From: Pseudorhodobacter sp. MZDSW-24AT
GTDB taxonomy: Bacteria > Pseudomonadota > Alphaproteobacteria > Rhodobacterales > Rhodobacteraceae
Direction: 5' to 3'
Assembly (NCBI RefSeq): GCF_002794355.1
Contig: NZ_PGOI01000009.1
Coordinates: 62,001 to 126,000 of the forward strand
DNA length: 64,000 bases
Shown here: in pieces, positions 1 through 64,000 of the stretch
Numbering within the stretch: position 1 is the first letter of the stretch
Layout of the letters: every line of letters starts with the position of its first letter
The notes under the pieces: generated by a model
Database searches by the model: none
The model's input: only the letters and a program-made list of their open reading frames with translations
What the model was told of the DNA's origin: nothing
Position numbers and translations under genes: made by a program

Positions 1-552
1 ATCGGCACCACGCGCGACGAATATGCGCCGCATCTGGCCATCGCCGCCGAAGCCGCAGGTTGGCCTGCCGAAACCTTGGCGCATTTCACCCCTGCGAGAC
101 TGGCCGCCATCGCGGAAAAGGCGGCGCAACTGTGGCCCGAGCTGCCACGGGCTGCGCTGCGCGCGCGTCTTCTTGCGGCGGAAGGTTATCATGTTCCTTC
201 GGCCCGACTGGCGGAGGCGCATGCGGCCAAAGGCGCGGCAACATGGGTGTATCGCTTTGATCTGCCGTTGCCGCAGGGGCCTTTGGCCGGGCGGGTGCTG
301 CACACCGCCGATCTTTCCCCGACTTGGGCGCAGCGCAGCCGCTATGACAGCCTGCCCGGGCGACCGGCAGATGGGATGCATCGGCTGGTGAGCGCATTCG
401 TGCAAAGCGGGCAGGTCGACTGGCCCGCCTATACCCCAACAGGGCGGCTGACGGCCTTGATCGGCCATCGTGTCGCCTTGGCATCCGATCCGGGTGGCGC
501 TTTGCACCGGTTGTTCGGCGATCCCGATCTGGCCGCAGCGGTGGGGCTGTGA
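1..552 (+). CDS. type-B carboxylesterase, C-terminal part (gene starts before the window)
   Basis: The plus-strand frame is open from the first base and translates as about 183 residues of the C-terminal half of a carboxylesterase type B (alpha/beta hydrolase). Visible family marks are GTTRDE near residue 2, which carries the acidic residue of the Ser-Glu-His triad in pNB-esterase relatives, a VLHTADLSP segment that fits the catalytic His region, and a closing stretch ending in WPAY. The nucleophile Ser would lie outside the window. The stop TGA (550-552) overlaps the ATG of matA by one base, so the two are translationally coupled. By context it may release malonate from an ester; that is inference. 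Family assignment is fairly safe, substrate is not. Confidence 0.72.
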   Translation: MGTTRDEYAPHLAIAAEAAGWPAETLAHFTPARLAAIAEKAAQLWPELPRAALRARLLAAEGYHVPSARLAEAHAAKGAATWVYRFDLPLPQGPLAGRVLHTADLSPTWAQRSRYDSLPGRPADGMHRLVSAFVQSGQVDWPAYTPTGRLTALIGHRVALASDPGGALHRLFGDPDLAAAVGL

Positions 553-1943
553 TGGTCCGGCTGTCTGACACAGCGCGGTTGCAGGGGGCACGCGGCGCGG
601 GCGCGGGATTTCTGGGGGATCTGTTTGAAACCCTGACAACACGTGGTCGGCGCTTGCTGGGCTGGCCTGAAGGGGCCGACCGCGAAGGGTTGGAGACGCC
701 CGACCTGTCGGATCTGGGGCAACAGCTGCTGTCCCGCCGGGGCGAGGCATCGGGTGTGGTCCTTGCCCGTGCGCTTTTGGCGGCCTATGCGGACGCCGAC
801 CCGGAGGCGCGGCTTGCCTTTCTCAGGGCGCTGGCCCGCACCTTTGGCCCCGATCCACAGGCGGTGGCGGTGGCGCTGGCCCGCATCGCGCAAGACCCGG
901 AGTCACGCGAGGCGCTGGCGGCTTTGCATGCTGCCGCCGAACCCCGCCGGCAGGAGTTGTTTCGCCGTCTGAACCTGGCCCCCGGTGGCACTGCCGCCTT
1001 GGTGCGCATGCGTGAAGATGTTTTGCAGCACATGCGCGGCCATCCCGATCTGCGGTCGGTCGACCATGATTTCGCGCATCTGTTCGCCTCTTGGTTCAAC
1101 CGGGGTTTTCTGACCCTGCGCCACATCGATTGGAACACGCCTGCCAGCATTCTTGAAAAGATCATCCGCTATGAGGCGGTGCATGCGATCCAGAACTGGG
1201 ACGATCTGCGCAATCGGCTGCATCCGGTGGACCGGCGCTGCTATGGGTTTTTTCACCCGCAACTGGTGGATGAGCCGCTGATCTTTGTCGAGGTCGCGCT
1301 GACCAAAGACGTGCCTGCCTCCATCGGTGGGGTGCTTGATCTGTCGCGTCAGCCGATCCGCGCGGAAGAGGCCGATACGGCGGTTTTCTATTCGATCTCG
1401 AACACGCAGCGCGGCCTTGCCGGAGTGTCTTTTGGAAACTTCCTGATCAAGCAGGTGGTGGAAGAGTTGAAAGCGGATGTGCCGGGCATCAAGACCTTTG
1501 TCACGCTTTCCCCGGCGCCCGGTTTCGCGGCTTGGCTGGATGCCGAGCGCAAGGCCGCGACATCGGCCCATATCCGGCCCGAGCATCGCCAGATCTTTGC
1601 CGCGCTTGACGAGCCCGGCTGGCACGAAAGGCCCGCAACGGCCGAAGCCTTGCGCGGGCCGCTTCTGGCCTGTGCCGCCCGCTATTTCCTGCGGGCCCAA
1701 GGGGCGGCGCGGCAGGTGCTGGACCCGGTGGCCCGCTTTCATTTGGGCAATGGCGCACGGCTGGAGCGTTTGAATCACCTTGGCGACATCTCTGCCAAGG
1801 GGGTGAAGCAATCTTATGGGCTGATGGTCAATTATCTGTATGATCCGGACCAGATCGAAGCCAATCACGAGGGCTTTGCCGAGCGAAGCGATGTGGCCGC
1901 CTCGGAGGGTGTCCGCAGTCTTTTGGCGACCGGCACGCCCTGA
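552..1943 (+). CDS. matA: malonyl-CoA decarboxylase
   Basis: 463 residues, cytoplasmic, converting malonyl-CoA to acetyl-CoA and CO2. The N-terminal third is a helical domain. The C-terminal catalytic domain carries RGLAGVSFGNFLIKQ, FVTLSPAPGF (with the family's conserved Ser) and FHLGNGA, whose His matches the catalytic His of eukaryotic MCD, followed by SYGLMVNY. The length fits bacterial MatA. A GTG three bases upstream is possible, but the ATG at 552 overlaps the previous stop as TGATG, the coupling pattern seen throughout this window. It is followed after 24 bases by matB, which makes its substrate, so the pair channels malonate to acetyl-CoA. Confidence 0.93.
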   Translation: MVRLSDTARLQGARGAGAGFLGDLFETLTTRGRRLLGWPEGADREGLETPDLSDLGQQLLSRRGEASGVVLARALLAAYADADPEARLAFLRALARTFGPDPQAVAVALARIAQDPESREALAALHAAAEPRRQELFRRLNLAPGGTAALVRMREDVLQHMRGHPDLRSVDHDFAHLFASWFNRGFLTLRHIDWNTPASILEKIIRYEAVHAIQNWDDLRNRLHPVDRRCYGFFHPQLVDEPLIFVEVALTKDVPASIGGVLDLSRQPIRAEEADTAVFYSISNTQRGLAGVSFGNFLIKQVVEELKADVPGIKTFVTLSPAPGFAAWLDAERKAATSAHIRPEHRQIFAALDEPGWHERPATAEALRGPLLACAARYFLRAQGAARQVLDPVARFHLGNGARLERLNHLGDISAKGVKQSYGLMVNYLYDPDQIEANHEGFAERSDVAASEGVRSLLATGTP

Positions 1944-1967
1944 TTTCCCTGTCTGCAAGAGTTGGAT

Positions 1968-3482
1968 ATGACCGCAAACATCTTTGCCCTTCTTGCCGCG
2001 TCGGTGACGGACGCGGCTGCCCCCGTGATCGAAACGCCAGAGGGGGGTGCGCTGAGTTACGGCCAGTTGATGGAACGCACGGCGCAAGTGGCGCATGCGC
2101 TGGTGTCATTCGGGGTCAAGCCCGATGATCGTGTTGCGGTGCAGGTGGAAAAATCGGTGGAGGCCGTCATTCTTTATCTGGCCACGGCCCGCGCGGGTGC
2201 GGTGTTCCTGCCTTTGAACACCGCCTATACAGAGCAGGAGGTTGCCTATTTCCTGAAAGATGCCGAGCCCAGGCTTTTCATCTGCGACCCGGCCCGGGTG
2301 CAAGAGCTTGGCGCGGCTGCGACGCGCGTTGGGGCGCGGATCGAAACGCTGGATGCGCAAGGGCAAGGCAGCCTGACCATGGCCGCAGACACCGCGCCGA
2401 CAGAGTTTGTCACGGTGGACAGAGGGCCAGAGGATCTGGTGGCGTTGCTTTACACTTCGGGCACCACCGGGCGGTCCAAGGGGGCGATGCTGACGCATGG
2501 CAATCTGGTGTCGAACGCGCGTGTCTTGTGTGACGCGTGGCGGTTCAGCCGTGCCGATGTGTTGATCCATGCCTTGCCGATCTTTCACACGCATGGGCTG
2601 TTTGTTGCGATCAACGTCACCCTGTTCGCCGGGGCGTCGATGATCTTTTTGCCCAAGTTCGATGCGGATCAGATTCTTGATCTGATGCCGCGCGCCACTG
2701 TTCTGATGGGGGTGCCCACCTTTTACGTGCGCCTGCTTGAGAAGCCCGCTTTGGATGCGGCGCGCAGCGCGGGGATGCGGCTGTTCGTGTCAGGCTCGGC
2801 GCCCTTGCTGGCCGACACCCATCGCGCGTGGCAGATGCGCACCGGCCACGCCATTCTGGAACGCTATGGCATGACGGAAACCAATATGAACACGTCAAAC
2901 CCCTATGACGGGGCGCGGGTGGCCGGGACGGTCGGTCTGCCTTTGCCGGGCACGGAGGTTCTGATTGCCGACCCAGACACCGGCGTGGCCTTGCCGCAAG
3001 GGGAGATCGGCATGATCGAAGTGCGCGGCCCCAATGTGTTCAAGGGCTATTGGCGGATGCCGGAAAAGACGGCGGCCGAGGTGCGGACGAACGGCTTTTT
3101 CATCACCGGGGATCTGGGGCGGATGGATGCGCAGGGCTATCTGCACATCGTGGGGCGCGGCAAGGATCTGATCATCACGGGGGGATATAACGTGTATCCC
3201 AAAGAGGTTGAGGCCGAGATTGACGCAATTCCCGGCGTGCTGGAAGCGGCTGTGATCGGCGTGCCGGATGCGGATTTCGGCGAAGCGGTCACCGCCATCG
3301 TGGTGCCGACGGGAGAGACCGCCTTGACCGAAGCGCAGATCCTTGCGGCGCTGGATGGCAGGCTTGCACGGTTCAAGCGCCCCAAGCAGGTGCATTTCGT
3401 GACGGCCTTGCCGCGCAACACCATGGGCAAGGTGCAGAAAAACCTGTTGCGCGAGGCCTTTGCGACAGCGCCCTTACCGTAG
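1968..3482 (+). CDS. matB: malonyl-CoA synthetase (acyl-CoA ligase family)
   Basis: 504-residue ANL-superfamily adenylating enzyme that makes malonyl-CoA from malonate, ATP and CoA. Motifs in order: the P-loop LLYTSGTTGRSKGAM, the adenine-binding ERYGMTET, TGDLGRMDAQGYLHIVGRGKD (hinge region), GGYNVYPKEVE, and the C-terminal catalytic Lys in PRNTMGKVQKN. The assignment to malonate instead of another acid rests on the matA partner and overall resemblance to MatB. The start at 1968 is chosen because GCAAGAG lies a suitable distance upstream; a TTG six bases earlier lacks this. The gene converges on the histidine kinase gene with only 34 bases between the two stops. Confidence 0.92.
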   Translation: MTANIFALLAASVTDAAAPVIETPEGGALSYGQLMERTAQVAHALVSFGVKPDDRVAVQVEKSVEAVILYLATARAGAVFLPLNTAYTEQEVAYFLKDAEPRLFICDPARVQELGAAATRVGARIETLDAQGQGSLTMAADTAPTEFVTVDRGPEDLVALLYTSGTTGRSKGAMLTHGNLVSNARVLCDAWRFSRADVLIHALPIFHTHGLFVAINVTLFAGASMIFLPKFDADQILDLMPRATVLMGVPTFYVRLLEKPALDAARSAGMRLFVSGSAPLLADTHRAWQMRTGHAILERYGMTETNMNTSNPYDGARVAGTVGLPLPGTEVLIADPDTGVALPQGEIGMIEVRGPNVFKGYWRMPEKTAAEVRTNGFFITGDLGRMDAQGYLHIVGRGKDLIITGGYNVYPKEVEAEIDAIPGVLEAAVIGVPDADFGEAVTAIVVPTGETALTEAQILAALDGRLARFKRPKQVHFVTALPRNTMGKVQKNLLREAFATAPLP

Positions 3483-3516
3483 ACGGCGCGCCACAGAGGC
3501 GGCTGCCTGATGCGGT

Positions 3517-4911
3517 TCAGTCGCCTTGTGAGGATGGAGCGGTGGGAGCGTGCTTGAAGGCATGGACGATGGCGGAGAGGAGCTGTTCCTTGCGGAAGGG
3601 CTTGGGCACGCTGCCATCCATGCCGATCGCGTGATATTCCAGCTCATGCTGGCGCATGATGTTTGCCGAAAGGGCGATGATCGGCGTGCGCCGGAGGTTG
3701 CGCAGAGTTTCGGCGCTGCGGATGGCGGCGGTTGCCTCCAGCCCGTTCATCACCGGCATCTGAATGTCCATCAGGATGAGGTCTGGCGGGGCTTGGTTCC
3801 AAGCCGAAAGCACGGCACTGCCGTCTGACACGATGTCGAGCGTGAGATCGAGCCCGTTGAGGAGGCTTTTCAGAACGAGTTGATTGGTCTTGTTGTCTTC
3901 AGCGGCCAGAATGCGGCGCGGACAGGCCCGCAAGAGGCGTTTGAGCTCTTCCTCGGGGTCTTCGGCCCGCAGCACCTGCGGGGCGTTGATGGGGGTCACG
4001 CGAAAGCGCGCGGTGAACGTGGCGCCATGGCCTTCGCGGCTGGTGACGGTGAGTTCACCTTGCATGAGTTGACACAGGCGCCGCGAGATGGAGAGGCCAA
4101 GCCCGGTGCCACCGAATTCGCGCGAGATCGCCGGGTTGCTTTGCACATAGGGTTTGAACAGGCGGATCTTTTCTTCCTCGGAGATCCCTTTGCCGGTGTC
4201 CTTGACCACAAGCACGAGTTCGTGGCCGTCGCCTTCGACATTCACCGAGACCAGAACGTGGATGGAGCCCTTGCTGGTGAACTTGATCGCATTGGAAATC
4301 AGGTTGCCCAGAATCTGGCGCAGTCGGTTCGGGTCTCCGCGAATCCAGCCGACGGCTTCGGGGCCGAAGGAGATCTTGAATTCGAGGCCCTTTTCCTGTG
4401 CCTTGAGGCTGAACATCGCCTCGACCGACTGGACGACCTCTTTGAGGTCGAAGGCGATTTCCTCGATGTCGTATTTTCCGGCCTCGATCTTGGACAGGTC
4501 GAGAATATCGTTGAGGACGGATTGCAGCAGGCGCCCGGATTGCAGCACCACGGCGAGCATGTCGCGCTGCGCGGGCGTGAGGGGCGTGTCATTGAGCGCC
4601 TCTGCCATGCCCAGCACCCCGTTGAGGGGGGTGCGGATTTCGTGGCTCATGGTGGCGAGGAAGATGGACTTGGCGGCACTGGCCGCTTCGGCCTCGATCC
4701 GGGCGGCTTCAAGATCGGAGGTGCGCTGCCGGATGGCATCTTCAAGCGATTCCGCCTGTTTGCGCAGGGCGCTGTTGGCCTGATAAAGCTCGCGGCTCTT
4801 GGCTTCGAGAAACTGTTCGGCTTCGTAGCGGGCGCGTTTTTCCCGCTCGTAGCGGCTTCGTGAGACCGGAGCGGTGTTCGCGGGGGGCGGCGTAGCGGGA
4901 CGCTCGGTCAT
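3517..4911 (-). CDS. cytoplasmic hybrid sensor histidine kinase with receiver domain (H-NOX partner, HnoK-type)
   Basis: 464 residues with no signal peptide, membrane segment or PAS domain. Order: a charged coiled coil (about 20-80), HisKA with phospho-accepting His90 in ATMSHEIRTPLNG, HATPase with an N-box (NLISNAIKFTS), DTGKGISEEE and GGTGLGLSISRRL, then a C-terminal receiver with acidic pair AAEDN, phospho-acceptor Asp382 in LILMDIQMP and Lys in VPKPF. The start is nine bases after the H-NOX stop, so the two form an operon. Known H-NOX/HnoK systems use the haem protein to inhibit the kinase when NO is bound. Here input probably comes only from the H-NOX protein, because the kinase has no sensor domain of its own. 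Downstream phosphotransfer partners are not in the window. Confidence 0.9.
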   Translation of the reverse strand: MTERPATPPPANTAPVSRSRYEREKRARYEAEQFLEAKSRELYQANSALRKQAESLEDAIRQRTSDLEAARIEAEAASAAKSIFLATMSHEIRTPLNGVLGMAEALNDTPLTPAQRDMLAVVLQSGRLLQSVLNDILDLSKIEAGKYDIEEIAFDLKEVVQSVEAMFSLKAQEKGLEFKISFGPEAVGWIRGDPNRLRQILGNLISNAIKFTSKGSIHVLVSVNVEGDGHELVLVVKDTGKGISEEEKIRLFKPYVQSNPAISREFGGTGLGLSISRRLCQLMQGELTVTSREGHGATFTARFRVTPINAPQVLRAEDPEEELKRLLRACPRRILAAEDNKTNQLVLKSLLNGLDLTLDIVSDGSAVLSAWNQAPPDLILMDIQMPVMNGLEATAAIRSAETLRNLRRTPIIALSANIMRQHELEYHAIGMDGSVPKPFRKEQLLSAIVHAFKHAPTAPSSQGD

Positions 4912-4920
4912 GTGATGCCT

Positions 4921-5466
4921 TTAGCCGCGCAGATTGACCGTGAAGGCGCAGGCGTGCTCTTCACTGTTGGGCAGGGACTCCCGCCGGATTTCCGCAGGCT
5001 GGCCGAAATGATCTACGCACCCTTCGACCAGACCCTGACAGAAATCGGTCAGGGGGCGCGGGGAGCGGTAGGTCAGGCGCAGCGCATCGCTGCCCATCCG
5101 CTCGGTCTCGAAGCGGGGCAATTCGGCATCGGGATAAAGCTTGCGGACTTCGACATGCACCTCATCCTCGATCGCGGCGAGCATTGCGAGGGCATCGGGC
5201 TTGTCCACGAAAAAGGCCGGGTAACTGTGCACGAAATGTTCGTGCATCCATTTGCCGAACAGGCGCTGAAGTTCCTGCTGGGGGGTGCCCGTGTGGTTGG
5301 AGAGGGCTTCGACCAGTTGCATCAGTTCGGAACACGGGTAATTGCCGACCGTGCTGTAGGCCCCATCGGTGGACAGGTTGCACTGGTCGAGAATCTGGTC
5401 AACCGCGTCTTCGCCGATCGCGGTTTCGGCCATCCGGATCAATTCGACGAATACGATGCCTTTCAC
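4921..5466 (-). CDS. H-NOX haem-based nitric oxide sensor
   Basis: 181-residue HNOB/H-NOX domain protein. The family start MKGIVF, the proximal haem ligand His104 in EDEVHVEV, and the propionate-binding YxSxR motif (Tyr133, Ser135, Arg137 in YRSPR) are all present. I chose the GTG at 5466 because it gives the canonical MKGI start and has GGGGA just upstream; an in-frame ATG at 5478 would add four residues. It is a soluble haem protein that binds NO (and possibly O2 or CO). The histidine kinase follows directly, indicating a two-protein NO-sensing module. Downstream output is unknown. Confidence 0.92.
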   Translation of the reverse strand: MKGIVFVELIRMAETAIGEDAVDQILDQCNLSTDGAYSTVGNYPCSELMQLVEALSNHTGTPQQELQRLFGKWMHEHFVHSYPAFFVDKPDALAMLAAIEDEVHVEVRKLYPDAELPRFETERMGSDALRLTYRSPRPLTDFCQGLVEGCVDHFGQPAEIRRESLPNSEEHACAFTVNLRG

Positions 5467-5625
5467 GAGCGTCCCCATTCGTTGAAGGGTTGGCGGTGTG
5501 CGGTGAAGCAGACCCATTCCCATGCATAGAGCCTTCGGCCCGCGTGATGCAACCAAGATAAGCTGGGTCCTGTTTGATTAACCCTTTCAGGTTGCAAATC
5601 GGCCCCTATCGCCTTGTTTGAGAGC

Positions 5626-5646
5626 AGTTGCCCCCTTTGGGGGGCC
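5626..5646 (-). terminator. short GC hairpin after phnM
   Basis: Just after the phnM stop the minus strand can fold a C-run against a G-run around a 3-base loop (5631-5644, CCCCC-AAA-GGGGG read on the minus strand). No strong U-tract follows, so it may be only a weak terminator or 3' stabiliser. Confidence 0.35.
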
Positions 5647-6789
5647 TTAGCCCACCCGTTGGCCTTGCACCCAGACGCCACGCAGCGTGGTTGCGCCTGC
5701 GATGCGTGCCACGCGGATCACATCGGCGCGGGCGCCAAGGGCGAGCTGGCCGCGGTCTGTCAGCCCGGCGGCGCGGCCCGGCGCGCTGGTGACGGTGCGC
5801 ACGCCGCGCGCGACATCGCCCCAGAGATCGCCCAGCATCAGGGCCGCCGAAAGCAGGGCCGATGGCACATAATCGGAGGAGACGATGTCGAGCAGATCGG
5901 CTTCGGCCAGCGTTTTGGCGGCGACATTGCCGGAATGAGAGCCGCCCCGGATCAGGTTTGGCGCGCCCATCATCACAAGGATATCATGGTCGCGGCAGGC
6001 CTGTGCTGCCTCGACCGTGGTGGGGAATTCGGCGAATTCCGCCCCGTGACGGGCCGAGATGGCAACTTGTGCGGCGGTGGTGTCGTCATGGCTGGCCAGC
6101 ACCGCGCCAAAGCGGCGGGCCTCGGCCACGGCGGCGGCCTCATGCGCGGCGCCCAGCCGCTGTGACAGCGCCTTTTGCGCGGCGACATGGCTTTCGAATT
6201 CATCATCCGACAGGCCATGCTTGCCGCAGACATAGGCGCGCAGTTGCGTCATGTCGCGGAATTGGCGCTGGCCGGGGGTGTGGTCCATCAGGCTGACGAT
6301 GCCGATGCGGTCATCCGGGCCGAATTTCGCCAGTTCCGCGATCAGGGTTTCGGAACAGACCTCGGCCCGCAGATGCAGGAAATGGCTGATCCGCAGCGCG
6401 CCTTGGCGGCGCAGGGCAAGGATTTCATCGGCCAATTGCCGGGCATATTCGCCGTAATTGGCCTTTTCGTTCGAGACGACCGAGCCAACCCGCAGCGCAT
6501 CGAAGACAGTGGTGATTCCCACACTGGCCAATTCGGCATCATGGGCGATGATGGCGCTGGCATGGGGCCAAGACACGCGGGGGCGGGGCTGGATGTGGCG
6601 TTCCAGATTGTCGGTGTGCAATTCGATCAGCCCGGGCATCACCAGATCGCCCGCACAGTCGATAGCCCCGGCGGGAACGGATGTGCCGGGATCAATCGCG
6701 GTGATCTGGCCGTTCTCCAGCCGGATGGCGCCGTGGATCACCTCGGACGGCAGAACCAGCGTGGCATTGGCGAGGATGGTTTCGGACAT
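5647..6789 (-). CDS. phnM: alpha-D-ribose 1-methylphosphonate 5-triphosphate diphosphatase
   Basis: 380-residue amidohydrolase-superfamily enzyme of the C-P lyase pathway. It removes pyrophosphate from the 5-triphosphate intermediate to give ribose 1-alkylphosphonate 5-phosphate, the PhnJ substrate. Metal and substrate motifs match E. coli PhnM: ELHTDNLERH, SLMDHTPGQRQF, LASHDDTT, EFPTT, GAPNLIRGGSHSGN and SSDY. The ATG at 6789 follows an AAGAAGAAAG ribosome site; the longer open frame upstream is low-complexity and unlikely to be translated. It is divergent from the DUF1045 gene across an 80-base promoter region containing a palindrome. Of the two phnM-like genes in the window this is the canonical one. 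Confidence 0.93.
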   Translation of the reverse strand: MSETILANATLVLPSEVIHGAIRLENGQITAIDPGTSVPAGAIDCAGDLVMPGLIELHTDNLERHIQPRPRVSWPHASAIIAHDAELASVGITTVFDALRVGSVVSNEKANYGEYARQLADEILALRRQGALRISHFLHLRAEVCSETLIAELAKFGPDDRIGIVSLMDHTPGQRQFRDMTQLRAYVCGKHGLSDDEFESHVAAQKALSQRLGAAHEAAAVAEARRFGAVLASHDDTTAAQVAISARHGAEFAEFPTTVEAAQACRDHDILVMMGAPNLIRGGSHSGNVAAKTLAEADLLDIVSSDYVPSALLSAALMLGDLWGDVARGVRTVTSAPGRAAGLTDRGQLALGARADVIRVARIAGATTLRGVWVQGQRVG

Positions 6790-6829
6790 GGATGCGCTTT
6801 CTTCTTGTCGGGGGCGGAGATGGCAGGGA

Positions 6830-6851
6830 AGTGTCACCGGGGTGTGACACT
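6830..6851. promoter_or_regulatory. inverted repeat between phnM and the DUF1045 gene, candidate operator
   Basis: Perfect 8-base arms AGTGTCAC (6830-6837) and GTGACACT (6844-6851), separated by CGGGGT. It sits in the 80-base gap between the two divergent genes, 19 bases before the DUF1045 start, where a bound dimer could control both. It does not match the repeats in front of phnG/phnF. The bound protein is unknown; TGTCAC resembles half of a Pho box, but Pho boxes are direct repeats. Confidence 0.5.
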
Positions 6852-6869
6852 GGCGGGGTAGGGACAGGC

Positions 6870-7544
6870 ATGGACCGGATGAAACGCTTTGCGATTTACT
6901 ATGCGCCCCGGGAGGGCGCTTTTGCCGAGGCGGCGGCTTGCTGGCTGGGCTGGGATCTGGCGCGCGGCTGCGCGGTGGCGCAGCCCGCTGTGCCGGGGAT
7001 CGCCGCATTGACGGCTGAGCCGCGCAAATACGGCTTTCACGGCACGATCAAGCCGCCGTTCCGTCTTGCGCCCGGGGTGGTGCCCGGGGATCTGGCGCAG
7101 GGCGTTGCGGATCTGGCACAAAGCCTGCGCCCGGTGACGTTGCCGGGGCTGGATCTGGTGCTGCTGGGGGGCTTTCTGGCGCTGGTGCCCGGGCCGGACG
7201 AGGGCCTGAGTCATCTCGCCGCCCGCGTGGTGGATGGGTTGGAGCGGTTTCGTGCGCCGCTGACCGAGGCCGAGATTGCCCGGCGCAGGCCGGATCGGCT
7301 GACCGAGCGGCAGCGGGCGCTTTTGGCCGCCTATGGCTATCCTTACGTGATGGAGGAGTTTCAGTTCCATCTGACGCTTTCCGGGCGTCTTGATCCGGAT
7401 GAGGCGAGCTTGCTCCGCGCCGCTGCGGAGGCGCAATTTGCCGGGCTGATCCCGCAGCCTTTCGTGCTGGAGGATCTGTGCCTGTGTGGCGAGGATGCGG
7501 AGGGGCGGTTTCATCTGCTTGACCGCTATGCCCTAAGCGCCTGA
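6870..7544 (+). CDS. DUF1045 phosphonate-cluster protein, 2H phosphoesterase superfamily
   Basis: 224 residues. Two HxT motifs, YGFHGTIKPPF (about residue 55) and FQFHLTLSG (about 164), mark the 2H phosphoesterase fold, whose members open 2',3'- or 1,2-cyclic phosphates or make them. DUF1045 proteins are known neighbours of C-P lyase genes. No phnP (5-phosphoribosyl 1,2-cyclic phosphate phosphodiesterase) is visible in the window, so this protein may do that step; that is inference. Start choice: ATG at 6870, though ATG at 6879 is also possible. Its 3' end overlaps the convergent phnN 3' end by 19 bases. Confidence 0.85.
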   Translation: MDRMKRFAIYYAPREGAFAEAAACWLGWDLARGCAVAQPAVPGIAALTAEPRKYGFHGTIKPPFRLAPGVVPGDLAQGVADLAQSLRPVTLPGLDLVLLGGFLALVPGPDEGLSHLAARVVDGLERFRAPLTEAEIARRRPDRLTERQRALLAAYGYPYVMEEFQFHLTLSGRLDPDEASLLRAAAEAQFAGLIPQPFVLEDLCLCGEDAEGRFHLLDRYALSA

Positions 7545-8044
7545 AGCAGGCGCGCGGCGCCGGTTTCGGGGCTGGAGTCATTGACGATTTCGATGACGGG
7601 CAGGTTTGCGGGCAAGGACAGATCGGCGCGCGACAGGCGGGCCGCGATGTCGTCGCGGCTTTCGCGCCCGCGCGCGGCCAGCCGGTCGGCGAGGATGGCC
7701 ACGGGTGCGGTGATGTGGATGACCTTGAGCGTGGGAAAGGCGGCCAGCGCCTGCGGGATGGCGGCGCGTGATCCGTTCACGATCACATCACGGCCTTGGG
7801 GCAGTTCGGCGAAGGGCACGCCGTAGCGCAGGCCGTGCGCGTCCCAGTGCAGGGCAAACTCACCCCGGGCCAGACGCTCGGCAAACTCTGCCTCGGTCGC
7901 GCCTTCGAAGGGTTCACCCCCGGCGGATTCGGGGCGGGTGATCACGCGGCGCGCCCAATGCAGGCGCGGATCGGCCGCCATGGCACCCGCCAAAAGCGTA
8001 TCCTTGCCCGCGCCTGAAGGGCCGACGACGAGAAACAGCCGCAT
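7526..8044 (-). CDS. phnN: ribose 1,5-bisphosphate phosphokinase
   Basis: 172-residue P-loop kinase related to guanylate kinase. The N-terminal Walker A reads VVGPSGAGKDT, and a TRP-containing segment (RVITRPES) follows as in PhnN. It phosphorylates ribose 1,5-bisphosphate to PRPP, closing the C-P lyase pathway. The ATG overlaps the phnL stop as TGATG, and it is the last gene of the phnGHIJKLN operon. Its final 19 bases are shared with the opposite-strand DUF1045 gene, an unusual convergent overlap. Confidence 0.93.
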   Translation of the reverse strand: MRLFLVVGPSGAGKDTLLAGAMAADPRLHWARRVITRPESAGGEPFEGATEAEFAERLARGEFALHWDAHGLRYGVPFAELPQGRDVIVNGSRAAIPQALAAFPTLKVIHITAPVAILADRLAARGRESRDDIAARLSRADLSLPANLPVIEIVNDSSPETGAARLLQALRA

Positions 8045-8724
8045 CACGCGGCCTTTGGGGTGAAGGCGCGCACATCGACCACGCGGTCGCAGACCCGGTC
8101 GCGCGCGGCCTCGTCATGGAAGATGCCGAGGATGGCGGCGCCCTTGGCCTTGGCCTCTTCGATCAGGGTCAGCACCACCTCGCGGTTGGTGGCATCGAGG
8201 CTGGCGGTGGGTTCATCCAAGAGCAGCGCGGGGTAGCTGTGCGCAAAGCCGCGCGCGATGTTGACGCGCTGTTGTTCGCCGCCCGAAAAGGTGGTGGGCG
8301 ACAGCGGCCAAAGCCGTTCGGGGATGTTCAGCCGGGTCAGAAGGCTGGCGGCGCGCGCCCGCGCCGCGTCCTTTGTCACCCCGAGGGTCAGCAGGGGTTC
8401 GGCCACCACATCCAGCGTCGGCACACGCGGCACGACGCGCAAGAATTGGCTGACATAGCCAAGGGTTTCGCGGCGAAGCCGGATGATCTGGCGCGGGGCG
8501 GCGGTTGCAACATCCAGAGTGCCGACGCGGATGGAGCCGGAGGCGGCAAGGTAATTGCCCCAGACCATGCGCATCAGGGTGGATTTGCCCGCCCCCGAGG
8601 CACCGATCAGCCCGACACATTCGCCGGGGGCCACGGTCAGCGCCGCCCCCGACATGACGGGGATCACCGCCGCGCCTTGGTTGTGCAGGGTGAAGCTTTT
8701 GGACAGATTTTCAATCGCGATCAT
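8044..8724 (-). CDS. phnL: phosphonate C-P lyase system protein PhnL (ABC-type ATPase)
   Basis: 226-residue ABC ATPase-like protein. Walker A GASGAGKST, Q-loop region YVSQFLR, signature FSGGEQQRVNIARGF, Walker B ALLLDEPTASLD and H-loop GIFHDE are intact. PhnL works with the PhnGHIJ core in the early step of the pathway and is not a membrane transporter partner. The ATG at 8724 is one base after the phnK stop; a longer open frame would intrude into phnK. Confidence 0.94.
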   Translation of the reverse strand: MIAIENLSKSFTLHNQGAAVIPVMSGAALTVAPGECVGLIGASGAGKSTLMRMVWGNYLAASGSIRVGTLDVATAAPRQIIRLRRETLGYVSQFLRVVPRVPTLDVVAEPLLTLGVTKDAARARAASLLTRLNIPERLWPLSPTTFSGGEQQRVNIARGFAHSYPALLLDEPTASLDATNREVVLTLIEEAKAKGAAILGIFHDEAARDRVCDRVVDVRAFTPKAA

Positions 8725-8725
8725 T

Positions 8726-9529
8726 TCACACCTGCAGGACAGAGCTGACAAGAAGTTGGGTATAGGCATGCTGCGGGTCGTCCAAGACCTGATCGGTCAG
8801 GCCTTGTTCGACGACATGGCCGCCTTTCATCACCATCAGGCGGTCGGCAAGCAGGCGCACCACGGCCAGATCATGCGTCACGATGATGACCGACAGCCCC
8901 ATTTCACGCACCAAGCCGCGCAACAGATCGAGCAGGCGGGCCTGCACCGACACGTCCAAGCCGCCGGTGGGTTCATCCATGAACACCAGACGCGGGCCGG
9001 TGACCAGATTGCGGGCGATTTGCAGGCGCTGCTGCATGCCGCCCGAAAAGGCGCGCGGACGGTCGTCGATACGGTCGGCGGCGATTTCCACGCGGGCCAG
9101 CCAATCTGTGGCGGTGGCGCGGATCTCGCCGTAATGGCGTGCGCCGATGGCCATCAGACGCTCGCCCACATTGCCGCCCGCGCTGACCCCCATGCGCAAG
9201 CCGTCGCGCGGGTTCTGGTGGACAAAGGCCCAATCGGTGCGGGCCATGCGGCGGCGTTCTGCCTCGGCCATGGTCACCGTGTCTACCGGGCCGGTGCCTG
9301 TGTCAAAGATCACGCGGCCCGTATCGGGGGCCATGTGGCCCGCAAGGCAGGACAGGAGGGTGGACTTGCCCGAGCCGCTTTCGCCCACGATCCCCATGAC
9401 TTCGCCGGGGAAAAGGTCAAAGGAGATATGGGCGCAGCCGATGCGCGCGCCGTAGGATTTCGTCAGGCCCTGCACTTGCAGAAGCGGGCGGTCGGTTTCG
9501 GCGGTGAGGGTGCGAAGGGGCGCGGTCAT
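8726..9529 (-). CDS. phnK: phosphonate C-P lyase system protein PhnK (ABC-type ATPase)
   Basis: 267 residues with Walker [10 protein letters not shown], signature FSGGMQQRLQIARNL, Walker B LVFMDEPTGGLDVS and the H-loop in VTHDLAVV. It resembles Dpp-type ATPases in sequence but binds the C-P lyase core complex at PhnJ in the known E. coli system. The start overlaps the phnJ stop by four bases (ATGA). Confidence 0.94.
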   Translation of the reverse strand: MTAPLRTLTAETDRPLLQVQGLTKSYGARIGCAHISFDLFPGEVMGIVGESGSGKSTLLSCLAGHMAPDTGRVIFDTGTGPVDTVTMAEAERRRMARTDWAFVHQNPRDGLRMGVSAGGNVGERLMAIGARHYGEIRATATDWLARVEIAADRIDDRPRAFSGGMQQRLQIARNLVTGPRLVFMDEPTGGLDVSVQARLLDLLRGLVREMGLSVIIVTHDLAVVRLLADRLMVMKGGHVVEQGLTDQVLDDPQHAYTQLLVSSVLQV

Positions 9530-10410
9530 TGTGCGGCCTCCAGCGATGGGGCGGGGGTGCCAAGACGCCCGACATGGCCCGCTTCGCGCCGGGCGCGGCA
9601 GAAATCGGTGTCGGAGCAGACGAACATGCGCCCGCCTTGGTCATCGGTGATGACCTCGTCCAGATAGCTGGTGCCCGCGCCGCACAGATCGCAGTCATGA
9701 TCGGCCTTGGACGCCACAAAGGGGTGGTCGTCGAAATCGAGGCTGACGACCTGCGTATAAGGGGGCAGGGCATAGATGCGCTGTTCACGGCCTGCGCCAA
9801 ACAGCTGAATCGCGGGGCTGTCTGACAGTTTGGGGTTGTCGAATTTCGGGATGGGCGACGGGTCCATCACATAGCGCCCTTCGACCTTGACCGGATAGGC
9901 GTAGGAGGTCGCAATCGTGCCGTGCCGCGCGATGTCTTCGTACAGTTTGACATGCATCAGGCCGTATTCCTCCAGCTCATGCATCTTGCGGGTTTCGGTC
10001 TCGCGCGGTTCCAGAAAGCGCAAAGGTTCCGGGATCGGCACCTGATAGACAAGGATCTGGCCTTCGGTCAGCGGGGCTTCGGGGATGCGGTGGCGGGTCT
10101 GGATGATGCTGGCCTGATCGGTTGCCTCGGTCACGGCCACGCCTGCGGTGCGCTGAAAGAATTTGCGGATCGAGACGGCGTTGGTGGTGTCATCCGCGCC
10201 TTGGTCGATCACTTTGAGCGTATCATCCGGGGTGAGGCAGGCGGCGGTGACCTGCACGCCGCCTGTGCCCCAGCCATAGGGCATGGGCATTTCGCGGCTG
10301 GCAAAGGGCACCTGATAGCCCGGCACGGCGATGCCTTTGAGGATCGCGCGGCGGATCATCCGCTTGGTCTGTTCGTCGAGATAGGCGAAGTTATAGTCCT
10401 GCGCGGTCAT
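9526..10410 (-). CDS. phnJ: alpha-D-ribose 1-methylphosphonate 5-phosphate C-P lyase (radical SAM)
   Basis: 294 residues, the enzyme that cleaves the carbon-phosphorus bond. The non-standard radical SAM cysteine pattern C-x2-C-x21-C-x5-C is exact near the C-terminus (CDLC ... FVC ... DFC), holding the 4Fe-4S cluster and thiyl-radical cysteine known from E. coli PhnJ. The N-terminal GWGTGGVQVT region and the HELEEYGLMHVKLYED segment are also typical. The gene overlaps phnI and phnK by four bases at each end. Confidence 0.96.
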   Translation of the reverse strand: MTAQDYNFAYLDEQTKRMIRRAILKGIAVPGYQVPFASREMPMPYGWGTGGVQVTAACLTPDDTLKVIDQGADDTTNAVSIRKFFQRTAGVAVTEATDQASIIQTRHRIPEAPLTEGQILVYQVPIPEPLRFLEPRETETRKMHELEEYGLMHVKLYEDIARHGTIATSYAYPVKVEGRYVMDPSPIPKFDNPKLSDSPAIQLFGAGREQRIYALPPYTQVVSLDFDDHPFVASKADHDCDLCGAGTSYLDEVITDDQGGRMFVCSDTDFCRARREAGHVGRLGTPAPSLEAAQ

Positions 10411-11507
10411 TCTGCGGCCTCCTGTGCGGCAGTGGCTTCGGCCCTCAGGCGGCGGATCAGTTCGAGTTCGGATTGGAAATCCACGTAATGCGGCAGTTTG
10501 ATGTGTTCGAGAAAACCCGTGGCCTGCACGTTATCGGCGTGCATCAGCACGAATTCCTCATCCTGCGCGGGGGCGCCGACGAAATCTTCGCCCAGTTCCT
10601 TCCAGCGCAAGGCGCGGTCTACCAGACTCATGGAAATGGCCTTGCGTTCGGATTGGCCGAAGACCAGCCCATAGCCACGGGTGAATTGCGGCGGTTCGGT
10701 TTTTGATCCGGTGAATTGGTTGACGGTTTCACATTCGGTCAACTCGATGTCCCCGATTTCAACCGCGAAGCCCAGTTCCGGGATCTCGAGTTCCACTGCG
10801 ACGCTGCCGATGCGCAATTCGCCGATAAAGGCATGGGTGCGCCCGTAGCCGCGTTGCGTGGAATAGGCGAGCGAGAGGACAAAGCCTTCGTCGCCGCGCG
10901 TCAGGGCTTGGAGCCGCAGGGGGCGCGCGGCGGGCAGTTCCATCGGTTCGCGCGTCAGATCGGGGGGCGGCGTGTCGCTGGCCGCTTCGGTCTGGATCAG
11001 CCCGTCGCGGTTCAGAAACGCGGTGACATGCGGCACATCGACGGGGCCTTGCCCTGCGGGCTGCACGGCAGGCCGGGTTTGGGCGGGGGGTGTTTCGCCC
11101 TCGGCCATCAGGGTGAAATCCAGCAGGCGGTGCGTGTAATCGAAGGTGGGCCCCAGCACCTGCCCGCCGGGCAAATCCTTGAAAGTGGCCGAGACGCGCC
11201 GGATCACCGCCATCCGCCCGGTGTCGATGGGGCGCGATGACCCGAGCCGGGGCAAGGTGGTGCGATAGGCGCGGATCAGGAACACCGCCTCGATCAGATC
11301 GCCGCGCGCCTGTTTGATGGCAAGCGCGGCCAGATCGGGGTCATAAAGCGAGCCTTCGGCCATGACCCGGTTGACGGCAAGCGCCAGTTGCGCGCGGATC
11401 TGCGGCACCGTGAGTTCGGCAATGGAGGGATCGCCGCGCCGTTCTTCGGCAAGCCAGGCATGTGCGGCATCAATCGCCTGTTCGCCGCCCTTGACTGCAA
11501 CATACAT
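10407..11507 (-). CDS. phnI: carbon-phosphorus lyase complex subunit PhnI
   Basis: 366 residues, the nucleosidase component of the C-P lyase core (with PhnG, PhnH and PhnL it joins alkylphosphonate to the ribose of ATP). The N-terminus MYVAVKGGEQAI and later YGLVFGQSERKAISM, EFVLMHADNVQATGFLEHIKLPHYVDFQ are family hallmarks. The open frame reads further upstream, but the ATG at 11507 gives the family's N-terminus and forms TGATG with the phnH stop. A proline-rich stretch near residues 160-175 is a lineage-specific spacer. Confidence 0.95.
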   Translation of the reverse strand: MYVAVKGGEQAIDAAHAWLAEERRGDPSIAELTVPQIRAQLALAVNRVMAEGSLYDPDLAALAIKQARGDLIEAVFLIRAYRTTLPRLGSSRPIDTGRMAVIRRVSATFKDLPGGQVLGPTFDYTHRLLDFTLMAEGETPPAQTRPAVQPAGQGPVDVPHVTAFLNRDGLIQTEAASDTPPPDLTREPMELPAARPLRLQALTRGDEGFVLSLAYSTQRGYGRTHAFIGELRIGSVAVELEIPELGFAVEIGDIELTECETVNQFTGSKTEPPQFTRGYGLVFGQSERKAISMSLVDRALRWKELGEDFVGAPAQDEEFVLMHADNVQATGFLEHIKLPHYVDFQSELELIRRLRAEATAAQEAAE

Positions 11508-12076
11508 CAGAGGGCCTCCACGATGGTGGACCGGGGCAGGCCCGCGACGTGCGCGCCTGCGGTGAAAAAGCAATCGAAGCCCAAGGGGAATTGCGCGCGG
11601 TTGGCGATGAAGGCGGCGGTTTCCGGCAGGGAAAGCTGGGCCGTGCCGTTGATGCCGGGACCGTGGAGGCGGGGGCCGGTGGCAGACAGGGTGGCGCATT
11701 CCACGAGCAAGGTGGCGCTGCGGTCAGGGTAATCTGGCTGGCCGATGGCAAAGCGGCTCACAGGCTGCAGCGCGTCCCAAGTGCCGATGGCAAAGGCCGC
11801 CTGCGCGGCACCCACCAAAGGCGCGCCGGTGTGAAAGGTGATCCAGTCGCGCAAAGGGGCGCAATCATGCGCGCCGGCCAGATGCACGGGCGTGGTGCCA
11901 TCGCAGAGCGTGAGCACCAGCACGCCCGCCGCCACCGAGAGCGGCGCGGGCGGGATTGCGCCGGTCAACGTGTGCAGGCTGCCGGGGCGGGCCATCGCCT
12001 CTAGACTGGCGCGAAAGGCGTGGGCCGATTGCACCGGGGCATCGGAGAACCCGCCTGTCAGGGCATCGGGTGTCAT
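11507..12076 (-). CDS. phnH: phosphonate C-P lyase system protein PhnH
   Basis: 189 residues, a core-complex subunit without a recognised active site of its own. The N-terminal GGFSDAPVQSAHAFRASLEAMARPG and later DGTTPVHL, FITFHTGAP-like and GPGI segments match PhnH. It is fixed by position between phnG and phnI, with four-base and one-base overlaps to its neighbours. Confidence 0.94.
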   Translation of the reverse strand: MTPDALTGGFSDAPVQSAHAFRASLEAMARPGSLHTLTGAIPPAPLSVAAGVLVLTLCDGTTPVHLAGAHDCAPLRDWITFHTGAPLVGAAQAAFAIGTWDALQPVSRFAIGQPDYPDRSATLLVECATLSATGPRLHGPGINGTAQLSLPETAAFIANRAQFPLGFDCFFTAGAHVAGLPRSTIVEAL

Positions 12077-12507
12077 TGGTCTTCTCCTCGGACGAGCGTG
12101 AAGAATTCCACGCGGGTGGCGGCGGCTTTGGCGGCACGGGCGGCGCGGCGCGCGGCCTCTTCGCTTTGCAAGGGCGCAAGGATGCTGGCGGCGACGGCAA
12201 GGGCCTTGTCGGTTTGCAGCAAAGCGTCGAGCACGGCGGCGCGGGTGGCATGGGCCTTGTCGCGGCCCTGCACATGGGCGTGGCCGACCGTGCCGCAGGC
12301 AAGGCGCAGCACGCAGCGGGTGACGGTCATTTCGCCCAAGTTGAAGGGCTGGCCCACCGCGCCGGTGCGGCCCTGCACCATCACGGCACCGATTTCAGCG
12401 GGGCGCAAAAGATCATGCGGGGGGAGATCGGGGAAAAGCTGGGCAAGGCGATCAGGCTTGGCGCGGGCGAGCAGGCCCATCCAATCTGCGCGGGGAGGGA
12501 GGGTCAT
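12073..12507 (-). CDS. phnG: phosphonate C-P lyase system protein PhnG
   Basis: 144 residues and the first gene of phnGHIJKLN. It carries ADWMGLLARA near the start and LGEMTVTRC, with the VRPAETGAVMVQGRTG-like segment typical of PhnG. It forms part of the PhnGHIJ core. It is divergent from phnF across about 90 bases that contain a tandem repeat I take as the PhnF operator. C-P lyase expression normally depends on phosphate limitation; no clear Pho box was found here. Confidence 0.93.
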   Translation of the reverse strand: MTLPPRADWMGLLARAKPDRLAQLFPDLPPHDLLRPAEIGAVMVQGRTGAVGQPFNLGEMTVTRCVLRLACGTVGHAHVQGRDKAHATRAAVLDALLQTDKALAVAASILAPLQSEEAARRAARAAKAAATRVEFFTLVRGEDQ

Positions 12508-12531
12508 CGGGTTCGACCTCTTGCAGGGACA

Positions 12532-12556
12532 GTGTAGATTCTATACAACTAGACAA
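12532..12556. promoter_or_regulatory. tandem TTGT(C/A)TAG repeat in the phnG-phnF gap, candidate PhnF operator
   Basis: Read on the minus strand, TTGTCTAG (12556-12549) is followed at once by TTGTATAG (12548-12541), then AATCTACAC. The second copy contains GTATAGA, which resembles the core of the TGGTATAGACCA site known for mycobacterial PhnF. It overlaps a possible plus-strand promoter (TTGCAG at 12521, TACAAC at 12544, 17-base spacer) and a minus-strand TAGAAT at 12543-12538. PhnF could thus repress both itself and phnG. Regulator and promoters are inferred. Confidence 0.5.
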
Positions 12557-12596
12557 GTGATAAGGGCGGAGTTTGGGTCTTGCACGTGAATTTTCC

Positions 12597-13373
12597 ATGA
12601 CAGCGCCGAAAACACCGATCTGGCAGTCGATTGCCGACAGCCTGCGGCACGAGATGGCCCAAGGCCTGTATCCGCCCGGGGCCAAGCTGCCGACCGAGGC
12701 AGAGCTGGCCTCTCGCTTTGGGGTGAACCGCCACACGGTGCGCCATGCCTTGGCCGCTTTGGCCGAGGCGGGGCTGGTGTTGGCGCGGCGTGGCGCGGGG
12801 GTGTTCGTCGCGGCGCGGCCCGAGGACTATCCGCTGGGGCGCCGCGTGCGGTTTGCGCAGAACATCCGGTCTTCCGGGCGCACGCCTTCGCGGCGGATCA
12901 CCCGGCTGGAAACGCGGCCTGCCACGGCGGACGAGGCCGAGGCGCTGGGCCTTGGGGCGGGGGCGCCTGTGCATGTGGTGGAGGGGGTGTCCTTGGCCGA
13001 TGCGCAGCCGCTGGCGGTGTTCCGGTCTGTGTTTCCGGCGGCGCGTCTGCCGGGGTTTCTGGCCGCGATGGACGGGCAGGATTCGGTGAGCGCGGCGCTG
13101 GCGGCCTGTGGGGTGGTGGATTTCACCCGGGCCGAAACGCGGATCACGGCAAAGCTGGCGGATGCCTTGACGGCGCTTGCGCTGCGCTTGCCCGAGGGGG
13201 CGGCGCTGCTGCGGACCGAGGCGGTGAACGTGGACCGGGGCGGTGTGCGGATCGAGTTTGGAACGACGTGGTTTGCCGGGGACCGGGTGGCGCTGACGGT
13301 GAATGAGGGTGAAGCGGCGTCACCGGACCGTCATGAAGAACGGCTAGCAAGCGGGTTTGAAAAAACAGGATGA
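12597..13373 (+). CDS. phnF: phosphonate-operon GntR-family transcriptional regulator
   Basis: 258 residues, HutC/FarR subfamily of GntR regulators. The N-terminal winged helix carries IADSLRHEM, GAKLPTEAELASRFGVNRHTVRHALAAL; the C-terminal UTRA ligand-binding domain includes the RRVRFAQN and EGVSLAD segments and ends with a strand pair containing FGTTWFAGDRV. The ATG at 12597 is chosen over the upstream TTG (12573), because MTAPKTPIWQ gives the usual short lead to the helix. It is divergent from phnG and co-directional with the second phnM-like gene, which starts four bases after its stop. Confidence 0.92.
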   Translation: MTAPKTPIWQSIADSLRHEMAQGLYPPGAKLPTEAELASRFGVNRHTVRHALAALAEAGLVLARRGAGVFVAARPEDYPLGRRVRFAQNIRSSGRTPSRRITRLETRPATADEAEALGLGAGAPVHVVEGVSLADAQPLAVFRSVFPAARLPGFLAAMDGQDSVSAALAACGVVDFTRAETRITAKLADALTALALRLPEGAALLRTEAVNVDRGGVRIEFGTTWFAGDRVALTVNEGEAASPDRHEERLASGFEKTG

Positions 13374-13377
13374 GACG

Positions 13378-14535
13378 ATGCCTTTGCTTCCCCCTTTGCG
13401 CCTGACAGGTGGCCTTGCTTTGATGGACGGGGCCATGCGTGACGTGCCGATCACCGTGGCGGAGGGGGCCGTTCAGGAGGGCGCCGCCCCCGCGCTTGAT
13501 GTGAGCGGATACCTTGTGCTGCCGGGGATTCTTGATCTGCATGGCGATGGGTTCGAGCGGCATCTGACGCCGCGCCCCAGCGCGCCCTTTGACAAGCGGC
13601 GCGCGCTGCATTCGGCCACGGCGGAACTGGCGGTGAATGGCGTCACGACGGCTTGGTTGGCGCAAAGCTGGAGTTGGGAGGGCGGGTTCCGATCGGGCGA
13701 GGCGACCTGCGCCTTGCTGGAGGCGTTGAGCGCCGAGAAGGCGGCCCTTTTGGCGGATGTGCGGGTGCAGATCCGGCTGGAAACCCATATCACCGGAGCC
13801 TTTGCCGAGGTGGAGCGGGCGGTGGCGCAACATGGTGTGGATTATGTGGTGTTCAACGACCATCTGCCCGAAGCGGTAGAGCTGGCCGATCACCAACCTG
13901 CGCGCTTTGCGCAATGGGCGGCGCAGACCAAGCGCAGCGCCGAGGAGATGCTGGCCATCGTGCGCGCGGCACAGGCGCAAGGCCCCGAGGTTCCCGCCGC
14001 GTTGGACCGTATCGCAGCGGCCTTTCAGGGGCTGGGCGTGCGGATGGGGTCGCATGATGACGGGACCGCCGAGACGCGGGGCTTTTACCGTGGGCTTGGT
14101 GCGGATGTCTGCGAATTTCCCACCACCTTTGCCGCCGCCGAGGCGGCGCGGGCGGCGGGTGAGCCTGTTCTGATGGGGGCGCCCAATGTGGTGCGGCTGG
14201 GCAGCCAGTCGGGCAATATTGCCGCGCAATCGCTGATCGAGGCGGGGCTTTGTGACGGGTTGGTGTCGGATTACTATTATCCGGCCTTGGCACAGGCGGC
14301 GTGGCACTTGGTGGATGCCGGGGTGATGGATCTGCCTGCGGCATGGGCGATGATCTCTGCCGGGCCTGCGCGGATCATGGGGCTGACGGATCGCGGCCAT
14401 CTGGAGCCGGGGGCGCGCGCCGATGTGATCGCGGTGAATGCCGAGACGCGCAAGGTGGAGATGACCATTTCCGGCGGGCGGTTGGCCCATCTGTCGGGCG
14501 GGCTGGCCGCGCGGGCGTGGGGCAAGGTGGCGTAA
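13378..14535 (+). CDS. phnM: second PhnM-like amidohydrolase (divergent paralogue)
   Basis: 385 residues, same family as the PhnM at 5647-6789 but clearly diverged. Shared blocks are DLHGDGFERHLTPRP, GSHDDGT, CEFPTT, GAPNVVRLGSQSGN and VSDYYYPAL. Compared with canonical PhnM, HTDN reads HGDG, the MDHxPGQRQ segment reads FNDHLPEAV, and GSHSGN reads GSQSGN, losing one His. Its start follows CAGGATGAGACG and lies four bases after phnF, so the two form an operon. It may act on another ribose-phosphonate intermediate or clean up side products. Databases would probably name it phnM; its exact activity is uncertain. Confidence 0.8.
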   Translation: MPLLPPLRLTGGLALMDGAMRDVPITVAEGAVQEGAAPALDVSGYLVLPGILDLHGDGFERHLTPRPSAPFDKRRALHSATAELAVNGVTTAWLAQSWSWEGGFRSGEATCALLEALSAEKAALLADVRVQIRLETHITGAFAEVERAVAQHGVDYVVFNDHLPEAVELADHQPARFAQWAAQTKRSAEEMLAIVRAAQAQGPEVPAALDRIAAAFQGLGVRMGSHDDGTAETRGFYRGLGADVCEFPTTFAAAEAARAAGEPVLMGAPNVVRLGSQSGNIAAQSLIEAGLCDGLVSDYYYPALAQAAWHLVDAGVMDLPAAWAMISAGPARIMGLTDRGHLEPGARADVIAVNAETRKVEMTISGGRLAHLSGGLAARAWGKVA

Positions 14536-14556
14536 GGCCGCCTTGTTTGTGTGACG

Positions 14557-14588
14557 GGCTCTGCCCGGTATTCTAACCGGGCAGAGCC
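14557..14588. terminator. perfect 13-bp hairpin between convergent genes
   Basis: GGCTCTGCCCGGT (14557-14569), loop ATTCTA, then its exact reverse complement (14576-14588). It sits between the ends of the second phnM-like gene and the acyltransferase gene. Neither side has a long U-tract, so it may be a bidirectional terminator of the weak-tail type or a 3' stabiliser for both transcripts. Confidence 0.65.
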
Positions 14589-14591
14589 GTT

Positions 14592-15209
14592 TCAGGCGTT
14601 GTATTTTTCCAAGAAAGCCTCGGCCGGGAGCGCGCGAAAATCGCTTAAGGCGGCGCGCAGGCGGCCATGATCCCAGTCCCACCAGGCAAGCGCCAAAAGG
14701 CGGTCGATGATGGGCGGCGCAAAGCGTGCGCGCAAGGGGGTGGCGGGGCAGCCCGCCACCATCATGAACGGGCCCACGTCTTTGGTGACGACCGCGCCCG
14801 AGGCGACGATGGCACCGATGCCGATGGTGAGTTCGGGTTTGATGATGGCCCCGTGGCCGATCCAGCAATCGGCGCCCAGCGTGGTGCGTCGTGCTGCGCG
14901 GGCGGCGAAGAAGGCAGGATCATCCGCCGCATCGTCCCAGTAATAGCTGGAGCGATAGAGAAAATGATGCTGTGCCGCGTGGGTATAGGGATGATCGGTC
15001 GGGCCGATCCGCGTGAGGGCCGCGATGTTGGAGAACCGGCCGACGGTGGTGTTGGCGATATCTGCCAGCCGGTCGCAATAGGCATAGTCTTCAAAGGTGG
15101 AATTCACGATGCGCGCGCCTGCGCCCACCTCGGTGTAGGCGCCAAAGGTAGAATTCACGATCTCGGCGCCGTCGTGAAGGAAGGGCGCGTCGGGAGAGAG
15201 TTTTGGCAC
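14592..15209 (-). CDS. hexapeptide-repeat acyltransferase of phosphonate metabolism
   Basis: 205 residues with a left-handed beta-helix (LbH): repeated hexapeptide-like turns such as AEIVNSTFGAYTEVGAGARIVNST and IGHGAIIKPELTIGIGAIVASGAVVTKDV. It matches the hexapeptide transferase family that occurs inside phosphonate clusters, so it could N-acetylate aminoalkylphosphonates as PhnO does; that role is inference. The start is GTG at 15209, one base after the phnE stop (TAACGTG), and no better in-frame start is seen. Last gene of the phnCDEE operon. Confidence 0.82.
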   Translation of the reverse strand: MPKLSPDAPFLHDGAEIVNSTFGAYTEVGAGARIVNSTFEDYAYCDRLADIANTTVGRFSNIAALTRIGPTDHPYTHAAQHHFLYRSSYYWDDAADDPAFFAARAARRTTLGADCWIGHGAIIKPELTIGIGAIVASGAVVTKDVGPFMMVAGCPATPLRARFAPPIIDRLLALAWWDWDHGRLRAALSDFRALPAEAFLEKYNA

Positions 15210-15210
15210 G

Positions 15211-16533
15211 TTATTCGCCCTTGATCAGCTTGCGGCGCAGCCAGCCCGACAGGCTGTCCATCGCCATCACCATCAGCACGATGAGGGTGATGTAATAGGC
15301 GACTTCTTCCCAGTCTTTTTGCGTCTGGATCGCTTGGGTCAACAACAGGCCGATGCCGCCCCCGACGATGGCCCCAATGACTGTGGCGCTGCGGGTGTTG
15401 GATTCGAGGTAATAGAGCACTTGCGCGAGCAGGATCGGCATCACCTGCGGGATCACGCCAAAGCGGGCGCGCAGCACGGCATTGGCACCGGTGGAGCGGA
15501 TGCCTTCGACCTGCTTTTCGTCGATGTTTTCCAGCGCTTCGGAAAAGGTTTTGCCGAAACTTCCGGTATCGGTCAGCGCGATGGCGATGGCGCCGGTCAT
15601 CGGGCCGGGGCCAAAGGCGCGGGATAGGATGATGGTCCAGATCAGGCCATCCACCCCACGGATGAAGTCGAACACCCGCCGGACCGCGCCGCGAAACATG
15701 CCCAGCGGCATGAAGTTGCGCGCGGCCAGAAAGGACAAGGGCAGGGCGACAATGGCGGCGGCCATGGTGCCAAGGAAGGCCATCAGGATGGTTTCAAAGA
15801 TCGCCCAAGCCACATCGCCATGACGCCACATCTTGTTGGTCCAGAATTCGCTGGCCATGTAGCCGATATTGCTGCGCGCCGGATCAACCCGTTCGCCCAC
15901 CGTGGCCAAAGCCGCCAGTTCAAAGACGGATTTGCCGTAGAAGGGGCTGTCGAGCGTGAAGAACCACAGTTCCCACCCGGGTTGGTATTTGAAGGTTTCG
16001 ACCTTTGACCGGGTATAGGTGAAGCGGCCTGCGTCTGTGGTGACGCCGACACGGTTTTCCGACACGGAAATCCAGTCAGGGATAGGTTCGGGCGCGGTGA
16101 CGACGGGCCTGCCATTTTCGGGGCGAATGTCGATGGTGCCATAGCCCGGCACCACCATACGGGCGCCTGCGTCATCATAGGTGACGATATGCCCTGTGCC
16201 CAGATCGATGGTGGTGACGCCATCGGCCATGGTGACCCAGTCGGGCATCATGCCGGGGGGATAGGTGCCCTTGCCTTCGCCTTCGATGGCGATGGTGACG
16301 GTGCCGCTGCGGTTGTCGCGGCTGACATGGGTTTTGTGCTGCCAGAAGTCGGAGAGCAGGATGGCCGCGTTGTCAAAGCGCGCGCGCTGCGCCAGCCCGG
16401 CCACGTCAAAGCTGATCGCCGCATACAGAAGATAGGCGATGATGGCGGCGGGAATGGCAAAGGCCATGCGCTGGCGCGCGGCAAAACGGGCGGTGACCGT
16501 TTGGGCCAGAGAGGGTGTGGCGGTGGTCATCAT
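15211..16533 (-). CDS. phnE: phosphonate ABC transporter permease, long form
   Basis: 440-residue inner-membrane permease. A first TM helix near residues 20-50 is followed by a long extracytoplasmic stretch (about 55-190) rich in beta-type sequence, then the conserved permease core with the EAA-type loop (ALENIDEKQVEGIRSTGANAVLRARFGVIPQ) and closing TM helices. It is about 150 residues longer than its partner PhnE because of this insert. It pairs with the shorter PhnE just upstream (four-base overlap) and with PhnC and PhnD to import phosphonates, phosphite or phosphate esters. Confidence 0.92.
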   Translation of the reverse strand: MMTTATPSLAQTVTARFAARQRMAFAIPAAIIAYLLYAAISFDVAGLAQRARFDNAAILLSDFWQHKTHVSRDNRSGTVTIAIEGEGKGTYPPGMMPDWVTMADGVTTIDLGTGHIVTYDDAGARMVVPGYGTIDIRPENGRPVVTAPEPIPDWISVSENRVGVTTDAGRFTYTRSKVETFKYQPGWELWFFTLDSPFYGKSVFELAALATVGERVDPARSNIGYMASEFWTNKMWRHGDVAWAIFETILMAFLGTMAAAIVALPLSFLAARNFMPLGMFRGAVRRVFDFIRGVDGLIWTIILSRAFGPGPMTGAIAIALTDTGSFGKTFSEALENIDEKQVEGIRSTGANAVLRARFGVIPQVMPILLAQVLYYLESNTRSATVIGAIVGGGIGLLLTQAIQTQKDWEEVAYYITLIVLMVMAMDSLSGWLRRKLIKGE

Positions 16534-17414
16534 GCCGGTTTTCCCTTGGTCAGGCGGTGACGGTAGCGGTCAGACATCTGGTCGATCAGAACGATGGTCA
16601 GGAAAAGCAGAAGGAAGATCGCAACGACTTGGTCATAGCGGCCTTGGCCCCATTGCATGGCAAGCTTGAGGTCATGGCCGATGCCGCCTTCGCCGACAAA
16701 GCCGAGGATGGCACTGGCGCGGACGTTGATTTCAAAGCGCAAGAGCGCGTAGCTCAGCCAGTTGGGCGCGACCTGCGGGATCACGCCCAGCCACATCCGC
16801 TGCGACCATGTCGCGCCGACCGAGGCAAGGCCCTCGACGGGTTTCGGGTCGGCGTTTTCCGCCACCTCGGAGAACAGCTTGCCAAGCGCGCCGCCGGTGT
16901 GCAGGGCGATGGCGATGACCGCGGGCACCGGACCGCCGCCCAGAATGTAGATGAGCACCAGCGCGATCACGATTTCCGGGATGGCGCGCAGCGCATCCAG
17001 CGTGCGGCGGAACACCGGCACCAGCCGGGGCCAGCGCGCAAGACCGCGCGTTGCCAGAAGCGACAGGGCCATGGCCGCAACGCCACCGATCAGGGTGGCC
17101 ACGGCGGCGATGTTGATGGTTTCGATCAGCGCCGGGATATGGTCGATGAAAATGCCCGGAAGGTTGGCGCGTTTTTCCCATGCCTCGCTGAGCACTTCGG
17201 AGGGGAAGTCAAAGACCTGATGCAAACCGCCCCAGAAGCCGCCCGCGTTGCGATCATCGGCCAGCATCCAGCCCGAGGACATGAGGGCGATGAAAAGGAC
17301 GAGCAGAATACCGCCATACATCCGCTTGCGGCGGACCATATCAAGATAGGCTTCGCGGGTGTTGGACAGGTCGGGGCGTTTGCCCTGTTCCGGTCCGAAG
17401 GCGACATCAACCAT
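16530..17414 (-). CDS. phnE: phosphonate ABC transporter permease
   Basis: 294 residues of standard PhnE type: TM helix at about 30-50 (YGGILLVLFIALMSSGW), a cluster of helices from about residue 110, and the EAA loop (VAENADPKPVEGLASVGATWSQRMWLGVIPQ). The ATG at 17414 (MVDVAFGPEQ) is preferred because the longer open frame runs into the phnD-phnE terminator. It follows phnD across 64 bases holding an intrinsic terminator, so permease output is probably lower than that of the binding protein. Confidence 0.93.
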   Translation of the reverse strand: MVDVAFGPEQGKRPDLSNTREAYLDMVRRKRMYGGILLVLFIALMSSGWMLADDRNAGGFWGGLHQVFDFPSEVLSEAWEKRANLPGIFIDHIPALIETINIAAVATLIGGVAAMALSLLATRGLARWPRLVPVFRRTLDALRAIPEIVIALVLIYILGGGPVPAVIAIALHTGGALGKLFSEVAENADPKPVEGLASVGATWSQRMWLGVIPQVAPNWLSYALLRFEINVRASAILGFVGEGGIGHDLKLAMQWGQGRYDQVVAIFLLLFLTIVLIDQMSDRYRHRLTKGKPA

Positions 17415-17426
17415 GGCATCATCCGG

Positions 17427-17464
17427 ATAAAAAAGGCCGGGCCCCGCCAATCGCGGGGCCCGGC
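17427..17464 (-). terminator. intrinsic terminator/attenuator between phnD and phnE
   Basis: On the minus strand a perfect 12-bp GC stem (arms 17464-17453 and 17447-17436, 5-base loop) runs straight into six U residues (17434-17429). It lies between the binding-protein gene and the permease genes of one operon, which suits partial termination that favours PhnD. Confidence 0.85.
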
Positions 17465-17478
17465 TGGAATGGAAAGAC

Positions 17479-18375
17479 TTACATGCCTTCCTGAAGCTTG
17501 CGGGCGGCGACGACGCCTTCGTAAGCATCATGGGTCACCGGAACGAAGTCCTTCGCATCCCCGGCGGCGACGTTGTAGGCGCATTCCGGGTCGGTTTCCC
17601 ACAGATCGGCGGTCAGTTGGGTGACCTTGTCTTTCACGTCTTGCGGCAGGGCGGTGCGAATGACCATCGGGCCTTCGGGGATCAGCTTGGATTTCCAGAT
17701 TTCCACGAGGTTCGACATGTCGACCAGACCGGCGTCAGCCGCGCGGCGGAAGGCACCCGAGTTGTAGCCGTCTTCCCAGTTTCCAAGGCCGTCAGCCCAA
17801 GACACGCCCGCGTCGAAGTCGCCGTTGTGCACGCCGACGATCGACTGCTCATGGCCGCCCGACATGCGCACTTCGCCGAAGTAGTCTTCCAGCTTGCCAT
17901 AGGTCGCTTGCAGTTCGGCGCCGGGGACGAGGTAGCCCGAGGTGGAGTTGGGGTCGGCGAAGGCGAAAACCTTGCCCTTGGCTTCGTCCATCGAGGTGAT
18001 GCCGCTGTCGGCGCGGGCGAAACCGATGGCGTAATAGCCGGTCGAGCCGTCGACGTTCTGCTTGGTGAGCTTCAGTTCGACGGCATCGGGGTTGGTCATA
18101 TAGATTTTGGCATAGGCCGAAGCGCCCAGCCATGCATAGTCGAGCGAGCCGCCCAGCAGGCCTTGGATCACGCCGTCATAATCGGCCGGTGCGAAGATCT
18201 TGACCGGGACGCCCAGCGTCTCTTCGATCTTGGCGCGGAAGCATTCCTGATTGGTCAGGCGGTCCTGCGCGTTTTCGCCGCCCAAGATCCCAAGGCGGAA
18301 TTCGGTGATTTCCTGTGCCGAGACCGAGGTGGCCATCAGCGAGACAAGTGCAGTCGCAGTCAGCAGCTTTTGCAT
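17479..18375 (-). CDS. phnD: phosphonate ABC transporter substrate-binding protein
   Basis: 298 residues. A signal peptide (MQKLLTATALVSLMATSVSAQ, cleavage after SA) sends it to the periplasm. The mature protein has the PhnD marks FRLGILGGENAQDRL, DYDGVIQGLLGGSLDYAWLGASAY and FADPNSTSGYLVPG, which line the ligand pocket for the phosphonate or phosphate-ester group. It is second in the phnCDEE operon, 28 bases after phnC, with a terminator behind it. Confidence 0.95.
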   Translation of the reverse strand: MQKLLTATALVSLMATSVSAQEITEFRLGILGGENAQDRLTNQECFRAKIEETLGVPVKIFAPADYDGVIQGLLGGSLDYAWLGASAYAKIYMTNPDAVELKLTKQNVDGSTGYYAIGFARADSGITSMDEAKGKVFAFADPNSTSGYLVPGAELQATYGKLEDYFGEVRMSGGHEQSIVGVHNGDFDAGVSWADGLGNWEDGYNSGAFRRAADAGLVDMSNLVEIWKSKLIPEGPMVIRTALPQDVKDKVTQLTADLWETDPECAYNVAAGDAKDFVPVTHDAYEGVVAARKLQEGM

Positions 18376-18403
18376 GATTTCTCCGTGGGTTGGTAGGGGG
18401 CAG

Positions 18404-19222
18404 TCACGACATCATCAGATCGGCATAGGTCCGGTCTGCGGTGGTGTCGGCAGGAATTGCGGTGGACGTGGCAGCCTCGTTGAAGGTTGCGTCGGCGCCG
18501 TAGATGTCGCGGGCGACCCCGGTGGACAGCTGGTCGGGCGTGCCGTCGAACACGATGCGGCCATCGCGCATGCCGATCACGCGGTCGCAGTAGCGGCGCG
18601 CGGTATCGAGCGTGTGCAGATTGGCGATCACCATGCGCTTGTCTTCGACATTGATGCGCTTGAGCGTGTCCATGACGATCTGCGCGTTCATCGGGTCGAG
18701 GCTGGCGATGGGTTCATCGGCCAGAATGATCTTGGGGTCCTGCATCAGGGCGCGGGCGATGGCCACGCGTTGTTGCTGACCGCCGGACAGGGCCTCGGCG
18801 CGTTTGGGGGCCTGTTCGGCGATGCCGAGACGGTCAAGGATGTCGAGCGCCTTGAGGATGTCGGCGCGCGGCCACAGGTTGAACAGGGTTTGCACGGTGC
18901 TGCGGCGGTTCAGGATTCCGTGCAGCACGTTCGAGGCCACATCCATGCGCGGCACCAGATTGAACTGCTGGAAGATCATCGCGCATTGGCTTTGCCAAGC
19001 GCGCGCGTCAGCGCCTTTGAGCGCCAGAACATTGCGGCCCTCGACCAGAATCTCGCCCGAGGTTGCGTCTGTCAGGCGGTTCATCATGCGCAGGAAGGTG
19101 GATTTCCCGGCGCCGGAGCGGCCGATGATGCCCAGAAACTGCGGACCTTCGACGGCAAAGCTGGCGCGGTCGACCGCGGCCTTTTGCCCGAACATCCGTG
19201 TTACGGATTTGACTTGCAGCAT
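18404..19222 (-). CDS. phnC: phosphonate ABC transporter ATP-binding protein
   Basis: 272 residues; Walker [11 protein letters not shown]-loop [11 protein letters not shown], signature [15 protein letters not shown], Walker [13 protein letters not shown] and H-loop NLHTLD. It energises the two PhnE permeases. It is the first gene of the minus-strand transporter operon, and the 114 bases upstream presumably hold its promoter. Confidence 0.95.
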
Positions 19223-19271
19223 GTTGGCGTTCCCCGTCTTCGGCTGAGCGGGGGTTTAGGGGGTGGTTGTG

Positions 19272-19303
19272 ACAAAACCTGCTCGCTTGCGCGAAAGTTT
19301 TGT
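19272..19303 (-). terminator. hairpin between ykoC and phnC
   Basis: Arms ACAAAAC (19272-19278) and GTTTTGT (19297-19303) enclose a smaller TCGC/GCGA pair. Transcribed on the minus strand after ykoC, the structure ends in a U-rich arm. It could terminate the thiamine operon or form part of the phnC control region; the sequence does not decide. Confidence 0.4.
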
Positions 19304-19336
19304 AAATGCCGCGGCTTTCTGCGCGGGGATTTCCCG

Positions 19337-20074
19337 TCAGCCTTGGCGCAAGAGGAGAAGGACGGCGGCGAGGACCGCGAGGCCGAGGCCAAAGAGGATG
19401 AGGTCGGTCGTGCGCAGGGGCAGACTGTGCATCTGACTGCGCGGATGGCCGGGGCGCAGGCCCTTGGCCTCCATCGCGATCGCAGCGCGCCCGGCGCGGC
19501 GGATGGCAAAGGCAAGGAGCGGAATGGTCAGCGCCATCAGCTCGGTCGGGCGGGGGAGACGGCGCAGCGGGCGGCCTTGCTGAATGGCGCGCGCCATGCG
19601 CAGCGTTTGCAGCTCGCGGCCCAGATCCGGCACAAGGTGCATCGCCTGCATCAGCGCGAAGCCAAAGGGAGCGGGGAGGCGCAGGTGCGTCATCAGCGCG
19701 CGCACCAGTTGGCCGGGATCGGTGGTGAGGGCAAAGAGTGCCGAGACCATGCCGCAAGCGAGCGTGCGGAAGAACAGCACCAGACCGGGCGAGACATCGG
19801 GCTGCACCGCGCCTTGTTCGCGCGCCATCTGCACCGCAAAGCCGGATTCGGCATTGAAGAGCAGCGAGGTGATGAGAAAGCCGAAGCCGAAGAGGGCAAA
19901 GGGCACCGACAGGGCCAAGAGCTTCCACAGCGGGACGCGCGCGCCGCGCCAGAGAAGCAGGGCTGCGAGCGCCCATGTCAGCAGCTGAAAGCGCAGATCG
20001 AAGACCAGCACCGAGGCGCCGATCCAGATCAGGCAGAGGGCAAGCTTGGGCAGAGGGTGCAGCGTGGGGCGCAT
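19337..20074 (-). CDS. ykoC: ECF transporter T component, thiamine/HMP importer
   Basis: 245-residue membrane protein of the EcfT (CbiQ-like) family. Hydrophobic helices occupy about 10-45, 50-75, 105-125 and the C-terminus. The coupling-helix motifs ARAIQQGRP (first Ala-Arg motif) and AMEAKGLRPGHP (second) are both present. It joins the S component YkoE to the ATPase YkoD. Its ATG forms TGATG with the ykoD stop. The gene name follows the ykoFEDC order; a generic EcfT name would also be correct. Confidence 0.85.
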   Translation of the reverse strand: MRPTLHPLPKLALCLIWIGASVLVFDLRFQLLTWALAALLLWRGARVPLWKLLALSVPFALFGFGFLITSLLFNAESGFAVQMAREQGAVQPDVSPGLVLFFRTLACGMVSALFALTTDPGQLVRALMTHLRLPAPFGFALMQAMHLVPDLGRELQTLRMARAIQQGRPLRRLPRPTELMALTIPLLAFAIRRAGRAAIAMEAKGLRPGHPRSQMHSLPLRTTDLILFGLGLAVLAAVLLLLRQG

Positions 20075-21645
20075 CAGGGCCGATCCATCCAGTCCAGAAG
20101 AGGCGCGGCTTCGGCCGGGGCGAGGCCAAAGCGGTGCAGAAGGGCCGAGCCGCGCAGGATGCCGGGGGCCGGGCCATCGGCCTGAATCGCGCCCTCGGCA
20201 AGCAGAGCGACCCGGTCGCAGACGGACAGGGCGAAATCGGCGTCATGGGTGATGACGACAAGGGCGGTGCCCTTGGCCGCAAGGCGCCGGATGTGCCGGG
20301 CGATGGTTTCGGCCCCGGCGTGGTCGAGGCCCGAGGTCGGTTCGTCAAGGATCAGGAGCGGCCAGCGGTCGGTTGCGGTGAGCAGCGCAAGGGCGAGACG
20401 GCGCTTTTGCCCGATCGACAAGGTGAAAGGATGCTGCTGTGCGACCTGCGACAGGCCCCATTCGGCAAGCACGCCTGCGGCCTTGTCAGGGGCCACACCG
20501 GCGGCGGTGAGTTCTGCCAAGGCGGTGTCGGCGCGGAAATGGGACTCGGGGTTCTGGAAGGCGATGGCCCCCGCCGGGCCTGTGCGCACGCCTTCCCGCG
20601 GGGGAAGCAATCCCGAAAGGCAGGTGGCCAGCGTGGATTTTCCGGCCCCGTTCGGCCCGAGAAGGCCCAGCACCTCGCCGCCGCGCAGGGCGATGGAGAT
20701 GCCGCGCAGCACCGTTGGCCCGAAGGGCGGGGCGCAGGCCGCATCTTGCAGGCGGACGACCTCGGGGCCGGGCGGGACGGGGCGCGGCAGCAGGAGGGGC
20801 GCGAGATCGGCAGAGGGCGGCAGGTGGGGCAGGATGTCGGAGACAGCTGTCACTGGCGGCACGGGGATGCCTTGCCGCGCGAGCGCCAGACGCAGGCGCG
20901 TGGCGAGGGGTGTCCAGATGCCCATCTGTGTCAGCCTGTCGCCCTGTTGGGCAAAAACCTCGGCCGGGGGGCCGGAGACCAGCACCTGGCCGTTGGCGCC
21001 CAGCACGATCACACGGTCGATGTGGTGCAGGATGGGGCCGAGCCTGTGATCGACGATCAGGATGGTCTGGCCCGGGGCGAGCAGAAGATCGGCCATCATC
21101 TGCGCGGCGGCGGGGGCGAGGCTGGCAGTGGGCTCGTCCGCGATCACGAGATCGGCGTCTTGGGCCAGCACCGCCGCCAGTGCGACACGCTGTTTCTGCC
21201 CGCCCGAGAGCGTGGCGATGCGGCGCGTGGCCCAGTCGGGCGCGAGCCCCGCGCGGCCAATGGCTTGGGTGACGCGGGCCGCGATGAGATCGGGCGGCAG
21301 GCTGCGGTTTTCCAAGGCAAAGGCGAGTTCATCGGCCACGGTGAAACCCGCAAGGGTTTGGTCGGCATCCTGAAACAGGATCGCCACGCGGTCGGCCCAA
21401 TCGGCCGGAGAGCGGGTCTGCACCTCTTGCCCGAAAAGGCGCAGGGTGCCGCGCCGCTCGGCCGGGATCGCCTGCGGGATAAGGCCGGTCAGGCTGTGCA
21501 GCAGGGTGGATTTGCCGCAGCCGGATGGCCCCAAAAGGAGCACACGTTCGCCTCTGGCGATATGGAGCGACAGCGGACCGACCGCATCCGTGGCGGCGAA
21601 AGGATAGCGGATCGCCACCCCTTCGCCGTGAAGCGGATCAGGCAT
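20074..21645 (-). CDS. ykoD: ECF transporter fused ATPase, thiamine/HMP importer
   Basis: 523 residues with two ABC ATPase domains in one chain. First: Walker A GPSGCGKST, signature LSGGQKQRVALA, Walker B LVIADEPTAS. Second: Walker A GPNGAGKST, signature LSIGQKRRLALA (SGG replaced by SIG), Walker B LLILDEPTSG. Fused EcfA pairs of this type are typical of YkoD. The start at 21645 (MPDPLHGEG) overlaps ykoE by eight bases. Cytoplasmic face of the thiamine-family importer. Confidence 0.88.
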   Translation of the reverse strand: MPDPLHGEGVAIRYPFAATDAVGPLSLHIARGERVLLLGPSGCGKSTLLHSLTGLIPQAIPAERRGTLRLFGQEVQTRSPADWADRVAILFQDADQTLAGFTVADELAFALENRSLPPDLIAARVTQAIGRAGLAPDWATRRIATLSGGQKQRVALAAVLAQDADLVIADEPTASLAPAAAQMMADLLLAPGQTILIVDHRLGPILHHIDRVIVLGANGQVLVSGPPAEVFAQQGDRLTQMGIWTPLATRLRLALARQGIPVPPVTAVSDILPHLPPSADLAPLLLPRPVPPGPEVVRLQDAACAPPFGPTVLRGISIALRGGEVLGLLGPNGAGKSTLATCLSGLLPPREGVRTGPAGAIAFQNPESHFRADTALAELTAAGVAPDKAAGVLAEWGLSQVAQQHPFTLSIGQKRRLALALLTATDRWPLLILDEPTSGLDHAGAETIARHIRRLAAKGTALVVITHDADFALSVCDRVALLAEGAIQADGPAPGILRGSALLHRFGLAPAEAAPLLDWMDRP

Positions 21646-22222
21646 GGGCGGTGCGGGCATCGCGTTCGATGGCCAGACCAGAGAGCACGCCCGTGCGGTA
21701 GAGCGCCTTGACGATGACATGGCCCAGCAGTCCGCCCAGCAAGGCCCCCGAGGTGCAGCGCAGCACGAACATCAGCAGAAGCAGGCCGGGGGCAAGGCTG
21801 CCGTAGTCGAAGCGGACCCAAGTGTAGGCGAAGGAGGCAAGCGCCGCGCCCACCCCGGCGGCCATCAGAACCGGAAGCGACCAACGGCGGTAGCGGGTGG
21901 CGGCGAACACCGCCTCGGCCCCCGCACCTTGCACGAAGCCCGTCAGCAGCAAGAGCAGGCCCGCCGGGCTGCCCAGAAGGATTTGCACGGCGGCGGCCAT
22001 CACCTCGGACACCAGCGCCACGCCGGGCTTGCGGATGATGGCGGCGGCGATGATCGAGACGATGAACCAGAAGCCCATCACCACATCCATCGTCACCGCG
22101 CCAAAGACGGCTTGCAGGATCAGCCAGACCTGCACCCATCCGAGATAAAGCACGCCGAAGACCGCGCCAAGCACGGCGACGATCAGAGTTTCACGCATGG
22201 TCCAGACAGCCGTATGCGGCAT
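21638..22222 (-). CDS. ykoE: ECF transporter S component YkoE family
   Basis: 194 residues with about five to six membrane helices (first at about 8-30, with FGVLYLGWVQVW). It is the substrate-binding S component for thiamine or its HMP moiety. The start at 22222 is selected because GGAG lies seven bases upstream; the in-frame ATG at 22234 lacks a ribosome site. It sits between ykoF and ykoD in the riboswitch-controlled operon, and position supports the family call. Confidence 0.86.
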   Translation of the reverse strand: MPHTAVWTMRETLIVAVLGAVFGVLYLGWVQVWLILQAVFGAVTMDVVMGFWFIVSIIAAAIIRKPGVALVSEVMAAAVQILLGSPAGLLLLLTGFVQGAGAEAVFAATRYRRWSLPVLMAAGVGAALASFAYTWVRFDYGSLAPGLLLLMFVLRCTSGALLGGLLGHVIVKALYRTGVLSGLAIERDARTAHA

Positions 22223-22268
22223 GGAAAGCTCCATTCATTTGAAGGGGGGAATGCGGTGGGACCGCGGG

Positions 22269-22877
22269 TCAGATCTTGCTGGGGCTGTTGGCCGACAAGG
22301 TCACATCAAGGGCCACATGGCCCGCCTGCGCGCCAAAACCGGTAAAGGCATGCGACAGGGTTTCAAACACCGGTCCGGCATCGCCGCGCAGTTTGGTGCA
22401 GAAGTTCTTGGACCGCTCGAAGGTGCCCGAGGTTTTCAGGAAATCGATGCAGCCGTAGATCTCGTCCATATGGTGGCCGAGGCCGAGGGGATAGAGCGAG
22501 AATTGCGCGGCCACGGATTGGCCGGTGAGAGGGGCGGCGGCCACGCCGGCGCGGGCGGCGGCGATCCGGTCGGCCATGGGCGCGCCGGGCGGCAGGCCGC
22601 CCGAGGGCGTGCAGATCGGATCATCGGGTTCGCCGGGGCAACCGCGAGAGACGGTCGCGTGCAGGGTGCAGTGCACACCGGTGCTGGCCGCGGCGACGAA
22701 AAGCGCGCGCATGGCCGGGAACAAGATTTCGGGTGGGCCCACCATCAGGGTGGAGAGGTCATCCGTTTCGATCCGCAGGCGATCGCGCCACGGGTCAAGC
22801 GCCTTGATCGCGCCAAGGATGATGCCGATGAAATCATCGGACATGGGATACAGGGATATTTGTGCGCCGGAAAACAT
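22269..22877 (-). CDS. ykoF: thiamine/HMP-binding protein YkoF
   Basis: 202 residues built from two related halves: FSGAQISLYPMSDDFIGIILGAI at the start and VAAQFSLYPLGLGHHMDEIYGCID in the second half. The same SLYPM/DDF and LYPLG patterns, CPGEPDD and the ending LSANSPS match B. subtilis YkoF, which binds thiamine and its pyrimidine part. It has no signal peptide. The ATG at 22877 has GAGGT just upstream, placed at the foot of the riboswitch stem P1. First gene of the operon. Confidence 0.9.
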   Translation of the reverse strand: MFSGAQISLYPMSDDFIGIILGAIKALDPWRDRLRIETDDLSTLMVGPPEILFPAMRALFVAAASTGVHCTLHATVSRGCPGEPDDPICTPSGGLPPGAPMADRIAAARAGVAAAPLTGQSVAAQFSLYPLGLGHHMDEIYGCIDFLKTSGTFERSKNFCTKLRGDAGPVFETLSHAFTGFGAQAGHVALDVTLSANSPSKI

Positions 22878-22884
22878 TCTACCT

Positions 22885-22963
22885 CGCTCCGCTGGCATTA
22901 CCCAGATCAGCTAAAGGGTTCGCGGGATTGCACCCGACATCTCAGCCCCGGCATGACGGAGCG
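22885..22963 (-). promoter_or_regulatory. TPP (THI-box) riboswitch
   Basis: The minus strand carries the consensus blocks in order: P1 5' arm CGCTCCG (22963-22957), GGGGCTGAGA, ACCCTTT, CTGATCTGGGTAATGCCAGC, then P1 3' arm CGGAGCG (22891-22885). The ribosome-binding GAGGT begins inside or against P1 and the ykoF ATG is only eight bases past the stem. TPP binding should therefore hide the ribosome site, giving translational control of the ykoFEDC operon. Confidence 0.95.
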
Positions 22964-22980
22964 CCCCTGTTGATGCCGAC

Positions 22981-23008
22981 AGGTTAACAGAAGAACCGGG
23001 CGTTGCAA
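22981..23008 (-). promoter_or_regulatory. possible promoter of the ykoFEDC operon
   Basis: On the minus strand a TTGCAA (23008-23003) and TAACCT (22986-22981) are 16 bases apart. Transcription would start about ten bases before the riboswitch. Position fits well, sequence match is moderate. Confidence 0.45.
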
Positions 23009-23055
23009 GCGGAAGCTGCGCTTTTTTTCGGCGAAGCATGGGGTTGCGGACAAAG

Positions 23056-23076
23056 GGGCGGCGGCCCGCGCCGCCC
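23056..23076 (-). terminator. GC hairpin after the OppF-type ATPase gene
   Basis: Arms GGGCGGC (23056-23062) and GCCGCCC (23070-23076). On the minus strand, after the last gene of the catabolic operon, it is followed by CCTTTG. A weak intrinsic terminator or 3' stabiliser. Confidence 0.45.
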
Positions 23077-23090
23077 GCTTTGGGCAGGCG

Positions 23091-24059
23091 TCAGGTTGTG
23101 AGATGGCAGGCGCTGAAATGGTCGGGGCCGATCTGTTTCAACTCGGGCACCGAGGCCGCGCATTCGGCCACCGCGCGCGGGCAGCGGGTGCGGAAGACAC
23201 AGCCCGAAGGCGGGTTGATCGGGCTGGGAATGTCCCCCGTCAGGATCACGCGCTTGCGCCGATGCCCCGGTTTCGGGATGGGGACCGCCGACAGCAGCGC
23301 CTCGGTATAAGGGTGGTTGGGGTTGGAATACAGCGTGGCCGAGGGCGCAATTTCCATCACGCGGCCCAGATACATCACGATCACCCGGTCACAGATATGT
23401 TCGACCACCGCGAGATCATGCGCGATGAAGAGCATGGTCAGATCGAGGCTGTCCTTCAGATCGTCCAAGAGGTTGATGACCTGCGCCTGGATCGACACAT
23501 CCAGCGCCGAGACGGGTTCATCGGCCACCAGAAAATCGGGGTTCACCGCCAAGGCGCGGGCGATGCCGATGCGCTGGCGCTGCCCGCCCGAGAATTCATG
23601 TGGGAAACGGTCCAGATAATCCGACGACAGGCCAACCTGTTCCAGCAAGGCCACGCTGCGGTCTTCGTGGGTGTCGGGCGCGCCGATCTTGTGCAGGCGC
23701 AGGGCGTGACCGATGGTGGAGCGGATCTTTTCGCGCGGGTTCAGGCTGGCATAGGGGTCTTGAAAGATGATCTGCATCCGCTTGCGGTAGCGCCGCATCT
23801 CGGCTTTCGACAGGCCCATGATATCGGTCCCGTCAAAGTTGACCGCACCCGAGGTGGCCTCTTCCAGACGCAGGAGCAGACGGCCGACGGTGGTTTTGCC
23901 CGATCCGCTTTCGCCGACCAGACCCACCACCTCGCCTTTGCGGATGCCAAAGCTGATGCCGCTGACCGCCTTGACGTGGTTCACGACGCGGTTCAGCACG
24001 CCGCCCCGGATGGGGAAGTGCTTGACCAGACCCTCGACGCGGAGAAGCTCGGTGCTCAT
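23091..24059 (-). CDS. oligopeptide/dipeptide ABC transporter ATP-binding protein (OppF/DppF type)
   Basis: 322 residues. Walker [11 protein letters not shown]-loop [12 protein letters not shown], signature [15 protein letters not shown], Walker [16 protein letters not shown]-loop FIAHDLAV, and the C-terminal Opp domain with its Cys-containing [14 protein letters not shown]. Second ATPase of an importer, overlapping the OppD-type gene by four bases. No permease lies in this operon. The best partners are the permeases at 45267-47178 on the other arm of the island. Confidence 0.93.
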
Positions 24060-25072
24060 GCAGGCATCCTTTCAGAGAAATCCAGTTCCTTCCAGCGCAG
24101 GCACCGCACCTCGCGCCCGGGAAGCGCGGGCTCGAGCAGGGGTTGGGTGGTGGTGCAGCGCGGTTCGGCATAAGTGCAACGGGTGGAAAAGCGACAGCCC
24201 TTGGGCAGGCGCGACAGGGCGGGCACCTGACCGGGGATGGTCAGCAAGCGCGATTTGGATTTGGAGCTGCCCAGTTTGGGGATCGAGCTCATGAGCCCGG
24301 CGGTATAGGGCATGCGCGGGCGTTCGAAGATGTCTTCGACCGGGCCGGTTTCCACCACCTGACTGGCATACATGACCACCACCCGGTTGGCGAGTTCGGC
24401 CACCACGCCAAGGTCATGCGTGATGAAGACCATCGCCATGCCAAGCTTCTGCTGCAACTCCTGCATCAGTTCAAGGATCTGCGCCTGAATGGTCACGTCG
24501 AGCGCGGTGGTGGGTTCGTCCGCGATCAGGAGGCTGGGCTGGCAGGCCAAGGCCATGGCGATCATCGCGCGCTGGCGCATGCCGCCCGACATTTCATGCG
24601 GGTAGTTGTCGGCCCGGCGGCGCGGTTCCGGAATGCCGACCAGCGCCAGCAGATCAATCGCGCGTTCATGGGCCTGTTTGGGCGTCAGGCCTTCGTGGCG
24701 GATCGGCACCTCGGCGATCTGGTGGCCGATGGTGTGCACGGGGTTCAGGCTGGTCATCGGTTCCTGAAAGATCATCCCGATGTCCTTGCCGCGCACGCCG
24801 CGCATTTCGGCTTCGGAGAGCGTGGTCAACTCGCGGCCGCGCAGCTTGATCGACCCGCGCGAGATGCGGCCCACGCCCGCGGGCAAAAGCCGCATGATCG
24901 ACAGGCTGGTGACCGACTTGCCCGAGCCGCTTTCGCCGACGATGGCAAGCGTTTCGCCCGCGTTGACCGAAAAGCTGACACCATCGACGGCAATGACCTC
25001 GAGCTTGCGGCCCAGCGAAAAGGTGGTTTGCAGGTCGGTTACTTCCAGAAGCGGGGCGGGCCGGTCTGTCAT
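24056..25072 (-). CDS. oligopeptide/dipeptide ABC transporter ATP-binding protein (OppD/DppD type)
   Basis: 338 residues. Walker [11 protein letters not shown]-loop [11 protein letters not shown], signature [15 protein letters not shown], Walker [16 protein letters not shown]-loop FITHDLGV, and the C-terminal Opp domain with [18 protein letters not shown]. Pairs with the next gene to drive one importer. It overlaps the preceding allantoinase-like gene by four bases, so uptake and catabolism share a transcript. Confidence 0.93.
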
Positions 25073-26457
25073 CCTGCGGTCTCCTGAGGGTGAGGGGTGA
25101 TGAAACGGCCAAGGCCGGGGCGTCCGGTGAGGCCGCCCTTCCAGACGGTTTGACCGGCAACAAGGGTTTGCACCACCGCGCCTTGGAAGCGGGCGCCATG
25201 GCTGAGGCGGGCGATGGAGCGGGCGGCGGTCAGCAGGCTTGCCTCGCTGATGTGGGTTTCGCCCGCCAAGTCTGCCAGCACGATATCGGCGGCCGCGCCG
25301 GGCGCAAGGCGGCCCTTGCCGGGCAGGCCAAAGCGCTGGGCGGCGGCCCCCGAGACAAGCTGCATCGCCTGCGCAAGCGTCAGCTTGCCCATCGAAACGG
25401 CATTCAGCAAGGTGGGCAGCAAGACCTCGGTGCCGGGATGGCCGGGCGGGGCGGTGAGGAAGTTTCCGTCATGCGCCGCTTTCTCTGAGGCAGAAAAGGC
25501 GGCGTGGTCGGTGGTGACATGGCCGATGGTGCCATCGGCCAGCGCGTCCCACAACGCCGCGCGGTCGGAGGCGTGGCGAATGGGCGGGTTGATCTTGGCG
25601 CAGACCCCGGCGCGGGCCACATCCTCGGCGGTGTAGCTGAGGTAATGCGGGCAGGTTTCGGCGCTGAAATCCGAGCTTCCGGCAAAGCGGCGCAGCACGT
25701 CGACGGTGGCGGCGCTGGTGACGTGGGCGATGTGCAGCTTTGCGCCGGCACTGATGTTCATGGCAAGCAGTTGCGCCACGGCGACCGCTTCGGCCAAGGG
25801 CGGGCGGGCGGCATTGTGGGTGGCGGCATCGGCCGCATCAAGGCGGGATGCATGGTCTGCCGCACGCGCCAAGAGGCCCGCATGTTCGGCATGAACGACG
25901 ACCGGGAGTCCGACACGGGCGGCCAGTTGCAGGACGCGGAGCTGATCTTCCACCTGCGGCCAAGCGAGGCCCGCGAATTCATGTTCGCGCCCGGGAGGGG
26001 CCGGTGTGGTGAAGATCTTGAAGGCGACGATGCCCGAGGCGGCCAAAGCCTCGAACGCGGCTTCGGTCAGGTCCACGGGCGCGGCGTAAAGGCCGAAGTC
26101 GATATGGGCGGTTTGCGCGAAATGGTCGCGCCGCAGGGCCACGCGGTCGGGCGTGTTGCAGCAGGGATCGGTGATCGGCATTTCGAAAACGGTGGTGATG
26201 CCGCCCTTGGCGCAGGCGGCGGTTTCCGACGCCACGGTGCCGCGTTGCGGATAGGCCGGGGCGCGGATGTGGCAGTGAATGTCGATCGCGCCGGGCAGCA
26301 CCATCAGGCCGGTGGCGTCGATGCGCTGGGCGGCTTGCGGTGTTTCGCCGGGCGGGAGGAGGGCGGCAATCTGGCCCTGACGCACCAGAACGCTGCCGGG
26401 GCGCGGCCCTTCGGGCGACAGGATCGTGCCGCCCGAGATGATCAGATCCGCCGTCAT
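25069..26457 (-). CDS. allantoinase/dihydroorotase/hydantoinase-like cyclic amidohydrolase
   Basis: 462-residue metal-dependent amidohydrolase. Ligand positions of the family are all present: HxH in IDIHCHIR, the Lys expected to be carbamylated in VAFKIFTT, His in VVHAEH and [11 protein letters not shown], and Asp in VTTDHAAF. The family opens cyclic amides (allantoin, dihydroorotate, hydantoins). With AllA-, PuuE- and AllD-like genes nearby, a ureide or lactam ring is a plausible substrate, but no specificity residue settles it. ATG at 26457 overlaps the upstream stop by four bases. Confidence 0.83.
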
Positions 26458-27875
26458 TTCAGACCCAACTCGGTCAGGGCTTGGGCCACGCCGTCCAGAT
26501 GGGTGAGGTGCATGGAGGCATAATTGGGCGACAGCACGATGCCATGCCCGCCCGCCCGATAGGTGGCATGGACGGACCGATAGGCGATGTCGGCGGTCAT
26601 CTTGGCGGTATCGGGGCGCGAACGCGGGGCATCGACACCGATGCCCATATAAACCTTGGCCTTGCCCTCTACCCCGCGCAGCGCGTCTTCGCATTGGCCG
26701 AAGACATAGGTATCGGGGTCCATCCCGGCGCCGACGATCTGATCAAACGGCGCCTCTTTCAGCCCAAGGATGCGGAACAGGGCAGTCGTCGCCTCGGCGG
26801 GGGCGAAATCGCGCAGCACGGTCTTGCGGAAGAACGACAGTTCCTTGGCCCAGACTTCGCCCGCCTGATGCTGATAGGTGATGGGCTTGACGAAATCGGC
26901 ATAGCGCGTCTGTTCGGCCCAAGGCCATTGCGCGCGGCGGATCAGGTTGAAGTGGTTGCGGTTCCAGATGTTCAGGCCGAAGGGCAGGTTGGGCTTGCAC
27001 CATTTGACCAGACCATAAAGCTCGCGGTCCAGATCCTTGTTGCGCTCCAGCCAGAACTTTTCCCAGATCAGGGCTTCGGGGTTTTCCAACAGCACGCGCA
27101 GGAAGGTGATCAGGCTGCCATCGGCAAAGGCCTTGCCTGCCGCCGCCTCTTGCATGAAGTCGTAAAGGCGCAGCAGGGCCTGACGGCAGGCCTCGACATT
27201 CACGCCGCGCGCTTCGGCCTCGGCGCGGGAGGCGGCCGAGAAATCACCGGGCGCGCCCCCTTGGATCAGCGTGTCCAGCGGGGAGTTGCGTTCGTTGCAC
27301 CACATGAAGCCGTCAAGATCGTGGTTGCGGACCTGATCTTCGATCATCGAGTGGATCCACGAGCGATAGCCGGGATGCGAGGTCGAAGGCTCGCCCCCCA
27401 GCCGTCCGAAGATATCAATGTCCATCGCTTGCGGCAGGGTGGGGATCTCGACCGCCGCCGCCGAGCCGTGGCCCGCGTATTTGAAGAACGGCTCCATCAG
27501 TTCGACATAGACCTTCATGCCGCGCTCATGGGCATCGGGGACGACCATTTTCAGGATGTCCTTGCCCGCAAACTCTGGATCGCGGCTGCGGTAATCAGCC
27601 ATGAAGGTATTGCGGTAATAGCGCGGGTCAGGGTCGAAATAGGCGCCGCCCCGCATCTGATAGGGCTCTGGCACGCCATGATCGGGCCAGCCATCCAGCG
27701 CATGGCTGATGGAGCGGCCCGATTTCAGGCCCAGCCACGACACGGTGCCCAGCATCAGCACATTGACGCCCACGCGGTTCTGGAGCGTTTCAAGCACCGT
27801 ATCGACGCCTTCATCGACGAAAGAGATCGGGCTGATCTGGATGCCGACGAATTTTTCCGAAGGGTTCGGGGTCAT
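26454..27875 (-). CDS. uncharacterised protein, probable TIM-barrel (glycoside-hydrolase-like)
   Basis: 473 residues, no signal peptide or membrane segment. I do not recognise a named family. The order of segments (KFVGIQISPISF, VNVLMLGT, HERGMKVYVELMEPF, DLDGFMWCNERNSPLD, NLPFGLNIWNRNH, FVKPITYQH, HGIVLSPNYASM) looks like successive strand ends of a (beta/alpha)8 barrel. It resembles the hypothetical glycosyl-hydrolase-like groups in which acidic residues follow strands (candidates Glu in YVELMEP and Glu in CNERN). The gene is coupled by four-base overlaps to an aminotransferase and an amidohydrolase, so it probably handles an imported metabolite in the cytoplasm. Function unknown. Confidence 0.75.
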   Translation of the reverse strand: MTPNPSEKFVGIQISPISFVDEGVDTVLETLQNRVGVNVLMLGTVSWLGLKSGRSISHALDGWPDHGVPEPYQMRGGAYFDPDPRYYRNTFMADYRSRDPEFAGKDILKMVVPDAHERGMKVYVELMEPFFKYAGHGSAAAVEIPTLPQAMDIDIFGRLGGEPSTSHPGYRSWIHSMIEDQVRNHDLDGFMWCNERNSPLDTLIQGGAPGDFSAASRAEAEARGVNVEACRQALLRLYDFMQEAAAGKAFADGSLITFLRVLLENPEALIWEKFWLERNKDLDRELYGLVKWCKPNLPFGLNIWNRNHFNLIRRAQWPWAEQTRYADFVKPITYQHQAGEVWAKELSFFRKTVLRDFAPAEATTALFRILGLKEAPFDQIVGAGMDPDTYVFGQCEDALRGVEGKAKVYMGIGVDAPRSRPDTAKMTADIAYRSVHATYRAGGHGIVLSPNYASMHLTHLDGVAQALTELGLK

Positions 27876-29050
27876 GCCGCATCCTTCCGCTTTTGCACAA
27901 AGGCGCTGATGCGGGCCATTGCCTCTTTGATGACCGGAAGCGGCTGGAGATAGCCGATGCGGATGAAATAGGGGTTTTCATCGCCAAACAGCGCGCCGGG
28001 GAACACCATCACACCGGTTTCCCGCAGCAATTGCTCGCAAAACTCGGGCGCGTTCATGCCGGTGGAGGAGATGTTGACATAGATGTAGAAGGCCCCGCCC
28101 GGGTGGCCGTAGGTGAAGCCTGCTTCGGTCAGCGCGGGCATCAGCCAATCCCGGCGCTCCTGATATTCGGCCAGCATCTCGTTGATCGGCTCTTGCGGGC
28201 CGGTCAGGGCCGCCAGCGCGGCAAACTGGCTGACGGTGCAGGTGTTGATCGACAGTGAATGGCGGGTTTCGGTCATCTTGACCACGAAATCCTTGGGCGC
28301 GGCGAGGTAACCCACCCGCCAGCCGGTCATCGCATAGGTCTTGGAAAAGCCGTTCAGCGTGATGGTGCGGTCCTTCATGCCGGGCAGGGTGGCGATGGAA
28401 AGATGCTCGTTCGGGGCATAGATCATGCGGGCATAGATTTCATCCGACACGATGATGAGATCATGCTTGATGGCGAGATCGGCGATCTTGCGGATCATGT
28501 CGGGCGGGGTGACGGCGCCGGTGGGATTGTTGGGCGTGACCAGCACGAACATCCGGGTGCGCGGCGTGATGCGCGCTTCAATCTCGGCCACGTCGAGCGC
28601 GAAGTCGTCTTTTTCATAAGTGGGCACCGGCACCGGGACGCCGCCGCACAGGTGCACCGCCGTGTCATAGGTGGTAAAGCGCGGCGAGGTTATCAGCACC
28701 TCATCCCCCGGCGCCACAAGCCCCAGCATTGTGAGCATGATGGATTCCTGCACGCCCGCGGTGACCACGATTTCATCGGGGTCATAGTCCAGCCCATAGG
28801 TGCCGTTCAGATCCGCCACGATGGCCTGACGCAGCGCGGGCAGGCCGGTGGGGCCGGTGTAATGGTGCTGGTTGGCATCGAGCGCGGCCTTGGCGGCGTC
28901 GACGATATGGGCCGGCGTGTGGAAATCGGGGTCGCCGCGCCCCATGGCGATGACATTGGTCAGGCCCGAGGCGATGCCCAGCATCCGGGTGCGGAACGAG
29001 CCGTCTTCTTCGGTGATCCGTGGGGCGAGTCGGTCTACAAGCAGGCTCAT
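27872..29050 (-). CDS. pyridoxal phosphate-dependent aminotransferase, class I/II
   Basis: 392 residues of fold-type I, AspC-like. PLP Lys lies in LNGFSKTYAMTGWRVGY; NNPTGAVT, VSDEIYARMIY and the C-terminal FFIRIGY-type Arg region are present. It is a paralogue of the aminotransferase at 35946-37133 on the other arm: they share GRGDPDxDTPAHI near the start and the YPGG/FPGALFGD end. A pair of such enzymes with RidA in the same island points to removal of an amino group from the imported compound or its fragments. Amino donor unknown. Confidence 0.9.
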   Translation of the reverse strand: MSLLVDRLAPRITEEDGSFRTRMLGIASGLTNVIAMGRGDPDFHTPAHIVDAAKAALDANQHHYTGPTGLPALRQAIVADLNGTYGLDYDPDEIVVTAGVQESIMLTMLGLVAPGDEVLITSPRFTTYDTAVHLCGGVPVPVPTYEKDDFALDVAEIEARITPRTRMFVLVTPNNPTGAVTPPDMIRKIADLAIKHDLIIVSDEIYARMIYAPNEHLSIATLPGMKDRTITLNGFSKTYAMTGWRVGYLAAPKDFVVKMTETRHSLSINTCTVSQFAALAALTGPQEPINEMLAEYQERRDWLMPALTEAGFTYGHPGGAFYIYVNISSTGMNAPEFCEQLLRETGVMVFPGALFGDENPYFIRIGYLQPLPVIKEAMARISAFVQKRKDAA

Positions 29051-30267
29051 CCGTGCATCCTCTTTCCGGCGACAAAGGTGGTGCGCACGCGTTCCAGCGC
29101 GAACAGGTCTTGATCGGGGTTGCCATCCACCACGATCACATCGGCGGCCTTGCCCACCTCGAGCGTGCCGATCAGATGATCCATTTTCGACAGGCGAGCG
29201 GCGCGGATGGTGATGGAGTGCAGCGCATCCATATTGTCGGTGCAGACGCCGACCTTGACCATATGGGCCAGTTCCGGGGCGATCACGTCATGCTCCACCG
29301 CCGGGCTGCCGGCATCGGTGCCAAAGACGATGGGGACACCAGCCTCGGCGGCTTTTTTCAGCCCCGCATAGCGCGACGGGTCGGCGACGGCCTTGATCCG
29401 CTCTTCGATCTTCCAGTCGGGAATGCCAAACTTGCGGGCAATCTCGGGCTGGCTTTGCTGCACCAAGGGCGCGAAGGTGGTGACGATCGGCAGTTTCTTT
29501 TCCAGCAGCAGGGCGATGGTTTCATCCGACATGCTGCCGCCGTGTTCGATGCAATCCACCCCGAACTTTGCCACGCGGTTGATGCAGGCATCATAGGTTG
29601 CGTGGGCTGTCACCGGCAGGCGGTTGCGGTGGGCTTCGTCGATCACCGCTTCCAGCTCGGCATCGGTGAATTCCAGCGTGTCATGGCAGGCCATGATCTT
29701 GATGAGATCCGCCCCGCCCTTGACCTGTTCGCGCACGGCGCGGCGCATTTCATCGGGGCCCGAGGCTTCGCGGCAGACCCAATAGGTGTGGCCGCCGGTC
29801 TGGATGATGGCGGCGCCGCAGACTTTCAGCCGGGGGCCGGGGAAAATGCCCTGCTCGACCGCCTGTTTGGAATAGAGGTTCATCTCGTGGAAACCCAGAT
29901 CGCGCACCATGGTGATGCCCGCGCGCAGGGATTTGAGCATGTTGCCCGCCGCCTTGAAGGCGCTCATCGGTTTGGGGTCGTCCATCGACTGGCGGGCCAG
30001 ATCGTGGATGCCGTCCCAGTTCAGATGGGCATGGCTGTTGATCATGCCGGGCATGATGGTGCCGCCGGTTTCGGTGACATGGCCTTTGGGCATGTCGGCG
30101 CGGGGGCCGACGGCAAGGATCTTGCCGCCGCCGATCTGGACAAAGCCATCCTCGATCACATCGCCCGCCATGGTCAGGACGCGCCCGGCCAAGATGCAGT
30201 CTTCGGTGGGGATGTCGAACATCGGTTTGGTGATCTTCTGATAGCGCCAGGCTGCGGGTTCGGGCAT
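29047..30267 (-). CDS. metal-dependent amidohydrolase, imidazolonepropionase/Xaa-Pro dipeptidase-like
   Basis: 406-residue amidohydrolase of the COG1228 type. HxH in INSHAHLN, Lys in GADLIKIMA (metal-bridging in relatives), His in VTAHATYD and CIEHGGSM, and Asp in VFGTDAGSP form a complete metal site. Characterised relatives cleave N-terminal or C-terminal residues from small peptides (prolidase or Lys/Arg carboxypeptidase types) or open imidazolone rings. No signal peptide, so cytoplasmic. It follows the M24 gene by 12 bases in the same operon. Confidence 0.85.
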   Translation of the reverse strand: MPEPAAWRYQKITKPMFDIPTEDCILAGRVLTMAGDVIEDGFVQIGGGKILAVGPRADMPKGHVTETGGTIMPGMINSHAHLNWDGIHDLARQSMDDPKPMSAFKAAGNMLKSLRAGITMVRDLGFHEMNLYSKQAVEQGIFPGPRLKVCGAAIIQTGGHTYWVCREASGPDEMRRAVREQVKGGADLIKIMACHDTLEFTDAELEAVIDEAHRNRLPVTAHATYDACINRVAKFGVDCIEHGGSMSDETIALLLEKKLPIVTTFAPLVQQSQPEIARKFGIPDWKIEERIKAVADPSRYAGLKKAAEAGVPIVFGTDAGSPAVEHDVIAPELAHMVKVGVCTDNMDALHSITIRAARLSKMDHLIGTLEVGKAADVIVVDGNPDQDLFALERVRTTFVAGKRMHG

Positions 30268-30279
30268 GTCAAAGGCTCC

Positions 30280-31428
30280 TCAGGCGGGGATGATGCGGGT
30301 GTGTGCGGGATGGTCGGATTGGAAGCGGCTTGCGGTTTCGCAGCCGGTTTCGGTGACGATGAGCGTCTCGATACAGCGCCAACCGTCGAGATCGGGGCGG
30401 TAGATGCCGGGTTCACAGGAAAACACCATGCCGGGGGCGGCAGGTGTGGCATCGCCGGGAGAGAGCCACGGGGCTTCATGCCCTTCGACCCCCATGCCAT
30501 GGCCGATGCGGTGGCGGATGGCATCTGCAAACCCGGCGGTGCGGATCGGGTCCAAGGCTGCGTCGTTCACCGCTGCACAGGGCAGACGGCGCGACAGCGC
30601 GTCGACCGTGGCGGCATTGGCGGCGTCCATCGCGGCCATGACGCGCGCCTGATCTTGGGTGATGTCCCCATAGACCAGCGTGACCCCGCTTTCGGCGTGA
30701 TAGCCGCCCAGCGAACAGCCGATGCCTGCGATGATCGGCTCGCCCTTTTGTGGGCGACGGGCCAGCACGGTGCCATGGGGCAGGGCCGCGCGCGGGCCGG
30801 AATGCACGGAGGCGGTGATGCCCAGCTTGGTGCCCTGAAACGCCGCGCCATGGGTGGCGCCAAGCGCCGCGCGGGCATGGCCGGTGGCATCGGCCATCAG
30901 GTCCAGCTCGGTGCCGCCGCCGCTGATGATGTCGGCCCCGGCTGACAGCAGACGGGTCAGAACCATGTCGGCAAAGCGCGCGGCTTCCCGGATCAGGGCA
31001 AGCTCGTCGGGGTGTTTGATGGCGCGTTCGGGCAGGATGTGGTCGGAGAGCGAAATCTCGGCGATTTCTTTCGCCGTCGAGAGCAACCGCGCGTCGAGCG
31101 CGTCAATGCCGACGCGGCGTGCCTGTGTTTGCCCTAGCATCCAGAGCACAGGCGGCACCTCGCCCGGAAATTCGGGGTAGGTGGCGACCGAGACGCCGGG
31201 CACCGAAAGCGCGTTTTCCAGTTCCAGATGTGGCACCATCAGTACCGGATCGCCCGACACGGGCAGCCAAAGGCCCATGGGCCGTTCGTTCACCGAAAAC
31301 ATCCAGCCGGTGGCATAGGCCAGATTGCCGGGAGCAAGGATCAAGAGACCGTCGAGCCCCGAGGCCGCTGCCCTTGCGCGCAGCCGGTCCCTGACTCTGT
31401 CGCGAAAGTCGGGAGGCAGCGGTTTCAT
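30280..31428 (-). CDS. M24-fold hydrolase lacking canonical metal ligands (creatinase-like)
   Basis: 382 residues with the two-domain pita-bread fold: a creatinase-type N-terminal domain (to about 140) and an M24 catalytic domain. The usual metal Asp pair is missing: where peptidases read DxG...GYxSDxTR, this one reads AGIGCSLGGYHAESGVT. The conserved His (RIGHGMGVEGHE) and Glu positions (FSCEPGIY, CIETLIV) remain. Creatinase and related C-N hydrolases such as ectoine hydrolase DoeA also depart from the peptidase pattern, so a non-peptide amidine or ring substrate is possible. Four-base overlap with the dehydrogenase gene upstream. Confidence 0.84.
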   Translation of the reverse strand: MKPLPPDFRDRVRDRLRARAAASGLDGLLILAPGNLAYATGWMFSVNERPMGLWLPVSGDPVLMVPHLELENALSVPGVSVATYPEFPGEVPPVLWMLGQTQARRVGIDALDARLLSTAKEIAEISLSDHILPERAIKHPDELALIREAARFADMVLTRLLSAGADIISGGGTELDLMADATGHARAALGATHGAAFQGTKLGITASVHSGPRAALPHGTVLARRPQKGEPIIAGIGCSLGGYHAESGVTLVYGDITQDQARVMAAMDAANAATVDALSRRLPCAAVNDAALDPIRTAGFADAIRHRIGHGMGVEGHEAPWLSPGDATPAAPGMVFSCEPGIYRPDLDGWRCIETLIVTETGCETASRFQSDHPAHTRIIPA

Positions 31429-32504
31429 AGGACAGTGTCCTGATAGGGCCCGACGGTCTCGATCTCGGCGGCGATCCCCAGTTCGCGGCCCAGATTGCGC
31501 AGATCGGCCAGCACTTCATCATCCAGAGGCACGCCTGCGGCGGATTTGCGGGCAACGCGGCGCGCCTCTTGCTCGCCCGGCAGCAGGATTTCGCTGAAGC
31601 CGGGGCGCAGGGCGCGGGATTTGACCATGCGGGCAAAGTCGTCCATGCGGGCGCGGAACTCCTCGAGCGGCATGAACCATTCAATGTCGATTGCGGTCAG
31701 GGTGTGGCTGACATCCAGCTTTGCCTGATCGGAATAGGGCGTGAGGCCATAACCGCCGCCGCCGATCACCCCGGTCAGCACATCGGTCATGAAGGCAAGG
31801 CCATAGCCTTTGTAGGTGCCGATCCCGAGCAAGGCCCCGGCCATGGCGGCATTGGGATCATCGGTTTCGGCGCCTTCGGGGGTCAGCGCCCAGTCGAGTG
31901 GCATGGGTTTGCCTTCGCGGGCGTGCCATTGCATCATGCCTTTGCCTGCCGTGGTGAGCGCGATGTCCATGACGACCGGAAAGCCAAGGCCGGTGGGGGC
32001 GGCGATGCCCCATGGGTTGGTGCCCACCGCGCCTTCGCGCCCGCCCCAAGGCGCCATTTCCGGCCCCGCATTGGTGAAGGAGGTGCCGATGCAGCCAGCC
32101 TCGGCCGCCTGAACGGCGTGGACGGCGCTGCTGCCGTAATGGGTGGAGTTGCGCACGATCACCTGACCGATGCCGCAGACCTTGGCCTTTTGAATCGCCA
32201 GCCGCATGGCGCGGGCGGCGGCCACGGTGCCGATGCCGTTATGCGCATCGACCAGCGCCAGCGCGGGGCTTTCCTTCACCACTTCCCAAGGGGCGGAAAC
32301 ATTGACGAGTCCGGCGGCGATCCGTTCCTGATAGCGGCGCAGGCGGCGGACGCCTTGGCCGTGCCCGGGGTGAAAGCGCAGTTCGGAGAAGATCAGCGCA
32401 TCGGCGAAGATGGTCGCGTCTTCCTCGGTCAGACCGAGGGCGCGGAAGCCCTGCACCATGAAGGTTTGCAGGCTGTCGCGGGTGACGGATGTCATCTTGA
32501 TCAT
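31425..32504 (-). CDS. Ldh/AllD-family NAD(P)-dependent dehydrogenase
   Basis: 359 residues of the malate/L-lactate dehydrogenase type-2 superfamily, which includes ureidoglycolate dehydrogenase AllD and delta1-piperideine-2-carboxylate reductase. Typical segments are HPGHGQGVRRLRRY (His-rich N-terminus), ALVDAHNGIGTVAA, VRNSTHYGSSAVHA and GTNPWGIAAP, then DIALTTAGKGMMQ. The start at 32504 is used because GGAGG lies seven bases upstream; ATG at 32495 is the alternative. Given AllA-, AllB- and PuuE-like genes in the island, a 2-hydroxy- or 2-imino-acid linked to ureide or lactam breakdown is plausible but unproven. Confidence 0.85.
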   Translation of the reverse strand: MIKMTSVTRDSLQTFMVQGFRALGLTEEDATIFADALIFSELRFHPGHGQGVRRLRRYQERIAAGLVNVSAPWEVVKESPALALVDAHNGIGTVAAARAMRLAIQKAKVCGIGQVIVRNSTHYGSSAVHAVQAAEAGCIGTSFTNAGPEMAPWGGREGAVGTNPWGIAAPTGLGFPVVMDIALTTAGKGMMQWHAREGKPMPLDWALTPEGAETDDPNAAMAGALLGIGTYKGYGLAFMTDVLTGVIGGGGYGLTPYSDQAKLDVSHTLTAIDIEWFMPLEEFRARMDDFARMVKSRALRPGFSEILLPGEQEARRVARKSAAGVPLDDEVLADLRNLGRELGIAAEIETVGPYQDTVL

Positions 32505-32505
32505 G

Positions 32506-33390
32506 TCAGGCCTCCACGCCCATGAGGTCGGCGATGTTTGCCGTGTCGGTGAGGAAACTGCCCAACTGCCCGGAGGGGGCGGTCATCAGCAGGCAGATGC
32601 CGGGGCCATAGCCCGCGCGCGGGCCATCGGTGGCGCAGACCACGCCGATGGCATGGGCGCCGCGCAGATAGCCGTGGTTGTAGCGGCTGTCGGTGTCTTC
32701 CAGCGCCACAAGGTCGCCCAGCCGCAGCTTGTCGAGCCCGCGTTCGGCCAGTTGGGCGCGGTCGGTGGATTGCATGTGAATGCTGCCGCCTTCGGAAGTC
32801 AGGCCCAGTCCGGCGCCCACCAGATGGGCGGGGATGCGGGCCGCCACGCCAAATTCGATGCGCGCGCCTTCGTGGCGGCAGGGCAGCAAGGACAAGAGAT
32901 TGGGTGCGATGCCTTTGAGCATCACCTCAGGGTGGTCGGTCAGCGCGAGGCCCATCCCTTCGGATCGGATCAGGATCTGATCGCCCACCGCCATTTTCGT
33001 GCGGGCCTCTTTCGGGAAATGCAGGATGACCTGTTCCGAAAAGCGGCCGGATTTTCCCGTCACCACGCCGACGCTGCCCGCGGCCTGCCCGGTCATCACC
33101 TTGGCGCGATTGCCGATGCAGGCATAGACATTGAGGCCCCGGTTGCGGGTGTCTTCGGCCTGACGGATCGAGACGCCGGGATGGATGCAATCGGCGGCCC
33201 AGCCGAAGGCCCGGTCGCCCACGCTGACATTATAGACGATGCCGCCATAGGTGGGCAGCAAGAAGGCGGTGCCATCGGCGGCAAGGCGGTAGGGCTCGGC
33301 AGGCAGGCCCGGAAAGCCCGGGTGCGCGATGGACCCGGCGACCGACACGGCAACCAGATCGGCGGCATTTGTGGCAAGGGGCGCGGTCAT
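32506..33390 (-). CDS. DUF4438 family protein A
   Basis: 294 residues. Resembles the DUF4438 family as I remember it: GGIVYNVSVGDRAFGW, the CIHPGVSI turn (usually GDHxEPGVSI), ACIGNRAKVMTG, GVVTGKSG, KLRLGDLVALEDTDSRYNHGYLRGAHAIGVVC and GYGPGICLLMT. Characterised activity of the family is not known to me. Compared with its neighbour, the usual D-H-x-E stretch reads D-C-I-H, so a possible metal or catalytic site may differ. It overlaps DUF4438 B by four bases. Confidence 0.8.
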   Translation of the reverse strand: MTAPLATNAADLVAVSVAGSIAHPGFPGLPAEPYRLAADGTAFLLPTYGGIVYNVSVGDRAFGWAADCIHPGVSIRQAEDTRNRGLNVYACIGNRAKVMTGQAAGSVGVVTGKSGRFSEQVILHFPKEARTKMAVGDQILIRSEGMGLALTDHPEVMLKGIAPNLLSLLPCRHEGARIEFGVAARIPAHLVGAGLGLTSEGGSIHMQSTDRAQLAERGLDKLRLGDLVALEDTDSRYNHGYLRGAHAIGVVCATDGPRAGYGPGICLLMTAPSGQLGSFLTDTANIADLMGVEA

Positions 33391-34256
33391 GTCAGGCTCC
33401 GGATGTTCAGGGATTGGGCGATGTTGGCGGCAGGGTCGACGGTAAAGCCAAGGCTCTCCGCCGGGCCGGTGATCAGGGTCAGGATGCCGGGGCCATGGCC
33501 TGTCATCACCGAATCGCCGTGGATGCAGAGGCAGATCGCCACCCAGCCGGGCCGGAACGAGCGGCCAAAGCGGTGGTCGACATCGCGGATGGCAATAAGG
33601 TCGCCCAGTTTCATCTGATCGATGCCAAGATCGGCCATCAGGGCGCGATCGCCCGACATCAGGTCCTGATCGACATATTCCGCGTTCAGCTCTGCCCCCG
33701 AGCCCATGATGCGCGCGGGCAGTTCCATGGCGACGGGGCAGATGATCTGACCGTTTTCTTCGCGCAGGCCATAGGCGCGGGCCAATGCGGGGCTGGTTTT
33801 CTTGAATTCAATCGCGGGGTGGTTGGCCAACCGGATGCCACGGCCCTTGGCGCGGATCTGGATGGTGTCGCCGATCATCAGGTCTTCCAGCACCTCGGGC
33901 GCGAAATCGACGAGGATGCGGGCATGTTCGCCGGTGACGATGCCTTTGGCACCACGGGCGAGGCCTGTCATCACCTCGGCTTCATTGCCGATGCAGGTCA
34001 GGTAATGCAGTGCGAAATCGGCCTTTTCGTCGCCGTTGGCGATGGACACGCCCGGCTCTACATGATCGCCCGCCCAGCCAAAGGCCCGGTCACCCACCCG
34101 TGCGTTGTAAGCGATGCCCGACATGCCGGGCAGAATGGCGGCGCGGCCATCGGGCCAGTGCAGATAAGCGCCTTGCCGCATCGTTGGCTGACTGACCTGC
34201 CCGGTCACGGCCATTTCGACAAGATCATCAACGTTCCAAACCAGGCTCTCGGTCAT
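33387..34256 (-). CDS. DUF4438 family protein B, first gene of the left arm
   Basis: 289 residues, paralogue of the preceding protein (shared order: GIAYNARVGDRAFGWAGDHVEPGVSI, TCIGNEAEVMTG, GIVTGEHA, MKLGDLIAIRDVDHRFGRSF, GHGPGILTLIT). Here the GDHVEPGVSI motif is intact with Asp, His and Glu. The GGGGAG before the ATG at 34256 is a good ribosome site. It is the first gene of a ten-gene minus-strand operon, divergent from the M32 carboxypeptidase across the operator region. The tandem pair may form a heteromer; function unknown. Confidence 0.8.
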   Translation of the reverse strand: MTESLVWNVDDLVEMAVTGQVSQPTMRQGAYLHWPDGRAAILPGMSGIAYNARVGDRAFGWAGDHVEPGVSIANGDEKADFALHYLTCIGNEAEVMTGLARGAKGIVTGEHARILVDFAPEVLEDLMIGDTIQIRAKGRGIRLANHPAIEFKKTSPALARAYGLREENGQIICPVAMELPARIMGSGAELNAEYVDQDLMSGDRALMADLGIDQMKLGDLIAIRDVDHRFGRSFRPGWVAICLCIHGDSVMTGHGPGILTLITGPAESLGFTVDPAANIAQSLNIRSLT

Positions 34257-34330
34257 GCGGCTCCCCGGAATTTTCTCTGGTCCGGGGTCAGGAATGTTTT
34301 CTTGACAACCTCGGACGACTCAAACGATAG

Positions 34331-34360
34331 TTGCTTTGTCGATTGTCGACAACATACAAT
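34331..34360 (+). promoter_or_regulatory. promoter of the right arm with TTGTCGACAA operator (site 1)
   Basis: A TTGCTT (34331-34336) and TACAAT (34355-34360) are spaced by 18 bases. The spacer holds the perfect 10-base palindrome TTGTCGACAA (34343-34352), preceded by another TTGTCGA half copy. The same core occurs at sites 2 and 3. A dimeric regulator bound here would block the right-arm promoter and could also act on the divergent DUF4438 operon. The GntR/FCD protein encoded at 40942 is the likely ligand; that is inference. Confidence 0.7.
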
Positions 34361-34420
34361 TTACCGGAGGGCGAAGGAACTTCCAGAATCGGTTCCCGAG
34401 CAAGAACGAAAGCAGGTTGA

Positions 34421-35941
34421 ATGGGTTACGCCGCGTTTGCTGAACGTATGGGTCAGGTCAATGATCTCTTGAATGCCAAGTCTATTCTGGCTTGGGATGC
34501 GCGCACGATGATGCCAGCGGGCGGCGCAGAGACGCGGGCCAAGCAATTGGCGACGCTTTCGGTGCTGGCGCGCGATCATCTGGTGGCGGATGAAACCCGC
34601 AGCCTGCTGGACAAGGCAGAGGCCGAAGTTTCCAGCCTGCCTGAAGACAGTGTCGAGCGCACAATTTGTGCGCAGACGCGGGAAGCGATTGACTATCACC
34701 TGCGGATTCCGGCCGATCTGGTGCGCCGCCGGGCGGAAACCGGGTCGATCGGGCAAGACATCTGGGCGCGGGCGCGCGCCGCCGATGATTACGCGACCTT
34801 TGCCCCGGTGCTGGAGGAAACCGTTGCCCTGAACCGGGAGATGGCCGAGCACATCGGCTATTCCGCCCATCCCTATGACGCGCTGATGCATCGGTTTGAA
34901 CCGGGCGAGACGGTGGCCTCGTTGAACACGCTGTTTGCGCAATTGCGCGACGGGATGCTGCCGCTGCTGCGCGCGATTGCGCAAAAGGAAGGGCCGCGCT
35001 TTGATTTCCTTCAGCGCCCGTTCCCCAAGGAGCAGCAACTTGCCTTTGGTCTGAAGATGGCCGAGCGCGTGGGCTATGACCTGAACCGGGGACGGCTGGA
35101 CACCACGGTTCACCCGTTCGAGGTGTCTTTCACCCGCAATGATGTGCGCATCACCACCCGTGTGGTGGAGGAATGGATGCCCGCCTGTCTGTTCGGGTCG
35201 CTGCACGAAGCAGGCCATGCCCTGTATGAGCAGTATTGCGACCCGGCCTTTACCCGCACGCCGCTGGCGACCGATCTGGTCGGGCTTTACGCGGTGGGGG
35301 GTGTCAGTTTTGGCGCGCATGAAAGCCAGTCGCGCCTGTTTGAAAACCATGTGGGCCGCAGCCGGGAGTTCTGGGAGCTGAACTTTGCCGAGGCGCAGGC
35401 CGCGTTCCCCGACCAGTTGTCGGACATTGATGCCGAAACCTTCTGGCGCGCGGTCAACCGCGTGGCGCCGGGGTTCATCCGGGTGGAAGCCGATGAGCTG
35501 ACCTATGACTTCCACATCATGCTGCGGGTGGATCTGGAGGCCGCGCTGATCGACGGCAGCCTGAAGGTGGCGGATCTGCCCGAGGCATGGAATGCCAAGA
35601 TCAAGGAATATCTGGGTCTTGATGTGCCGAACAATCGCTTGGGTGTGCTTCAGGATGTGCACTGGTCTTCGGGCCAGATCGGGACCTTCTGCAACTATAC
35701 CATTGGCAATGTGATGGCAGGCCAGCTGTTCGAGGTGGCAACGCAGGATGCCACCGTGGCCGCGGGCATGGCCTCGGCCGATTATGTGCCGCTGCGCAAG
35801 TGGATGACCGAGCATGTGCATCGCCACGGGCGCCGCTACAGCCGCAACCAGTTGCTGGAAAAGGCAACCGGGCGTGCCTTGGACCCGGCCCCCTATATCG
35901 CGCACCTGACCGCCAAATATTCTGAAATCTACGGGATCTGA
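34421..35941 (+). CDS. carboxypeptidase M32 (Taq family)
   Basis: 506-residue metallocarboxypeptidase. The zinc motif HExxH appears as LHEAGHALYEQ (about residue 262), followed by the family hallmarks GAHESQSRLFENHVGRS, VRVEADELTYDFHIMLR and LGVLQDVHWSSGQIGTFCNYTIGN. M32 enzymes remove C-terminal residues from peptides in the cytoplasm. First gene of the right arm, behind promoter/operator site 1. AGCAGG before the ATG at 34421 supports the start. It may trim the imported compound. Confidence 0.94.
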   Translation: MGYAAFAERMGQVNDLLNAKSILAWDARTMMPAGGAETRAKQLATLSVLARDHLVADETRSLLDKAEAEVSSLPEDSVERTICAQTREAIDYHLRIPADLVRRRAETGSIGQDIWARARAADDYATFAPVLEETVALNREMAEHIGYSAHPYDALMHRFEPGETVASLNTLFAQLRDGMLPLLRAIAQKEGPRFDFLQRPFPKEQQLAFGLKMAERVGYDLNRGRLDTTVHPFEVSFTRNDVRITTRVVEEWMPACLFGSLHEAGHALYEQYCDPAFTRTPLATDLVGLYAVGGVSFGAHESQSRLFENHVGRSREFWELNFAEAQAAFPDQLSDIDAETFWRAVNRVAPGFIRVEADELTYDFHIMLRVDLEAALIDGSLKVADLPEAWNAKIKEYLGLDVPNNRLGVLQDVHWSSGQIGTFCNYTIGNVMAGQLFEVATQDATVAAGMASADYVPLRKWMTEHVHRHGRRYSRNQLLEKATGRALDPAPYIAHLTAKYSEIYGI

Positions 35942-35945
35942 TCCG

Positions 35946-37133
35946 ATGACCGAAGCCAGCAGCCGCCTTGCCTCCCGCGTCAAGCTTAAAGACGCGCATC
36001 TTGTGACCCGGATGACCGATATCGCCGAGGGCCTGCCTGATGTGATCAAGCTGGGCCGGGGCGACCCCGATCTGGACACGCCCGCGCATATCATCAAGGC
36101 GGGGCAGGAGGCGCTGGCCAATGGGGCCACGCATTACATGCACCCCTTGGGGATGCCCGCGTTGCGCCGGGCGATCGCCGACAACATCGCGGCCTATGGC
36201 GGTGCGCGCTATGAGCCGGAGAATATCGTGGTGACGCCCGGTGGGCAGCACGCGATGTTCGTGATCGCCTTGGCGCTTTTGAACCCCGGCGACGAGATTC
36301 TGGTGCCTTGCCCGGGCTATAACCCCTATCATCAGGCTGCCGAGATGGCCGGGGCCGAGACGGTGCACATCCGCACCTCGATGGAGACGAATTTCTGCGT
36401 CACCGCCGAAATGGTGCGGGCGCATATCACGCCGCGGTCAAAGATCCTTGTGCTGATCAATCCGAACAACCCCACCGGCACCGTGACCCCGCCCGCCGAG
36501 GTGGCGCGGATTGCCGAGGTGGCCAAGGAACACGACCTGATCGTGATTTCCGATGAGATCTATGCGCGGCTGACCTATGGCAACCACACCGTGCAGCCGG
36601 TGGCCGCGCTGCCGGGGATGTTTGAGCGCACGATCACGCTGTCGGGCATGTCCAAGGCCTATGCGATGACGGGGTGGCGGATCGGCTATTTCGCGGGGCC
36701 GCCTGATCTGATCCCGGCGCTGGCCGAGATCAACCATGCCTTCGCCATTTCCACCACCTCCGTCAGCCAGCATGCGGCGCTTGCCGCGCTGACGGGGCCG
36801 CAGGATTGTGTGGAAGACATGCGCGCCATCTATGACGAGCGGCGCCGGGTGCTGTGCGCCGGGCTGACCGAACTGGGCATTCCCTATGCCGAGCCGCAGG
36901 GGGCGTTTTACGTTTACGCCGATGTGTCGAAAACCGGGATCGGAGCCACGCTGTTTTGCGAGCGTCTGCTGCGCGAAGGCCAAGTGCTGATGTATCCGGG
37001 CGGGATTTACGGCGATTACACCGATGATTTCGTGCGCATGTCGCTGACCCAACCCGTTGCCCGCATCCGCGAGGCGATGACCCGTATGAAAGCGGTGGTC
37101 GAGACCATCCGCGCCGAAACCCGCGCTGCCTGA
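35946..37133 (+). CDS. pyridoxal phosphate-dependent aminotransferase, class I/II
   Basis: 395 residues; PLP Lys in LSGMSKAYAMTGWRIGY, NNPTGTVT, ISDEIYARLTY and C-terminal FVRMSLTQPV. Paralogue of the enzyme at 27872-29050 (nearly the same segments around the cofactor and GRGDPDLDTPAHI). It lies four bases after the M32 gene in the right-arm operon. A role in deaminating amino acids or amino-acid-like products released by the peptidases is inferred. Confidence 0.9.
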   Translation: MTEASSRLASRVKLKDAHLVTRMTDIAEGLPDVIKLGRGDPDLDTPAHIIKAGQEALANGATHYMHPLGMPALRRAIADNIAAYGGARYEPENIVVTPGGQHAMFVIALALLNPGDEILVPCPGYNPYHQAAEMAGAETVHIRTSMETNFCVTAEMVRAHITPRSKILVLINPNNPTGTVTPPAEVARIAEVAKEHDLIVISDEIYARLTYGNHTVQPVAALPGMFERTITLSGMSKAYAMTGWRIGYFAGPPDLIPALAEINHAFAISTTSVSQHAALAALTGPQDCVEDMRAIYDERRRVLCAGLTELGIPYAEPQGAFYVYADVSKTGIGATLFCERLLREGQVLMYPGGIYGDYTDDFVRMSLTQPVARIREAMTRMKAVVETIRAETRAA

Positions 37134-37144
37134 AGGAGGACAGG

Positions 37145-37624
37145 ATGAAAACCGACAACCCGAATGTGATCGGCATCAAGCACATGGCCTTTGGCGTGCG
37201 CGATGCGGAAAAGGCGCTGGAGACCTATGCGCGGTTTCTGGACGTGCCTGCGGATACGGAAATCACCGTCTTTCCGAAATCCAAGAACAAGGTCGCGCTC
37301 TTTAACCTGGGCGGGATCGAATACCAGCTGTGTGAATCGCTGGACCCCGAGGGGCGTTTTGCCAAGTGGATCGATGAGCGCGGCCACGAAGGGCTGCACC
37401 ACATCTGCTATGAGGTGAGCAACATCGATGACGCCTTGGCCCATGCGCAGGCCAAAGGGGCCAGTCTGCGCATCTGTCAGGCGTGCCAGAAATATGGCTC
37501 GCATCCGCATCCCGAAGGGTGGGTGGCCTTCCTCGACAATGATGCGGGCGGCATCGAGATCGAGTTCATGCAGGTCTACACGCCTGAGCAGCTGAAAGAA
37601 TACGAAGCGTTCAAGGGGATCTGA
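37145..37624 (+). CDS. VOC-superfamily protein, methylmalonyl-CoA epimerase-like
   Basis: 159 residues with paired beta-alpha-beta-beta-beta modules. Metal-ligand positions of the family are visible: His in GIKHMAFGV, Glu or Gln in YQLCES, His in GLHHICYEV and Glu in GIEIEFMQV. Closest pattern is methylmalonyl-CoA epimerase or glyoxalase. In this island it might isomerise or cleave a small acid intermediate. SD AGGAGG lies before the start; it is two bases from the deacylase gene downstream. Confidence 0.82.
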   Translation: MKTDNPNVIGIKHMAFGVRDAEKALETYARFLDVPADTEITVFPKSKNKVALFNLGGIEYQLCESLDPEGRFAKWIDERGHEGLHHICYEVSNIDDALAHAQAKGASLRICQACQKYGSHPHPEGWVAFLDNDAGGIEIEFMQVYTPEQLKEYEAFKGI

Positions 37625-37625
37625 G

Positions 37626-38615
37626 ATGAGCGGAAAGACCATAACCGTTGGCACCGCTTCGGCCGAGCCCGGCAGCATCGCGCGGGGCGTGATCCCGGTG
37701 ACGACTTTGGCCGGGGGCACCGCGCTGGACATTCCGGTGGTGATCGTGAACGGCGTGAACGCAGGCCCGGTGTTCTGGGTGAACGGGGCCATCCACGGCG
37801 ACGAACCCGAAGGCCCGCTGGCCTGTCAGATCGCGTTGGCCGAGGTGGACCCGGCGCACCTGTCGGGCACGCTGGTGATGTGCCCGGTGGTGAACGTGCC
37901 TGCGTTCGAGGCGGCGCAGCGCGGCAATCCGGCGGATACCTTCAGCTATGACATGAACCGCATCTATCCGGGGCGCGAGAACGGCTATCTGTCCGAACGC
38001 GTGGCCGCCGCCCATGCCGCCGCGATGGGGCCGCTGGCGGATTTCGAGATCTCGATCCATTCCGGGGGCGCGCATTCCTTTCTCGACAAGTCGATGTTCA
38101 TCGACGAGTCGCCGGAAAGCGTGGAGCTTGGCACCGCGATGGGGCCGGGCTGGGGGTGCATCATGTCGAACTTCAACCCGACAGGCAGCCCGATGGCCTA
38201 TCTGAAAAAGCTGGGCAAGGTGGGCATCACGGTGGAGCTTGGCGGGCGTTCGGCCACCTCTCCCGAGGCCTTTGCGCGCATCGGGCGCGAGCTGGCCAAT
38301 TCCATCCTGAACATCCTGCGCCATTACAAGATGTATCCGGGGCAGGCCGAATACCCGTCGCCCCGCTACAAGGGACAGCAAGAGGCGTTGTTGGCTCCGG
38401 CCTCGGGGATCTTTGTGCCCGAGCCGGGCGTGGCCTTCCTGACCATGATGAAGAAGGGCGACCGGATCGCGCGGATCAAGAGCATTTTCGGCGATGTGCT
38501 GGGCGAGATCGTGGCCCCGGCCGATGGCATGTTCTTTGGTCTGCGCGCCTTGCCCAATGTCACCACCGGTGACTGGTGCTGCTTCTTCTGCAAGGTCGAA
38601 GGAACGAGGGACTGA
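37626..38615 (+). CDS. succinylglutamate desuccinylase/aspartoacylase (AstE/AspA) family hydrolase
   Basis: 329 residues, M14-like zinc amidohydrolase. Zinc ligands His and Glu in GAIHGDEPEG, NVPAFEAAQRGNP and DMNRIYPG (substrate carboxylate binding), zinc His in SIHSGG, and catalytic Glu in TVELGGRS. Family members remove acyl groups from N-acyl amino acids; DoeB of ectoine breakdown is one. Together with the creatinase-like M24 gene this makes a DoeA/DoeB-like pair, though the substrate need not be ectoine. No ectoine transporter or doeX/doeD set is seen. Confidence 0.88.
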   Translation: MSGKTITVGTASAEPGSIARGVIPVTTLAGGTALDIPVVIVNGVNAGPVFWVNGAIHGDEPEGPLACQIALAEVDPAHLSGTLVMCPVVNVPAFEAAQRGNPADTFSYDMNRIYPGRENGYLSERVAAAHAAAMGPLADFEISIHSGGAHSFLDKSMFIDESPESVELGTAMGPGWGCIMSNFNPTGSPMAYLKKLGKVGITVELGGRSATSPEAFARIGRELANSILNILRHYKMYPGQAEYPSPRYKGQQEALLAPASGIFVPEPGVAFLTMMKKGDRIARIKSIFGDVLGEIVAPADGMFFGLRALPNVTTGDWCCFFCKVEGTRD

Positions 38616-38620
38616 CCCGG

Positions 38621-39544
38621 ATGGATCATGTGCGCGACCTTGTGGGCTACAGCGGCTCTGCATCGCCCGACATCTCCTGGCCAAATGGCGGGCGGGTCGC
38701 GGTCAATTTCGTGATGAATTACGAGGAAGGCTCGGAGTATTCGATCGGGGACGGTGACGGGAAATCCGACACCGTGCTGACCGAGGTTTCGTCCCCCCGC
38801 GTGCCGGTGGGGCAGCGTGATCTGGCCGCCGAGAGCATGTTTGAATATGGCAGTCGCGTTGGCTTTTGGCGCATTTACCGGCTGTTTCAGGAGACCGGGC
38901 TGCCGATGACGGTTTTCGCGTCGGCCTTGGCGCTGGAGCGGCACCCGGAAGTTGCGCAGGCGCTGCGGGACACCGACTGGGATATGGTGTGCCACGGGTG
39001 GCGCTGGGTGGAGCATTACCTGCTGGATGAGGCGACCGAGCGCGACCACATCGCGCGGGGGCATGAGGTGATCTCGCGCCTGATCGGTCGCCCGCCCGAA
39101 GGGTTTTACTGCCGCTATGGGCCGTCGACGGCCACGCGGCGGTTGGTGGTGGAGCATGGCGGCTACAGCTATGACAGCGACGCCTACAACGATGACCTGC
39201 CTTATTGGTGCACCGTTGGCGGGCGTTCGCATCTGGTGGTGCCCTATTCTCAGGTGACGAATGACGCCAAGCTGGTGGGCGGGCCGCTGGTGACGGGGCG
39301 GGCGTTCGGCGAGTTTCTGATCGACAGCTTTGAAGGCTTTGTCGCCGAGGCGCATCTGCATCCGCGCATGATGTCGGTGGGGATGCACACGCGGATTCTG
39401 GGCCATCCGGGGCGGCTTGCCGGGCTGCGCATGTTCATCGACCATATCAAGGGCCATAAGGAAGCTTGGATCTGCCGCCGCAGCGATCTTGCGCAGCATT
39501 GGCGTCTGCACGTGCCGCCGCCTGCGCCCGAGGTTGCGGCATGA
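38621..39544 (+). CDS. PuuE-like allantoinase, polysaccharide-deacetylase fold
   Basis: 307 residues. It matches the PuuE/allantoinase group of the polysaccharide deacetylase superfamily: RDLVGYSG at the start, RVAVNFVMNYEEGSE, ESMFEYGSRVGFWRIYRLF, VCHGWRWVEHY, TRRLVVEHGGYSYDSDAYNDDLPYW. PuuE opens allantoin to allantoate without being a classic amidohydrolase. The stretch that reads TGRTSPNTRR in my recollection of uric-acid-cluster PuuE reads CRYGPSTATRR here, so the substrate may differ. The start at 38621 follows GAGGG. It overlaps AllA by four bases. Confidence 0.84.
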   Translation: MDHVRDLVGYSGSASPDISWPNGGRVAVNFVMNYEEGSEYSIGDGDGKSDTVLTEVSSPRVPVGQRDLAAESMFEYGSRVGFWRIYRLFQETGLPMTVFASALALERHPEVAQALRDTDWDMVCHGWRWVEHYLLDEATERDHIARGHEVISRLIGRPPEGFYCRYGPSTATRRLVVEHGGYSYDSDAYNDDLPYWCTVGGRSHLVVPYSQVTNDAKLVGGPLVTGRAFGEFLIDSFEGFVAEAHLHPRMMSVGMHTRILGHPGRLAGLRMFIDHIKGHKEAWICRRSDLAQHWRLHVPPPAPEVAA

Positions 39545-40050
39545 TCCTGACCCCCATCCCCGCTGATGCGGCTGCCTTTGCGCGCTTTGGCACCTTGGTT
39601 GAAAAGCCCGAGGTTGCCGGAGAGCGGCGCATGTTCAGTGAGTGGCTGCCCGCGCAGGATGGATTGGCGCTTCAGTTTCATCTGAACCATGTTGCGCCGA
39701 CGCGGCTGCCAAGCCCGCTTTCGCAGGTGGAGCGGCACCCTCATTCGGCGCAGGTTTTCCTTCCGGTGGATGTGTCGCGCTATCTGGTGGTGGTGATGCC
39801 ACGGATGGCGGATGGCGCGCCCGATCTGTTGCACGCGGTCTGCTTTGAGGTGCCGGGCAGTGTGGGCGTGATCTATCGGCGCGATGTCTGGCATGCGGGA
39901 ATGATGGTGCTGGACCGTCCGGGAAGCTTTGCCGTGCTGATGTCGCGCGGCGCGCAGGATGATGATGTGTTTCTGCCCATTCCCCCCCTTACGCTTTCCG
40001 CACGGTCGGGCCATGACCTGCGGATCACAAGAAACGGACACACCGCATGA
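39541..40050 (+). CDS. allA: ureidoglycolate lyase family protein
   Basis: 169 residues, cupin-fold AllA family. Segments MILTPIPADAAAFARFGTLVE, FHLNHVAPTRLPSPLSQVERHPHSAQVFLPV (with the conserved His and Glu) and GVIYRRDVWHAGMMVLDRPGSFAVL match AllA, which splits ureidoglycolate to glyoxylate and urea. Adjacent to PuuE as in uric-acid clusters, but urate oxidase, OHCU decarboxylase and transthyretin-like genes are absent from the window. The real substrate may be a ureido or carbamoyl acid made from the imported compound. Confidence 0.85.
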   Translation: MILTPIPADAAAFARFGTLVEKPEVAGERRMFSEWLPAQDGLALQFHLNHVAPTRLPSPLSQVERHPHSAQVFLPVDVSRYLVVVMPRMADGAPDLLHAVCFEVPGSVGVIYRRDVWHAGMMVLDRPGSFAVLMSRGAQDDDVFLPIPPLTLSARSGHDLRITRNGHTA

Positions 40051-40949
40051 CACATACCCCCCGCCTGTTCGTGCCGCTGATCACGCCTTTTGCGGCGGAT
40101 CTTTCGGTCGATCTGCCCCGGCTGACGGCTGTCGCGCAGCGCATGCTGGATGATGGCGCCGATGGGCTTGCCCCGTTCGGGACCACATCAGAGGCCACTT
40201 CGATGAGCGTGGAAGAGCGCATGGCGGCTCTGGAGGCGCTGGTGGCGGCGGGCATTGCGCCGTCTTGCCTGATCCCCGGCACCGGCTGCGCGGCCTTGCC
40301 GGATACCATCCGCCTGACCAAACACGCGGTGGCGCTGGGCGTGCGGGGCACGCTGACGCTGCCGCCCTTCTTTTACAAACCTGTGTCCGAAGAGGGCGTC
40401 TTTGACTCCTATGCGCGGGTGATCGAGGCCGTGGGGCCGGGCTTGCGCCTGTTCCTGTATCACATTCCGCAGATGTCGGGCGTGGCGATCACCGTGACGC
40501 TGATCGGGCGGCTGATGGAGGCTTTTCCGGGGGTGGTGGCAGGGTTGAAGGACAGTTCCGGCAACTGGGAGAACACCGCCGCCATCATCGCGGCCTTTCC
40601 GCAGATCGAGACGTATTCGGCCTCAGAGGCGCTGCTGTCCAAGAATGTGGCCGCCGGTGGCGCGGGCTGTATCAGCGCAAGCGCCAATGTAAACGCCCAT
40701 GGCATTGCCGCGCTGATCCGGGGCCTTGGCACGGCGGAGGAAGGCAAGTTGCAGGCCGATGCGGCGGCCATCCGCAGCCTGTGTGAAAAGCTGCCCTTGA
40801 TCCCCGGGGTAAAGGCGATCGTGGCCCGCCGCATGCAGGATGCGGGCTATGCCAGAGTGCGCCCGCCGCTGGTGGCGGTGGGGCAGGATCATTCCGACGC
40901 GGTGAAAAAGGTCGCCACCCTGAGTTATGGAGAGAGTGCAAGTGTCTGA
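40047..40949 (+). CDS. DapA-family (dihydrodipicolinate synthase/N-acetylneuraminate lyase) aldolase
   Basis: 300-residue (beta/alpha)8 class I aldolase. It has FGTTSEA (family GTTGE), the Tyr of FLYHIPQMSG, and the Schiff-base Lys in AGLKDSSGNW. Members condense or cleave pyruvate with aldehydes; here a catabolic cleavage releasing pyruvate is plausible. It overlaps allA by four bases and its 3' end contains the regulator's ribosome site. Confidence 0.88.
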   Translation: MTHTPRLFVPLITPFAADLSVDLPRLTAVAQRMLDDGADGLAPFGTTSEATSMSVEERMAALEALVAAGIAPSCLIPGTGCAALPDTIRLTKHAVALGVRGTLTLPPFFYKPVSEEGVFDSYARVIEAVGPGLRLFLYHIPQMSGVAITVTLIGRLMEAFPGVVAGLKDSSGNWENTAAIIAAFPQIETYSASEALLSKNVAAGGAGCISASANVNAHGIAALIRGLGTAEEGKLQADAAAIRSLCEKLPLIPGVKAIVARRMQDAGYARVRPPLVAVGQDHSDAVKKVATLSYGESASV

Positions 40950-41652
40950 TCCGGTTTCTGGCCAGATGGCCCAAGCGTTGGATGCCTCAACGCCCGACCT
41001 GTCCCCTATCGAGCAGACGCCGCTGAAGGTTCAGATCGCAGACCGGTTGCGGCGCGCGATCATCACCGGAAAGATGCGCCCGGGCGCGGTGCTGGTGGAA
41101 ACAGCCTTGGCCGAGCAGATGAATGTCAGCCGCGCGCCGATCCGGGAGGCGATCCAGATTCTGGAGTCGGACGGGTTGGTGGAAACCGTGGCCTACAAGG
41201 GCAAGCGGGTGAAGCCGCTGACCGTGCGCGAGGTGACGGAAACCTTTGAGATGCGGCAGCTTTACGAGGTGCTTGCGGTGCGCCGCATCATCGCGGGCGG
41301 GGTGGATGTGCAGGCGCTGCACCGGCCCTATGCCGATATGGTGGAAGCTGCCGAGGCTGGCGACCGGGAAAGCCTTGTCGCGGGGGACGAGCGGTTTCAC
41401 CGCACGCTGATCCGGCTGGCCGATCACGATCTGCTGCTGCAGACGTGGAACAGCATTTACATGCGTGTTCACCAGATCATGGCGCTGCGCAATGACCGCA
41501 AGGTGCCGCTGGTGGATATTGCCACCAACCACCTGCCGATCATTCACGCCTTGGAGAAGCGCGATCTTGAAAAGGCCGTGGCCTTGATGTCGGAGCACAC
41601 GCGGGCGCTGAATGACTTTGACCCCGCCCGGATCGTGCAGGACCCGGCGTGA
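40942..41652 (+). CDS. GntR-family transcriptional regulator with FCD domain, inferred island regulator
   Basis: 236 residues. Winged helix: KVQIADRLRRAIITGKMRPGAVLVETALAEQMNVSRAPIREAIQILESDGLV. The C-terminal FCD domain shows the metal-type residues in ETFEMRQLYEVLA, GDERFHRTLIR and ITHL-like NHLPIIHALEKRD. The GTG at 40942 is preferred because GGAGAG is seven bases upstream and it overlaps the DapA stop; ATG at 40927 is the alternative. Three TGTCGACA palindromes in the island's promoters suit a dimeric GntR protein. As it lies inside the right-arm operon it would also autoregulate. The inducer is probably an intermediate of the pathway. Confidence 0.9.
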   Translation: MSDPVSGQMAQALDASTPDLSPIEQTPLKVQIADRLRRAIITGKMRPGAVLVETALAEQMNVSRAPIREAIQILESDGLVETVAYKGKRVKPLTVREVTETFEMRQLYEVLAVRRIIAGGVDVQALHRPYADMVEAAEAGDRESLVAGDERFHRTLIRLADHDLLLQTWNSIYMRVHQIMALRNDRKVPLVDIATNHLPIIHALEKRDLEKAVALMSEHTRALNDFDPARIVQDPA

Positions 41653-42560
41653 TGGCAAACCGTGTCCTGATCACCGGCGCGGGGGGCTTTGTCGGAGGGG
41701 CGCTTTCGGCAGGTTTTGCGGCCTTGGGGTGGCAGGTCACGGGTGTGGATCTTGAGTTTGATGCAGGCGCGGCGGCGCGCCTGCAAGGCTGTGACCTGAT
41801 CACGGCCGATCTGGGAGGCCTGGTGGTGCCGGACCTGCCACGGGCCGATGTGATCTTGCATGCGGCGGCGCTCACGACAGAGGCGGAGGCGCTGGGCATT
41901 TCCGCAGCAGAGCATGTGGCGCGCAACACCGCACCCTTGCTGGGCATTCTGCGCCACGCTGCGGCACAGCCGCCGCAGGCTTTTGTGTTTCTGTCCTCGA
42001 GCGGCATCTTTGCGGGCACCGAAGGCGGCCCGGATCTGACCGATGACTGTGTGCCCACCGGTCTTGCGCCCTATTCTGCGGCCAAGCGCGCGGGGGAGCT
42101 GTTGGCGGCCTCGGCCTTGGCGGGGTGCTGCCCGGTGCATGTGCTGCGGTTGGGATATATCTATGGGCCCGATGAGATGGCGCGGACCAGCCGGATGCGG
42201 GTTTCGGTGGTTGCCGCGATGATCGCTGCGGCCCGCGCCGGGCAGGCGCTGCCGTTGCGCAGCGATGACCCGCGCAGGGACTGGACCTTTGCGCCGGATC
42301 TTGCGCCCGCGATGGCTGCTTTGGTGGCGCAGGCCCCGGCGGGCCGCCCTGTGCATTTCGGCAGCGGCCATATTTTGCACGACAGTGCGCTGGCTGCGCT
42401 GATCGCGCGCCACTTCGGCACATTGCGGCTGAGCCGTGTTGCGAGCGTTGGGGCGAAACCGCCGATGGTGGCAAGCCGTTTGCCCGCGCTTGCCGGGTTT
42501 CGCTGGACGGCGCCGGATGAGGGTATCGCCGCGCTGTGTCGACAGCAGGTGGCCGCATGA
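41652..42560 (+). CDS. NAD-dependent epimerase/dehydratase (extended SDR)
   Basis: 302 residues. Nucleotide motif ITGAGGFVGGAL, then active-site SSSGIFAG and YSAAKRAGE (Tyr-x3-Lys), and LRLGYIYGP. Extended short-chain dehydrogenases of this type oxidise, epimerise or dehydrate sugar-like or polyol substrates. It forms TGATG with the regulator stop and overlaps the next oxidoreductase gene by four bases. Together with three Gfo/Idh proteins in the island, it hints that part of the imported compound is sugar- or polyol-like. Confidence 0.86.
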   Translation: MANRVLITGAGGFVGGALSAGFAALGWQVTGVDLEFDAGAAARLQGCDLITADLGGLVVPDLPRADVILHAAALTTEAEALGISAAEHVARNTAPLLGILRHAAAQPPQAFVFLSSSGIFAGTEGGPDLTDDCVPTGLAPYSAAKRAGELLAASALAGCCPVHVLRLGYIYGPDEMARTSRMRVSVVAAMIAAARAGQALPLRSDDPRRDWTFAPDLAPAMAALVAQAPAGRPVHFGSGHILHDSALAALIARHFGTLRLSRVASVGAKPPMVASRLPALAGFRWTAPDEGIAALCRQQVAA

Positions 42561-43633
42561 CTGTGCTGCGCGTGATACTGGTCGGACTTGGGGCTCGGTC
42601 GCGCGTGTGGCGGCGGGTGTTGCAAGACGATGCAGGGTGCCGGATCGTCGGGCTGGTCGACAGCAATGCCGCCAACCTTGGCGCTGCGATGGCAGACATG
42701 CCGGGCGCCGTGGGGGGGCCCAGTCTGGAGACGGTGGCCGCGCAGGTGGCGGCCGATGCGGTGATCCTGATCACGCCGCCGGGCGGGCGCGAGGCGCAGA
42801 TCGCGGCGGCCTGTGCGGCCGGTCTGGCCATCCTTGCGGAAAAGCCGCTGGCGGATACGGTGGCGGCGGCCAAGGCGCATACGGCCATGGCGGCGGCGGC
42901 CGGGGTGCCGCTGTGCGTTGGGTTGAACTTCCGCTACATGCCGGTCACCCGCGCGCTGAAGGCCCTTCTTGCCGAAGATCAGCTTGGCGCGCCCGAGATC
43001 GGGCGTTTCCTTTATGAGCGCTGGCGCGACGGGCGGCAGGCCCGGTTGAACAAGTATCCGCTGACCATGGATCAGCCGATGCTGTGGGAACAGTCGATCC
43101 ACCACTTCGATCTGATGCGCTTTGTCTATGGCCGCGAGCCGGTGGCGATTGCAGCGCGCACATGGAACCCGTCGTGGTCGATGTATGCCGGCGATGCCAA
43201 TGTCTCGGCGCTGATCACCTTTGAGGGCGGGCTGGAGGTGACCTATCAGGGCACTTGGGCCGCCAATTGGGATCATCTTGGCTTTGACTGGCGCAGCGAT
43301 TGCCCGGGCGGGATCGCCGTGCAGCGCGACATGTTCGGCGATCTGGCCTTTGCCCGCCGCGATGACAAGGCGCTGACCCCCGTGGCGCTGCCCCCGTTTG
43401 AAACATGGATCGACGATGCTGCGGCCCTTTGGGCCGAGTTTGCAGCACATCTGCGCGGTGCGGGGGCCTTGCCCTGCCCGGCAGAGGATCACCTGAATTC
43501 GCTCCGCATGGTGGAGGCCTGCATCCAAGCGGCCGCCACCCACCAGACAATAAAATTGAATGTCCCGATCGTGGCTGCGGAGCCGGTCGGGGCCGCCCCC
43601 TCACACCGCAACAACTCCCAACAGAGAGGATGA
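42557..43633 (+). CDS. Gfo/Idh/MocA-family oxidoreductase
   Basis: 358 residues. N-terminal Rossmann GLGARSRVWRRV, the family EKP in LAEKPLADT, GLNFRYMPVT, and the HH pair in EQSIHHFDLMRF. It is a clear paralogue of the protein at 58119-59177 (shared GLNFRYxPV, KYPLTMxxPM, IHHxDLxRF, SWNPxWSMYAxDANV). NAD(P)-dependent oxidation of a hydroxyl is the family reaction. The last 20 residues are low in similarity. It precedes the binding-protein gene. Confidence 0.88.
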   Translation: MTVLRVILVGLGARSRVWRRVLQDDAGCRIVGLVDSNAANLGAAMADMPGAVGGPSLETVAAQVAADAVILITPPGGREAQIAAACAAGLAILAEKPLADTVAAAKAHTAMAAAAGVPLCVGLNFRYMPVTRALKALLAEDQLGAPEIGRFLYERWRDGRQARLNKYPLTMDQPMLWEQSIHHFDLMRFVYGREPVAIAARTWNPSWSMYAGDANVSALITFEGGLEVTYQGTWAANWDHLGFDWRSDCPGGIAVQRDMFGDLAFARRDDKALTPVALPPFETWIDDAAALWAEFAAHLRGAGALPCPAEDHLNSLRMVEACIQAAATHQTIKLNVPIVAAEPVGAAPSHRNNSQQRG

Positions 43634-43637
43634 CACA

Positions 43638-45191
43638 ATGACACGGCTACGACATCTGGCTGTCACAAGCGCGTCCGGCCTGCTTTTGGCCACGACGGCC
43701 GCCTTTGCCCAGCCTGCCGAGAACACCATCGTGGTGGGCCTGAGCGCCGATATCACCACCTTTGAACCGGCGAATATCTCGTCGCGCGACAATGCGAACA
43801 TCGCGCGGCACATCTTTGGCACGCTGTATACCATCAGCGGCGATGGCGAGGTTTCGCCGGATCTGGCCGAGAACCTTGAGATTTCCGAGGATGGTCTGAA
43901 TTACGTCTATACCTTGCGCGAAGGTCTGACCTGCCATGACGGTGAGGCGCTGACCGCCGAAGACGCGGCCTTCAGCTTCAACCGGGCCAAGGACCCGGCC
44001 AATGCCTTTACCGGCAACACGCCGGGTTTCGTGTTCTCGTCCATCGGCTTCCAGTCTGCCGAGGCGCTGGATGACCGCCGTGTGCAGATCACGCTGGGCG
44101 CGAAGAACCCGATCGCCTTTGGCCTGCTGACGGAAGTGTATATCCACTGCAAGGACAGCTATGAGGCGATGTCGCTGGATCAGGCGGCGGCGACCCCGAT
44201 TGGCTCTGGCCCCTACAAGCTGGCAAGCTGGGCCAAAGGGTCTGAGGTTGTGCTGGAAAAGGTGGGCGAGCCTGCCAAGATGGAAAAGATCATCTGGCGG
44301 ATCATCCCCGAGGCTTCGACCCGTTCGGCAGAACTGATCGCAGGCAACGTGGACATCATCACCAACGTGGCGCCGGATCAGATCGATGCGGTGAACGCCT
44401 CGGGCAATGCCAAGGTGCAGGCGGTGCAAGGCACCCGGCGGATGTATGTGGGCTTCAACCTGTCGGAAGAATTCGCGGCCATGCCGGGCGGCGATGCGAT
44501 CCAGAACCCGGATGTGCGCCGCGCGCTGCAATATGCGGTGGACGTGCCGACCATCTGCAAGCAGTTGCTGAACTTTGAATGCGTGCGGGCCACGGGCCTT
44601 GTGAACCCGCAGAACGCAAACCAGTCGCTGACCCCCTATCCCTATGACCCGGATATGGCGGAAAAGATGCTGGACGAAGCAGGCTGGCCGCGCGCGGCGG
44701 ATGGCACCCGCTTTACCATCCGCTTTCAGGCGGGCCGTGGCCGTTACCTGAACGACCAGAACGTGGTGCTGGCGATTGCCCAGTATCTGGAAGATGTCGG
44801 TCTGAAGGTTGAAGTCGACCTGATGGAATGGGCCTCGGTTTATGTGCCACTGATCCGCGAGCGCAATGTGGGCCCGCTGTTCTTCCTTGGCTCGGGGGGC
44901 GCGTTGTGGAGCCCGCTCTATGACATGACCGACCTTGCACGGGTCGAGTCGGGCACCAACTACACCCATTGGGATGACGAGCGTTGGTTCAGCCGCTGGG
45001 CTGATATCGCTGCCGCGACCACACCGGAAGAAACCCGCGTGATCGTGGATGAGATGCTGCAGGTGTTTTACGACGATGGCCCGTGGCTGCACATGTACTT
45101 CCAGCCTGACTTTTACGGCGTCAGCGAGCGGGTGGATTTCGTCGCCCGCCCGGATGAGAAAGTCTATCTGTTCGAGACAGGCCTGAAGTGA
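43638..45191 (+). CDS. ABC transporter substrate-binding protein, dipeptide/oligopeptide family (SBP 1)
   Basis: 517 residues, periplasmic. A signal peptide (MTRLRHLAVTSASGLLLATTAAFAQ) is followed by the SBP_bac_5 fold: ADITTFEPANI, YTLREGLTCHDGE, TPIGSGPYKL, RRALQYAVDVPTIC and the C-terminal QPDFYGVSERVDF. It is close to SBP 2 at 54782 (shared NTPGFVFxSIGF, CKDSYEA, PEASTRxxELxAGNVDI, PDFYGVSxR). The 51-residue N-terminal extension of the open frame is not used; SD GAGAGGA precedes 43638. It works with the permeases just downstream and probably the ATPases at 23091-25072. Confidence 0.94.
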   Translation: MTRLRHLAVTSASGLLLATTAAFAQPAENTIVVGLSADITTFEPANISSRDNANIARHIFGTLYTISGDGEVSPDLAENLEISEDGLNYVYTLREGLTCHDGEALTAEDAAFSFNRAKDPANAFTGNTPGFVFSSIGFQSAEALDDRRVQITLGAKNPIAFGLLTEVYIHCKDSYEAMSLDQAAATPIGSGPYKLASWAKGSEVVLEKVGEPAKMEKIIWRIIPEASTRSAELIAGNVDIITNVAPDQIDAVNASGNAKVQAVQGTRRMYVGFNLSEEFAAMPGGDAIQNPDVRRALQYAVDVPTICKQLLNFECVRATGLVNPQNANQSLTPYPYDPDMAEKMLDEAGWPRAADGTRFTIRFQAGRGRYLNDQNVVLAIAQYLEDVGLKVEVDLMEWASVYVPLIRERNVGPLFFLGSGGALWSPLYDMTDLARVESGTNYTHWDDERWFSRWADIAAATTPEETRVIVDEMLQVFYDDGPWLHMYFQPDFYGVSERVDFVARPDEKVYLFETGLK

Positions 45192-45202
45192 CCTGACCCC
45201 TG

Positions 45203-45229
45203 CCGCGCGGGACGTGTGTGCCCGCGCGG
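45203..45229 (+). other. stable hairpin between SBP 1 and its permease gene
   Basis: CCGCGCGGG (45203-45211) pairs with CCCGCGCGG (45221-45229) around a 9-base loop. No U-tract follows, so it probably protects the binding-protein message from 3' decay or slows readthrough, keeping permease levels lower. Confidence 0.55.
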
Positions 45230-45266
45230 TATCTTCCTCCTCCTCAACATCCAAAGGACTGCCCCG

Positions 45267-46241
45267 ATGTGGACGTTCATCGCCCGTCGCCTGCTGCAAA
45301 GCGTGATTGTGATCTTTGGCGTGACCCTGATCAGTTTCGTCGCCCTGCAGATCGGGGGCGATCCAACCTATCTGTTCGTCTCGGAACGCGCGACAGAAGA
45401 AGAAATTGCGATGGTGCGGGAAGCGCTTGGCTTCGACAAACCGCTGCATATCCAATACCTGACCTATGTCGCCAATGTGGCGCAGGGCGAATTCGGCAAT
45501 TCGCTGAGCTATCGCCAGCCCGCAATGGAAATTGTGCTGGGCGCGTTGCCCGCGACGATTGAGCTCACGATCTTTGCGCTGACCTTTGCGATCGGCATGG
45601 CGATTCCCTTTGGCGTCTTTGCGGCGCTGTATCGCGGCACGCCGGTGGATGGCGGGATCATGACCATGGCGATGTTCGGGCAGTCGGTGCCGAATTTCTG
45701 GCTGGGGATCATGATGATCCTGTTCTTTGGCCTGTATCTGCGCTGGTTCCCGATTTCCGGCCATGTGCCGTTCCTGATGCCGCTGTTGCAAGGAGAGGTG
45801 GCGCAGGCCTTCAGCAACCTGCCGCAGACGCTGTATTACCTGATCATGCCGGGCATCGCGGTTGGCTTTTATTCGCTGTCGCGCAACGCGCGTCTGGTGC
45901 GGTCTTCGATGCTGGAAGTGCTGGGGCAAGATTACGTGCGCACCGCACGGTCCAAGGGCCTGACCGAGCGCAGCGTGGTGGTGCATCACGCCTTGCGCAA
46001 TGCGTGGCTGCCGGTGGTCACCATGGTGGGGCTGGAGTTCGGTTTTCTGCTGGGCGGCGTCGTCGTGATCGAGACGGTGTTCAGCTATCCGGGCATCGGG
46101 CGGCTGGTGTTCAACTCGATCAACCAGCGCGACATCCCGGTGGTGCAGGCGGCGGTGATCGTGCTGTCGCTGATCTTCATTGCCCTCAATCTGCTGGTCG
46201 ATCTGGTTTACGCCAAGATTGACCCCCGCGTGAAACTGTAA
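45267..46241 (+). CDS. ABC transporter permease (OppB/DppB type)
   Basis: 324-residue inner-membrane permease. N-terminal helix MWTFIARRLLQSVIVIFGVTLISF is family typical, then GDP (about residue 31), a periplasmic stretch and five more helices. The EAA-type loop is VRTARSKGLTERSVVVHHALRNAWLPVV, and ETVFSYPGIGRLVFNSINQRDIPVVQ closes the core. Pairs with the DppC-type permease 10 bases on. Confidence 0.93.
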   Translation: MWTFIARRLLQSVIVIFGVTLISFVALQIGGDPTYLFVSERATEEEIAMVREALGFDKPLHIQYLTYVANVAQGEFGNSLSYRQPAMEIVLGALPATIELTIFALTFAIGMAIPFGVFAALYRGTPVDGGIMTMAMFGQSVPNFWLGIMMILFFGLYLRWFPISGHVPFLMPLLQGEVAQAFSNLPQTLYYLIMPGIAVGFYSLSRNARLVRSSMLEVLGQDYVRTARSKGLTERSVVVHHALRNAWLPVVTMVGLEFGFLLGGVVVIETVFSYPGIGRLVFNSINQRDIPVVQAAVIVLSLIFIALNLLVDLVYAKIDPRVKL

Positions 46242-46251
46242 GGAGGCGGAC

Positions 46252-47178
46252 ATGAGTGATGTCACGACAGATGGCCTGACGACTCTGGCGCCCGAACGCG
46301 GTTCCAATTTCGGGCGCGAGTTGCGGCGGGCCGGGCGCAGCATGGTGGCGGCGAAGTGGCCGGTGCTGGCGCTGTTGATCTTGCTGGTGGTGGCGATTGT
46401 GGCCATCTTTGGCCCGATGCTTGCGCCGCTGGACCCGAACCGGCAAAACATCATGCTGCGGCTGGCCGAGCCGTTGGGCGAAGGGCCGCGCGGCGCGACC
46501 TTCTGGCTGGGGTCGGATGCGCTGGGCCGGGACGTGCTGTCACGGCTGCTCTATGGCGCGCGCATCTCGCTTTTGGTGGGGATCTGCGCGATTGCCGTCG
46601 GGGGCACCATTGGCGTGGTGGCCGGGCTGGTGTCGGGCTATTTCGGCGGCTGGGTCGATGATGTGATCATGCGGCTGGGCGATATTCAGCTGGCATTTCC
46701 CTTCATCCTGCTGGCGATCATGTTTCTGGTGGTGCTGGGGCCGGGGGTGATGAACCTGATCCTTGTGCTGGGGATCGGGCAATGGGTGACCTATGCCCGT
46801 ATCGTGCGCGGGCAGACGCTTTCCTTGCGCGAGAAAGAGTTCGTCGAGGCGGCGCGGGCGCTGGGCGACAGCACCACTTCGATCATCTTCCGCACCATCC
46901 TGCCGAACATCGTGGCTCCGCTGACCGTGATCGCCTCGTTCAACGTGGCTTCGGTCATTCTGGCCGAGGCGGCGCTGTCTTTCCTTGGGCTGGGCGTGCC
47001 GCCTTCGGTGCCGACATGGGGCAGCATGTTGGCCGAAAGCCGCGAGCAACTGATTGCCAACAAGTGGTGGCTGGCCATTTTCCCCGGCCTTGCCATCGTG
47101 CTGACGGTGCTCAGCTTCAACATCATCGGGGATTGGCTGCGGGACTTTCTGGACCCCCGCCTGAAAGAAAGACGCTGA
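46252..47178 (+). CDS. ABC transporter permease (OppC/DppC type)
   Basis: 308 residues. N-terminal helix at about 35-55 (WPVLALLILLVVAIVAIFG), then HWLGTD-like FWLGSDALGRDVLSRLLYGARISLLVG, EAA loop EAARALGDSTTSIIFRTILPNIVAP and the typical ILAEAALSFLGLGVPPSVPTWGSMLAES ending. Second permease of the importer. Ribosome site AAGGAGG lies before its ATG. Confidence 0.93.
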   Translation: MSDVTTDGLTTLAPERGSNFGRELRRAGRSMVAAKWPVLALLILLVVAIVAIFGPMLAPLDPNRQNIMLRLAEPLGEGPRGATFWLGSDALGRDVLSRLLYGARISLLVGICAIAVGGTIGVVAGLVSGYFGGWVDDVIMRLGDIQLAFPFILLAIMFLVVLGPGVMNLILVLGIGQWVTYARIVRGQTLSLREKEFVEAARALGDSTTSIIFRTILPNIVAPLTVIASFNVASVILAEAALSFLGLGVPPSVPTWGSMLAESREQLIANKWWLAIFPGLAIVLTVLSFNIIGDWLRDFLDPRLKERR

Positions 47179-47188
47179 GGGAGTGACC

Positions 47189-48265
47189 ATGAAAGTCGGA
47201 ATCATCGGGGCGAGCTTTGCCCGTGACGCCTATCTGCCTGCGCTGGCCCATGTGCCGGGGGCCGAAGTGGTGGCCATTGCTTCGGGCCGCTTGTCGAGTG
47301 CCAAGGCGGCGGCCGAGGCCTATGGCGTGCCGCATGCCTATGACGATTGGCAGGCAATGCTGGCCGCGCACCCGCTTGATCTGGTGTGCATCGCGACCCC
47401 CACCGTGCTGCACGCGCCGCAAACGCTGGCGGCGCTGGCGCGGGGGGCGCATGTGCTGTGCGAAAAGCCCACGGCGATGAACGCGGGCGAGGCCAAGGCG
47501 ATGCTGGACGCCGCCGAGGCGGCGGGGCGGTTGCACATGATTGACCATGAGATGCGGTTCAACCCGAACCGCGCCCGCATTGCCGAGATGATTGCCCAAG
47601 GCGATCTGGGCGAGGTGCGGCATGTGAACATCTCGAACATCGGCAGCAGCTGGGCCAACCCGGCCAGCCGACCCAAGGGCGACTGGTGGAGCCTTGCCGA
47701 TCAGGGCGGCGGGCGGCTGGGGGCAAATGGCAGCCATCAGGTCGACATGCTGCGCTGGTGGCTGGGCGAGGTGGCTTGGGTCACCGGGGCGGCCCCGGTG
47801 GTGATTCCCGACCGGAAGGACAAGGTGACGGGCGAGGCTTGGACCGCGACGGCGGATGATGTGGCCTGGTTCACGCTGGAAATGGCCAAGGGCGCGATTG
47901 CGCAGGTGTTCATGAGCGGGGTGGCCGCGCATAACATGGGCAATCAGACGCAGGTGTTTGGATCGAAAGGCACGATCACCCTGTCGAACGATGATGAAAA
48001 GCTGTGGTTCGCGCCGGCGGGTCAGAGCTTTGCCGAGATCACCGTCGAAGACCCGAATGCGGGCCTGCCGGGCCTGAACAAGGGGATCTGGAACGTGTCG
48101 GTGCTGGGGGCCTTGCGCGAGATGGCGGCCGCCATTGCCGCCGGGCGCGCATTGCAGCGCGGGGCGACCTTTGCCGATGGTCTGGCCAATCAGCAGGTGC
48201 TGGATGCGGTGCGCGCCTCGGGCACGGAACGGCGCTGGGTGCAGCCGGGGCAAGGCGATGCCTGA
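47189..48265 (+). CDS. Gfo/Idh/MocA-family oxidoreductase
   Basis: 358 residues. Rossmann start MKVGIIGASFARDAYLPAL, CEKP in LCEKPTAMNAGE, HEMRFNPNRARI, GANGSHQVDMLRWW (family His). It belongs to a different branch from the paralogue pair at 42557 and 58119. NAD(P)-linked oxidation of a sugar- or polyol-like hydroxyl is the usual reaction. The ATG at 47189 follows GAGGGAG; the GTG six bases earlier is the alternative. It overlaps the SDR gene by eight bases. Confidence 0.87.
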   Translation: MKVGIIGASFARDAYLPALAHVPGAEVVAIASGRLSSAKAAAEAYGVPHAYDDWQAMLAAHPLDLVCIATPTVLHAPQTLAALARGAHVLCEKPTAMNAGEAKAMLDAAEAAGRLHMIDHEMRFNPNRARIAEMIAQGDLGEVRHVNISNIGSSWANPASRPKGDWWSLADQGGGRLGANGSHQVDMLRWWLGEVAWVTGAAPVVIPDRKDKVTGEAWTATADDVAWFTLEMAKGAIAQVFMSGVAAHNMGNQTQVFGSKGTITLSNDDEKLWFAPAGQSFAEITVEDPNAGLPGLNKGIWNVSVLGALREMAAAIAAGRALQRGATFADGLANQQVLDAVRASGTERRWVQPGQGDA

Positions 48266-48965
48266 GGGTCAAACCGTTCTGATCACCGGGGCAGGGCAAG
48301 GGCTGGGCGCGGCCATCGCCCGGCACCTGCATGGCTTGGGAGATCGGCTCATCCTGATGGATGTGAACGAAGCACGTCTGGCCGAGGTGCTGACGGACTG
48401 TCCGGGCGCAACTGGCACGGTGGTGGACCTGTCCGATGCCGCAGACACCGCCCGCGCCATTGCCGAAACGGTGACCAGCCCGGTGGACACGCTGATCCAC
48501 AACGCGGCGATCCTGCGGGTGGAGCCTGTGGAACAGGTGAGCCTTGGCACCTTTCAGGCGACAATGAACGTGGGCATTCAGGCCGGGTTTCAGCTGACGC
48601 AGGCCGTGTGGCCCGGGATGAAGGCCCGGGGCGGGATGCTGATCTTTGTCTCATCGCGTTCTGGTATCGAAGGCTTTGTCGATGAAACCGCCTATTGCGC
48701 CGCCAAACACGCGCTTGAGGGGTTTTCCAAATGTCTGGCGATGGAGGGGGAGGCGCATGGCATCGTCTCTGTCACCATCACGCCGGGGATGTTCATGCAC
48801 ACGCCGATGTCGGAAACCACCTATGGCGCGGAGGCGCGCGCGAAATGGGTGGACCCGATCCGGCTGGCCCCTGCCTTTGCCCATCTGTCTGCCCACCGCC
48901 CGGCGCATCTGTCGGGCCAGCGGCTTAACGCCTGGGAGCTTTCCCAACCGGAGGTCACGCCATGA
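48258..48965 (+). CDS. short-chain dehydrogenase/reductase
   Basis: 235 residues of classical SDR type. Cofactor motif TGAGQGLGAAIA, NAA in LIHNAAIL, active-site Ser in FVSSRSG, and Tyr-x3-Lys in YCAAKHALEG. Oxidises or reduces a hydroxyl/keto group; partner to the Gfo/Idh proteins. Its start overlaps the previous gene by eight bases and its stop overlaps the M20 gene by four. Confidence 0.9.
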   Translation: MPEGQTVLITGAGQGLGAAIARHLHGLGDRLILMDVNEARLAEVLTDCPGATGTVVDLSDAADTARAIAETVTSPVDTLIHNAAILRVEPVEQVSLGTFQATMNVGIQAGFQLTQAVWPGMKARGGMLIFVSSRSGIEGFVDETAYCAAKHALEGFSKCLAMEGEAHGIVSVTITPGMFMHTPMSETTYGAEARAKWVDPIRLAPAFAHLSAHRPAHLSGQRLNAWELSQPEVTP

Positions 48966-50323
48966 GCATGCAAGAGATTTACGACTGGATCGACGCCAAT
49001 GCCGAGGAATGCATCCGCGATCTGCAAAGCTTTGTGCAGCAACCGTCGATCTCGGCGCAGAATGTGGGGCTGCGGGACTGCGCCGCGCTGATCCGTGACA
49101 TGATGCACCGCGACGGCTTGCCCGCCGACTTTCACGAACTGGCAGAAGGTCCGCCGGTGGTGTTCGGGCATCTGGAGGCGAAGAAGCCCGCGAAAACCAT
49201 CTTGTGCTATTCGCATTACGATGTGCAGCCCCCCGAACCCTTGGAGGCGTGGAGCCATGGTGGCCCGTGGTCGGGCGCGATTGTGGACGGCGTGTTGTAT
49301 GGGCGCGGCGCCACCGACAACAAATCGGGGGTGCTTGCCTTCAACAAGGCCGCCAAGGCCTTTCTGGCCGTGCGGGGCGAGGTGCCCTGCAACCTGAAAT
49401 TCCTGATCGAAGGCGAAGAGGAAATCGGGTCTCCCAACCTTGGCGAATGGGCCGCGCGCAACAAGGCCTTGCTGGAAGCGGACGGGATGCACTGTCTGGA
49501 CGGGTCTATCGAGACGGGCACGGATGTGCCTGATGTGTCGCTGGGTCTGAAATCGGTGCTCTATGTCGAGTTGATTGCGCGTGGGGCGAAATCGGACATC
49601 CACTCGCTGAACTTCCCGCTGGTGCCTGCGCCGGTGTGGGATCTGATCTGGGCCTTGAACACCATCCTCGACAAGGATCGCAAGATCCTGATCGAAGGCT
49701 GGAACGAAGGCATCTGGCAGCTGGGGCCGGATGATGAGGCGCAACTGAAGGACAAGGCCGCGCGGGTGGACACCGCCGCGATGAAAGAGGAATGGGGGAT
49801 TGATCAGTTTGCGCTCGGCCGCGATGGCATCGATGCGATCCGTGCCCGCACCTATGAGCCGACCGCCAATATCCAAGGCATCATCGCAGGCTATACCGGC
49901 CCCGGCACCAAAACCATCGTGCCGAATGAGGCGCGGGCCAAGCTGGATTTCCGGCTGATCCCCAACATTCAACCCGATGCCGCGATTGCCAAGCTGAAGG
50001 CGCATCTGGTGAAGCATGGCTTTGGCCATATCGAGGTGAAATACCGTGACGGCACCGAACCGCCTTACAAGATCAGCGTGAAGGAAGACATCAGCCAAGC
50101 GATTATTGCTGCCGCGACCGAGGTTTATGGGGAACTTCCTGTCGTGAACGGCGTTTCTGCCGAAGGTGCCATCCTGAAACATGTGTGGATTCCCTGCGTT
50201 CTGACCGGCTTTGCCAACCCGGGCGCAAACCTGCATGCGCCGGATGAGAACATTCACATCGACAAATACATCAGCGGGATCAAATATGCGGCGGCGATCA
50301 TGGAGCATTTCGGCAAATCGTGA
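48962..50323 (+). CDS. M20-family dipeptidase
   Basis: 453-residue zinc dipeptidase of the CNDP/Cys-Gly type. Metal motifs YSHYDVQP (His), GRGATDNKSG (Asp), the catalytic Glu pair EGEEEIGSPN and a C-terminal His in GANLHAPDENIHI are present. No signal peptide. Hydrolyses dipeptides or N-acyl amino acids. It follows the SDR gene in the right-arm operon. Confidence 0.93.
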   Translation: MSMQEIYDWIDANAEECIRDLQSFVQQPSISAQNVGLRDCAALIRDMMHRDGLPADFHELAEGPPVVFGHLEAKKPAKTILCYSHYDVQPPEPLEAWSHGGPWSGAIVDGVLYGRGATDNKSGVLAFNKAAKAFLAVRGEVPCNLKFLIEGEEEIGSPNLGEWAARNKALLEADGMHCLDGSIETGTDVPDVSLGLKSVLYVELIARGAKSDIHSLNFPLVPAPVWDLIWALNTILDKDRKILIEGWNEGIWQLGPDDEAQLKDKAARVDTAAMKEEWGIDQFALGRDGIDAIRARTYEPTANIQGIIAGYTGPGTKTIVPNEARAKLDFRLIPNIQPDAAIAKLKAHLVKHGFGHIEVKYRDGTEPPYKISVKEDISQAIIAAATEVYGELPVVNGVSAEGAILKHVWIPCVLTGFANPGANLHAPDENIHIDKYISGIKYAAAIMEHFGKS

Positions 50324-50398
50324 TGCCTGCCTGATCCATCCCTAGCACAGCCGTGCCCCCAGACGACCCCGGCGCATTTCGCCGGGAAGGAGACTGCA

Positions 50399-52240
50399 AT
50401 GCCTGCCCTGACAGCCCCCGGCACGCCACGGGTCGAAATCATGGCCCAGACCGATACCGTGAGCTGGTCGGCGGGGTTCAAAACCATTCTGCGGATCACC
50501 CGCATGGCATTGGACACGCCTTGGAAGGTGTTGATTGCGATCCTTGCCACCATCGTGGCCTCGGCCTTGCAACTGTGGATTCCGGTGCTCTTGGGGCAGG
50601 CGATTGACCAGATGCAGTCGATGATGGCCGTTTCCGACGCAGCAGCGGCGCAATCTGTGCTGTTCCAGACGGCGGCGCTGGTGCTGGGGGTGTCGGTGCT
50701 GCGGGGGATCTTTACCACGTTGCAGAACTATTTTTCGGAAGCGGTCGGCCATCACACCGGCTATGCGCTGCGCCGCGCCTATTACGACAAGATCCAGCAT
50801 CTGAGTTTCGGCTTTCATGACCGGGTGCATTCGGGTGATCTGATCACGCTGGGCATGCTGGATCTGGAAGGCGTGCGGATGTTCTTTGCCACCGGGCTGG
50901 TGCGGCTTGTGCTTTTGGTGATCCTGATCGGCTTTGGCGGCGCGATGCTGGTGCAGACCGATCCTGTTCTTGCGGTTCTGGCGCTGTCCTTTGTGCCGTT
51001 TGTCGGGTGGAAATCCTCGGTGTCTCAACTGCGGCTGCGCAAGACATGGCTGGACCTGCAAGACCGCATGTCGGTTCTGAGCCGGGTGATGGAAGAGAAC
51101 CTTGGTGGCATCAAGGTGGTGCGCGCCTTTTCGGCCGGGCCGCATGAGATGGACAAGTTCCGCGAGGCCTCGGTCAAGGCGCTGGATCTGGCGCATGAGC
51201 GGGTGGACCTGCGCGTGGGCAGCACCACGGCGATGACGTTGTCCTACCTGATCGCCATGGCGCTGGTGCTGCTGGTGGGTGGACTGAAGGTGCAGGCCGG
51301 GGACATCACGCTGGGCACGCTGGCGGCATTCCTGACCTTCATGACCATTTTGCAGATGCCCGTGCGGCAATTGGGGATGCTGGTGAACTCTTTCGCGCGC
51401 ACCTCGACCTGTGGCGCGCGCATCTTTGCGCTGCTGGATCTGAAGCCCGTTGTGAGTGACGTGAAGGGCGCGCCGGAGCTGGAGATCGCAGACGGTGTTT
51501 TGCGGTTCGAGGGGGTGAGTTTCGCCTATCCGTCGGCGCCGTCGCAAATGGTGCTGGATGATCTGAGTTTCGAGGCGCGGCGCGGGGAGATCATCGGCAT
51601 CGTCGGACCGCAAGGGAGTGGCAAGACCACGATCGCGCAGTTGATCCCCCGTTTTTATGACGTGAGCGCCGGGCGCATCACGCTCGATGGGCAGGATCTG
51701 CGCGCGGTGAGCCTGCGGTCTTTGCGGCGGTCGGTGGCGGTGGTGCAGCAGGATGTGTTCATGTTTACCACATCGCTGGAAAACAACATCGCCTATGGCG
51801 ACCCATGGGCGTCGCCGCGCCGGATCGAGAAGGCGAGCGAGTCGGCGCAGATCAGCAGCTATATCGACACCCTGCCGGAACGCTATCGCACCGTGGTGGG
51901 GGAGCGCGCGGCGTCGTTGTCTGGCGGGCAGCGGCAGCGCCTGTCGATCGCACGCAGCCTGATGCTCAAGCCCGATGTGCTGGTGTTTGACGACTCGACG
52001 GCCGCCATTGATGCCCGCACCGAGGAAAGCATTCTGACCGCGCTGAAGGATGAGGCGGAAGAGCGGATCACCATTCTGATCGCGCACCGTCTGAACACGC
52101 TGCGCCATGCCGACCGCATTCTTGTGCTGGAGCACGGACGGATCGCGGAGCAGGGCAGCCATGCCGAGTTGATGGCGCTGGGGGGCCGGTATGCGGCGCT
52201 GCACGATATGCAAACCTTGTCGCATGAGGGCACCGCATGA
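50399..52240 (+). CDS. ABC exporter half, degenerate ATPase site
   Basis: 613 residues: about six membrane helices (roughly 45-330), then an ATPase domain with Walker A GPQGSGKTT, signature LSGGQRQRLSIARSL and H-loop IAHRLNTL. Walker B ends FDDSTAA, so the catalytic Glu is replaced by Asp. Its partner downstream has a non-standard signature, and these two changes fall in the same composite site, as in known heterodimeric exporters. It has no ortholog relation to the importers around it. The next gene overlaps by four bases. Substrate unknown; it may expel a toxic intermediate or analogue. Confidence 0.91.
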   Translation: MPALTAPGTPRVEIMAQTDTVSWSAGFKTILRITRMALDTPWKVLIAILATIVASALQLWIPVLLGQAIDQMQSMMAVSDAAAAQSVLFQTAALVLGVSVLRGIFTTLQNYFSEAVGHHTGYALRRAYYDKIQHLSFGFHDRVHSGDLITLGMLDLEGVRMFFATGLVRLVLLVILIGFGGAMLVQTDPVLAVLALSFVPFVGWKSSVSQLRLRKTWLDLQDRMSVLSRVMEENLGGIKVVRAFSAGPHEMDKFREASVKALDLAHERVDLRVGSTTAMTLSYLIAMALVLLVGGLKVQAGDITLGTLAAFLTFMTILQMPVRQLGMLVNSFARTSTCGARIFALLDLKPVVSDVKGAPELEIADGVLRFEGVSFAYPSAPSQMVLDDLSFEARRGEIIGIVGPQGSGKTTIAQLIPRFYDVSAGRITLDGQDLRAVSLRSLRRSVAVVQQDVFMFTTSLENNIAYGDPWASPRRIEKASESAQISSYIDTLPERYRTVVGERAASLSGGQRQRLSIARSLMLKPDVLVFDDSTAAIDARTEESILTALKDEAEERITILIAHRLNTLRHADRILVLEHGRIAEQGSHAELMALGGRYAALHDMQTLSHEGTA

Positions 52241-54093
52241 GTGGCGAGATCGAAGTCGAACGCAATGAGGTGCGCGAAGACGGGCGCCGCCCGCCGCGCG
52301 CCGTTGTCGGATCGCATCGCGTGCAGGAAGAGATGTTCGGGCGCTTGTTCGATCCGAACATCCTTGGCCGCATCTGGACCTTCGTGCGACCCTATCGCCG
52401 CGAGGTCTGGATCTCGGTCGGGGCGGTGCTGATCTTTACCGCGACGCAGCTGGCCATTCCGCTGATCATCCGCAGCGCGATTGATGACGGGCTGACCGAG
52501 GGCGCCGCCGGACTTTCGGCGCTGTATTGGGCGGTGGGGCTGTTTGTGGCGACCATCCTCATCAACGCCATCGCCAGCCACACGCAGGAACGCACGGTGG
52601 GCCGCGTGGCGGAAAATGTGCTGTTCGACATCCGCGAGGCGATGTTTCAGCATTTGCAGCGGGTTTCCATGTCTTTCATGGACAAGACCGAGGTGGGGCG
52701 GCTGATGTCGCGGCTGCAAGGCGATGTGAACTCGATGCAGGAGTTTCTGGAAACTTCCGTGATTTCCATTGGCGATCTTGTGTTGCTGGTTGGCATCGTG
52801 GTCTGCATGTTGTGGTTGGACCCTTGGCTTGGGCTGCTGACGCTGTCGATCCTGCCGGTGCTGGCGATTGCGCGGGTGGTGTGGTTGCCGCGCGCGCGGG
52901 CGGCGTTCATCGCGGCGCATGAGGCGAACTCGGTGACCAACGGGGCCTTGGCCGAAGGCATTCACGGCGTGAAGACTGTGCAGGGCATGACCCGGCAGAC
53001 GGTGAACTTTGATCTGTTCAACGACCGCGCCCGCACGAACCTGTTCGCGCATCTGCGTGCGGCGCGTCTGGCGCAGGTGCTGGTGCCGGTGGTCGACTCG
53101 CTGACAGGGCTTGCCATGGCGGTGGTTGTGGTGGTCGGCGGCGCGCGGGTCATCAACGGCACCTTGGATGTGGGGGTGATCGTGGCCTTCCTGTTCTTCA
53201 TTCAGCGCTTTTTCGACCCGATCCGGTCGCTGACGATGCAGTATTCCGTAATGCAGCGCGCCATGGCTTCGGGGCAGCGGCTGACCGAGGTGCTGGATGT
53301 GCCGGTGACGGTGGCGGACGCGCCGGGCGCGCCCGACCTGCCGGCCGATGCTCCGGGTTCGGTGGTGTTCGAGAATGTGACCTTTGGCTATGATCCCGCC
53401 CGCCCGGTGCTGCATGACCTGAGCTTCTCGGTTGCTCCGGGTGAGACGGTGGCGCTTGTGGGGCCAACCGGATCGGGTAAATCCAGCGTCATGTCCTTGG
53501 TGCACCGCTTTTACGATGTGCAGTCGGGCGTGGTGCGTGTGGCGGGGCGTGACGTGCGCGATGTGACGCAGGCGTCACTGGGGCGGCATGTGGCCATGGT
53601 GTTACAAGAGCCGTTCCTGTTTACCGGAACCGTGCTGGAAAACATCCGCTACAACCGGACCGATGCGCCCGAGTCGGTGGTGGTAGAGGCCGCACGGGCG
53701 GTGGGCGCGCATGATCTGATCGAGCGGCTGCCGCAGGGCTATCAGACCCTGCTGACCGAACGGGGCGCGAACCTGTCGATGGGGCAGCGGCAGTTGATCA
53801 GCTTTGCGCGGGCCTTGGTGGCCGATGCGCCCATTCTGGTGCTGGATGAGGCCACGTCGAGCATTGACAGCGAAACCGAGCGGCAGATCCAGCGCGCCTT
53901 GGCCAAGGTGCTGGAAGGGCGCACCGGCCTTGTGATCGCGCACAGGCTTGCGACCATCCGCAACGCCGACCGCATCATCGTGCTGACCGAAGGGCGGATC
54001 GCCGAGTCGGGGTCGCATGATGAGTTGATGCAGAGCGGTGGTCTTTATGCGCGGCTTTACACTGCGAACCGCATGTCATTCGACGATCTGTGA
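52237..54093 (+). CDS. ABC exporter half, catalytic ATPase site
   Basis: 618 residues: an N-terminal cytoplasmic lead of about 45 residues, six membrane helices (about 50-330), ATPase with Walker A GPTGSGKSS, signature LSMGQRQLISFARAL (SGG replaced by SMG), Walker B ILVLDEATSSID and H-loop IAHRLATI. Forms a heterodimer with the preceding protein. Its four-base overlap fits equal synthesis. Confidence 0.92.
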   Translation: MSGEIEVERNEVREDGRRPPRAVVGSHRVQEEMFGRLFDPNILGRIWTFVRPYRREVWISVGAVLIFTATQLAIPLIIRSAIDDGLTEGAAGLSALYWAVGLFVATILINAIASHTQERTVGRVAENVLFDIREAMFQHLQRVSMSFMDKTEVGRLMSRLQGDVNSMQEFLETSVISIGDLVLLVGIVVCMLWLDPWLGLLTLSILPVLAIARVVWLPRARAAFIAAHEANSVTNGALAEGIHGVKTVQGMTRQTVNFDLFNDRARTNLFAHLRAARLAQVLVPVVDSLTGLAMAVVVVVGGARVINGTLDVGVIVAFLFFIQRFFDPIRSLTMQYSVMQRAMASGQRLTEVLDVPVTVADAPGAPDLPADAPGSVVFENVTFGYDPARPVLHDLSFSVAPGETVALVGPTGSGKSSVMSLVHRFYDVQSGVVRVAGRDVRDVTQASLGRHVAMVLQEPFLFTGTVLENIRYNRTDAPESVVVEAARAVGAHDLIERLPQGYQTLLTERGANLSMGQRQLISFARALVADAPILVLDEATSSIDSETERQIQRALAKVLEGRTGLVIAHRLATIRNADRIIVLTEGRIAESGSHDELMQSGGLYARLYTANRMSFDDL

Positions 54094-54112
54094 CAGCCAG
54101 AAAGGACATCTC

Positions 54113-54517
54113 ATGGCAGCCCCCGGAATCACGCTTTTCAGTCCGCCGGGCATCGCCCCGGTGGCAGGCTATCATCACGGTGCAAAGGCGGGGGGCTTTC
54201 TGTTCATTGCGGGGCAGATCGCCAAGGACGCCGATGGCAACTGGGTGGGTCTGGGGGATGCCGCCGCGCAATCGGCGCAGATCTGGCACAACATCGGCCT
54301 GTTGCTGGCCGAGGCCGGGGCGGGACCGGAAAACATCGTCAAGGTCACCACGATCATGACAGACCGCGCGCATCGTGAGGCGGTGTCCACCGCCCGGCGC
54401 AATTTTCTGGGCGACCACCGCCCGCCCCATACCGGATTTATCGTCACCGGCCTTGGCTCGCCCGAGGTGATGATGGAGGTTGAGGTGATTGCCTGGCTGG
54501 GGCCTGACGCACAGTAA
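54113..54517 (+). CDS. RidA family enamine/imine deaminase
   Basis: 134 residues of the YjgF/YER057c/UK114 family. Segments GYHHGAKAGGFLFIAGQIAKDADG, AQIWHNIGLLLAEAGAGPENIVKVTTIMTD and PPHTGFIVTGLGSPEVMMEVEVIAWL fit; an Arg that commonly binds the substrate carboxylate in RidA (usually RP) is not obvious, so a variant subgroup is likely. It hydrolyses reactive enamine/imine products, e.g. those made by PLP enzymes or dehydrogenases. Last gene of the right arm; start 54113 after AAAGGA. Confidence 0.87.
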   Translation: MAAPGITLFSPPGIAPVAGYHHGAKAGGFLFIAGQIAKDADGNWVGLGDAAAQSAQIWHNIGLLLAEAGAGPENIVKVTTIMTDRAHREAVSTARRNFLGDHRPPHTGFIVTGLGSPEVMMEVEVIAWLGPDAQ

Positions 54518-54634
54518 ACAGGCATTTGCCATTGGATGAGGCCGTTTCAACGCGAGGCGCGGTCGCGCCTTTGGCGGCATTTTGGCTAAGTATCTGCATT
54601 TGTTCAAGAAATCAAAAGTCCGTCATAAAATCAT

Positions 54635-54663
54635 TTGACGGTAGACAGTCTATTGTCGACAAT
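54635..54663 (+). promoter_or_regulatory. promoter of SBP 2 with ATTGTCGACAAT operator (site 2)
   Basis: A TTGACG (54635-54640) and GACAAT (54658-54663) with a 17-base spacer. The perfect 12-base palindrome ATTGTCGACAAT (54652-54663) covers the end of the spacer and the -10, where a bound repressor would block polymerase. Same core as sites 1 and 3. The SBP 2 start is 119 bases further on. Confidence 0.7.
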
Positions 54664-54781
54664 TAATCGGCAAGAGAGCTGATTCCCTCTTTGCCCTCCA
54701 CAACTGGCTGATCCCGCTGACCTGTGCCCGCGCTGTGCGGGGGCTGTGGTCTTGTCTGTTCTCTGACCCGCAGGAAATCCG

Positions 54782-56344
54782 ATGAAAAGACGCTCCATGA
54801 AACATATGCTGCACGCCGGGGCCGTGATGGCCTTGGCTTTGCCTGCCGGGGTGCTGGCGCAGCCTTCGCCCGACACGCTGGTGATTGCCCAATCCGTCGA
54901 CATCGAGTCGATGGAGCCGAACATGCTGAATCAGGCGGTGTCGATCAATGTGCACAGCCACATGTTCGGCACCTTGCTGTCTGTCACCCCTGAAGGTGAG
55001 GTGGTGCCGCATTTCGCCGAAAGTTATGCGTGGAATGACGCGGGCACCGAGATCAGCTTTACCATCCGCGAAGGGCTGACCTGCGAAGATGGCGAAGTGC
55101 TGGATGCCGAGGATGTGGCCTATACGCTGAACCGTGCCGCCGATCCCGACAACAAGTTCATCGGCCACACGCCGGGCTTTGTGTTCAACTCCATCGGCTT
55201 TGTCAGCGCCCGCGCCGAAGGGCCGCGCACGGCGGTGATGACGCTCAAGGGCTATTCCTCCACCGTGCCGGGGATGGCTGCGAAGATCTTCATTCACTGC
55301 AAGGACAGCTATGAGGCGCTTTCGAATGAAGAGGCCGTGCTGAAGACCGTTGCTTCGGGGCCTTACAAGCTTGTGGAATGGGTCAAGGATGATCGGGTGG
55401 TGCTGACCCGCAACCCGAATTACACGCTGAGCGAGCCTGCCTTTGACACTGTGATCTGGCGCGTGATCCCCGAGGCCAGCACGCGGGGCGTGGAATTGGT
55501 CGCAGGCAATGTGGACATCGCGGTGAACATCCCGCCAGACCAGTCCGCCGCGATCAATGCTTATGATACGGCGCAGGTGGTGAGTGTGGCGGGCACCCGG
55601 CGGATGTTCGTGGGCTTCAACTTCTCGGGCGCATTCGATGGCACACCGGGGGGCGATGCGATCAAGGATGTGAAGGTGCGGCAGGCACTGAACATGGCGG
55701 TCGACGTGCCGACGATCTGTGTGCAGCTTCTGGGCACGGAATGCACGCGGGCCAATGGCCCGGCGAATGTGGGCAACCCGGATATTGAGGCCTATCCCTA
55801 TGATCCGGATGCTGCGGAGAAGATCCTGGATGAGGCAGGTTGGCCACGCGGTGCCGATGGCACGCGGTTCTCGCTGGTGATGCAAGGCCCGAACGGGCGC
55901 TATCTGAACGATGGGCAGGTGCAGCAGGCGGTGGCGCAATACCTGTCGGACATCGGGGTTGCCACCACCAATGATCTGATGACGATGGCTTTGTTTTCCC
56001 CCATGGCGCGCGAACACACCGCCGGGCCGGTGTTCTTTATCGGGCAGGGCGGGGCGACGTGGAGTTCGGTCTATGACATGTCGTTGTTCCCCACCCGGGA
56101 AGCGCCGGTCAACAACGGGATGTGGTTCAACGAAGGCTGGCAAAGCCGGTGGGACAGTTTGAAAACCATCCGCGATCCCGCCGAGGAAAAGCGGGTGGTG
56201 AATGAGATGCTGGAGATCTTTCACGAAGATGCGCCGTGGATCTTCTTGTATTTCCAGCCAGACTTCTATGGCGTCTCGAGCCGGATCAACTGGCAGCCGC
56301 GCCGGGACGAGGCGATCGAGGCTTGGACGGCGACGCTGAAATGA
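54782..56344 (+). CDS. ABC transporter substrate-binding protein, dipeptide/oligopeptide family (SBP 2)
   Basis: 520 residues, with signal peptide MKRRSMKHMLHAGAVMALALPAGVLAQ. Paralogue of SBP 1 (see shared blocks there: GHTPGFVFNSIGF, CKDSYEALS, PEASTRGVELVAGNVDI, QPDFYGVSSR). No permease or ATPase follows; terminators close the gene. It may feed the importer of SBP 1 with a second ligand. AGGAAA precedes the ATG at 54782. Confidence 0.93.
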   Translation: MKRRSMKHMLHAGAVMALALPAGVLAQPSPDTLVIAQSVDIESMEPNMLNQAVSINVHSHMFGTLLSVTPEGEVVPHFAESYAWNDAGTEISFTIREGLTCEDGEVLDAEDVAYTLNRAADPDNKFIGHTPGFVFNSIGFVSARAEGPRTAVMTLKGYSSTVPGMAAKIFIHCKDSYEALSNEEAVLKTVASGPYKLVEWVKDDRVVLTRNPNYTLSEPAFDTVIWRVIPEASTRGVELVAGNVDIAVNIPPDQSAAINAYDTAQVVSVAGTRRMFVGFNFSGAFDGTPGGDAIKDVKVRQALNMAVDVPTICVQLLGTECTRANGPANVGNPDIEAYPYDPDAAEKILDEAGWPRGADGTRFSLVMQGPNGRYLNDGQVQQAVAQYLSDIGVATTNDLMTMALFSPMAREHTAGPVFFIGQGGATWSSVYDMSLFPTREAPVNNGMWFNEGWQSRWDSLKTIRDPAEEKRVVNEMLEIFHEDAPWIFLYFQPDFYGVSSRINWQPRRDEAIEAWTATLK

Positions 56345-56348
56345 ACGC

Positions 56349-56421
56349 GGCGCGGCGGGTCTGACCCGCCGCGCCCTTTGGAGGATGCCCCGTGGCTGGC
56401 CCAAGGCCCGCCACGGGGTTT
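56349..56421 (+). terminator. double hairpin terminator after SBP 2
   Basis: First a 12-bp stem GGCGCGGCGGGT/ACCCGCCGCGCC (56349-56360, 56364-56375) with a 3-base loop. Then CCCCGTGG (56388-56395) and CCACGGGG (56411-56418), followed by TTTTG. The second fits an intrinsic terminator on the plus strand. It separates SBP 2 from the convergent M14 gene. Confidence 0.7.
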
Positions 56422-56425
56422 TGCT

Positions 56426-58102
56426 TTAGACCAGCGCGGCGCTTTGCCGGTGTGTGCCGCCCTTTTCGGACACGGCGGTCACGGTGACCGAAGCCCCCGC
56501 CTCTTCGGCCTTGACCAGCCATTCCACCTTTTTCGTCACTGCCGACCACTGCTGCCCCCAAGGGGACCAGTTGTAGCGGCGTTCGTTGCGCCCCGCGAGA
56601 TGGCCCAGATCGGCGCGGCCCGGGTTCATCACCAAAGAGGCGCCTTGCATGTCGATCTGAAGGGTCACCGGCTTGGCGACCTTGTTCTGGATCGCCACAT
56701 CCGACAGGTTCGATGGCAGATAACCATGGTTCGACACCACGGCCGTCACCTTGTGCAGACCCGCGCCCAAGGCTTCGACCTTCAGTTCATCCACCGCAAT
56801 GCGCGGCGCTGCTGCGGCATGGCGCAGGTTGAAGATCGTGTTGTTGTGGCAGATCTCTTCCAACAGCTTGCCGGGCGGGTTGCGGTAGCTCCAGATATAG
56901 ACCATCCCGCCGATCTCGACCGGGCCGAGTTGAGGGTGGTCAAAGGCTTCCCAATCGCGGAAGCCGTGATCGCCCACGTTTTCCAGCACCCAGTTGAAGA
57001 TCTTTTCCTGCGTGGCGGCGTCGCGCGGGCCAAGGTTGTAATAGCCTTTCTTGTCGACACCGGCGGTGCGTTCCAGATCCCACAGCTCGGTGGAAAAGCA
57101 GATGATCCCCATTTCCTCATAGACCCAATCCTTGAGCGAGCCATGGCGCGCCTTGGATTTGTCGGGGGTGAAATCTTCATAGGTGGAAATGGTGGGATAG
57201 CCTGTCAGCCGGGTGCCGACAGCGCCAAGGTCCTTATACAAGGCCAGATCGCGCGGGCTCATGTCAGCGTCCATCTTCATCATCGATGGGCGCAGGATGA
57301 TGCCGCCATGGGTGTGATAGGCGCACATGCCGCAGATGTTGGGATGATCCAAGATCAGCTTGCCCATTCCCATCGCCTCGGGTTCGGAAAAGGGATATTG
57401 GCCCGCGCCATATTCCTGCGGCGACCAGTTGATCGGGAAGTTCCGGTTCATGTTGCCGTCAAAGCCGGGATCAATCTTGACGTGCACGCCATCATAATCG
57501 CGGATCAGGCCTTCGGGGTAGACGCGGTAATACTCGCCGCCCTCTTCACCGGGTTCGCGCTGCACCATTAGGCGCGGTTCTGTCGGGCTTTTCTTCCATT
57601 CGCCTTTGGGGTCGGGCACCCGCATGTTGACGATATAGCCGTCGCCGTTGATGTCTTGCGGGATCAGCCCGTCGATGCGGTCTTCGCCCGGCAGGAAGCG
57701 CCCATTGCCGCACCAAGGGTGGTATGGGGCCTTGAGCGCGAATTCGGCCCCATCCGGGTTGATGCGCGGGATGACGTAGAACACCTGACCATCCAGCAGC
57801 CGCGTGGCTTCGGCATCGGTGCCATAGTTGGTCAGCAGATACCAGATGGCGTAAAGCGCGGTGGCGCTGGTGGCATGCTCTTCGGCGTGGATCTGCGCAT
57901 CGATGTAAAACCCCGGCTTTTCATGGCCGGGGCCGGTCGCGGGGTTGGTCAGCTCCATCATCCAGACCTCGCGCCCGCGGAAGGTTTTGGCAATCGAGGT
58001 CAGGGTGCACAGGTCGGGGTAGGCCTTGGCCAGCGCGTGCAGATGATCGGTCAGGGCGTCGTAGTCGTGGTAGGTGTCGAAAGGAATGTGAACCTTTGGC
58101 AT
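56426..58102 (-). CDS. M14-family zinc carboxypeptidase
   Basis: 558 residues: catalytic domain to about 430 and a C-terminal beta domain (about 430-558). Zinc ligands HxxE in QIHAEEHATS and His in CAYHTHGGI, plus NMNRNFP, and the catalytic Glu in FSTELWDLERT. No signal peptide is seen, so it is probably cytoplasmic, unlike many secreted M14 enzymes. Start 58102 follows AGGAGAGAC. Downstream of the Gfo/Idh gene in a two-gene operon led by operator site 3. Confidence 0.9.
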   Translation of the reverse strand: MPKVHIPFDTYHDYDALTDHLHALAKAYPDLCTLTSIAKTFRGREVWMMELTNPATGPGHEKPGFYIDAQIHAEEHATSATALYAIWYLLTNYGTDAEATRLLDGQVFYVIPRINPDGAEFALKAPYHPWCGNGRFLPGEDRIDGLIPQDINGDGYIVNMRVPDPKGEWKKSPTEPRLMVQREPGEEGGEYYRVYPEGLIRDYDGVHVKIDPGFDGNMNRNFPINWSPQEYGAGQYPFSEPEAMGMGKLILDHPNICGMCAYHTHGGIILRPSMMKMDADMSPRDLALYKDLGAVGTRLTGYPTISTYEDFTPDKSKARHGSLKDWVYEEMGIICFSTELWDLERTAGVDKKGYYNLGPRDAATQEKIFNWVLENVGDHGFRDWEAFDHPQLGPVEIGGMVYIWSYRNPPGKLLEEICHNNTIFNLRHAAAAPRIAVDELKVEALGAGLHKVTAVVSNHGYLPSNLSDVAIQNKVAKPVTLQIDMQGASLVMNPGRADLGHLAGRNERRYNWSPWGQQWSAVTKKVEWLVKAEEAGASVTVTAVSEKGGTHRQSAALV

Positions 58103-58118
58103 TGTCTCTCCTGTTGGC

Positions 58119-59177
58119 TCAGAGCAGCCGGTCAAGGCCGTGTCGGGTGTAAAAGTCGGACATGCGGATGATGCGCCCGGTTTCGCCGCTTTCGATTCCG
58201 GCGAAGCACAGCGCCAGTGAGCGCAGATGGTCGCGCCCATCGCAGGGCACAGGGGCCTCTCCGCGCAAGGCCGCCAGAAACGCGGCCAAAAGCGCGATGC
58301 TGTCATCGTAATAGGGGCGGGCCTCGGGGAGGGGGATGGCGGTGAGGTCGGGGTCTGTGCGCCTGGCATAGGCCAGATCGGAATGCAGCTCGCGCTGGAT
58401 CACCACGCCATCGGTGCAATCGGTGCGCCATTCGAAGCCGGGCGTGTTCCAGCCGCCCGACCATGTGCCGAAGTAATTCACCTCGGCCCCATCCGCGAGC
58501 GTCAGCAAGCAATGCACATTGGCATCATGGGCATACATGCTCCATGGCGGGTTCCAGCTGTGGCAGGCCATCGCCGCAACCTCTTGCCCGTGGCAGAAGC
58601 GGATCAGATCCAGATGGTGGATCGTTTGTTCCAGCATCATCGGATGCCGCATCGTCAGCGGATAGCGGTTGATGCCGGGGCGGCGGCCATCGCGGTTGCG
58701 CAGATAGCGAAACTGGCCAAACCCGACCTTCCCTAAACGCTCGGTGGTCAGCCAGTCCCGCAAGGCGATGCTGACGGGAAGGTAACGGAAGTTGAGCCCA
58801 ACGCTTAGCAGCATGCCGGAGGCATCGGCGGCGTCGATGATGGCGGTGGTGTCGGCAAGGCTGGTCGCCAAGGGCTTTTCGGCAAGGACAGGCAGGCCCG
58901 CATCAAATAACTGGCGGCATTGCAGCAGATGCCCGTCCGGTGGGGTGACCAGAAGGGCTGCTGTAAAGGGGCCAGCTGCCAAGGCGGCGGCGAGGTCGGG
59001 GAACCATGGGAGGCCGGGATGCTCGGCTTCGAACATCTGTCGCGCGGCAGGGCTTGGATCGACCACCGCAGCGATCTGGGCGCCCGGGCTTTCGGCGACG
59101 ACTTGCGCCCACATGCGCCCGCGCGTGCCTGCGCCGATGAGCAAGAGACGCGCAGGAGGGGGGGGAACGGAATGCAC
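58119..59177 (-). CDS. Gfo/Idh/MocA-family oxidoreductase
   Basis: 352 residues, paralogue of the protein at 42557-43633. Motifs LLIGAGTRGRMWAQ, LAEKPLATS, GLNFRYLPV and EQTIHHLDLIRF. The start is GTG at 59177 with AGAGGA upstream; no ATG is better placed. It lies behind promoter/operator site 3, so the two paralogues are in separately initiated units of the same regulon. Confidence 0.85.
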   Translation of the reverse strand: MHSVPPPPARLLLIGAGTRGRMWAQVVAESPGAQIAAVVDPSPAARQMFEAEHPGLPWFPDLAAALAAGPFTAALLVTPPDGHLLQCRQLFDAGLPVLAEKPLATSLADTTAIIDAADASGMLLSVGLNFRYLPVSIALRDWLTTERLGKVGFGQFRYLRNRDGRRPGINRYPLTMRHPMMLEQTIHHLDLIRFCHGQEVAAMACHSWNPPWSMYAHDANVHCLLTLADGAEVNYFGTWSGGWNTPGFEWRTDCTDGVVIQRELHSDLAYARRTDPDLTAIPLPEARPYYDDSIALLAAFLAALRGEAPVPCDGRDHLRSLALCFAGIESGETGRIIRMSDFYTRHGLDRLL

Positions 59178-59205
59178 GCGCGCGGTCCTCTCGGTTCATG
59201 TCGAT

Positions 59206-59234
59206 TGTATATTGTCGACATTAGGGGTGGACAA
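59206..59234 (-). promoter_or_regulatory. minus-strand promoter with TGTCGACA operator (site 3)
   Basis: Read on the minus strand, TTGTCC (59234-59229), 17 bases, TATACA (59211-59206). The palindrome ATTGTCGACATT (59211-59222, one mismatch; perfect TGTCGACA core 59213-59220) occupies the spacer. It controls the Gfo/Idh-M14 unit, and its position in the divergent gap could also influence the M20 gene at 59442. Confidence 0.7.
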
Positions 59235-59397
59235 AGGCTGCGTAAATGAAATTCTGGTCTGCGCCTTAAGAAACCCGCTCCTCCGGCTGTCGGCGGGCAG
59301 AGGCTGGGGGGCGTGCGTCCTTGAGACACGCGCCCTTGCGGTTGACATGCGGGTAAAATATTGCCCCAATGTTCGCAGGATGAACAACTGTGCGACA

Positions 59398-59421
59398 ATT
59401 TGCATGGTGTAAGACGCAAAT
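59398..59421. promoter_or_regulatory. ATTTGC-N12-GCAAAT inverted repeat before the M20 gene
   Basis: Arms at 59398-59403 and 59416-59421, 20 bases before the TTG start. It may be an operator for a further regulator or a small leader hairpin. Support is by symmetry and position only. Confidence 0.3.
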
Positions 59422-59441
59422 GCTCGGAAAAGGATCACGGC

Positions 59442-60848
59442 TTGCAAAACTCTGACGAAATCTGGGCCGATGTCGAAGCCAAGAAAGAGCGCTTTATTGC
59501 GCTGTCGGATCGGGTTTGGGATGTGCCCGAACTGCTTTACGAAGAGCATGAAAGTGCGAAATTGCACGCCGACGCGCTGGAGGCCGAGGGCTTTCGTGTG
59601 CAGCGGTCGCTGGGTGGAATCGCCACCGCGATGATGGGTGAGGCCGGCGAAGGTGGACCGGTGATCGCCATTCTGGGGGAATATGATGCCTTGCCCGGCC
59701 TGAGCCAGCGGGCCGGGACGGATCGGCCAGAGCCTTTGGTCAAGGATGGGAATGGCCATGGCTGCGGGCACAACCTGCTGGGGGCCGGGGCGCTTGCGGC
59801 GGCCACGGCGGTCAAGGATTACCTTGCGCGTCATGGGCTGCCCGGTCGGGTGCGCTATTACGGTTGCCCGGCGGAAGAGGGCGGCGCGGCAAAAACGTTT
59901 CTGGTGCGGGATGGATATTTTGATGACGTGGATGCCGCGCTGTCGTGGCACCCGATGTCGTTCAACGGGATTATCCCACCGCTGACGCTTGCGGTCAGCA
60001 TGGTGGATTTTCATTTCACGGGGCGTGCCGCGCATGCTGCTGTCGCGCCTCATCTGGGGCGGTCTGCGCTTGATGCGGTGGAGCTGATGAGTGTCGGCGT
60101 CAATTACCTGCGCGAGCATGTGCCGCAGGATGCGCGGATCCACTATGCCTATCTGGATGCTGGCGGACGCGCGCCCAATGTGGTGCAGGCGCAGGCCACT
60201 GTGCGCTATTCGGTGCGGGCGCTGCGGGCGGCGGACATGCGGGATCTGGTAGAGCGGGTGCGCAAGGTTGCCGAGGGCGCCGCATTGATGACCGGGACAG
60301 AGGTGCGGTCCAATGTCGTGACTGCCATGTCGGAGATGCTGGACAATCCACCGCTGTATCAGTTGCTGCACGATACGATGGCGCGGCTGGGTCCGCCGGA
60401 TTTCGATGACGCCGACCGTGCCTATGCCGCGCGCATGCAGGCGACGCTTACGCCCGAGGCGATTGCCGCCGCCTTTGCCGGAGCAGGGGTGGAGCCAGGC
60501 AGCGCTGTGCTGCATGAAGGGCTGGTGCCCTTGGATGCCAAGGGCGTGCCGATGTTGGGGTCCACCGATCTGGGGGATGTGAGCTGGGTGGTGCCATTTG
60601 CGCAAGCCGGGCAGGCCACACATGCCTTGGGCACGCCGGGCCACACGTGGCAGATTACGGCGCAAGGCAAGTCTCCGGCCGCGCATAAGGCAATGATCAA
60701 CGTTGCCAAGGCCTTGGCATCGACGGTCATTGATCTTCTGAAAGATCCCAAGCATCTTGCCGCCGCAAAGGCCGATCATGCAAGGCGACTGGCGGCAAAT
60801 CCCTATGTGCCGCCGCTGGCGGCAGATGCCAAACCGCATGTGCCGTGA
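59442..60848 (+). CDS. M20-family amidohydrolase, AbgB-like
   Basis: 468 residues. Resembles aminobenzoyl-glutamate hydrolase subunit B: EIWADVEAKKERFIALSDRVWDVPELLYEEHES at the start, GNGHGCGHNLLGAG (His), YGCPAEEGGAAK (Glu pair), WHPMSFN and C-terminal GHTWQITAQGKSP AAHKAM. Such enzymes release amino acids from N-acyl or aryl conjugates. The TTG at 59442 is the likely start (AGGA eight bases before); the earlier ATG-free region contains the promoter and repeats. It leads an operon with the M24 peptidase. Confidence 0.87.
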   Translation: MQNSDEIWADVEAKKERFIALSDRVWDVPELLYEEHESAKLHADALEAEGFRVQRSLGGIATAMMGEAGEGGPVIAILGEYDALPGLSQRAGTDRPEPLVKDGNGHGCGHNLLGAGALAAATAVKDYLARHGLPGRVRYYGCPAEEGGAAKTFLVRDGYFDDVDAALSWHPMSFNGIIPPLTLAVSMVDFHFTGRAAHAAVAPHLGRSALDAVELMSVGVNYLREHVPQDARIHYAYLDAGGRAPNVVQAQATVRYSVRALRAADMRDLVERVRKVAEGAALMTGTEVRSNVVTAMSEMLDNPPLYQLLHDTMARLGPPDFDDADRAYAARMQATLTPEAIAAAFAGAGVEPGSAVLHEGLVPLDAKGVPMLGSTDLGDVSWVVPFAQAGQATHALGTPGHTWQITAQGKSPAAHKAMINVAKALASTVIDLLKDPKHLAAAKADHARRLAANPYVPPLAADAKPHVP

Positions 60849-60864
60849 CAGAAGGAATACGGAT

Positions 60865-61959
60865 GTGACCCTCTCTTCCAACAGGCTTGCCGCGCTGCGT
60901 GACATCATGCAGCAGACCGGCACCACGCTGACCGCGCTTGCGCCCGGTGCGCATATGCATTGGGTGCTGGGCTATCACCCGCATCCTGACGAAAGGGCGA
61001 CGTATTTGCTGGTGGGCCCCGAAGCGGCTGTGATGGTCGTGCCTTCGGTCAATGCGCAAGACATCGGGGCGCGTGTTGGTCTGCCCTTGCATGTCTGGAC
61101 GGATGAAGACGGACCGGCAGCGGCGCTGGCCAGCGGTGTGGCGGCGGTGCTGCCCGGCGGGGCGATCAAGGTGTCGCTGGACGAGACGATGCGGGCGGAT
61201 GCGGCGTTGCTGCTTCTGGACCATCTGGGCAATGTGGGCCGCAGCTACGCCACCGAGACGGTGGGCGCCTTGCGGATGCGCAAGGACGCGACGGAGTTCA
61301 AGGCCCTGAAGGCGGCGGCTTTGGCGGCCGATGAGGCGATGAAAGCCGGTTTCGTCGCCTTGCGTCCGGGGCTGACCGAGCGTCAGGTGGCGGAAGCCAT
61401 CCGGGGCGGGTTTGCTGCGCAAAACACGCCTTCGGCCTTTTGCCTTGTTGCCAGTGGCCCGAATGGTGCCTTTCCGCACCATTCCACCGGCGACCGCGTC
61501 CTTCAGGCAGGTGATGCCGTGGTCATCGACATTGGCGGCACCACCGGCGGATTTCCGAGCGACATGACGCGCATGGCCATCGTGGGACATGCGCCGGAGG
61601 GCTATGCCGAGGTGCATGCCGTCGTCGAGCGCGCGGTGCAGGCCGCGATGGCGGCGGCGCGGCCCGGTGTGGTGGCAAAGGCGGTGGACAAGGCCGCGCG
61701 CGACGTGATTGCCGACGCAGGCTATGGAGAATATTTCGTGCACCGGACCGGGCATGGGCTGGGGCTGGAAGTTCATGAGCCGCCCTATCTGACCGCGACG
61801 TCGGAGGCGATCCTTGAAGAAGGGATGGTGTTTTCGATCGAGCCGGGGATCTATATTCCGGGGCGCTTTGGCATCAGGCTGGAAGAGATCGTCATACTGC
61901 GCGCCGATGGACCAGAGATCTTTTCTTCGCTGCCTCGGGCGGCCTTTGTTTCGACGTGA
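60865..61959 (+). CDS. M24-family Xaa-Pro peptidase
   Basis: 364 residues. A complete metal site is seen: Asp pair in VIDIGGTTGGFPSDMTR, His in HRTGHGLGLEVHE, Glu in SIEPGIY and RLEEIVIL. This sets it apart from the ligand-poor M24 protein at 30280. It cleaves N-terminal Xaa-Pro-type bonds. The start is GTG at 60865 after AGGA; the ATG two bases upstream is out of frame. It lies 16 bases after the AbgB-like gene. Confidence 0.9.
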   Translation: MTLSSNRLAALRDIMQQTGTTLTALAPGAHMHWVLGYHPHPDERATYLLVGPEAAVMVVPSVNAQDIGARVGLPLHVWTDEDGPAAALASGVAAVLPGGAIKVSLDETMRADAALLLLDHLGNVGRSYATETVGALRMRKDATEFKALKAAALAADEAMKAGFVALRPGLTERQVAEAIRGGFAAQNTPSAFCLVASGPNGAFPHHSTGDRVLQAGDAVVIDIGGTTGGFPSDMTRMAIVGHAPEGYAEVHAVVERAVQAAMAAARPGVVAKAVDKAARDVIADAGYGEYFVHRTGHGLGLEVHEPPYLTATSEAILEEGMVFSIEPGIYIPGRFGIRLEEIVILRADGPEIFSSLPRAAFVST

Positions 61960-62051
61960 CGGAAGGGTTGCGGGCCGTCACAAATGCCTAAAAAATAGTG
62001 CTTGCTTTGCGCCAAAAAACCAAGACTTAATCCGCACATAAGTTCGCTAAT

Positions 62052-62078
62052 CGCACGCTCTGTGCGGGCGTTGTCGAC
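62052..62078 (+). promoter_or_regulatory. leader hairpin and TTGTCGAC half-site before SBP 3
   Basis: CGCAC (62052-62056) pairs with GTGCG (62062-62066). TTGTCGAC (62071-62078) follows, eight bases of the island operator but without the matching second half. It may be a weak version of that operator or coincidence. Confidence 0.25.
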
Positions 62079-62098
62079 CCAACTGGAGAGGAAATGCA

Positions 62099-63676
62099 AT
62101 GAAAAGAAACCTGTTTCTGTCAACCGCGCTTGCGGTTTTGTCTATGGGGGCGGCTGCGCATGCTGAAACGCTTCGTTGGGCTTTGGCCGGCGATGCTCTG
62201 ACCCTTGATCCGCACGCCCAGAACGAAGGCGTGACGATCATGCTGCAATCGCAGATGATGGAACCTCTGGTTTCGCGCGCGCCGACGGGCGAGCTTGAGC
62301 CGACGCTGGCGACGGAATGGGCCGTCAAGGCCGACGATCCGACCGTTTGGGTCTTCAAGCTGCGCGAAGGTGTGACCTTCCACGATGGCGCGACCTTCGA
62401 CAGCGAAGACGTCGTGTTCTCGATGGACCGCGCGCGCTCGGAAGCGAGCCAGATGAAGGGCATCATCACGTCGATCGCTGAAGTGCGCGCCACCGGGCCT
62501 TATGAGGTTGAGATCGTGACCAACGGTCCGAACCCGATCCTGCCCGCCGCACTGACCAGCATCATGATGCTGGACAAAGGCTGGACTGAAGCCAACAACG
62601 CCGTGACCGTGCAAAACGTGGCGGCGGGCGAGGTGACCTTTTCGTCGACCAATGTGAACGGGACCGGACCTTACACGCTGGTGTCGCGTGAAGCAGACTC
62701 CCGCACGGTGATGCGTGCGTTTGACAACTATTGGGGCAAGGACACCTTCCCGCTGGCCTATAGCGAGATCATCTTCACCCCGATTCAGAACGCATCCACC
62801 CGTGTGGCCGCGCTGCTGTCGGGCGAGCTTGATTTCATTCAGGACGTTCCGGTGCAAGACATCGACCGCGTGAAGGGCACGGCCGGGCTGAAAGTGGAAA
62901 GCTCGTCCGAGAACCGCTCGGTCTTCTTTGGCCTGAACGTCAGCGATACGCTGGTGGCAGGCAACATCGATGGCAAGAACCCGCTGGCCGATCTGAAGGT
63001 GCGTCAGGCGATCAACATGACGATCAACCGCGATGCGATCCGCGATGTCGTGATGCGGGGGCAGTCGGTTCCGGCAGGCATCATCATGCCGCCCTTTGTG
63101 AACGGCTGGACGGAAGAGCTGAACGCTTACCCGGCACCGGACAATGACGCCGCAAAAGCGTTGCTGGCCGAAGCGGGCTATCCGAACGGCTTCCCGATCA
63201 CAGTGGATTGCCCGAATGACCGCTACATCAACGATGAGGCGATCTGTCAGGCGGCCGTGGGGATGCTGGGCCAGATCGGCATTCAGGCCCGTCTGAACGC
63301 CACGTCCAAGGCGCTGTTCTTCCCGCAGGTCAACGCGATGGAGACCGACTTCTATATGCTGGGTTGGGGTGTGCCGAGCTATGACTCGGAATACATCTTC
63401 AACTTCCTGTATCACACCCGTGACGAGTCCTTTGGCAGCTGGAACAGCACCCGCTATTCCAACCCGGAACTGGATGCCCAGATCAAGGCTATCGCGGCTG
63501 AAGTCGATCTGGCCAAGCGCGACGCGATGATCGCCGAAATGTGGGCGACCGCGAAAAATGATCTGGCCTACATCCCCGTGCATCACCAGATGTTGAATTG
63601 GGCGATGAAAGACGGCTTGACGGTGACGGTGGACCCGGACAATCAGGCGCGCGTGAAATACTTCGCGCTGAACTGA
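62099..63676 (+). CDS. ABC transporter substrate-binding protein, dipeptide/oligopeptide family (SBP 3)
   Basis: 525 residues; signal peptide MKRNLFLSTALAVLSMGAAAHA, cleaved before ETLRW. SBP_bac_5 blocks: GDALTLDPHAQNEG, FKLREGVTFHDGATFDSEDV, NGTGPYTLVS, RQAINMTINRDAIRD. It belongs to a different branch from SBP 1 and SBP 2, nearer to glutathione/dipeptide-type binders. GGAGAGGAAA precedes the start. The permease gene follows after a strong terminator. Confidence 0.94.
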   Translation: MKRNLFLSTALAVLSMGAAAHAETLRWALAGDALTLDPHAQNEGVTIMLQSQMMEPLVSRAPTGELEPTLATEWAVKADDPTVWVFKLREGVTFHDGATFDSEDVVFSMDRARSEASQMKGIITSIAEVRATGPYEVEIVTNGPNPILPAALTSIMMLDKGWTEANNAVTVQNVAAGEVTFSSTNVNGTGPYTLVSREADSRTVMRAFDNYWGKDTFPLAYSEIIFTPIQNASTRVAALLSGELDFIQDVPVQDIDRVKGTAGLKVESSSENRSVFFGLNVSDTLVAGNIDGKNPLADLKVRQAINMTINRDAIRDVVMRGQSVPAGIIMPPFVNGWTEELNAYPAPDNDAAKALLAEAGYPNGFPITVDCPNDRYINDEAICQAAVGMLGQIGIQARLNATSKALFFPQVNAMETDFYMLGWGVPSYDSEYIFNFLYHTRDESFGSWNSTRYSNPELDAQIKAIAAEVDLAKRDAMIAEMWATAKNDLAYIPVHHQMLNWAMKDGLTVTVDPDNQARVKYFALN

Positions 63677-63699
63677 ACCTGATGTGATCGAAAAGACTC

Positions 63700-63727
63700 C
63701 GGCGGCTTTCGGGCCGCCGGGTTTTTT
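63700..63727 (+). terminator. intrinsic terminator/attenuator after SBP 3
   Basis: CCGGCGGC pairs with GCCGCCGG around a short TTTCGG loop and is followed by a six-T run. As between phnD and phnE, it lies between binding protein and permease, so partial readthrough is likely. Confidence 0.85.
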
Positions 63728-63752
63728 GTCCCTTTGTGCCGAGAACACCTTC

Positions 63753-64000
63753 ATGCTCGCTTTCCTCATTCGCCGTCTGATCCAGTCGGTCGTTGTCCTG
63801 CTGGTGGTGGGCGCCGTGTCCTTTGGCATGTTCCGCTTCATCGGGGATCCGGTGAACAACATGCTGGGTCAGGAGCGCACGCAAGCCGACATTGCCGAGT
63901 TGCGGGACCGCCTTGGCTTGGACCGGTCGGTTTTGGTGCAATATGCGGTTTTCCTGCGCAACGCGGCGCAGGGCGATTTTGGCGTGAGCTATCGTCAAGG
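63753..64000 (+). CDS. ABC transporter permease (DppB type), N-terminal part, runs off the window
   Basis: 82 residues are visible. MLAFLIRRLIQSVVVLLVVGAVSFGMFRFIGDP is the standard first helix and GDP motif of DppB/GsiC permeases, then LRDRLGLDRSVLVQYAVFLRNAAQGDFGVSYRQ. It belongs with SBP 3. The rest of the gene and its DppC, D and F partners must lie to the right. Confidence 0.88.
   Translation, partial: MLAFLIRRLIQSVVVLLVVGAVSFGMFRFIGDPVNNMLGQERTQADIAELRDRLGLDRSVLVQYAVFLRNAAQGDFGVSYRQ

Follow-up and report, generated by a model that had tools for sequence, protein, structure and literature searches.

A conserved overlapping pair of DUF4438 genes, one copy intact and one stripped of the family signature, that may divide the labour between them

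Pairs of an enzyme and a catalytically dead paralogue are described in trypanosomatids, where complex formation and activation are reported for AdoMetDC with its prozyme and for the deoxyhypusine synthase pair (PMC5201418, PMC3663545). In DUF4438 itself, the solved proteins closest to those studied here are the two entries for TM1086 of Thermotoga maritima (PDB 3dcl, 3n99). The DUF4438 crystal structure dates from 2008, but we found no paper that assigns a function to the family, including under the name TM1086. Literature searches with 'DUF4438' or 'PF14505' returned no paper, and hence none that describes a pair or a fusion of such proteins. The TM1086 entries hold 5 (3dcl) and 30 (3n99) chains, and for an earlier crystal form an asymmetric unit exceeding 1 MDa is reported (PMC2661377). 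A larger DUF4438 assembly is possible.

The 64,000-nucleotide stretch of Pseudorhodobacter DNA analysed here (the window) carries two adjacent DUF4438 genes on the reverse strand. Protein B (289 aa, 33387..34256) is an intact copy with the complete family signature. Protein A (294 aa, 32506..33390) is a stripped or re-tooled copy, in which all 11 signature positions are replaced. The stop codon of B and the start codon of A lie within an ATGA at 33387..33390, so that 4 bases are common to both genes, and B and A are likely to be translationally coupled through this overlap. The earlier note had described tandem DUF4438 paralogues encoded by overlapping genes, and this description holds. Both proteins are full-length and match the N- and C-terminal domain profiles of the family far above the cut-offs (24.9 bits for PF14505 and 27 bits for PF20999): A scored 170.8 and 122 bits, and B 154.7 and 135.5 bits, respectively. 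Sequence identity between the two is 38% along almost their full length. The profile search thereby rules out that A and B come from different families, one of the results that the earlier note had named as fatal to its proposal. A family search found no third DUF4438 copy in the genome to which the window belongs.

What sets the two copies apart is a set of residues that B keeps and A has lost. We aligned 149 distinct homologues: 40 B proteins, 40 A proteins, 65 sequences from loci where one copy was seen (labelled single) and 4 others. The signature defined here, HEHMSDDGRHH, comprises H65, E67, H111, M184, S186, D196, D198, G231, R232, H246 and H254 in B numbering. It was complete in 40/40 B proteins and in 62 of the 65 singles, the other three deviating at one position each. 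None of the 40 A proteins had the full signature or retained any of its positions, although one A row was cut before the last position. Part of this difference had been noticed from the window alone, as the motif GDHVEPGVSI of B (G63-I72, 34041..34070, reverse strand) against ADCIHPGVSI of A (A66-I75, 33166..33195, reverse strand). The alignment bears it out, with H65 and E67 present in all 40 B proteins and all 65 singles and C and H in their place in all 40 A proteins; the motif covers two of the 11 altered signature positions. Two further pairs from the window's family that lay outside the alignment showed the same combination of an intact and a stripped copy.

The same pattern emerges when the comparison takes in the 74 columns with a conservation of 90% or more in singles. 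Among these, A has lost the 11 signature residues and K101, all of which B retains; these losses occurred in 40/40 A proteins at every column except K101 (21/40), which the signature excludes. Conversely, the conserved glycines at 46, 112, 189, 195 and 242 are lost in B and retained by A. Among the 11 charged positions with at least 98% conservation in singles, the majority of A proteins have lost 8 and the majority of B proteins none. The three that A also retains are D130, D203 and D219. The remaining eight (H65, E67, H111, D196, D198, R232, H246 and H254) constitute a putative active site, because they vanish as a block in A, and nearly so in the N-terminal halves of the fusion proteins described below, while B keeps them all. 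In this way, comparing an intact with a stripped copy names likely active-site residues without knowledge of the substrate.

The loss of all 11 signature residues would be expected if A were a functionless, decaying duplicate that happens to lie next to B. We consider this very improbable. Comparison of the window with five relatives gave a dN/dS of 0.08-0.18 for A; for B, it was 0.03-0.18. Mean identity was 72% both among A proteins and among B proteins. Eight of the replacements in A are fixed in 40/40 sequences, at B positions 65 (C), 67 (H), 111 (S), 186 (A), 196 (S), 198 (H), 231 (N) and 232 (H), including the seven polar residues C68, H70, S114, S203, H205, N238 and H239 of A. Moreover, A was present in 35 of 36 cluster loci, the remaining locus stopping at a contig edge. 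A has lost the signature yet is under purifying selection, and is not a relic; on dN/dS and the fixed replacements we reject decay.

A contig scan with the A-B alignment yielded 45 loci, a search that by design favours close relatives. In the 36 close loci among them, B was present in all and A followed it in all except the one at a contig edge. A divergently oriented M32 gene lay upstream of B in 34/36 loci and an Ldh_2 gene followed A in 34/36, the other loci being cut there by contig ends. Other neighbours, including the M24 gene and an allantoinase-like gene, were missing from view in some of the 36 loci. The overlap was exactly 4 nt in 31 of the 39 pairs other than that of the window, and 37 of the 39 overlap or stand at most 3 nt apart, with gene starts as chosen by script. 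Carriers belong to Paracoccaceae, Ahrensiaceae, Rhizobiaceae, Devosiaceae and Aurantimonadaceae, and include MAGs labelled Reyranella, Acidobacteria and Gemmatimonadetes. Alphaproteobacteria share the B-A order and the surrounding two-armed cluster of about 20 genes (window 23091-47178) with MAGs that bear the labels Gemmatimonadetes and Acidobacteria. This synteny suggests that the cluster moved as a unit. Plasmid records gave no match to protein B, and a plasmid search with the DNA of 31000-35000 matched two records, in short pieces within the Ldh_2 and M32 genes.

Because the contig scan favours close relatives, whole genomes were also searched with the Pfam model; each genome sample includes the genome on which it was centred. 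Within the window's family, 7/295 genomes matched, and all seven carried two adjacent copies. Likewise, all 11 of the cluster-bearing genomes looked up (out of the 36 cluster loci) were two-copy genomes. Thus, the pair is conserved within the window's family, as the earlier note had proposed to check, but not across DUF4438 at large. In the window's phylum, 69/398 genomes matched. Two of them have a pair, namely that of the window and a relative; of the rest, one is a single from the same class and 66 lie outside the class, in families f35, f38, f57 and f78. Among these 66 we found no adjacent full-length pair; one genome had two full-length matches on separate contigs. In the phylum of an Oscillospiraceae genome, 48/299 genomes matched, of which 47 were single-copy and one (G855) had two adjacent copies. 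Both copies in G855 have the full signature, which shows that two copies can be neighbours without dividing the labour; the G855 pair would be a duplication that is recent or put to a different use. The sample from the phylum of a Gemmatimonadales MAG gave 6/249 matching genomes, with four pairs and two singles.

Since most DUF4438 genomes elsewhere are single-copy, in varied contexts, pairing is a property of particular lineages rather than of the family. For the family as a whole, this is one of the outcomes that the earlier note had named as refuting its proposal, which is therefore supported in part. The existence of singles without a partner also indicates that the fold by itself can do without A. 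We clustered the neighbourhoods of 48 loci, including one fusion and the G855 pair; a DUF4438 ORF was called in 43 of them. No neighbour family recurred in more than 8/48 loci, which led us to abandon these neighbourhoods as a guide to function. Neighbours included the adenosine deaminase family (6 loci), the nitrilase family (5) and Leu/Phe-tRNA protein transferase (4). At four loci outside the window's class (L080-L083), a single DUF4438 gene lies between Leu/Phe-tRNA protein transferase and nitrilase-family genes, assigned by Pfam at L080 and by blastp cluster at the other three.

A similar arrangement occurs as a single protein in Acidobacteriota, where 8/247 genomes matched; two were single, and six encoded the two units together in one ORF, with an open frame of 627-778 aa. 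Fused double proteins of this kind are those of L046 (8975-10858) and L168-L173. Like the A/B pair, these fusions combine a stripped unit with an intact or nearly intact one. In the N-terminal unit, H65, E67, H111, D196, D198, H246 and H254 are absent from 6/6 and R232 from 5/6, although up to two signature letters are kept (e.g., M184, S186, G231 or the one R232). Five fusions carry the exact signature in their C-terminal unit, and that of the sixth deviates at 231 and 232. In terms of the charged positions, the majority of N-halves have lost nine of the 11 and the majority of C-halves one; the eight residues lost as a block in A are gone from the N-halves bar one R232, and retained by the C-halves bar one R232. 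The fusions differ from the pair in being one polypeptide, in the order stripped-intact and in having a signal-like stretch of hydrophobic residues ahead of the first unit, seen by eye in 6/6 and absent from A and B. They also differ in the replacements within the stripped half, which are R/Q, T and F at the first three signature positions, and N/H, H/S/C, K/R, A/S/G and L/M further on. No genes of the cluster were found within the 12 kb examined around the L046 fusion.

By majority, nine columns are lost in both A and the N-half and kept in both B and the C-half (H65, E67, H111, M184, D196, D198, R232, H246 and H254). The glycines at 46 (kept in 3/6 N-halves), 112 and 195 show the opposite pattern, and columns 49, 113, 153, 155 and 247 are lost in all four classes. 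The losses of A and the N-half overlap at 18 columns against 7.3 expected (p 3.6e-8), and those of B and the C-half at 8 against 4.6 (p 0.04). Overlaps were also raised between A and B (8 columns, p 0.04) and between the two fusion halves (13 columns, p 0.0035); all these p values are rough, because the columns are not independent.

Do the pair and the fusions descend from one duplication or two? A first, quick tree (97 rows, all columns, midpoint rooting) carried long-branch warnings and placed B with the two L046 halves (support 90, on long branches), with A elsewhere. The second tree excluded the trait columns and contained 61 rows, sampling 12/40 A, 12/40 B, 5/6 of each fusion half and 27/67 singles. 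Here, A and B were sisters (94/88), and so were the fusion halves (100/98). A constraint joining B with the C-halves was rejected (p 0.006) and one joining A with the N-halves was not (p 0.06), the groups for both tests having been named after the first tree was seen. Two separate duplications with the same outcome, one a pair and the other a fusion, are favoured by these trees, though not proved.

Modelled with AlphaFold (mean pLDDT 91.4), B has the fold of TM1086, matching 3dcl with Z 41.1 and an rmsd of 1.4 over 278 residues; in a sequence search the two TM1086 entries were also the only solved relatives of B found. TM1086 resembles B in carrying GDHVEPGVS and GHGPG; A lacks the signature. 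We found no convincing fold relative of B beyond TM1086; over residues ~16-138, it resembles F1-ATPase subunits in their beta-barrel, at a level that is common (Z ~8). In the model, the ends of strands and the loops hold most of the signature residues, several of them around a lower-confidence stretch (181-200). A natural fusion was modelled over 591 residues from 41 aligned sequences, with a mean pLDDT of 88.3 and a pTM of 0.87. We read this pTM as predicting a defined packing of the two halves, though all single-domain rows were aligned to the C-half.

The best reading of these results is that DUF4438 would be an oligomeric, probably metal-dependent enzyme, of which one partner subunit has become non-catalytic in these lineages. 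We favour, with somewhat better than even confidence, a division of labour in which B works and A is a non-catalytic partner. B and A would then be two subunits of one heteromeric protein, and a physical heteromer, as the earlier note had suggested, seems probable to us in view of the conserved overlap and the fusions. B would be the working subunit, its nearly invariant polar set resembling a metal-binding hydrolytic site. H, E and D as ligands would fit a metal-dependent hydrolase, a tentative assignment that we put at slightly under even. After the duplication, A would have lost the site but kept the scaffold under purifying selection, and may complete or stabilise the oligomer and the pocket of B. 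In Acidobacteriota, a similar division of labour might be found within a single protein, with the stripped half preceding the intact half. The active/inactive pair put forward in the earlier note is strongly supported at the sequence level by the absence of all 11 residues from A, the conserved pairing and the six of six fusions; the step from signature to active site is one that we infer.

In this respect, B and A would resemble the trypanosomatid pairs, which combine an enzyme with a dead paralogue. A shows the loss of signature and the purifying selection expected of a prozyme-type partner, provided that the signature is indeed the active site. The trypanosomatid proteins belong to an unrelated family, and complex and activation are reported for them but predicted here. 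A further difference from those pairs is that in DUF4438 a similar arrangement also comes as a fused protein. Gene pair and natural fusion thus offer two ready-made systems for asking whether the dead twin is needed.

Two other readings overlap in part with the division of labour. Possibly, A is a second enzyme, in which the invariant C68, H70, H205 and H239 form a new site (e.g., Cys-His) where the old one was. A and B would then be responsible for successive or different steps, whether or not they form a complex. The fixation of C68, H70, S114, S203, H205, N238 and H239 in all 40 A proteins fits this idea, as does the fact that the fusion N-halves bear other replacements than A. However, with 93 of 282 well-filled columns invariant in A anyway, fixation alone is weak support, and several of the replacements, among them S, A and Y as well as the Q/A/S/T at B246, are unlike ligands. 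We regard a second enzyme as unlikely. Rather unlikely, in our judgement, is that DUF4438 is no enzyme at all and serves as a sensor or chaperone that binds a ligand or metal, with B binding and A modulating. Single copies in varied contexts, which share no common operon, and the want of a convincing fold relative beyond TM1086 would suit such a role. Yet near-invariance at eight H/D/E/R positions is seen more typically in enzymes, and the operon copies belong to a catabolic cluster in which hydrolases, dehydrogenases and aminotransferases surround them.

The preferred division of labour, with B working and A as its partner, still allows that A holds a different site built from C68, H70, H205 and H239. 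A bolder version would combine these elements: DUF4438 as a new family of metal-dependent C-N hydrolases whose oligomer gave up half its sites twice, independently, the stripped copy becoming an obligatory partner, as an overlapping pair in a transferred cluster and as a probably exported fusion. The A of the operon may then have gained a Cys-His site, giving a heteromer with two chemistries. As a whole, we think this version improbable.

The genes around the pair place this branch of DUF4438 in a catabolic cluster that is conserved and comprises about 20 genes, and for which we found no paper. On the left arm (reverse strand), A is followed by a dehydrogenase of the Ldh_2 family (31425..32504) and an M24 creatinase/prolidase-like hydrolase (30280..31428), with a class I/II aminotransferase further on (27872..29050). 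Between the latter two lies an amidohydrolase (29047..30267) whose solved relatives include the L-arginine carboxypeptidase Cc2672. Next come a 473-aa protein (26454..27875), an allantoinase/dihydropyrimidinase-like amidohydrolase (25069..26454, within a listed ORF that reaches upstream to 26694) and the OppD- and OppF-like ATPases of a peptide-type ABC transporter (23091..25072). The divergent right arm (forward strand) begins with an M32 carboxypeptidase (34421..35941), followed by an aminotransferase, a glyoxalase-like protein, an AstE/AspA deacylase, a PuuE-type allantoinase, an AllA-type lyase and a DHDPS family member (35946..40949). A family 5 solute-binding protein and two permeases (43560..47178) would complete the transporter, which is thus split between the two arms.

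This gene content points to the uptake and stepwise opening of what may be a peptide-like or ring-shaped nitrogen compound. Within it, B might act on a compound imported by the Opp-type transporter, cleaving a C-N bond of the cyclic amide, amidine or peptide-like kind. Hints at the substrate diverge, with allantoinase-, ectoine- and guanidino-type similarities, and none of the listed NCBIfam matches reaches its cut-off. The 473-aa protein is strongly conserved in the cluster. It had no Pfam or NCBIfam match at E 0.001, and against the PDB it showed weak similarity to alpha-amylase-type enzymes (best E 0.048). At E 1e-20, it was found in exactly the 7/295 genomes of the window's family that carry DUF4438. 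Genes for a phosphonate-type ABC transporter and a YKOF-family gene (window 15211-22898, reverse strand) adjoin the left end of the cluster.
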